Virus record (IMG/VR): IMGVR_UViG_3300031966_000120
Span: 1 to 23,471 of that record
Length of the DNA stretch: 23,471 nt
Source: a virus
Strand: one strand, 5' to 3'
Both the position numbers and the translations under genes were made by a program. Positions 1 to 23,471 of this stretch are shown here, piece by piece. Under the pieces are notes generated by a model. The model had not been told where the DNA came from, searched no databases, and saw only the letters and a program-made list of their open reading frames with translations. Every line of letters begins with the position of its first letter. Within the stretch, counting starts at the first letter, position 1.

Positions 1-1
1 G

Positions 2-169
2 TATTTACCTGTCAAAGAACAGCCTATTCAAGCCCCGCAGAAGGCTAACCCTTTGGCACGCCCTCCAACTACTCAGAACAGAGACTTGACATTACACCCC
101 GAGTCTGCGATAGGGTCTTATCTAGTCAAGACGGAATCACGACCGATAGTCATGTTACTATTCTACTAA
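2..169 (+). CDS. Possible 3' end of an upstream gene (partial)
   Basis: A reading frame is open from the left edge and closes with TAA at 167-169, giving about 55 residues. The peptide is rich in Pro, Gln and Thr in its first half and ends with the hydrophobic stretch PIVMLLFY. It is the longest frame entering from the left edge, but it is short and I recognise no domain, so it may be chance. If real, it is the C-terminus of the gene before ssrA, transcribed in the same direction, ending about 40 bp before the ssrA promoter. Confidence 0.25.
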   Translation, partial: YLPVKEQPIQAPQKANPLARPPTTQNRDLTLHPESAIGSYLVKTESRPIVMLLFY

Positions 170-209
170 CAAATGGTACGTCCTGCTGGCAACTTTTGTT
201 AAGAAATGT

Positions 210-238
210 TTGACGGAAACGCCATTGCAGGCTATAAT
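210..238 (+). promoter_or_regulatory. sigma70-type promoter of ssrA
   Basis: TTGACG at 210-215 and a perfect TATAAT at 233-238 are separated by 17 bp, the optimal sigma70 spacing. Transcription would start near 245, about 27 nt before the mature tmRNA 5' end, which leaves a short leader for RNase P to remove. It is the best promoter match in the window, as expected for an abundant housekeeping RNA. Confidence 0.85.
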
Positions 239-271
239 AAAAGTGTAAAAACTTCGGTTTCATAGCGATAT

Positions 272-627
272 GGGGGCGACCGGAGTCGACAGGGAATCAG
301 CAGCATAGGTGGCAGGTCGAGGACGCCGCTGGCCTCGTAAAAAGCGGCAAAGCCATAAACGGCACAACCAACTACGCACTCGCTGCCTAAGAACTGAGCA
401 GCGCGTCCGCCTAACCCATGCCGGCTGGGTTAGAGTTTGGGCGTGACCAAAGCCGGATCACCCTTGGAACCCTGCTCGGGGAGTCTGAGGGGACATTAAG
501 CGAGCTGGCGCTGAGGTATCCCGTCCGCGGGAGACCAAAGCGTGAGAATTCAAAACGCGGACTAAACCTGTAGAAGCCTGTGTGGGCTGTTCTTTGGACC
601 GGGGTTCGAGTCCCCGCGCCTCCACCA
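272..627 (+). ncRNA. ssrA: tmRNA (transfer-messenger RNA)
   Basis: This is the trans-translation RNA that rescues stalled ribosomes and tags the nascent chain for proteolysis. The 5' end GGGGGCGACC and 3' end CGCCTCCACCA pair as a 7-bp acceptor stem with one G-U, and CCA is encoded. A T-arm with GGTTCGAGTCC lies just before the 3' end. The tag frame ends at TAA 388-390 and reads GKAINGTTNYALAA if the resume codon is GGC at 346; the ALAA end is the usual ClpXP degron. The length, 356 nt, is normal for a one-piece tmRNA. The exact resume codon is inferred. The 3' end of ssrA is a common integration site, but I see no second copy of that end in this window. Confidence 0.95.
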
Positions 628-657
628 ATGTAACTTAAACAAGGATTCTCTCTACTG

Positions 658-690
658 AAAGCGCCGGTGATGTATGATCCGGCGCTTTTG
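658..690 (+). terminator. Intrinsic terminator of ssrA
   Basis: AAAGCGCCGG (658-667) and CCGGCGCTTT (679-688) form a perfect 10-bp stem with an 11-nt loop, and the T run reaches 689. It lies 30 nt after the tmRNA CCA end, the expected position for an ssrA terminator. Confidence 0.85.
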
Positions 691-1054
691 GCGTTTTGCG
701 CGTGGAAATCGTGCTCAGCGGCGATGTCTTAGCAGTCCCCCACCACCCCATCCTTTGGACTGGCTTCCCGGCCGGAATCACACATCGAGGCTCCGTTTTC
801 TCTCTTTGCCGCCTTTTTCTCTTTCCCCTTTGGACTTTTGCATTTAAGTCCAAAGGAGGTTTTGATCTCAGGTTTGGTACATTTCGCAGCAATAGCTGGC
901 TCGCTCGGTTGGAGTGGCGGGTGTTACCCACGAATAAGCGCTTGGTAACGCGCCACGATTCGGCCAGCTAGGTTGCAACACGCTCTATTGGAGTAACTGC
1001 AACGCATCTAGAACAAAACAAGTAAGTATTTCGCCTACCAATCCATATTACCCC
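691..1054. other. Gene-free stretch between ssrA and the restriction operon
   Basis: I find no convincing gene here. Short open frames exist on both strands (for example about 90 codons at 696-971), but they lack good ribosome-binding sites and protein-like composition. The stretch holds an 11-bp perfect inverted repeat (827-856) with a further copy of its core at 752-761. It also holds an imperfect inverted repeat, GTGGCG/GTTACC at 914-928 against GGTAAC/CGCCAC at 944-956. It may be a junction left by an insertion next to ssrA, but no attachment-site duplication is visible. Confidence 0.5.
827..856. repeat. Perfect 11-bp inverted repeat
   Basis: CCTTTGGACTT (827-837) and AAGTCCAAAGG (846-856) are exact reverse complements around an 8-nt loop. 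The 10-nt core CCTTTGGACT also occurs at 752-761 in direct orientation. The right arm overlaps a perfect AAAGGAGG (852-859), but no start codon follows at a good distance. No T run follows, so it is not a typical terminator. An operator or a relic of an element end are both possible. Confidence 0.6.
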
Positions 1055-1084
1055 TTGACAAGCCTCGTTCCCTAGTGATATACT
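1055..1084 (+). promoter_or_regulatory. Promoter of the type I restriction-modification operon
   Basis: A consensus TTGACA at 1055-1060 and TATACT at 1079-1084 are 18 bp apart. Transcription would start near 1091, giving a leader of about 65 nt before the first gene. No other strong promoter is visible until the end of the operon, and the genes downstream are tightly spaced, so this one probably serves all of them. Confidence 0.7.
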
Positions 1085-1156
1085 GCTGTCGTTGGGCTAG
1101 TTTCAGTATGGTATGCCCATTACCTACGGCAAAATACCAAGCGGTGTCTGTGATCT

Positions 1157-1738
1157 ATGACAACAACGATATCCAATATAGCCGAAGTCCAGATCGGATA
1201 CCAGCCAAAAGGGAGTGTCCAGCCAAACCCTAACGGAACGCACCGGCTTATCCAGGTGAAGGATATTCGGGACGATAGAACCCTGAACGCAATCGACATT
1301 TACCGGATAATGCCGGAGCGCGATCCCGATAGGTATCTGGTGACGCGCGGCGACGTATTGTTTCTTGCTCGTGGCTGGAGAAACTACGCAGTTGCCATCC
1401 AAGACGAGTTGCAAAACACGCTTGCGGCCGGAACATTTTACATAGCCAGGATAAAGACAGTCAGTCTCTTGCCAGAATACCTTGCGTGGTATATAAACCA
1501 GCCGCGCACTCAGGCAATTCTTAAACCCAGAGCGCAGGCGACGAACATCCCTCTGGTCACAAAATCCGTGTTTGAAACCCTGGAGATCGATATTCCCCCG
1601 CTTTCCGTTCAGCGCGCCATTGTTGAGCTCGACAACCTGGCCAAAAAAGAACAAGCACTGCTTGCCAGGCTTGTGAATAAGCGAAGGCAACTGGTCTTCG
1701 CTATCTGTATGAATGCAATAAAGAGGACAAAGGAGTAG
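1157..1738 (+). CDS. hsdS: Half-size type I specificity subunit (single target-recognition domain)
   Basis: This predicted 193-residue protein resembles one half of an HsdS specificity subunit, the part of a type I restriction-modification complex that reads DNA. Residues 1-140 look like one target-recognition domain, including the GDVLFLARG strand typical of HsdS. The IPPLSVQRAIVELD motif starts the helical conserved region, which ends at LVFAICM. Full HsdS proteins are about 400 residues with two such units, so this one would work as a homodimer or beside the full HsdS encoded at 4105. An in-frame TGA lies just before the ATG, so the start is fixed, although the ribosome-binding site is weak. 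It is first in the operon and ends 9 nt before hsdM. From memory, similar short subunit S proteins occur in other type I loci. Confidence 0.85.
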   Translation: MTTTISNIAEVQIGYQPKGSVQPNPNGTHRLIQVKDIRDDRTLNAIDIYRIMPERDPDRYLVTRGDVLFLARGWRNYAVAIQDELQNTLAAGTFYIARIKTVSLLPEYLAWYINQPRTQAILKPRAQATNIPLVTKSVFETLEIDIPPLSVQRAIVELDNLAKKEQALLARLVNKRRQLVFAICMNAIKRTKE

Positions 1739-1747
1739 CCGAAAGAA

Positions 1748-3301
1748 ATGAGCGCCACGATCAATCAGGACGAAATCAACAGCATCGTTTGGCGGGCTTG
1801 CGACACGTTTCGAGGAGCGATAGACCCCGAGAACTACAAGAACTACATCCTTACGATGCTGTTTCTTAAATACATAAGCGACTTGCACAAAGACAAGAAA
1901 GAAGAGCTGGAGCGCAAGTACGGCGGCGACAGGGAGCGCATCGAGCGTGTTTTGCGCCGCGAGAGGTTTGTCATTCCGCCTGAGAGCGATTTCTACTATC
2001 TCTACGCCAACCGTGAAGCTCCCAATATCGGCGAGCTGATCAACATAGCGTTGGAGAAGATCGAGGACGAAAACAAGGAAAAGCTCGAAAACGTCTTTCT
2101 GGGCATCGATTTCAACAGCGAACCGATTCTCGGCGAGACCAGCGAGCGAAACAGGCGGCTCAAGAACCTGCTGGAGGACTTCGCAGATGAAAGGCTCGAC
2201 TTCCGGCCTTCCCATCTTGGCGGCAACGACGTCATCGGCGACGTTTATGAGTATCTCATCAACAACTTTGCATCCGGTGCGGGCAAGAAAGGCGGAGAGT
2301 TCTATACGCCCAGAACCGTATCGGTCCTTCTAGCCAAGCTGCTCGATCCGAAGTCGGGAGACAAGATTTGCGATCCGGCTTGCGGCTCCGGCTCGCTTCT
2401 GATCCGCGTTGCCCAGCAAATCCCAGATCGCAACTTTGCTCTCTTCGGTCAGGAGAGCAACGGCAGCACCTGGGCGCTTTGCAAGATGAACATGTTTCTT
2501 CACGGCATGGACTCCGCAAGGATAGAGCGCGGCGACACGCTGAACGCTCCCAGGCTGATAGAAGACGACCGGCTTATGAAGTTCAACATCGTGGTGGCCA
2601 ATCCGCCTTTCTCGCTCGACAAGTGGGGCGCGGAGAACGCGGCTTCGGATCGCTTCCGCAGGTTTTGGCGCGGGATTCCGCCTAAGAGCCGGGGCGATTA
2701 TGCGTTTATCTGTCATATGGTGGAAACCGCGCTGGAGGGCGAAGGCAAGGTGGGCGTCATAGTGCCGCACGGAGTCTTGTTCCGAGGAGGCTCGGAGGGC
2801 GTCATTAGGCGAAAGCTCATCGAAGAAGGCATCCTTCACGCGGTAATCGGCCTGCCCGCGAACCTCTTCTTCGGCACCGGCATTCCTGCGGCGATTCTGA
2901 TCTTCGACAAGAGCCGTCCTCGGCAAGGTCTGACGGACGTTCTCTTCATAGACGCCAGCCGCGAATACGGCGAGGGCAAGAACCAGAACTACCTGCGCGA
3001 CGAGGATATCGAAAGGATTGTCTCCACCTTCCGAGCCTATGAAACCGTGGAGAAATATGCCTACCGCGCTACGCTCGAAGAGATAGCCGAAGCGGATTTC
3101 AACCTCAACATTCCGCGCTATGTAGATACGTTCGAGGAAGAAGAGGAGGTCGATATCGCCGCGGTTCAGAGGGAGATCGCAGATATCGAAACCGAGCTTG
3201 CGGCGACAAGGGCGAAAATGGACGAGTATCTTCGGGAGCTGGGGTTTGCGTGTGAAGGCGGTAGCGAAGCTCTTCAAACGAATGTAGGTTCAATCACATA
3301 A
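1748..3301 (+). CDS. hsdM: Type I restriction-modification DNA methyltransferase subunit
   Basis: HsdM transfers a methyl group from S-adenosylmethionine to adenine N6 within the sequence read by HsdS, protecting host DNA and forming the core of the restriction complex. The 517-residue length is normal. Residues 1-150 form the helical N-terminal HsdM domain (NSIVWRACDTFRG, MLFLKYISDL). The SAM-binding motif I is DPACGSGS at 209-216. The adenine-methyltransferase motif IV NPPF is at 285-288. A GGEFYTPR motif precedes motif I, as is usual for type I enzymes. The C-terminal 50 residues are rich in charged residues and suggest a coiled coil contacting HsdS. AAAGGAG lies about 11 nt upstream of the ATG, overlapping the end of the preceding gene, so the two are probably co-translated. 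Confidence 0.97.
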   Translation: MSATINQDEINSIVWRACDTFRGAIDPENYKNYILTMLFLKYISDLHKDKKEELERKYGGDRERIERVLRRERFVIPPESDFYYLYANREAPNIGELINIALEKIEDENKEKLENVFLGIDFNSEPILGETSERNRRLKNLLEDFADERLDFRPSHLGGNDVIGDVYEYLINNFASGAGKKGGEFYTPRTVSVLLAKLLDPKSGDKICDPACGSGSLLIRVAQQIPDRNFALFGQESNGSTWALCKMNMFLHGMDSARIERGDTLNAPRLIEDDRLMKFNIVVANPPFSLDKWGAENAASDRFRRFWRGIPPKSRGDYAFICHMVETALEGEGKVGVIVPHGVLFRGGSEGVIRRKLIEEGILHAVIGLPANLFFGTGIPAAILIFDKSRPRQGLTDVLFIDASREYGEGKNQNYLRDEDIERIVSTFRAYETVEKYAYRATLEEIAEADFNLNIPRYVDTFEEEEEVDIAAVQREIADIETELAATRAKMDEYLRELGFACEGGSEALQTNVGSIT

Positions 3302-3317
3302 TGGGAGGTGACAGAAG

Positions 3318-3989
3318 ATGAGCGCAAAGAGTACTGCGCCGGTCTTAACCAACGATCAGATTCGCGGTATGATGCTCCAGTACTTCTACGACCGCAATAA
3401 GAACGCTACCAGCACAACGGGCAAGCGGGGGTCAGCGGTCAAAATAAGCGATATTAAATCAGAGCTCAAGACCATGCACGGCCTGACGCAGCAGCAGGTT
3501 CAGAGCAACCTGACCTATCTGATCAGCCAGGGCTGGGTGGAAGAGAAGTCCGAGGAAAAGCAAGTCACGGCCAGAGGCGGCACGGTAATTCCTTCCGTTA
3601 CGAAGTATTACCAGATAACCGCTGCCGGAATCGACAAGATCGAGGGGCCCAGCGAATACACGATGCCCCGGTTCCACGGCATCAATATCAACGCCACCGG
3701 TCAGAACATCATAACGCTGGGCGACGGCAACCAGGTCAATGCCCAATTTGGCGATTTGGGCAGCGCGCTTGTGGAGTTGCGCGAAGCCGTTACGCGGTCG
3801 GACGCCGATGAATCGCAGAAGCTTCAGATTGTTGCGGACATCGACACTATACAATCTCAGCTCGCGAAGCCTGAGCCAAATAGGTCGATCATCTCCGCAG
3901 CTTGGGAGACTGTAAAAGCCGCAGCGGCCCTAAACGACTGCGCGGCGCTAGTTGATAAGGCAACGGGATTGATCAGGAGATTTCTATGA
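3318..3989 (+). CDS. Winged-helix accessory protein of the restriction operon
   Basis: I do not recognise a named family. The 223-residue protein starts with a likely winged-helix DNA-binding domain at about 10-110 (TNDQIRGMMLQYFYD, a recognition-helix region QVQSNLTYLISQGWVEE, then a wing and KYYQITAAGIDKIEG). A beta-rich linker follows at about 118-143 (ININATGQNIITLGDGNQVN). This Gly/Asn repeat type is seen in several bacterial conflict-related proteins just before an effector or oligomerisation region. The C-terminal 75 residues are helical (ALVELREAVTRSD, then VKAAAALNDC). A perfect GGAGGTGA precedes the ATG. It sits between hsdM and the second hsdS and shares an ATGA overlap with the next small gene. 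A regulator of the operon or a sensor of restriction activity are both reasonable, unproven guesses. Confidence 0.75.
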   Translation: MSAKSTAPVLTNDQIRGMMLQYFYDRNKNATSTTGKRGSAVKISDIKSELKTMHGLTQQQVQSNLTYLISQGWVEEKSEEKQVTARGGTVIPSVTKYYQITAAGIDKIEGPSEYTMPRFHGININATGQNIITLGDGNQVNAQFGDLGSALVELREAVTRSDADESQKLQIVADIDTIQSQLAKPEPNRSIISAAWETVKAAAALNDCAALVDKATGLIRRFL

Positions 3990-4108
3990 AGGCCGTGCAG
4001 CGGCGAGTTTGTTGTGAATATCAGGTGAGGACGGAGGTTATCGAGGCGCTTATGAATAGGAAGACAGTTCACCGCCTAGTTGCGAGAGACGGCGGAGGCA
4101 GATCATGA
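3986..4108 (+). CDS. Small 40-residue gene coupled at both ends to its neighbours
   Basis: A 40-codon frame begins at ATG 3986-3988, overlapping the TGA (3987-3989) of the winged-helix gene. It ends at TGA 4106-4108, overlapping the ATG (4105-4107) of hsdS. Both junctions are the classic ATGA translational-coupling overlap. AGGAGA at 3975-3980 is well placed upstream of its start. The peptide is basic (MKAVQRRVCCEY at the start, ARDGGGRS at the end), with a Cys-Cys pair and a predicted central helix (TEVIEALMNRKTVHRLV). I recognise no family. It could be a small partner of the HsdS/HsdM complex, or a translated leader that couples hsdS translation to the upstream gene. Confidence 0.65.
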   Translation: MKAVQRRVCCEYQVRTEVIEALMNRKTVHRLVARDGGGRS

Positions 4109-5289
4109 TTCCAGACGGGTGGACATTCCAGCAACTGAAGCACCACGTGGATCTTATTTCCGGTCAGCACGTTCCTGCACGTCTTTGTGGCGAGCATGGT
4201 ATGGTTCCATACTTGACGGGTCCAGCGGATTTCTATTCCGGAGTAATCACTGTGACGAAGTACACCTGCCATCCTCGCGTATTGTGTAGAAGAGGGGACA
4301 TACTAATAACTGCAAAAGGATCGGGAACCGGAACGATTGTTGTAGCAGACCAGACCTATTGCATAAGTCGCCAATTGATGGCTCTCAGACCCCGAAATCT
4401 AATGCCTTCGTTTGCGTACTACGCCGTCTTGTCCAGGTCGAGAAGGTATAGGTTGGCCGCCGTTGGCTTGATACCGGGAATCAGCCGCCGAGACATTCTG
4501 AACACGCGAATTGCAGTCCCTCCTCTTCCTGAGCAGCGGGCGATTGTGGAGGTGCTTTCGACGTGGGACCGAGCTATCGAGCTCACCTCCAGACTCATCG
4601 ACGCAAAGAAAAATCTCAAAAAGGGCCTCATGCAACAACTACTTACCGGAAAAACAAGGTTCCCGGAGTTCGAAGGGCAGGAGTGGCGCGGGTCTCTCCT
4701 AGGCGAGCTTTTCGAAGAGCGGAATGAGATAGGCCGGGAGGATCTACCTTTGTTGGCGGTAACAGCGGATAATGGTGTGACTGACCGGAACAACGTTGCC
4801 AAGCGGGATACTTCGAGCGAAGATAAGAGCAGATACAAGCGGGTCGCACCGGGGGACATCGCCTACAACACCATGCGGATGTGGCAAGGCAGATCAGCCC
4901 TGTCTGACAAAGAGGGTATTGTCAGCCCTGCTTATACTGTGTGTGTTCCTCGGACCTGTGTTGATGCTCGCTTCGCAGCTCATCTTTTTCGCCTTCCTAA
5001 GGTGGTGCATGTCTTCTGGCGTTATTCGCAGGGGCTAGTAGACGACACCCTAAATCTGAAGTTTCCTCGATTCGCGCAAGTCAGGCTGCGTTTTCCGGTT
5101 GTAGACGAACAGCGTGCCATTGCCGACGTGCTGGATACGATCACGAGCGAGATCAACTTGCTGGAGCGCAACCTGGAGGCTCTGAAGCGCCAGAAAAAGG
5201 GACTGATGCAAAAGCTCCTCACAGGTCAAGTGCGCGTCAAAGTCGAACCGCGCCACCACCAGCCGACCGAGGAAGAACAATCGAGGTGA
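4105..5289 (+). CDS. hsdS: Type I restriction-modification specificity subunit (two recognition domains)
   Basis: This 394-residue protein has the normal HsdS architecture. Target-recognition domain 1 covers about 1-145 (GDILITAKGSG). A first conserved helical region follows at about 146-185 (VPPLPEQRAIVEVLSTWD, then LKKGLMQQLLTG). Domain 2 covers about 195-330 (GDIAYNTMRMWQG), and a second conserved region ends the protein (VVDEQRAIADVLD, then QKKGLMQKLLTGQVRVK). The internal repeat KGLMQ(Q/K)LLTG is visible. The two domains would each read half of a bipartite target. The start ATG at 4105 follows GGCGGAGG (4091-4098) and overlaps the stop of the 40-codon gene. Its stop overlaps a possible GTG of hsdR. 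The recognition sequence cannot be read from the protein. Confidence 0.96.
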   Translation: MIPDGWTFQQLKHHVDLISGQHVPARLCGEHGMVPYLTGPADFYSGVITVTKYTCHPRVLCRRGDILITAKGSGTGTIVVADQTYCISRQLMALRPRNLMPSFAYYAVLSRSRRYRLAAVGLIPGISRRDILNTRIAVPPLPEQRAIVEVLSTWDRAIELTSRLIDAKKNLKKGLMQQLLTGKTRFPEFEGQEWRGSLLGELFEERNEIGREDLPLLAVTADNGVTDRNNVAKRDTSSEDKSRYKRVAPGDIAYNTMRMWQGRSALSDKEGIVSPAYTVCVPRTCVDARFAAHLFRLPKVVHVFWRYSQGLVDDTLNLKFPRFAQVRLRFPVVDEQRAIADVLDTITSEINLLERNLEALKRQKKGLMQKLLTGQVRVKVEPRHHQPTEEEQSR

Positions 5290-5294
5290 TCAAA

Positions 5295-8200
5295 ATGCCC
5301 GAAATACCGCTTATGAAGGAAGACCACATATCGCAAATCCCCGCCCTGCAGCTCCTGCAGAACCTCGGGTATACCTACCTCACGCCCCAAGAGGCGCTCG
5401 ACCTTCGCGGCGGCAGAACTGGCGGCGTTATCCTCGACGGCATACTGGAAGAGCAGCTCCGCAGAATAAACCGCATCACCTATAGGGGCAACGAGTATCC
5501 TTTCAGCGAGGGCAACATCCTGAGCGCCACCCAATCGCTCAAGGACGTCACCTATGACGGCCTTATCCGAACGAACGAGCGCTTGTATGACCTCCTTTGC
5601 CTGGGCAAAAGCCTGCAGCAGTCCATCAGCGGAGACGTGAAAAGCTTCACGCTCAACTACATAGATTGGGAGCACCCCGAAAACAACGTCTACCACGTCA
5701 CAGAGGAGTTCAGCGTCGAACGCGCCGGATCGAGGCAGTGTTACACCCCGGACATAGTATTGTTCGTGAACGGCATTCCGTTCGTGGTAATCGAGTGTAA
5801 GCGGCCGGACGCCGGAAGCCCGAACAACCCGCCCATAGACCAGGCCATATCCCAGCAGATCCGCAACCAGAAAGAAGACGGCATCCCGCACCTGTTCTTC
5901 TACTCCCAGTTGCTGCTGGCCATATCCAAGAACGAGGCGAAATACGCCACCACGGGGACGGCGGCGAAGTTCTGGGCGGTCTGGAAAGAAGAAAACATCG
6001 ACGCCGATGTGGGAAGTCTGATCAATACTCCTCTGACCCAGGAGCAGAAGAACAAGCTGTTTGCAAACAGGTTCCGTTATGTTCGCGACTACTTCGACGC
6101 TCTTGAAGCCGAAGGCGGACGCGAGATAAAGGCGCAGGACCGCGCTATTTATGCCCTGTGCCGACCTGACAGACTGTTGGAGCTTACCTACCGTTTCATT
6201 GTCTACGATGCAGGCGAAAAGAAGATCGCGCGCTATCAGCAATACTTCACAGTGAAGAGCATAATGCAGCGGATCACATGCATTGACGAGACCGGCAGGC
6301 GTAAAGGCGGCGTCGTCTGGCACACTCAGGGCAGCGGCAAATCGCTTACCATGGTAATGCTTGCGAAGTCCATTGCCCTGGAACCGAGCATCGGCAATTA
6401 TAAGATCGTGCTCGTCACCGACCGCGTGGACCTCGACGACCAAATCTACACCACATTCCGCCATTGCGGCAAGGACGTTGAGCAAGCGCGCACCGGAAGG
6501 CACCTGGTGCAGCTTCTGAAAAGCCCTAGGCAGCGCATCATTACGACGGTCATCGACAAGTTTGAAGCCGCGGTATCCGCCAAGGACGTGCGCATCGACG
6601 ATCCCAACATATTCGTCCTTGTAGACGAGAGCCACCGCGGGCAATACGGCCCCATGAACGCCAAAATGCAAAAGACGATGCCGCAAGCCTGCTATATCGG
6701 GTTCACCGGCACACCGATTATGCAAAAGCACAAGAACACGGTAGAAAAGTTCGGAGGCATCATTCCTCCTGCCTATACGATGCGGGACGCCGTGGAGGAC
6801 AAGGCTGTCGTGCCGCTCCTGTATGAAGGCCGACACGTGCACCAGATGGTGTTCAAGGAGCCGATTGACACCTGGTTTGACAAGATAACCGCATCACTCT
6901 CGAAAGAACAGGTCGCCGACCTCAAACGCAAGTATTCCACGACCGACCAGTTGAACAAGGCGGAGCAAAAGGTTATGAGGATCGCATGGGACGTGAGCGA
7001 ACACTTCCGCGACAACTGGAAGGGCACGGGTTTCAAGGGGCAATTGGTGACTCCGGACAAGCCCACCGCCCTGCTCTATAAGAAATATCTCGACGAGTTC
7101 GGAATGGTTACCAGCGAGGTGCTTATATCGGGGCCGAACGAACAAGAAGGGGAAACCAACATCTACGATGAGAACACTGACGAGGTCAAACGCTTCTGGA
7201 AAGCTATGATGGAGCGGTACGGAAGCGAGAAGGACTACAACCGCCAAGTCATCAACGCCTTCAAGTTCGATGAGAACCCGGAAATCATCATAGTCGTAAG
7301 CAAGCTGCTCACCGGTTTCGACGCGCCGAAGAACACCGTCCTTTACCTGGCAAAGAGAATGGAGGGGCATACGTTGCTTCAAGCCATCGCCAGAGTCAAC
7401 CGCCTGCACGACGGGAAGGATTTCGGATACATACTTGACTACTGGGGCGTGCTCGAGGATCTTGACCAGGCGCTTAGCTTTTATGACAAGCTGTCTGAGT
7501 ACGATGGGGAGGACCTGCAAACGCTTGTCGTCAGCAACATCGAGACGGAAGTTGAGAAGCTGCCGCAGAGACACTCCGACGTGTGGGATCTGTTCAAGGA
7601 GATCAAGAACAGCAGAGATGAGGAACAATACGAGCTACTGCTGGCAAGTGAAGACCTCCGCGCCAAGTTCTACCAGCGATTTTCCGAGTTCGCGCGCACG
7701 CTTGCAATTGCGCTTTCGACGGTGAAGTTTGTCTCAGAAACGCCTGAAGAGAAGATCGAACTCTATAAGAACGACCGGGATTTCTTTGCCAAGCTGCGGG
7801 TTAGTGTCCAGCGGCGCTATGCCGAGGTGGTGGATTTCCGAGATTATCAACCCCAGATCAAGAAGCTGATAGACACCTATGTGGGCACGGGCGAGATCGA
7901 GAAACTCAACGAACCTGTTAACATATTCGACACCGAGGCTTTTGAGGAGGAAGTCGCAAGACAGACGGGCGACGCTTCCAAAGCTGATCTCATAGCGCAC
8001 AACACAAGCCGTTTCATCAGCGAGCGGATGCAGGAAGACCCCGTGTTTTATAAGAGGTTCTCGCAGCTTCTGGAGGAAACAATTCGGGCGTTCCACCAAG
8101 AACGGCTTATTCAGGCCAGCGAATACTTGAAACGTGTAAGAGAAATAATGAACTTCGTAGTCACGCGGACGGGCGACGATGTGCCCGATGTATTACGCGA

Positions 8201-8498
8201 TAGAGACGTTGCCAAGGCGTTCTTCGGCTGTATTAAGGAAGTGATGGAGAAGAAACAGGTCACTGGCGACCAATCGCACGAGCTATGGGCTGAAGCGGCT
8301 ACCGGCATAGAAGACATAATCCATAACTTGAAGATCGTGAATTGGGAGACCAACACCGACGTGCAAAACCAGATGCGCAACGCCATAGATGACTATCTCC
8401 TTGATCTGAAAAACAAACACGGATTGGACATTTCGTTCGACGAAGTGGATGTCATCATGGAGCAGTGTTTGGAGATTGCAAAGCTGAGGATACGTTAG
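5295..8498 (+). CDS. hsdR: Type I restriction endonuclease / translocase subunit
   Basis: HsdR pumps DNA with an ATP-driven SF2 motor and cuts it when translocation stalls. From ATG 5295 it has 1067 residues, normal for the family. The N-terminal PD-(D/E)XK nuclease is visible as PDIVLF with D153 and the ECK triad E167-K169. The motor follows: Walker A GSGKS at 346-350, DESH at 444-447 and a TGTP motif about 30 residues later. A GFDAP motif and QAIARVNR belong to the second RecA-like domain. The helical C-terminus would bind HsdM/HsdS. I prefer ATG 5295 because GAGGTGA (5283-5289) is 5 nt upstream. A GTG at 5286 overlapping the hsdS stop would add three residues and cannot be excluded. All key residues are present, so the enzyme looks active. 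Confidence 0.97.
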   Translation: MPEIPLMKEDHISQIPALQLLQNLGYTYLTPQEALDLRGGRTGGVILDGILEEQLRRINRITYRGNEYPFSEGNILSATQSLKDVTYDGLIRTNERLYDLLCLGKSLQQSISGDVKSFTLNYIDWEHPENNVYHVTEEFSVERAGSRQCYTPDIVLFVNGIPFVVIECKRPDAGSPNNPPIDQAISQQIRNQKEDGIPHLFFYSQLLLAISKNEAKYATTGTAAKFWAVWKEENIDADVGSLINTPLTQEQKNKLFANRFRYVRDYFDALEAEGGREIKAQDRAIYALCRPDRLLELTYRFIVYDAGEKKIARYQQYFTVKSIMQRITCIDETGRRKGGVVWHTQGSGKSLTMVMLAKSIALEPSIGNYKIVLVTDRVDLDDQIYTTFRHCGKDVEQARTGRHLVQLLKSPRQRIITTVIDKFEAAVSAKDVRIDDPNIFVLVDESHRGQYGPMNAKMQKTMPQACYIGFTGTPIMQKHKNTVEKFGGIIPPAYTMRDAVEDKAVVPLLYEGRHVHQMVFKEPIDTWFDKITASLSKEQVADLKRKYSTTDQLNKAEQKVMRIAWDVSEHFRDNWKGTGFKGQLVTPDKPTALLYKKYLDEFGMVTSEVLISGPNEQEGETNIYDENTDEVKRFWKAMMERYGSEKDYNRQVINAFKFDENPEIIIVVSKLLTGFDAPKNTVLYLAKRMEGHTLLQAIARVNRLHDGKDFGYILDYWGVLEDLDQALSFYDKLSEYDGEDLQTLVVSNIETEVEKLPQRHSDVWDLFKEIKNSRDEEQYELLLASEDLRAKFYQRFSEFARTLAIALSTVKFVSETPEEKIELYKNDRDFFAKLRVSVQRRYAEVVDFRDYQPQIKKLIDTYVGTGEIEKLNEPVNIFDTEAFEEEVARQTGDASKADLIAHNTSRFISERMQEDPVFYKRFSQLLEETIRAFHQERLIQASEYLKRVREIMNFVVTRTGDDVPDVLRDRDVAKAFFGCIKEVMEKKQVTGDQSHELWAEAATGIEDIIHNLKIVNWETNTDVQNQMRNAIDDYLLDLKNKHGLDISFDEVDVIMEQCLEIAKLRIR

Positions 8499-9230
8499 AT
8501 GGCTGACGGCGACACTATAGGGTTAATACATAGCATTGTATTCGGGCGGGAACGCATAGACTTCACTGTGAACTTCAGCCGGCGGAAGCGATTGACCATC
8601 GGCGTGCACCCAGACCTTTCCGTAACTGTAAGCGCGCCTGATGACAAGCCAATTGACGAGGTAATAGAGCGTGTAAAGCGTCGGGCGGCATGGATTGTGC
8701 GCCAGCGTGATTTCTTCGCAAGGTTCAAACCCGAACAGCCTGCGCGTAGGTACGTTTCCGGGGAGACGCACATCTACCTAGGCCGACAATATCGGCTAAA
8801 GCTGATCGAGGGCGATGTGGAAAACGTCAAGCTGACCCACGGCTACTTTATGGTCAGTGTTCGCAATCCGCGCGATTCAGCGAGAGTGAAGAGGCTTCTT
8901 GACGAATGGTACAATGAACACAGTAGGGCCGTGATCCTATCCCGACTGGAACGCTGTTATGATAACTTACGAAAGTTCGACGTTCCCTATCCGACGTATG
9001 TCAAGTTCCGCAAGATGGCCAAGCGGTGGGGTAGTTGCGGCAAGAGCGGAAACATAGTGCTCAACCCGGACTTGGCGAAAGCCTCGATCTACTGCATAGA
9101 CTACGTCATTACTCACGAACTTTGCCATCTGAAGCACCCTAACCACAGCAAGTATTTCTACCGTCTTCTTGAGATCAGTATGCCTGACTGGGAACGAAGA
9201 AAAACGAGGCTGGAGTCAACGGCGCGTTAA
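8499..9230 (+). CDS. YgjP-like zinc metallopeptidase (M48/DUF45 family)
   Basis: This 243-residue protein has the HELCH zinc-binding motif at 206-210, preceded by the conserved MAKRWGSCGKSGNIVLN segment of the YgjP/DUF45 group and followed by HPNHSKYFY. No signal peptide or membrane segment is visible, so it is probably cytosolic. The ATG directly abuts the hsdR stop, so it belongs to the restriction operon. Such metallopeptidases are often found beside hsdR. Their role is not known; controlling restriction activity by cleaving HsdR would be a parallel to ClpXP-mediated alleviation, but that is inference. The last 15 bp overlap the end of a convergent gene on the other strand, and no terminator is seen between them. 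Confidence 0.88.
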   Translation: MADGDTIGLIHSIVFGRERIDFTVNFSRRKRLTIGVHPDLSVTVSAPDDKPIDEVIERVKRRAAWIVRQRDFFARFKPEQPARRYVSGETHIYLGRQYRLKLIEGDVENVKLTHGYFMVSVRNPRDSARVKRLLDEWYNEHSRAVILSRLERCYDNLRKFDVPYPTYVKFRKMAKRWGSCGKSGNIVLNPDLAKASIYCIDYVITHELCHLKHPNHSKYFYRLLEISMPDWERRKTRLESTAR

Positions 9231-9656
9231 GCTTACATCTGCCGTATCGCAGCCGATCCCAAGTTCCCGGCGTTGCTCTTCCCACGTCATCGGGAGTTGC
9301 TTCGTCAGCATTGTCAGGGACAGCCCGCTCGGCTCTTCTCCCACCAATATCGCTTCGACTATGTCCGGGGCAAGCAGCGTGAGCCTCAAGAGCCGAGCGG
9401 CGAAGGAAACATCCAGCCCTATCTCTCGCGCCAGGTCCGAGACCGACTTGAACTTGCCTTCGTCGAGCAGCTTCTGCCACCTGTGCGCCCGGGCAATCGC
9501 TATGACGAGTGCTTCCTGACGCGAAGGACGCATGGGGCTTTCGGACGCAAACGCCTGGGGCAGGACCACTTCTTTCCTGCCCCCTCGCTTCTTCAATGTG
9601 AGCGGCACATTGACCACTATGCCATGATCTTCGTTTCGCTGTGTCGCGCTCGTCAT
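9216..9656 (-). CDS. Small HTH protein following the recombinase
   Basis: This 146-residue protein has a clear helix-turn-helix at about 75-105 (SVSDLAREIGLDVSFAARLLRLTLLAPDIVEAILVG), similar to the HTH of ParB/KorB-type proteins. It is the last gene of the recombinase operon. I chose ATG 9656 because it overlaps the recombinase stop as ATGA and has GGGGGTG upstream; a GTG at 9665 would add three residues. From memory, this type of gene often follows a DUF2924/serine recombinase pair. It may help control excision or repress the operon. Its 3' end overlaps the convergent metallopeptidase gene by 15 bp, so the edge of the mobile element probably lies very close to here. Confidence 0.75.
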   Translation of the reverse strand: MTSATQRNEDHGIVVNVPLTLKKRGGRKEVVLPQAFASESPMRPSRQEALVIAIARAHRWQKLLDEGKFKSVSDLAREIGLDVSFAARLLRLTLLAPDIVEAILVGEEPSGLSLTMLTKQLPMTWEEQRRELGIGCDTADVSLTRR

Positions 9657-11077
9657 ACTGCGCACCCCCTATCCTCGTGTTTGTCTGTCGTGTCCTTGAG
9701 TTCGCTTACGAGCGAGTGCAGACCGTTGCCCCGGATTCGGATGTTCATGCCGTCAACGTTTACGGTGACGCGCTCGACGAGCAACTGGACTATGCGCGAC
9801 TGCTCCAGAGGGAAGAGTTCGTCCCAGATCGGGTCGAGCCTGCGCAGGGATTCCGCGACATCGCGCTCGCTCACCAGTTGTGCCTCCATCTCCAGCTTTC
9901 CCGCGCCCAGACCCTCAAGTTCTTCCGCTTCAAGCAGACGTGTCGCCCGATAGGTCTGCGCTATCATCTCAGGTGACTTGAATATCGCACGAAGCTGCTG
10001 AATCACGGCACCCTCAATGTCTCCCGCAGGCACGGACCTGACCGGGCAGTTGCTGTGCCCCGTCTTGGACGCCCTGCCGCACGTGTAGTAGCGGTAGTTC
10101 TTGTGAGCCGTGCCGGTCGATACCGGGCTCATAGCCCTGTCACACGCTCCGCATCGAATGATGCCTTTGAGGAGCGCGGGAGCTTTGGCACGGACGTGCT
10201 GGGAGCGATGGCGCTTGTTGTTCTCAATAACTGCGTGCGCTCGTTGCCAAAGCTCTCTGGTGACAATCGCTTCATGCTCGCCGGGGTAGGTTTTGTCTTT
10301 GTGGATTACCTCACCGAGGTAGGTCCGGTTATACAGCACCCGGTAGATGTGCGTCTTGTTCCAGGGTTTGCCCTCTCGGAACGTGCCGTTCTTGGTCATC
10401 CAGGCTTTGGTGGTCATTCCCTTCTTGTTGAGCTCGTCGGCAACTGTCAGAGGTGATCCTATCTCCGCGAACCGCTTGAAGATGTGGCGCACCAGTCGCG
10501 CTTCGTCCGGATTGACCACAAGGCGCGTCTTCTCCGGGTCGACGTCATAGCCCAACGGTGGGGTGCCCCCGGTGAACTTGCCTTTACGTTTGGCGGCGGC
10601 GACCTTGTCACGAATGCGTTCCCCGATGATCTCCCGCTCGAACTGGGCGAACGAGAGAAGCACGTTTAGGATGAGACGTCCCATTGATGTGCTGGTATTG
10701 AACTGCTGAGTGACGCTAACGAATGAAACGCCATTGCGATCGAACACCTCAATTATCTTGGCAAAATCAAGGAGCGACCGGGAGAGCCTGTCGACCTTGT
10801 AGACCACTACGCAATCGACTCGGTGGTTCTCTACGTCCTGGAGCAACCGCTCAAGGGCCGGACGATCCATCGTTCCGCCCGAGAAGCCTCCGTCATCGTA
10901 GCGTTGCGGCACAACGGTCCAGCCCTCGTGCCGTTGACTTGCAATGAACGCTTCGGCGGCCTCGCGTTGGGCGTCGAGGCTATTGAACTCCTGCTCCAAA
11001 CCCTCCTCGGTGCTCTTTCGGGTGTATATGGCGCAGCGAATGCGCGGAGTAGTAGTCGTGCTTGATGGCTTGCTCAT
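9653..11077 (-). CDS. Large serine recombinase (integrase/excisionase of the element)
   Basis: This 474-residue protein is a site-specific recombinase that cuts and rejoins DNA through a serine linkage. The resolvase domain covers about 12-165 with the catalytic S22 in YTRKS; SLDAQREA and YKVDRLSRS are typical. The Recombinase domain covers about 190-290. A zinc ribbon follows at about 305-350 (CGACDRAMS, then Cys residues in YYTCG and SNCPV). The C-terminus is shorter than in many phage serine integrases and lacks a long coiled coil. GGGGTGA lies upstream of the ATG, and both its ends overlap its neighbours as ATGA. It most likely integrates and excises this element. The attachment sites are not identified. 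Confidence 0.95.
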   Translation of the reverse strand: MSKPSSTTTTPRIRCAIYTRKSTEEGLEQEFNSLDAQREAAEAFIASQRHEGWTVVPQRYDDGGFSGGTMDRPALERLLQDVENHRVDCVVVYKVDRLSRSLLDFAKIIEVFDRNGVSFVSVTQQFNTSTSMGRLILNVLLSFAQFEREIIGERIRDKVAAAKRKGKFTGGTPPLGYDVDPEKTRLVVNPDEARLVRHIFKRFAEIGSPLTVADELNKKGMTTKAWMTKNGTFREGKPWNKTHIYRVLYNRTYLGEVIHKDKTYPGEHEAIVTRELWQRAHAVIENNKRHRSQHVRAKAPALLKGIIRCGACDRAMSPVSTGTAHKNYRYYTCGRASKTGHSNCPVRSVPAGDIEGAVIQQLRAIFKSPEMIAQTYRATRLLEAEELEGLGAGKLEMEAQLVSERDVAESLRRLDPIWDELFPLEQSRIVQLLVERVTVNVDGMNIRIRGNGLHSLVSELKDTTDKHEDRGCAV

Positions 11078-11574
11078 ACGTCACCCCTGCTTCTTTTCTC
11101 ATGCGACTTCTTCAGTCCAAAGAACGCGCGCCCGTTCCAGTGAGTGCCGGTAATCGCTGTAGCGATGGCGGTGAGTGACCTGTAACGTCGTCCTTCATAC
11201 TCGAACCCGCCGTGGACCACGGTTACCTCATACGTGCGTCCGTTCCACTCTCGCACTAGCCTTGTCCCAACGACCGGCACACCCATCTTGCGCTTTCTCT
11301 CGGTGCGCCGTCCATCGACACTGCCACCGTTCTCATCGAACCCGCGCGAGTCCAGAATGTCGTCCATCATCTTTCGCGACTTATCGCTCAATCCTCCGTA
11401 AGCGATCTCCTGTATCCGGTAGGCCAGCCGTTTGACGAGATACGGCCGGTTGGATGCCGTCGGCTCCTTGCCGTAGAGCGTGCGCCAGAGCTGCTGTAGT
11501 TGGGCATGCGACAGGTTCTGCAGGTCCGCGATCTGCTTCAGAACCGAATCGCCGGTTCCATCGGTTGTCTTCAT
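11074..11574 (-). CDS. DUF2924 family protein
   Basis: This 166-residue protein matches the DUF2924 pattern: an N-terminal helical part (VLKQIADLQNLSHAQLQQLWRTLYGKEPTASNR), LVKRLAYRIQEIAYGGLS, and a C-terminal beta part (GTRLVREWNGRTYEVTVV, GFEYEGRRYRSLTAIATAITGTHWNGRAFFGL). The C-terminal part resembles the RAMA-like and DUF2924 segments that bind DNA or chromatin-like targets. The family is almost always encoded directly before a serine recombinase, and here the stop overlaps the recombinase start as ATGA. It may be a recombination accessory or directionality factor, but no function is proven. GGGGGTGAT gives a good ribosome-binding site for ATG 11574. Confidence 0.9.
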   Translation of the reverse strand: MKTTDGTGDSVLKQIADLQNLSHAQLQQLWRTLYGKEPTASNRPYLVKRLAYRIQEIAYGGLSDKSRKMMDDILDSRGFDENGGSVDGRRTERKRKMGVPVVGTRLVREWNGRTYEVTVVHGGFEYEGRRYRSLTAIATAITGTHWNGRAFFGLKKSHEKRSRGDV

Positions 11575-11607
11575 TCATCACCCCCAGATTACGCCTCCGA
11601 ATGGGAG

Positions 11608-12015
11608 CTAAGGCTTGCCTTTGGCGGCCGCGCGCATCTGCGCAAGCGTCTTGCCCTTGGTCCACTGGACGTGCGGGCGATCCGTGAACTTCTTCCAGTC
11701 GCCGCCCCATTCCAGGCCGCACTGCCGCGCTATCTTTCCGAACAGAGGCCACGGACCGTTCCAGGTAACCTTGCCGTCGATGACAAAGGCATAGTCGGCG
11801 GCGAGGCCGAAGTTGTGCCAGGAGTATCCGCCGCGCGCGTTGGTCACGATGCTTCCCGGAGCGGTGCGGCCTTTGGCATATAGCTGGTTCTGGCTCTCGA
11901 TGGACCTATAGCCCCAGGTCAGGACGACTTTTATGCCGCTGTCGGCAAGCTTCTTCTCGAAGAGATCTAGCTTCTTTGCGAACTCTGGGTCGAGACCGAC
12001 TCTCGACGCGCTCAT
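11608..12015 (-). CDS. M15-type peptidoglycan peptidase (phage endolysin-like)
   Basis: The 135-residue protein resembles phage L-alanyl-D-glutamate or VanY-like endopeptidases that cut peptidoglycan peptide bridges. The zinc ligands are visible as SWHNFGLAADYAF (His and Asp) and HVQW near the C-terminus. An N-terminal TWGYRSIESQNQLY is the typical substrate-side segment. It has no signal peptide, so export would need a holin, and none is seen nearby. I chose ATG 12015 because it overlaps the TGA of the previous gene as ATGA and has GGGGGAG upstream; an ATG at 12051 is less likely. Its place in the integration operon rather than a lysis cassette is odd and supports a phage origin. Confidence 0.85.
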   Translation of the reverse strand: MSASRVGLDPEFAKKLDLFEKKLADSGIKVVLTWGYRSIESQNQLYAKGRTAPGSIVTNARGGYSWHNFGLAADYAFVIDGKVTWNGPWPLFGKIARQCGLEWGGDWKKFTDRPHVQWTKGKTLAQMRAAAKGKP

Positions 12016-12224
12016 CGGCTCTCCCCCTTCGGAAGCGGTTTGTTGTTGCAATGAACGCTCTTTTCCGCGAAAACATCAAGTCCATTGTCTGCAAGCGTGC
12101 GGGCTTTCCTCGTCTGGCTCATCTCGCGTCGCGCCTTGCGCAGTATTCCGGCGGCCAGAATCCGCGCCACCTCGTTCATTCGGTCATCAAAGGTCATCCA
12201 ATTCGGATGGGAGTTTGTGGTCAT
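12012..12224 (-). CDS. Small unknown protein upstream of the endolysin
   Basis: This is a 70-residue basic protein, probably helical in its centre (MTFDDRMNEVARILAAGILR, then KARREM), with no recognised domain. ATG 12224 has a perfect AGGAGG at the right distance, whereas the longer TTG start at 12230 does not. Its stop overlaps the peptidase start as ATGA. It is the first gene downstream of the two-box promoter-like module at 12267-12307. From memory, similar short proteins with an ARILAAGILR-like segment occur in other DUF2924 loci. No function can be assigned. Confidence 0.65.
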   Translation of the reverse strand: MTTNSHPNWMTFDDRMNEVARILAAGILRKARREMSQTRKARTLADNGLDVFAEKSVHCNNKPLPKGESR

Positions 12225-12266
12225 CGGCAACCTCCTGGAACTTCGCTAAGAGTTTCAAGCAGCCTC

Positions 12267-12307
12267 CAGTTGATATTTACTGGCGGACATTTGAGTGTGC
12301 CGGGAAT
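12267..12307 (-). promoter_or_regulatory. Two-box promoter-like module, copy 1 (recombinase operon)
   Basis: Read on the minus strand, the module is ATTCCCGGCA (12307-12298), 11 bp, then CCGCCAGTAAATATCAACTG (12286-12267). The same two boxes with the same 11-bp gap occur at 15919-15959 on the plus strand. It begins right after the TAG of the sigma-factor gene and ends 43 bp before the next ATG. CCCGGCA and TAAATA would be 18 bp apart, fitting a -35/-10 pair for a non-standard sigma factor. Use as a promoter is inferred; the repetition is seen directly. Confidence 0.7.
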
Positions 12308-12895
12308 CTACACATACTCGTCCAGTCCGTGTTCCAAGAACAGGAAAGCGATCCGGCGCCTGAGCTCGTCGATCTTGTGCCTGGAAACTCCGTCCTCGCG
12401 GGCTATGTCCACAATCGTGCGCTTCTGCAGCCCCGCGCACAGGGTCTGTAAATCAGCGGGGAGAAGAGATGCCGCGCATTGCACATCGATGCGCATCTCC
12501 ACTCCGTCAAGCGCCTTTCGGTTCAAGCGGCCTGTGACCATCAGATACTCTTCGGAGTCGATGGCCTCCCCTCGCGACACTCTGTCACCCGTCTCGGTCT
12601 CGATTGTTTCGTCGAGGGAGAAGTCGTGCTGTCGGAAGTCGAACTGACTCGTTGTCCTCGCGGCAACCATCGTCCGAATCTTGTTGTCGAGCACGGTGTT
12701 GATGAATGTCTTCAATGTTCCCTTGCGTGGGTTATACTTGGGAAGCTGCTGGCGAAGGTGAAGCGATAGGTCCTGCTCGATGTCTTCCTTGTCGCTTCTT
12801 GTGTAGCCCGCCTGCCCTATCAATCGGCGTGTTTTGTAGCGGATGAGGTTGACGGCATAGTCGTCGAGTCCCTCAAATGGATTGGTATCAAACAT
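12308..12895 (-). CDS. Sigma-70 family RNA polymerase sigma factor
   Basis: This 195-residue protein looks like a small two-domain sigma factor that directs RNA polymerase to element promoters. Region 2 is at about 10-75 (YAVNLIRYKTRRLIGQAG, DKEDIEQDLSLHLRQQLPKYNPRKGTLKTFINTVLDNKI). Region 4 with an HTH is at about 155-185 (TIVDIAREDGVSRHKIDELRRRIAF). A variable linker with acidic residues (DETIETETGD) lies between them. The ATG at 12895 has AGGAGG a few bases upstream; the open frame continues upstream to 13033, but that part is not protein-like. It is the second gene of the minus-strand operon. The matched promoter-like modules at 12267 and 15919 are candidates for its targets. Its divergence from classical ECF factors is notable. 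Confidence 0.82.
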   Translation of the reverse strand: MFDTNPFEGLDDYAVNLIRYKTRRLIGQAGYTRSDKEDIEQDLSLHLRQQLPKYNPRKGTLKTFINTVLDNKIRTMVAARTTSQFDFRQHDFSLDETIETETGDRVSRGEAIDSEEYLMVTGRLNRKALDGVEMRIDVQCAASLLPADLQTLCAGLQKRTIVDIAREDGVSRHKIDELRRRIAFLFLEHGLDEYV

Positions 12896-12962
12896 TGTCT
12901 CCTCCTGGGCCGGGAGGAGATCGTGGGGGTGCCGTCTACCAAGGCGCCACATCTGATGACAA

Positions 12963-13021
12963 CAGGCGGAGGCATTGCAATGCCGCTTTCGGTAAGCGAC
13001 ACCCACAACAACCTCCGCCTG
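12963..13021. repeat. Inverted repeat and palindrome upstream of the sigma-factor gene
   Basis: CAGGCGGAGG (12963-12972) and CCTCCGCCTG (13012-13021) are perfect 10-bp inverted repeats. Inside them lies a perfect 14-bp palindrome, GGCATTGCAATGCC (12971-12984). They occupy the 168-bp gap between the sigma gene start and the end of the gene before it, where no reading frame looks real. They could form a transcript hairpin or be operator sites that tune sigma-factor expression. Confidence 0.55.
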
Positions 13022-13063
13022 GCGGTCAGTCATTCTCGGTGTATGAGTATTCGTTTGTCTGGA

Positions 13064-13375
13064 TCAGATAAGCGCTTTGCGCTTGATGGTCATCTTGAAC
13101 GGGAGACCATCGCGCACGTGAAGGCACTCGACGGTGCCGTTGCCCAGAGTGCGGAATCGCTCAAAGAGCGTCCGAACCTGGGGTCTTCTCGCATAGTCCT
13201 GTTCTGAGAGCACCTCCTTTGTCGGCTCAGTGCCCGAGAGCTTGAACTCGATGCTAACGCTGGTGTTGCTGTCGAGCACTGGTTGCCCTGCGACGAGCTT
13301 GATATTGGATATGCAGCCGAACTGCGTCTGGCGAATCAGCCGGACCAGTTCGCGCTCGGGGTTTGTCATGGACAT
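13064..13375 (-). CDS. Conserved-looking hypothetical protein, first in the sigma operon
   Basis: This is a 103-residue protein without a recognised domain. It starts with ERELVRLIRQTQFGCISNIKLVAGQPVLD, contains a beta strand with SVSIEFKLSG, and ends with FERFRTLGNGTVECLHVRDGLPFKMTIKR, suggesting a compact alpha/beta fold. I recall similar short proteins near DUF2924 and recombinase genes in other elements, but cannot verify this. GGAGGG lies about 11 nt upstream of ATG 13375, somewhat far; a second in-frame ATG at 13369 is possible. The four 11-bp repeats at 13468-13511 lie in its upstream region. It could be a DNA-binding partner of the regulatory circuit, but the sequence does not show it. 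Confidence 0.6.
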   Translation of the reverse strand: MSMTNPERELVRLIRQTQFGCISNIKLVAGQPVLDSNTSVSIEFKLSGTEPTKEVLSEQDYARRPQVRTLFERFRTLGNGTVECLHVRDGLPFKMTIKRKALI

Positions 13376-13467
13376 GATGTTCTATCCCTCCAGAGAATCT
13401 GGGAACGGATAGTTGGCCAACACATCGTTCTGGTGAGTATATGGTAGCCTGTGCGGAATATGCCGAA

Positions 13468-13511
13468 GGTGCAATCCGGGTGCATTTCGGGTGCAATTGG
13501 GATGCAAGAAC
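13468..13511. repeat. Four tandem 11-bp direct repeats
   Basis: Units start at 13468, 13479, 13490 and 13501: GGTGCAATCCG, GGTGCATTTCG, GGTGCAATTGG and GATGCAAGAAC. The GNTGCA core recurs at exactly 11 bp, about one helical turn, so a bound protein would sit on one face of the DNA. They lie between a terminator and the 13375 gene start, about 95 bp upstream of that gene on the minus strand. Binding sites of an activator or repressor of this operon are likely. Confidence 0.7.
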
Positions 13512-13556
13512 AGACCAAAACAAAACTAGCCCGGTACCGCGTGGGTACTGGGCTAG
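13512..13556 (-). terminator. Intrinsic terminator of the 15736-13582 operon
   Basis: CTAGCCCGGTACC (13526-13538) and GGTACTGGGCTAG (13544-13556) form a 13-bp stem with one mismatch or wobble and a 5-nt loop. Read on the minus strand, the stem is followed by TTTTGTTTTGG. It lies 26 bp after the stop of the preceding minus-strand gene, so it separates that operon from the sigma/recombinase operon. Confidence 0.8.
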
Positions 13557-13581
13557 CTGTGCGAGTAATGCCGGGCTGAAA

Positions 13582-14586
13582 TCAGATGTTGAGTCGGTAG
13601 TAGCCGGGCTTGGTGGAAGCTATCAAGACGGATCGCGAGTCTCCACTCCGAAATATCTGGCTCATCTTGGCCGGTGGCTCAAAACCCTTCTCGTCGCCGT
13701 GCAGATCCGCGATCTCGCAGGATATGACAGCACAGTGCACGTCGGGCTGTCCGCGTAGATGGGCTTGATGAAGTATGTTGGCTACGTCGGCCTGCAGGGG
13801 AGTAAGGTGCGGAAGCTGCTTGCCACGCAAGATGATGGTGCGATAGTTGTTGCTCGGCTCGAACACAGATTCGCAGTGCGCGTCGCGAACAGCCTGTGCC
13901 ATTATCAGTCCACGGACCTTGCCACCAAAATCCGTCACGAGTTGGGCAAGCCTCTTATCAACTTGGATCCTGCCATTGTCGACCGTGAACAGATCGGCAA
14001 GGCAGATCATCAGGCGCGAGTCGCGATACCACGGGTTCGGCGGGTCGATGTAGAGCTCAAAAGGACTTGGCGTGAACAGGATGAACGGATCGTACGAGCC
14101 GATAAGCAGATGAAGAAAGCTCTCGCGATTGAGGCATCCGCAGCCGGTCATAGCGAAGTACGCCGGGGTAAGAGTGCCTCCGGTATCAAGGTTCGCAAAA
14201 TGGACTGGCTCGTGGATGTCGACACGGAGCGGCTCGATAAGCGCGAGCCCAGCGGCCCGCGCGATTCCGCCGAGTATCTTTGCATGATCCATTTCATAGA
14301 CGGTCAGATCGTCTCTGGTGACAGGGATGGGATCGCACTCTCCATCGTCGCACGTGCAGATCGCCACCATACTGCCATCCTTGTGAATTACCACCTCATG
14401 CGAGCAAGCACACCAGTGTTCGTGGGTGCAGGGATAGCTCAGAGACGCCTTGTCGGTTGGCACAATAAGCCTTCTCGCGGCCGCAAGCACATCGGCATCG
14501 CGGATCTCTTTCTCCCATTCCCTAATCACAGCGGCTGAGGCGAGCTTCTCACATGCCCACCAGAAACTCTTCAGACTCTTGGCCAT
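13582..14586 (-). CDS. Unknown protein with an N-terminal Cys/His cluster
   Basis: I do not recognise this 334-residue protein. Near residues 55-95 it has a possible zinc site (CTHEHWCACSHEVV, then CTCDDGECDPIPV). A segment with NPWYRDSRLMICLADLF lies in the middle, and a probable helix with LTPLQADVANILHQAHLRGQPDVH, of winged-helix character, lies near residue 270. I chose ATG 14586 because GAGGAAG precedes it well; ATG 14601 would add five residues. Its start overlaps the end of the upstream gene by 38 bp, so the pair is co-expressed. The zinc cluster and the HTH-like end suggest a nucleic-acid-binding role. I see no catalytic motif. Confidence 0.75.
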   Translation of the reverse strand: MAKSLKSFWWACEKLASAAVIREWEKEIRDADVLAAARRLIVPTDKASLSYPCTHEHWCACSHEVVIHKDGSMVAICTCDDGECDPIPVTRDDLTVYEMDHAKILGGIARAAGLALIEPLRVDIHEPVHFANLDTGGTLTPAYFAMTGCGCLNRESFLHLLIGSYDPFILFTPSPFELYIDPPNPWYRDSRLMICLADLFTVDNGRIQVDKRLAQLVTDFGGKVRGLIMAQAVRDAHCESVFEPSNNYRTIILRGKQLPHLTPLQADVANILHQAHLRGQPDVHCAVISCEIADLHGDEKGFEPPAKMSQIFRSGDSRSVLIASTKPGYYRLNI

Positions 14587-15736
14587 GATCTGCTTCCTCA
14601 TTTCTTACGAAGCTTCGCTTGCGCAACCACGTCTCAACGAGAGTGGCATCCGTGTCCCTGCACAGATCCAGCTTGTTCGGCGGGGTAATCGTGACTGTCC
14701 GCGGCTTGTCTTCGCCTGTGAACTTCACTCTGAACTTCGCTCTGGTGATCGTTTCATTGGGACGAAGCTCAAGATACTCATCCCTGAGCGCGAGGAACAC
14801 ATCTGGGGCCGTATAGGTCGTGAGCATCTTGTAGTGGGCCTTGTGTTTTGCGACACGGATTTCGGTGAGCGTGATCCAGTCTATGCCGTCGATATCGCGC
14901 GTGACCACGCATCTCTCGCCGTCGCGGATGATGGGGCCAAGATCATACTTGTCCACGCCGGGGAAGAATGAGGATTCACCGGTGACCAGCTTACCTATCT
15001 CGCGGCGATACAAATCCTGCTCGCCCTTGTTCTTGGTATGGACCCTCAGCTCACCCAGCGACGGGGTATAGCATGCGACATCGAATGCCTCCGGGCGGTA
15101 GAAGATGCCTTTGGATTTGTAGCCATCCACGGCGCTCTCCCGTTTGTATGCATCGCCGTGTCGGATAAGAAACCATACCTCGTCCTCGCCGGGATAGATA
15201 AACACCCGGGTATTGGCCCCGCGCTTGTGATTCTCAAACCAGGCATCCAGTGCAGCTTCCATCTCCTCGATGCGCTTGTCATCCGGTTCGAGAAACGGCG
15301 CTGGGGTATCCGCCTGGTAGTGCTCGAATGTACGAGAGCGATAGATGTGCTGTTCGGAGTGCGCTTTCTCCAGAGCCTGGTTATCGCAACTCCAGATATG
15401 CATGGCGACATCCATGGGGGTGGACTCGGGTGCAATGTCCAGCCCAAGCTTGGCGGCCAGCTCCAACAGCTTGTTCATGGTCCGATCTGTGCCCATCTCG
15501 TGGACGAAGAAGAGAGCATCGATGAGTGATTCGGGCATGTGCTCATCGGGCTTCATCAGAATCGAGGTGAGCATAAGGTAATCGAAGTCGGAGATCGCGG
15601 TGTCGCACTGGGGCAGGTCGAACCCTTTCGAAGCTATATAATCCGCGTGTGGCTTCAGAAACTCCAGCAGCACCCACGGCGAGACCGACTGCAACACTTT
15701 AGGATTGGCGAATCTTCTTAGACTGTAACTTGGCAA
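14549..15736 (-). CDS. Unknown conserved-looking protein paired with the Cys/His-cluster protein
   Basis: I do not recognise this 395-residue protein. It begins LPSYSLRRFANPKVLQSV (the first codon TTG read as Met). It contains MPESLIDALFFVHEMGTDRTMNKLLELA, FIYPGEDEVWFLIRHGDAYKRE and a C-terminal half with many beta strands (GIDWITLTEIRVAKHKAHYKML, TITRAKFRVKFTGEDK). GGGGGAGG lies 7 nt before TTG 15736, much better than any upstream start, although the frame stays open to 15910. A good promoter lies at 15864-15892, leaving a leader of about 120 nt. From memory, similar unnamed proteins starting with PSYxLRRFxNP occur in mobile elements of other phyla. It could be a regulator or a defence-related factor; that is speculation. 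Confidence 0.75.
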   Translation of the reverse strand: MPSYSLRRFANPKVLQSVSPWVLLEFLKPHADYIASKGFDLPQCDTAISDFDYLMLTSILMKPDEHMPESLIDALFFVHEMGTDRTMNKLLELAAKLGLDIAPESTPMDVAMHIWSCDNQALEKAHSEQHIYRSRTFEHYQADTPAPFLEPDDKRIEEMEAALDAWFENHKRGANTRVFIYPGEDEVWFLIRHGDAYKRESAVDGYKSKGIFYRPEAFDVACYTPSLGELRVHTKNKGEQDLYRREIGKLVTGESSFFPGVDKYDLGPIIRDGERCVVTRDIDGIDWITLTEIRVAKHKAHYKMLTTYTAPDVFLALRDEYLELRPNETITRAKFRVKFTGEDKPRTVTITPPNKLDLCRDTDATLVETWLRKRSFVRNEEADHGQESEEFLVGM

Positions 15737-15752
15737 AACTGTTCCTCCCCCT

Positions 15753-15766
15753 GACCGCCAGCGGTC
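15753..15766. repeat. Hairpin palindrome just before the ribosome-binding site
   Basis: GACCGC and GCGGTC flank a 2-nt centre (14 bp in all), one base before the GGGGGAGG of the 15736 gene on the minus strand. In the mRNA it would form a hairpin touching the ribosome-binding site, so it could affect translation. It is short and may be accidental. Confidence 0.35.
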
Positions 15767-15863
15767 GATGACTGTGCTCCGCATGCCGCTCAAGCGGACG
15801 ACTGTTCGAGGCCACGAGCGAAAGAAAGGCCCCTGGATGCAAGTGGCAGGGGAGCTTGCAACA

Positions 15864-15892
15864 ATTATATCTAACCGAACACTTGTTTGCAA
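15864..15892 (-). promoter_or_regulatory. sigma70-type promoter with an overlapping palindrome
   Basis: On the minus strand TTGCAA (15892-15887) and TATAAT (15869-15864) are 17 bp apart, a good sigma70 promoter for the gene starting at 15736. The -35 box lies inside the perfect 12-bp palindrome TGTTTGCAAACA (15884-15895), a likely operator. A housekeeping promoter here contrasts with the divergent non-standard module at 15919-15959. Confidence 0.7.
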
Positions 15893-15918
15893 ACACGCGT
15901 TTTGGCCCACCTCCAGAA

Positions 15919-15959
15919 ATTCCCGGCAACTGCTCCAAACCGCCAGTAAATATCAACTG
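15919..15959 (+). promoter_or_regulatory. Two-box promoter-like module, copy 2 (replication operon)
   Basis: ATTCCCGGCA (15919-15928), 11 bp, then CCGCCAGTAAATATCAACTG (15940-15959). Both boxes and their spacing are identical to 12267-12307 on the other strand, while the 11 bp between them differ. Each copy points toward the nearest downstream gene (GTG at 16024 here). CCCGGCA and TAAATA are 18 bp apart, fitting a -35/-10 pair. This is the probable promoter of the whole recombination and replication operon. Confidence 0.7.
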
Positions 15960-16018
15960 TGGACGGACTGGCCGAGTCCAGTTCAGTCCCAAGGCGCGCT
16001 TCATACGTTTACTGGAGG
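15940..16018 (+). promoter_or_regulatory. Inverted repeat that could hide the ribosome-binding site
   Basis: CCGCCAGTAAA (15940-15950) can pair at 10 of 11 positions with TTTACTGGAGG (16008-16018), which contains the Shine-Dalgarno of the 16024 gene. A transcript beginning upstream of 15940 would carry both arms and could close off translation. A transcript beginning just after the -10-like box would carry only the right arm. This selective effect is inferred from the arm positions. Confidence 0.45.
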
Positions 16019-16023
16019 ACATA

Positions 16024-16338
16024 GTGACACGAACGGTTTATAAGTTCACCTTCGACGACAGCGTTGCGATGGATGATGTGGAGCGGATACTCGCATTATC
16101 CACCATTCCCGTGGAGTCGATTCATGGTGAATCCGCGATGCTGGTCGACGGCAGGTTTGCCGTGAACAAGAGGCGCCGCCCCTGCCTTATAGATGCTGAC
16201 TCCCAGCTTGGAAACGACCTCGCGAGAATGTTCACTGGGTTCTTGAACGTTAACTCCAGTGGTTGCTTTCGAGTCGATTTCGCGGAGACCGGAGAGCGGC
16301 TGGGCGATCTGCTCGATCTGTATGGAGCGTTCGTCTGA
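16024..16338 (+). CDS. Small unknown protein, first gene of the replication operon
   Basis: This 104-residue protein starts at GTG 16024, with TGGAGGA a few bases upstream. The frame is open further back, but that part covers the promoter module. The sequence reads TRTVYKFTFDDSVAMDDVERILALSTIPVESIHG at the start and contains RPCLIDADSQLGNDLARMFTGFLN. It looks like a compact alpha/beta protein without a recognised domain. I recall similar short proteins in other recombinase-bearing elements, unverified. The stop overlaps the exonuclease start as TGATG. Being first in the operon, it may be a regulator or a partner of the exonuclease. Confidence 0.65.
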   Translation: MTRTVYKFTFDDSVAMDDVERILALSTIPVESIHGESAMLVDGRFAVNKRRRPCLIDADSQLGNDLARMFTGFLNVNSSGCFRVDFAETGERLGDLLDLYGAFV

Positions 16339-17372
16339 TGGAACGCCTGCTTACCACCTATTCGTTCTGGAACGCCTTCCGCAACTGCCGCAAAGCCTGC
16401 GAGTGGAGGTATCTGAAAGAGCTGGTCCCCATCGGTCGAGATCAGGCCCTCTCCTTCGGGACGCTCATTCACACGTGCCTTGAGGTGTGGCACGGCGGAA
16501 GCGGGCTGGACGCAGTGCTCGACTTCATCGACAGGTCCATGCCAAACAGGACTCAGGATGATTTGCAAAAGTCTGACTGGCATTTGGCCACAGCAATGAT
16601 GAAAGGCTATGCCGCTCGCTACCCGGCTGAGGACTTCGAGATCGTCGCCCTTGAGAAAACGTTCGAAGGCAAGATCATCAATCCCGCGACCGGCGCGTGC
16701 TCCCGGAACTTGACCATTGCAGGCAAGGTCGACGGCATAGTTCGCCGTGGCCGGGAGCACTATATCCTGGAGCACAAGACGGCATCTCAGGTCGACGCCG
16801 ATTATCTTGAGAAGCTCTGGACCGACCTGCAGATCACGCTGTATGCGCACTACATCGAGCAAACACTCGGCATCAAGATCGCCGGCGTCATCTACAACGT
16901 GCTCGTGAAAGCCAAGCTGCAGCAAGGCAATGGCGAGACGGAAGCAGAGTTTGAGACCCGGCGAGCCGAGCTTTTGGCGAAGTCGAAGACCGGCAAGTCG
17001 TCCGCCACGCGAAAGCTGCCTGAATCGGACGAAGCATTCCAGGCCAGGCTTGCGGCCAAGTATGCGGAGCCTGAAATGTTCCATCGTGAGGCGCTCTACA
17101 TCTCGCGCGACCAGTTCGACGCAATGACGAGCGACCTTTGGGAACTTACCCAGCAGTTCCTGGATTGCAGGCGTCGAGACGCATTCTACCGGAACACATC
17201 CTACTGCTTCGCCAACCATCGTACGTGCGCCTACTTCCCGCTGTGCCGCTCAAACGGCAGCGAGAATGTCATCGCCAACTTCTACAAGACAAAGCCGCCG
17301 CACGAGGAGCTGAGAGAAAAACGCATTATCGACAACTATACGGCGGATTCTGGCGAGAAGGTTGAGTGGTGA
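16338..17372 (+). CDS. Cas4/RecB-like exonuclease with a probable iron-sulfur cluster
   Basis: This 344-residue protein is a PD-(D/E)XK nuclease of the RecB/Cas4 type, likely resecting DNA ends for phage recombination. GTLIHTCLEVW near residue 40 is the first conserved helix. The catalytic core is GKVDGIVRR followed by YILEHKTAS (Asp, then Glu-x-Lys). LQITLYAHYIEQTLG is the usual QxxxY-type helix. Cysteines near the start (FRNCRKAC) and near the end (SYCFANHRTC, YFPLC) are placed to hold a 4Fe-4S cluster, as in Cas4 and AddB. The start ATG overlaps the previous stop as TGATG. It stands upstream of a Sak4-like ATPase and an SSB-like protein, making a complete annealing or strand-exchange module. 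No CRISPR genes are nearby, so it is not a CRISPR adaptation Cas4. Confidence 0.88.
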   Translation: MERLLTTYSFWNAFRNCRKACEWRYLKELVPIGRDQALSFGTLIHTCLEVWHGGSGLDAVLDFIDRSMPNRTQDDLQKSDWHLATAMMKGYAARYPAEDFEIVALEKTFEGKIINPATGACSRNLTIAGKVDGIVRRGREHYILEHKTASQVDADYLEKLWTDLQITLYAHYIEQTLGIKIAGVIYNVLVKAKLQQGNGETEAEFETRRAELLAKSKTGKSSATRKLPESDEAFQARLAAKYAEPEMFHREALYISRDQFDAMTSDLWELTQQFLDCRRRDAFYRNTSYCFANHRTCAYFPLCRSNGSENVIANFYKTKPPHEELREKRIIDNYTADSGEKVEW

Positions 17373-18058
17373 GACGTGCGATTGACTACCCTGTAGGATA
17401 CAGAGTTCACGACTTGACGATCATAGGGCCGCGTATCCGCCGATATCGAGGCACTCATGGAAGATACTATTACCCCTGCCAATGCGTCTGCGGCAAGCAA
17501 ATCGAGGTAGCGGCGTATCACATTCCAAGGCAAAAGACCTGTGGATGCTCGCGAAAGAGGGCCAAGACACACGGGCGTCGTTGGTCACCGCTCTACAAGA
17601 CATGGCTCAACATAAAACAGCGCTGTTTCAACCCAAAAGCCGACAAGGGCAAAGGGTATTTCGCCAGGGGCATATCCGTGTGCGCAGAATGGCGTACGGA
17701 CTTCGTGGCTTTTGAGAACTGGGCAACAAACAATGGCTGGGAACCCGGTCTTCAGTTGGATCGGATTGACAATGACGGCCACTACGAACCTGCTAATTGC
17801 CGGTGGGTCAGCAATCAGCAAAACAGTTGCAATCGTCGCGACAGCACGAGGATTACGGCGTTTGGTATAACCCAGACTGCTTCCGAGTGGGAGCTAGACC
17901 CACGCTGCGTTGTCACTCGGAAAGCCCTTGTATACAGGATATTCAAACGTGCGTGGGACATAGAGAGTGCAATCACAACACCCGCAACCCCTGGAATCAA
18001 GAGAGGAGGATACAACCATGCTCCCAGTGAGCAAGACACCGCCGAAATGCGCGCTTAG
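17369..18058 (+). CDS. HNH/AP2-type homing endonuclease-like protein
   Basis: This 229-residue protein has the phage HNH pattern SPLYKTWLNIKQRCFNPK, then FENWATNNGWEPGLQLDRIDNDGHYEPANCRWVSNQQNS. It also has an N-terminal Cys pair region (CQCVCG, then TCGCSRK) that suggests a zinc-bound DNA-recognition domain. A helical C-terminal DNA-binding part follows. Such genes are usually selfish free-standing homing endonucleases. GTG 17369 overlaps the exonuclease stop as GTGA; GTG 17366 is an alternative. Its last 41 bp overlap the start of the Sak4-like gene, which keeps its own ribosome-binding site. It separates the exonuclease from the ATPase and is likely a later insertion. Confidence 0.82.
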   Translation: MRRAIDYPVGYRVHDLTIIGPRIRRYRGTHGRYYYPCQCVCGKQIEVAAYHIPRQKTCGCSRKRAKTHGRRWSPLYKTWLNIKQRCFNPKADKGKGYFARGISVCAEWRTDFVAFENWATNNGWEPGLQLDRIDNDGHYEPANCRWVSNQQNSCNRRDSTRITAFGITQTASEWELDPRCVVTRKALVYRIFKRAWDIESAITTPATPGIKRGGYNHAPSEQDTAEMRA

Positions 18059-18764
18059 CGACTTGACCATACTGGTATACGGCGCTACGAAGATTGGAAA
18101 GAGCAGTATGTGCTCAAAAGCGGAGGAAGCCATTTTCCTGGCTACGGAGCCGGGCCTAAACAGCTTGGAAGTATACCAGATAACCATCAATTCATGGGAC
18201 GACCTGCTGAACGCTGCGGCCGAGCTCGCGGAAGGCAATCACGGGTTCAAAACCATTGTCATAGACACCGTCGACAATGCTTTCAAGCTCTGCGAAGAAT
18301 ACATATGCCGAAAACTGAACATCGCACATCAGGCGGATGCGCCCTATGGAAAAGCGTGGGCCATGGTGGCAGGGGAGTTTCAGCGAGTCATAACGATGCT
18401 GGCGTTCTTGCCCTACGGGTTATACCTCATCTCCCATCCGCAAGACGTGGAGATAGAGACCCGCACCGGCAAGTATACGAAGACCGTGCCCACGCTGCCG
18501 GAGAAGGCCAGAAAGATTGTCCTCGGCCTCGTTGACATGGTTCTCTACTGCGACATCGAAACGGCGGCAGGGCCAGACGGCAAGATCGCTGCTCGCCGGG
18601 TCATGCGCACCAAGCCCAGCCTGAACTACGAGGCGGGCGACCGCACAGGCAGGCTTCCCGAAGTGATCGACCTTGACTACGCCAAGTTCGTCGAGGCGTT
18701 CAACGCCGGAAGAGACTCCGAGAGAACTGACTACACCAAACCCACCAAGGAGACAACCCGATGA
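18018..18764 (+). CDS. Sak4-like phage recombinase ATPase (AAA_24)
   Basis: This 248-residue protein matches the AAA_24 phage nucleotide-binding family, which includes Sak4, a short RadA/RecA-like recombinase that promotes annealing of single strands with an SSB partner. Walker A is YGATKIGKSS near residue 25. Walker B is TIVIDTVDN near residue 80. LYLISHPQDVEIETRTGKYTKTVPTLPEKA is a typical central segment. ATG 18018 has GAGAGGAGGA just upstream. An upstream start at 17967 is unlikely. It overlaps the DUF669 gene as ATGA, and the two genes usually travel together in phages. Confidence 0.88.
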   Translation: MLPVSKTPPKCALSDLTILVYGATKIGKSSMCSKAEEAIFLATEPGLNSLEVYQITINSWDDLLNAAAELAEGNHGFKTIVIDTVDNAFKLCEEYICRKLNIAHQADAPYGKAWAMVAGEFQRVITMLAFLPYGLYLISHPQDVEIETRTGKYTKTVPTLPEKARKIVLGLVDMVLYCDIETAAGPDGKIAARRVMRTKPSLNYEAGDRTGRLPEVIDLDYAKFVEAFNAGRDSERTDYTKPTKETTR

Positions 18765-19228
18765 CCCAGGACTACGACACCTCAGGAATGAGCGATCTCG
18801 ACCTCGCCCAGTTCGACGATGACTTCTCTGAAGCTCCGGTCGAGGAGCGGGAGTTCGAGGAGATACCCGACGGCAAGTATCAGGTGAACGTCGAGAAGGT
18901 CGAGCTTACACGCGCTCAGTCCTCCGGCAATCCGATGCTGAAGTGGACCTTGAAGATTCTCGGCCCTCGGTTCGCCGGGCGTCTGCTCTGGCGCAACAGC
19001 GTGATGGCTTCCAAAGAAAACCTGAAATGGCTGAAGACCGACCTGCACACCTGCGGGCTGGATGTCGAGAAGCTCTCCGAACTGCCATCGAGACTGGGCG
19101 ATCTGCTTGACGTGAAGCTTGAGGTCACCAAGCGCACCAAGGGCGAGAGCGAGAACATCTACTTCAACCGCAGGATAGTAGTTGAGGACCTGGCGGGCAT
19201 TGAAGATGATTCGCTCGCGCCGTTCTAG
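18761..19228 (+). CDS. DUF669 family single-strand DNA-binding-like protein
   Basis: This 155-residue protein matches the DUF669 pattern: an acidic N-terminus (DLAQFDDDFSEAPVEEREFEEIPDGKYQVNVEKVELT), then NPMLKWTLKILGPRFAGRLLWRNSVM and GDLLDVKLEVTKRTKGES at the core of a predicted OB fold, and a short acidic, Phe-ending tail (GIEDDSLAPF). The SSB-like tail is the kind used to recruit partner proteins. It probably coats single-stranded DNA for the Sak4-like ATPase encoded directly upstream (ATGA overlap). Confidence 0.87.
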   Translation: MTQDYDTSGMSDLDLAQFDDDFSEAPVEEREFEEIPDGKYQVNVEKVELTRAQSSGNPMLKWTLKILGPRFAGRLLWRNSVMASKENLKWLKTDLHTCGLDVEKLSELPSRLGDLLDVKLEVTKRTKGESENIYFNRRIVVEDLAGIEDDSLAPF

Positions 19229-19244
19229 ATAGTTTTTCGTCGCC

Positions 19245-19277
19245 GTACCAGGGTTCTGTTGTCAGGGGCCCTGGTAC
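19245..19277. repeat. 9-bp inverted repeat between DUF669 and the HNH gene
   Basis: GTACCAGGG (19245-19253) and CCCTGGTAC (19269-19277) are perfect inverted repeats with a 15-nt loop. No T run follows on the plus strand, so it is not a standard terminator. It lies in the only sizeable gap (89 bp) of this operon and may mark where the HNH gene was inserted, or act as an mRNA-processing hairpin. Confidence 0.55.
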
Positions 19278-19317
19278 AGTGCTTCCACCTGCGGTCCAAG
19301 TGAGGATAACTCCAGCG

Positions 19318-19839
19318 ATGTCACGATTCGATTTGGACGAATGGGTGCGCCGAGAGCAGGGCAAGCACCTGTGCCAGTGCGGCTGCGGGCGGTACATCCT
19401 GGTGAAGAGGCATCACCACGCCAGGGGCGTCCCCCGCTACATCAATGGCCATTACTCAAGGGCACATAATCCGATGCGCGGTATGTGTGGCGCAATGAAT
19501 CCAAACTACCGAGGAGGCTGCTATATCGACAGCCAGGGCTACGTTGTGGTCCTGAATCCCGAGCGTAGCAGCAAAGCTGACAGGTACGCCTACGAGCACA
19601 GACTTGTGATGGAGCGTCATCTCGGCCGCAGACTTGCGCCAAACGAGCAGGTTCACCATAGGAATGGAAGCAAGACGGACAACCGGATTGAGAACCTGGT
19701 AGTCCTCAGTGTTAGCGACCATACAGCGTTGCATGACCAGGACCTCCGCACGCGACTTGGCAACAGACTGTATCTGAAAGCCAAGCGCCGCATCTGTCGC
19801 GGACAGCCATATCGGGAGTTGATGGTTTGTTCCGCATAG
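19318..19839 (+). CDS. HNH_3 homing endonuclease-like protein
   Basis: This 173-residue protein has an N-terminal zinc-like segment (CQCGCGRYILVKRHHHARGVPRYINGHYSR) and the HNH_3 core: YAYEHRLVMERHLGRRLAPNEQVHHRNGSKTDNRIENLVVLSVSDHTALH. The His pair and the Asn before ENL are the expected catalytic and metal residues. ATG 19318 is preceded by a rather distant AGGA; a GTG at 19279 would lie in the hairpin and lacks a site. The stop lies 13 bp inside the next gene. It is a second HNH gene of a different subtype in the same operon. Confidence 0.82.
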   Translation: MSRFDLDEWVRREQGKHLCQCGCGRYILVKRHHHARGVPRYINGHYSRAHNPMRGMCGAMNPNYRGGCYIDSQGYVVVLNPERSSKADRYAYEHRLVMERHLGRRLAPNEQVHHRNGSKTDNRIENLVVLSVSDHTALHDQDLRTRLGNRLYLKAKRRICRGQPYRELMVCSA

Positions 19840-22826
19840 TCGTCGACACCCGTGAGCAGCAGGAATATGCGTTCCGCAGTCCTACTGTTCGGCGAAAGCT
19901 GGACGTCGGTGACTATTCGGTCGACACTTTGGAAGACCGTGTCACCGTCGAGCGGAAGACGGCCGAGGACTTCGTCCATACGGTCATCCGCGACAGAGAC
20001 CGTTTTCGCAAGGAGCTTCTGAAGCTAGCCGAATACGACCGCGCATGTGTAGTGGTGGAAGCCGGGCTGGATGATCTCCTCAGTGGAGCCTATCGTTCCG
20101 GCGCTCATCCAAGTTCCGTCGTGGGGGCCGCGCTCTCGATCATCGTCGACCACGGCATCCCAGTCTACTTCTGCTCCGACCGGCAGTGCGCGCGCCGTAA
20201 GGAAGACGTTTCTGTCGTTGCTGTTGGAGGGAAGCGCTGCATGAACAACATTCCCGAAGAACTCAAGACGCTTCGGCAGTGGGTCTGCTACCGCGTCGAA
20301 GAGCGCAATGGCGTTCCCACCAAGATACCTTACCGAACGGATAAAGCCGGACGCGGCAACGCCAAGACCAACGACCCCGCGACCTGGCACACGTTCGAAG
20401 ATGTTGTTGAGGCGGCATCCAAGCCGAGAAACAGGTTCGACGGTATAGGGTGCGTGTTGTCCGAGTCCGACCCGTATGTGTTCATAGACCTCGATCATGT
20501 CGTGGCTGACGGCGAGATCGAGCCCTGGGCACGGGAGATAATCGGCCGTGTGGACTCATACACCGAGCTTAGCCAGTCGGGAACAGGTGTCCACATCATC
20601 GCGAAAGCAAGTAAGCCGGGTCCTCGGTGCCGGACGCACGGCAGACCCGATTTCGAGATATACGACAATGTCAGGCTCGTGGTGTTCACAGGCAAGCTGT
20701 GGCCGGATGCTCCCGTCGAGATCAATGACGCCCAACAGGCCATAAATGAAATCTACTTCGAGGTCTTCGGCGAGAACCCTCGGAACGTCCCGCCCAAGGA
20801 GACCGCAAAGAATGCCCGGCCCGTCGGGATGAGCGATCCGGTGCTCATTGAGAAAGCTCTCAGCGCATCTAACGGCGAGAAGTTCTCCAGGCTCTGGCAC
20901 GGCAACATTGGTGACTACAACGGTGACGCCAGCGCGGCCGACATGGCGCTCTGCTGCATGCTGGCCTATTGGACGGACAAGGACCCCGTGCGGATCGACA
21001 GGCTGTTTCGCGAGTCTGGCTTGATGAGGGACAAATGGGATGAGCGCCGGGGAGAGCAAACATACGGGCAGATCACGATTGACACCGCCATAGGTTCGAC
21101 CAGCAAGACCTATGCGGGTCAAGCGGACAAACGCCGTGCTAGAGGGCAGTCACGCGGCCACGGAGCTTCCTCCGACGCTGATGCACCCCACGGCCCGGAT
21201 GGCGAGCCTATGAACGATCTCGGCAATGCCCGGCGACTGGTCAAGAAACACGGCGACGCCATTCGGTTCTGCCACGACGCGGGCAAATGGTATTGCTGGG
21301 ATGGTCGCCGATGGGCCAAGGACGAGACCGGCGAGATTGTGCGAAAGGCCAAGTGCGTCGTCGATGATATGCTCAGGCAAGCCGTCGCACTATGTAAGGC
21401 AGCGAAGTCCAAGTCCGACGACGATGCCCTCGAAGCGGCGAAGTCCTTTGAACGCCATGCCGTATCATCCGGCAACCACACGCGCATCAAGGCGATGATC
21501 GCCCAGGCGGAATCGGAGCCGAGCATTGCAATCCTCGCGGCCGATCTCGACGCCGATCATTGGGCGTTCAACTGCGCCAATGGCACCATAGACCTTCGAA
21601 CCGGCAAACTGCGACAGCATAATCGAGCGGACCTGATCTCAAAGATAAGTGAGGTCAACTACGACCCGGATGCACGATGCCCTATGTGGGAGAAGTTCAT
21701 CGGCGAGGTATTCGTAAGCGACGATGAGCTTGTCCGCTTCGTTCATCAGGCGTGCGGCTACACGCTCACCGGAGATACCCGCGAGCAGGTGTTTTTTATC
21801 CTGCACGGTTGCGGATCCAACGGCAAGTCCACGTTTATCACGGTTCTGCGTGACATACTGGGTGACTACGAGACCAAGACAACCACCGACACGCTTGTGG
21901 AGAAGAACAACTCCAGCAACACCAACGATGTAGCGGCATTGCGTGGCGCGCGGCTGGTCAGCGCGATAGAGACCGGCGCCGGAAAACGGCTCGCCGAAGC
22001 CCTGGTCAAGGAGCTGACCGGCCAGGACGCAGTGACCGCCCGATTCCTCTACCAGGAGTTTTTTACGTTCGTGCCGGTCTTCAAGCTCTGGCTTGCCTGT
22101 AACCACGTGCCCGTTATCCAAGGGCAAGAGGAGGCTATCTGGCGGCGGATAAAGCTGATTCCATTTACTGTTCAGTTCCGGGATGCGGATCATCCCACGG
22201 GCCCATACAAGGACAAAGCGTTATCTGAAAAGCTGAAATCCGAACACGAGGGGATTCTGGCGTGGCTTGTTCGCGGATGTTTGGACTGGCAGAATGGCGG
22301 TCTGCCCACGGCAAAGGCAGTGCAGGCCGCTACGGGCAAATTGCAGCAGGATATGGACGTGCTGGGCGGATTCCTCGATGAGTGCTGTGTATTCACTAGG
22401 AACGCGCAGACACCAGCCAAGGATTTGTATTTGGCTTATTGCCAGTGGGCCGAGCGCAACGGTGAAAAACCACTTTCGCAGCGATGGTTCAGCTTGAGAC
22501 TATCTGAACGCGGCACTTGCGAAAACTATCGAACGAGGAGTGCCAGGTATTGGCACGGCATAGGTCTCCGGACTGATCAGACGGACGAGACATCGGAACC
22601 AGAGTCGGAACCGGTGACGCTTGTGACGGATGTGACGCTATTTCCTAAGGAGTCTCATGCGCGCGCGCATGCGCGCGCACGCGCACGTGAAGGGACTTAT
22701 ATAGAACACGTGTCACAAGCGTCACATGCGTCACAGGACCCGAAAACCGAGACTCGCACGGACGGCACTGAATGCGCCGTCCCCAATAGCGATGGCCTCG
22801 ACTGGTCGAATGGGGTGGCGTTTTGA
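19827..22826 (+). CDS. ERCC4 nuclease joined to AEP-like primase and SF3 (D5) helicase
   Basis: This 999-residue frame holds three parts. Residues 3-118 are an ERCC4 nuclease (VVDTREQ at 5-11, GDY at 28-30, ERK at 42-44 with D48), which cuts branched DNA. About 140-310 is a primase/polymerase-like domain (FIDLDHVV metal site, SQSGTGVHII, then DFEIYDNVRLVVFTGK). About 480-860 is a D5-type SF3 helicase: PMWEKFIGEVF, Walker A GCGSNGKST at 661-669, LWLACNHVPVI (sensor 1) and IWRRIKLIPF (arginine finger). The last 100 residues are low-complexity. The start is TTG 19827 with GGGAG upstream, overlapping the HNH stop. Residues 120-138 look frameshifted: see 20187-20244. The protein may therefore be two genes, with the primase/helicase starting at ATG 20241 (861 residues). 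It should prime and unwind the element's DNA at its origin. Confidence 0.88.
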   Translation: MFRIVVDTREQQEYAFRSPTVRRKLDVGDYSVDTLEDRVTVERKTAEDFVHTVIRDRDRFRKELLKLAEYDRACVVVEAGLDDLLSGAYRSGAHPSSVVGAALSIIVDHGIPVYFCSDRQCARRKEDVSVVAVGGKRCMNNIPEELKTLRQWVCYRVEERNGVPTKIPYRTDKAGRGNAKTNDPATWHTFEDVVEAASKPRNRFDGIGCVLSESDPYVFIDLDHVVADGEIEPWAREIIGRVDSYTELSQSGTGVHIIAKASKPGPRCRTHGRPDFEIYDNVRLVVFTGKLWPDAPVEINDAQQAINEIYFEVFGENPRNVPPKETAKNARPVGMSDPVLIEKALSASNGEKFSRLWHGNIGDYNGDASAADMALCCMLAYWTDKDPVRIDRLFRESGLMRDKWDERRGEQTYGQITIDTAIGSTSKTYAGQADKRRARGQSRGHGASSDADAPHGPDGEPMNDLGNARRLVKKHGDAIRFCHDAGKWYCWDGRRWAKDETGEIVRKAKCVVDDMLRQAVALCKAAKSKSDDDALEAAKSFERHAVSSGNHTRIKAMIAQAESEPSIAILAADLDADHWAFNCANGTIDLRTGKLRQHNRADLISKISEVNYDPDARCPMWEKFIGEVFVSDDELVRFVHQACGYTLTGDTREQVFFILHGCGSNGKSTFITVLRDILGDYETKTTTDTLVEKNNSSNTNDVAALRGARLVSAIETGAGKRLAEALVKELTGQDAVTARFLYQEFFTFVPVFKLWLACNHVPVIQGQEEAIWRRIKLIPFTVQFRDADHPTGPYKDKALSEKLKSEHEGILAWLVRGCLDWQNGGLPTAKAVQAATGKLQQDMDVLGGFLDECCVFTRNAQTPAKDLYLAYCQWAERNGEKPLSQRWFSLRLSERGTCENYRTRSARYWHGIGLRTDQTDETSEPESEPVTLVTDVTLFPKESHARAHARARAREGTYIEHVSQASHASQDPKTETRTDGTECAVPNSDGLDWSNGVAF
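20187..20244 (+). other. Frameshift-like junction and hidden start of the primase/helicase
   Basis: The +1 frame from 20197 reads VRKTFLSLLLEGSAA and stops at TGA 20242-20244. This looks like the missing C-terminal helix of an ERCC4 nuclease and ends in an ATGA overlap with ATG 20241 (MNNIPEEL). GGAGGGA at 20226-20232 is a well-placed ribosome-binding site for that ATG. The in-frame reading here (RKEDVSVVAVGGKRC) looks like a shadow. The GCGCGCGCC run at 20188-20196 is a plausible slip point. Confidence 0.6.
22614..22735. repeat. Symmetrical repeat array with a Z-DNA-prone core (origin-like)
   Basis: Three 9-bp units GTGACGCTT, GTGACGGAT, GTGACGCTA (22614-22640) face three inverted units GTCACAAGC, GTCACATGC, GTCACAGGA (22712-22738, cores ending at 22735). 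The outer 14 bases GTGACGCTTGTGAC (22614-22627) and GTCACAAGCGTCAC (22712-22725) are exact reverse complements. Between them lie 34 nt of strictly alternating purine and pyrimidine (22656-22689), including an 18-bp palindrome at 22661-22678, then a short AT-rich stretch. It sits inside the primase/helicase gene, as phage lambda's iterons sit inside O. Use as an origin is inferred. Confidence 0.6.
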
Positions 22827-23471
22827 TGGGATATCTCGACACTCTCAATCGTCGTGGAATCAGGGCAAGCATTCGCAAGGGCAACTTGATCTGGCTTGAC
22901 CCGCAGTATCTGGTGCCCCCGGATATCGCGGAGGCTGTGCGTTTGCACAAAGACGATATCCTGGCAGAGATTCGTGGCTGCGCTGCGGACGCGTCAGACC
23001 ATCTACCAGAGATCGTCCCGGACTATCAGTTTCTCATGGTCGCGACCGACCTTGATTCCTGGGAAGCGGACGATCCTCGGTTCGGCTACGAGGTGATGCT
23101 CGACGTCTGCTACCGGCAGCTCGACGCGCCATACTATGCGTGGCTACGCCACCGGATGGAGAACGCCCGGAAGTCTCACGATGCCGGCCGGCTCGATGCG
23201 GAAGCATACGATCTTCTGCGCGAGCGGTTCAACATCATCCACTCCTGGGCAGTCCGGCACATCGGCGAGGAGGCTCTTCGTAGGGCAATCAGGACAACGA
23301 ACGTGAAGTCCTATGTCCCGCCATCGGAGCAGACGTTTGCCGCCTACCGGAAGACCTGGGACGACGCCTGGGACGCACATCAGCAACGCCTCGCTGCGCA
23401 TAGTCAAACCGCGCAACCGTCCGACCAGGCAGCCCGACTCCAGCATCTGCTCGATACCCAGGGATATGCGG
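22826..23471 (+). CDS. TubC_N-like phage replication-associated protein (partial, runs off the window)
   Basis: The frame starts at ATG 22826, overlapping the previous stop as TGATG, and stays open to the right edge (215 codons). Residues 1-50 resemble the TubC N-terminal fold: YLDTLNRRGIRASIRKGNLIWLDPQYLVPPDIAEAVRLHKDDILAEI. Phages often carry such a domain after their primase/helicase. The rest is helical and charged (YYAWLRHRMENARKSHDAGRLDAEAYDLLRERFNIIHSWAVRHIG), with no catalytic motif seen. It is co-transcribed with the primase/helicase, so a replication accessory role is likely. The C-terminus is missing. Confidence 0.75.
   Translation, partial: MGYLDTLNRRGIRASIRKGNLIWLDPQYLVPPDIAEAVRLHKDDILAEIRGCAADASDHLPEIVPDYQFLMVATDLDSWEADDPRFGYEVMLDVCYRQLDAPYYAWLRHRMENARKSHDAGRLDAEAYDLLRERFNIIHSWAVRHIGEEALRRAIRTTNVKSYVPPSEQTFAAYRKTWDDAWDAHQQRLAAHSQTAQPSDQAARLQHLLDTQGYA

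Follow-up and report, generated by a model that had tools for sequence, protein, structure and literature searches.

What reads two identical sequence modules that lie apart on a viral contig, each pointing into an operon, one of them directly behind the gene of a sigma factor? The window, a viral contig of 23,471 nucleotides (IMG/VR record IMGVR_UViG_3300031966_000120), was scanned for the pattern ATTCCCGGCA-N11-CCGCCAGTAAATATCAACTG, which is present twice with 0 mismatches, at 12307-12267 on the minus strand (P1) and at 15919-15959 on the plus strand (P2). Very probably P1 and P2 are promoters used by the virus's own sigma factor. The whole explanation proposed here, in which the modules would be sigma-cognate promoters, P1 for lysis and excision and P2 for replication, with a LexA-type control upstream, is one in which we place high confidence. 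What the data show directly is the sequence of the modules, their conservation, placement, orientation and spacing, and the way they diverge together with sigma; from this we infer that the sigma protein recognises them, where transcription would start, and that LexA acts upstream.

Two modules and the operons behind them

A preliminary description of this DNA had reported two modules with the same spacing and different fillers, and both copies are exact, with 11-bp fillers that differ (CACTCAAATGT versus ACTGCTCCAAA). It had also held a chance match to be very unlikely, which is borne out by an expected count of about 7e-10 for 30-position pairs at fixed spacing and by 100 dinucleotide shuffles of the window, none of which contained a module copy. 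There is no third copy in the window at up to three mismatches. Each module lies shortly upstream of a start codon in the sense orientation, as described: the ATG at 12224 is 42 nt downstream of P1, and the GTG at 16024 is 64 nt downstream of P2. The placement of P1 box 1 directly behind the sigma gene was likewise read correctly, since its first base is the one next to the TAG stop codon. The coordinates of these and the other features are collected in Table 1.

Table 1. Features of the locus in the window (positions are those of the whole stretch)
Feature	Position	Strand	Remarks
P1 operon: 70-aa ORF, M15 peptidase (endolysin families), DUF2924, large serine recombinase, HTH-like ORF	9216..12224	-	
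P1 box 2 (CCGCCAGTAAATATCAACTG)	12267..12286	-	exact match; 2% mismatch, 5 elements; proposed -10 hexamer GTAAAT 12280-12275, start predicted near 12268
P1 box 1 (ATTCCCGGCA)	12298..12307	-	exact match; kept in 4 relatives; proposed -35 CCGGCA 12303-12298
Phage-encoded sigma factor, 195 aa	12308..12895	-	Pfam, PHROG, PDB and fold matches
Long hairpin in sigma leader	12954..13033	-	z = -3.94; kept in G005, G253, G240, G250, L117
g103, small ORF before sigma gene	13064..13375	-	homologues before sigma in G005, G240, G250, G251, G253, L117
Four tandem 11-bp repeats (WTGCAYCCSRA) upstream of g103-sigma	13468..13507	-	window sequence
Intrinsic-terminator-like stem, then TTTTGTTTT, after g339	13526..13556	-	similar stems in G005, G240, G009, G008
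g397 (TTG start 15736) and g339, two proteins conserved with sigma	13582..15736	-	occur together with sigma gene in most relatives
Host-type promoter TTGCAA-17-TATAAT	15864..15892	-	strong sigma70-type promoter at same place in G005, G008, G009, G006
LexA-like box CGAACACTTGTTTG	15876..15889		between -35 and -10 of early host-type promoter
P2 box 1 (ATTCCCGGCA)	15919..15928	+	exact match; kept in 4 relatives; proposed -35 CCGGCA 15923-15928
P2 box 2 (CCGCCAGTAAATATCAACTG)	15940..15959	+	exact match; box 2% diverged, upstream flank 64%; proposed -10 hexamer GTAAAT 15946-15951, start predicted near 15958
P2 operon: 104-aa ORF, PD-(D/E)XK exonuclease, 230-aa ORF, AAA_24 ATPase, DUF669, HNH, ERCC4/D5_N 999-aa replication protein	16024..22826	+	

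The operon behind P1 had been described as an excision operon. The recombinase is there, but the operon also encodes an M15 peptidase of endolysin families, and it is therefore called the lysis/excision operon here; its gene order is also found in three other elements (G009, G250, G253). Read as promoters, the modules take the form CCGGCA-17-GTAAAT. Neither hexamer pair resembles the sigma70 consensus (6-7/12, versus a background mean of 6.6), as had been noted, but the modules nonetheless follow the layout of the sigma70 family, with 17 bp between the two hexamers, and have an altered specificity. A host sigma70 promoter at the modules is ruled out by this background-level score, and no host-type promoter overlaps either of them. 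The divergent minus-strand promoter next to P2 does match sigma70, as first described.

The protein encoded just upstream of P1 contains sigma region 2, as judged by its matches to Pfam Sigma70_r2 (5.8e-5, 0.8 bit under the curated cutoff) and to the sigma factor family PHROG 1740 (3.4e-7); its best sequence match in PDB is the ECF sigma factor SigE (9.6e-6), and the fold matches of its structure model are almost all sigma factors. A region 4 part is suggested by C-terminal helices in the model and by sigma fold matches, which are weak and have low TM-scores; there is no Pfam region 4 match, and the sigma protein had no match when searched against a phage collection. Host RNA polymerase carrying this sigma would read TYCCGGCA as the -35-like element (hexamer CCGGCA) and, 17 bp from it, GTAAAT inside CCGCCAGTAAATATCAAC as the -10-like element, and would start about 7 nt downstream. 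The lysis/excision operon would be switched on from P1, the replication operon from P2.

Conservation, co-divergence and competing readings

A search of related elements, among them a prophage in an Armatimonadetes MAG, for the motif before the same two operons was strongly positive. Four relatives have both modules again before the same two genes with the gap fixed, and across them the boxes change by 2-8%, the filler by 31-43% and the flanks by up to 64%. Module copies number two in the window, three in G009, and five each in G250 and G253; the extra copies in relatives stand before capsid, portal, tail, replication and lysis/recombinase genes, all in the sense orientation. As the portal, capsid and tail operons of relatives are preceded by copies, the modules would serve a whole-phage programme, and by analogy more copies very likely stand before such operons in the part of the phage that lies beyond this contig. 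The earlier proposal that one sigma factor drives the recombinase and replication operons is supported by the motif being kept in relatives and was too narrow, as the regulon also takes in portal, capsid and tail; judging from the sequences, the entire programme of the virus appears to be turned on by a single protein of its own. The proposed promoters are confined to the element: in the G009 MAG (3.8 Mb) all three box-2 copies, at up to three mismatches, are on the prophage contig. In G250 (3.5 Mb), five of the six exact matches to CCGRCA-N17-GTAAATA are inside one 43-kb stretch with phage genes.

Nearly all sigma homologues, to as little as about 27-30% identity, have a related site just past the stop codon with the same gap, several of the distant sites having been aligned by eye. 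A sigma gene without the boxes, which the preliminary description had named as evidence against its reading, is clear only in the distant homologue G243, where no clear site follows the sigma gene and a search for a private motif gave no clear result; the site in G224 is doubtful. A loose-pattern match in L049 fits poorly and was taken as chance.

How are the boxes related to the sigma protein? Sites within one element are more alike than same-operon promoters across elements (19% versus 40%; permutation 0/20,000). Box distance tracks sigma distance (Mantel r 0.74; r 0.36 and 150/20,000 among 11 divergent elements), and filler distance versus sigma distance gives r 0.08. As far as these sequences tell, every element has a consensus of its own, and boxes and sigma have diverged in step. 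Such a private consensus makes it possible to mark operons in contigs of uncultured phages, and a sigma family that drifts together with its promoters, from 88% to about 30% sigma identity, informs on the sigma residues that set specificity; the comparative series is also useful for finding orthogonal sigma-promoter pairs.

Any regulator encoded by the element would co-diverge with its element too, and box 2 contains an imperfect dyad, CAGTNNATATNNACTG, with 12 of 16 positions symmetric. The modules might therefore bind another element-encoded repressor or activator while host sigma transcribes, which we consider unlikely. The symmetric half is broken in both copies of G008 (ACAG, ACTA) and is absent in distant sites, whereas the asymmetric part stays; a dyad operator of a dimeric repressor was rejected on this lack of conserved two-fold symmetry. 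Against another regulator are also the orientation of every site into its operon, the 17-bp hexamer spacing, the lack of a host-type promoter overlapping the modules and the fact that no other unit accompanies the sites as constantly as the sigma gene does. Less probable still, and by a long way improbable, is that the modules are ordinary promoters of an alternative sigma factor of the host used by many prophages: the host polymerase core must serve and hosts have other sigma factors (one sigma-like gene was seen), but the 3.8-Mb host MAG has no copy of box 2 outside the prophage contig at up to three mismatches, and the consensus is private to each element. A functionless pair left by recent duplication or chance repetition, to which the identity of the boxes in both copies could point, can practically be dismissed and a duplication artefact ruled out, as fillers and flanks are unrelated between copies, both sites are kept in four relatives though changes have saturated the P2 upstream flank, and further copies stand before other operons.

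The cassette leading to the sigma gene

If the virus sigma reads P1 and P2, what starts the sigma gene? The window has no sigma-type site before this gene; G253 and L117 have one. The early host-type promoter is predicted to serve the leftward genes g397-g339 and then, via the terminator-like stem, g103-sigma. The structure of g397 has only weak RdgC/CENP-N-like matches. The place of the four tandem repeats of the window is taken in five other elements (G005, G250, G240, G251, L117) by four 11-bp repeats that differ in sequence.

The LexA-like box has a counterpart in G005, CGAACGTTTGTTTG, where the flanks have diverged. In G009 a near-identical box is found 28 nt ahead of a uvrA-like gene, and a gene for a LexA-like repressor is present in the cassette of four other elements (G009, G008, G006, G301). 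A genome-wide scan of the G009 MAG with the LexA-box pattern gave fewer matches than the reversed control. No LexA-like box was seen in that MAG before recA or host lexA-like genes, so that only the match at the uvrA-like gene speaks for a host LexA box. A host-type promoter under LexA-type control would start transcription of the leftward genes, through which the sigma gene is reached; DNA damage would therefore free sigma, and sigma would free the lytic programme. This amounts to a concrete induction circuit proposed for Armatimonadota prophages. More tentatively, and with doubt prevailing, an Armatimonadota prophage family may use one sigma, with promoters that have drifted per lineage, for its whole lytic programme of replication, excision, lysis, head and tail, the sigma being gated by LexA release of g397-g339 and then by activation of g103-sigma through the four repeats and the leader hairpin. 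If true, lineage-wise promoter drift would give natural orthogonal sigma-promoter pairs.

Relation to known element-encoded sigma factors

Phage-encoded sigma factors are already known (7-11 gp47, SigN); what is new here is a temperate, apparently LexA-linked variant of an element-encoded sigma. A limited literature search for Armatimonadota, prophage and sigma factor returned a genome paper only. Salmonella phage 7-11 encodes the sigma factor SaPh711_gp47, which uses bipartite promoters, GTAAtg-(16)-aCTA, before several operons; its early genes use host sigma70, the sigma gene is immediately preceded by a stem-loop, and the promoter consensus is unlike that of the distant phiEco32 sigma (PMC8948821). 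The window resembles it in having a phage sigma and bipartite promoters before several operons, a host-type early promoter and a hairpin before sigma. Phage 7-11, however, has been described through its infection cycle, with sigma promoters that are late only, whereas in the integrated element described here such sites also stand before genes for replication and a recombinase; the hexamers differ, and the control cassette here has LexA features.

SigN (ZpdN) of the Bacillus subtilis plasmid pBS32 is expressed from a LexA-repressed host-type promoter and has a regulon on the element with a private consensus; the regulon appears to leave out a putative prophage region, and SigN feeds back on its own promoter (PMC6751061). 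An element-encoded sigma, an element-confined regulon, a private consensus and, as a candidate, a LexA-linked host-type promoter are found here too. SigN is plasmid-borne with feedback, unlike the sigma of the window, which has no such site before its gene.

The likeness to ECF sigma factors lies in the small size of the protein, in its region 2 and region 4-like part, in the bipartite promoters and in the best PDB match. Unlike in ECF systems, the cognate site follows the sigma gene rather than preceding it, in the window and in nearly all relatives. The module hexamers are not the usual ECF -35.

Paired modules at two operons

The pattern ATTCCCGGCA-N11-CCGCCAGTAAATATCAACTG, in which an 11-bp filler separates box 1 from box 2 (the proposed -35-like and -10-like elements), occurs exactly twice in the window, which is an entire viral contig of 23,471 bases, and in none of 100 shuffles; about 7e-10 such 30-position pairs are expected by composition. 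As the preliminary description held, the modules lie sense-oriented upstream of start codons. The distance is 42 nt for P1, before the lysis/recombinase operon, and 64 nt for P2, before the replication operon, and the first base of P1 is the next after the TAG of a 195-aa gene. The encoded protein has a Pfam match to sigma region 2 at 5.8e-5, 0.8 bit below the curated cutoff, and further matches to the sigma factor family PHROG 1740 (3.4e-7) and the PDB profile of ECF SigE (9.6e-6). Its predicted structure has two helical lobes (mean pLDDT 79, pTM 0.44), and nearly all listed PDB fold matches are sigma factors, with low TM-scores because the lobe placement in the model is unreliable. The M15 peptidase behind P1 belongs to phage endolysin families.

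Features of the window and their positions
Feature	Position	Strand	Description
tmRNA gene, complete	272-627	plus	tag GTTNYALAA
Type I restriction-modification set	1157-8498		beside tmRNA gene
P1 (module copy 1)	12307-12267	minus	exact pattern match
Lysis/recombinase operon			leftward of P1; 70-aa ORF, M15 peptidase, DUF2924, large serine recombinase, HTH-like ORF
Long hairpin, sigma leader	12954-13033	minus	GGCGGAGG...CCTCCGCC, inner stem GTGTCGC/GCGRCAT, z = -3.94
Four tandem 11-bp repeats	13468-13507	minus	before g103-sigma
Terminator-like stem			between g339 and g103-sigma
g397	14549-15736	minus	no Pfam/PHROG match
P2 (module copy 2)	15919-15959	plus	exact pattern match
Replication operon			rightward of P2; 104-aa ORF, PD-(D/E)XK exonuclease, AAA_24 ATPase, DUF669, HNH, ERCC4/D5_N 999-aa protein

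In terms of hexamers, the window family has CCGGCA-17-GTAAAT and the distant relative G250 has CCGACA-17-GTAAAT, a layout that, judged by sequence, is the sigma70-family geometry with the letters changed. The boxes themselves score at background against TTGACA-TATAAT, in keeping with the earlier remark that they do not match sigma70.

Sites in relatives and their divergence with the sigma gene

The compared sequences are metagenomic contigs and MAGs, part of them incomplete. The module 20-mer is present in seven further viral contigs, and the two-box motif recurs, at both positions and with its gap unchanged, in four close relatives (G005, G006, G008 and G009, the last a prophage in an Armatimonadetes MAG), the sigma factors of which are 77-88% identical to that of the window. 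Box 2 of these four differs from that of the window at 2% of positions and box 1 at 4-8%. The filler differs at 31-43%, the 40 bp upstream of P2 at 64% and the 30 bp downstream of P1 at 46%. This conservation is not merely a product of the search, since G008 was identified by its protein before a motif search had come upon it and has one substitution in each module copy.

Related sites accompany nearly all of the distant sigma homologues (27-46% identity) encoded in other viral contigs and in Armatimonadota genomes. They follow the sigma stop codon directly or overlap it and have 11 bp between the boxes, for example CCCGGCG-N11-CCTCCGGTAGGTAATCAG, CCCGACA-N11-CCGCCGGTAAGTGACAAG and TTCCGACA-N11-CTGCCGGTAAATGACCAG. 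Assignments made by eye include G301, G302, G240, G158 and G253 (spacer of 18 bp in G253); the post-sigma site of G224 is doubtful, and in G243, where a private motif was looked for, a clear site after the sigma gene was not found. In several relatives the sigma gene is followed by the homologue of the 104-aa replication gene, so a sigma gene leading through the promoter into the replication operon may be the older arrangement; in the window the lysis/recombinase operon takes that position.

Sites also precede other operons. The G009 prophage has a third module copy before its capsid operon. Encoded there are a major head protein (PHROG 2e-86), a scaffold/decoration-like protein and a protein of 1297 aa that contains two D12 adenine methylase stretches and weakly matches a head protease. 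The capsid-operon site recurs in other contigs, where sites also precede a tail gene (PHROG 5e-36), and distant relatives (G250, G251, G253) have sites before portal (PHROG 2e-64 in G250), capsid, tail, replication and lysis/recombinase genes. Across all 3.8 Mb of the G009 MAG, the box-2 sequence (<=3 mismatches) occurs three times, always on the prophage contig. At the threshold of the position-weight scan, shuffled sequence gave 4 false positives in ~1.6 million strand-bases.

Box positions differ on average by 19% within one element versus 40% between same-operon promoters across elements (0/20,000 with element labels permuted); the position-weight model, trained on window-family sites, favours sites of that general form, not within-element similarity. 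Box distance follows sigma distance between elements (Mantel r = 0.74, 0/20,000; r = 0.36, 150/20,000 with one element per clade), and filler distance among divergent elements does not (r = 0.08, 6,001/20,000). The simplest reading would be a common trans-acting reader changing along with the element, and the sigma factor, which is linked to the sites and belongs to a class suited to this geometry, is the candidate.

Several minor observations concern these contigs. L016:5637-9524, heading the capsid operon, is a single reading of 1295 aa that contains two D12 adenine methylase stretches and weakly matches a head protease. By eye, AbiEi/AbiEii-looking toxin-antitoxin gene pairs are inserted directly upstream of the capsid promoter (L016:3479-5238 and L019:9039-10561). 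Contig G004 has two site types, three CCCGACA...GGTAAGTAACCAGTG and one window-type capsid site (L018:5096, 8141, 11851 and L019:10882), as in a mosaic phage; at its end is a reading frame (MTGVQTCALPIS) resembling an adapter artefact.

Control of the sigma gene

The divergent sigma70-like promoter noticed earlier is present as TTGCAA-17-TATAAT and heads the leftward cassette g397-g339-g103-sigma. It is overlapped by CGAACACTTGTTTG, which we take to resemble a Gram-positive-type LexA box and which G005 retains as CGAACGTTTGTTTG despite differing flanks; in G009, G008, G006 and G301 a LexA-like repressor gene heads the same cassette instead. The G009 host has an almost unchanged box 28 nt ahead of a gene reading as uvrA but none at recA or its lexA-like genes, so control of this promoter by host LexA is only suggested.

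The terminator-like stem, the 11-bp repeats and the leader hairpin preceding the sigma gene raise the possibility that its expression has a second control step. The repeats, possibly an activator array, have counterparts in other elements, again four of 11 bp in this place but with a different sequence. Both hairpin arms are nearly unchanged where sigma is 38-46% identical, with changes near the loop only, and the hairpin is missing from LexA-type elements. In G253 and the relative L117, sigma-type sites lie upstream of the sigma gene too, which suggests positive feedback there. The g397 product, conserved together with g339 and the sigma gene, has a predicted fold with weak likeness to RdgC and CENP-N/L.

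Known systems and flanking DNA

The nearest documented systems are phage 7-11, in which a stem-loop precedes the gene for sigma gp47 and the promoters that this sigma reads are bipartite, GTAAtg-(16)-aCTA (PMC8948821), and SigN, a plasmid sigma that is expressed from a LexA-repressed promoter and acts on its own plasmid (PMC6751061). The window's family would appear to work like both; unlike them, it consists of integrated phages with sites covering most operon classes.

The window's left third, where the tmRNA and restriction-modification genes lie, probably derives from the host or is cargo, since the recombinase end of the G009 prophage (JACPPP010000110.1) adjoins a tRNA-Glu gene and genes reading as synthetases for aspartyl- and histidyl-tRNA.
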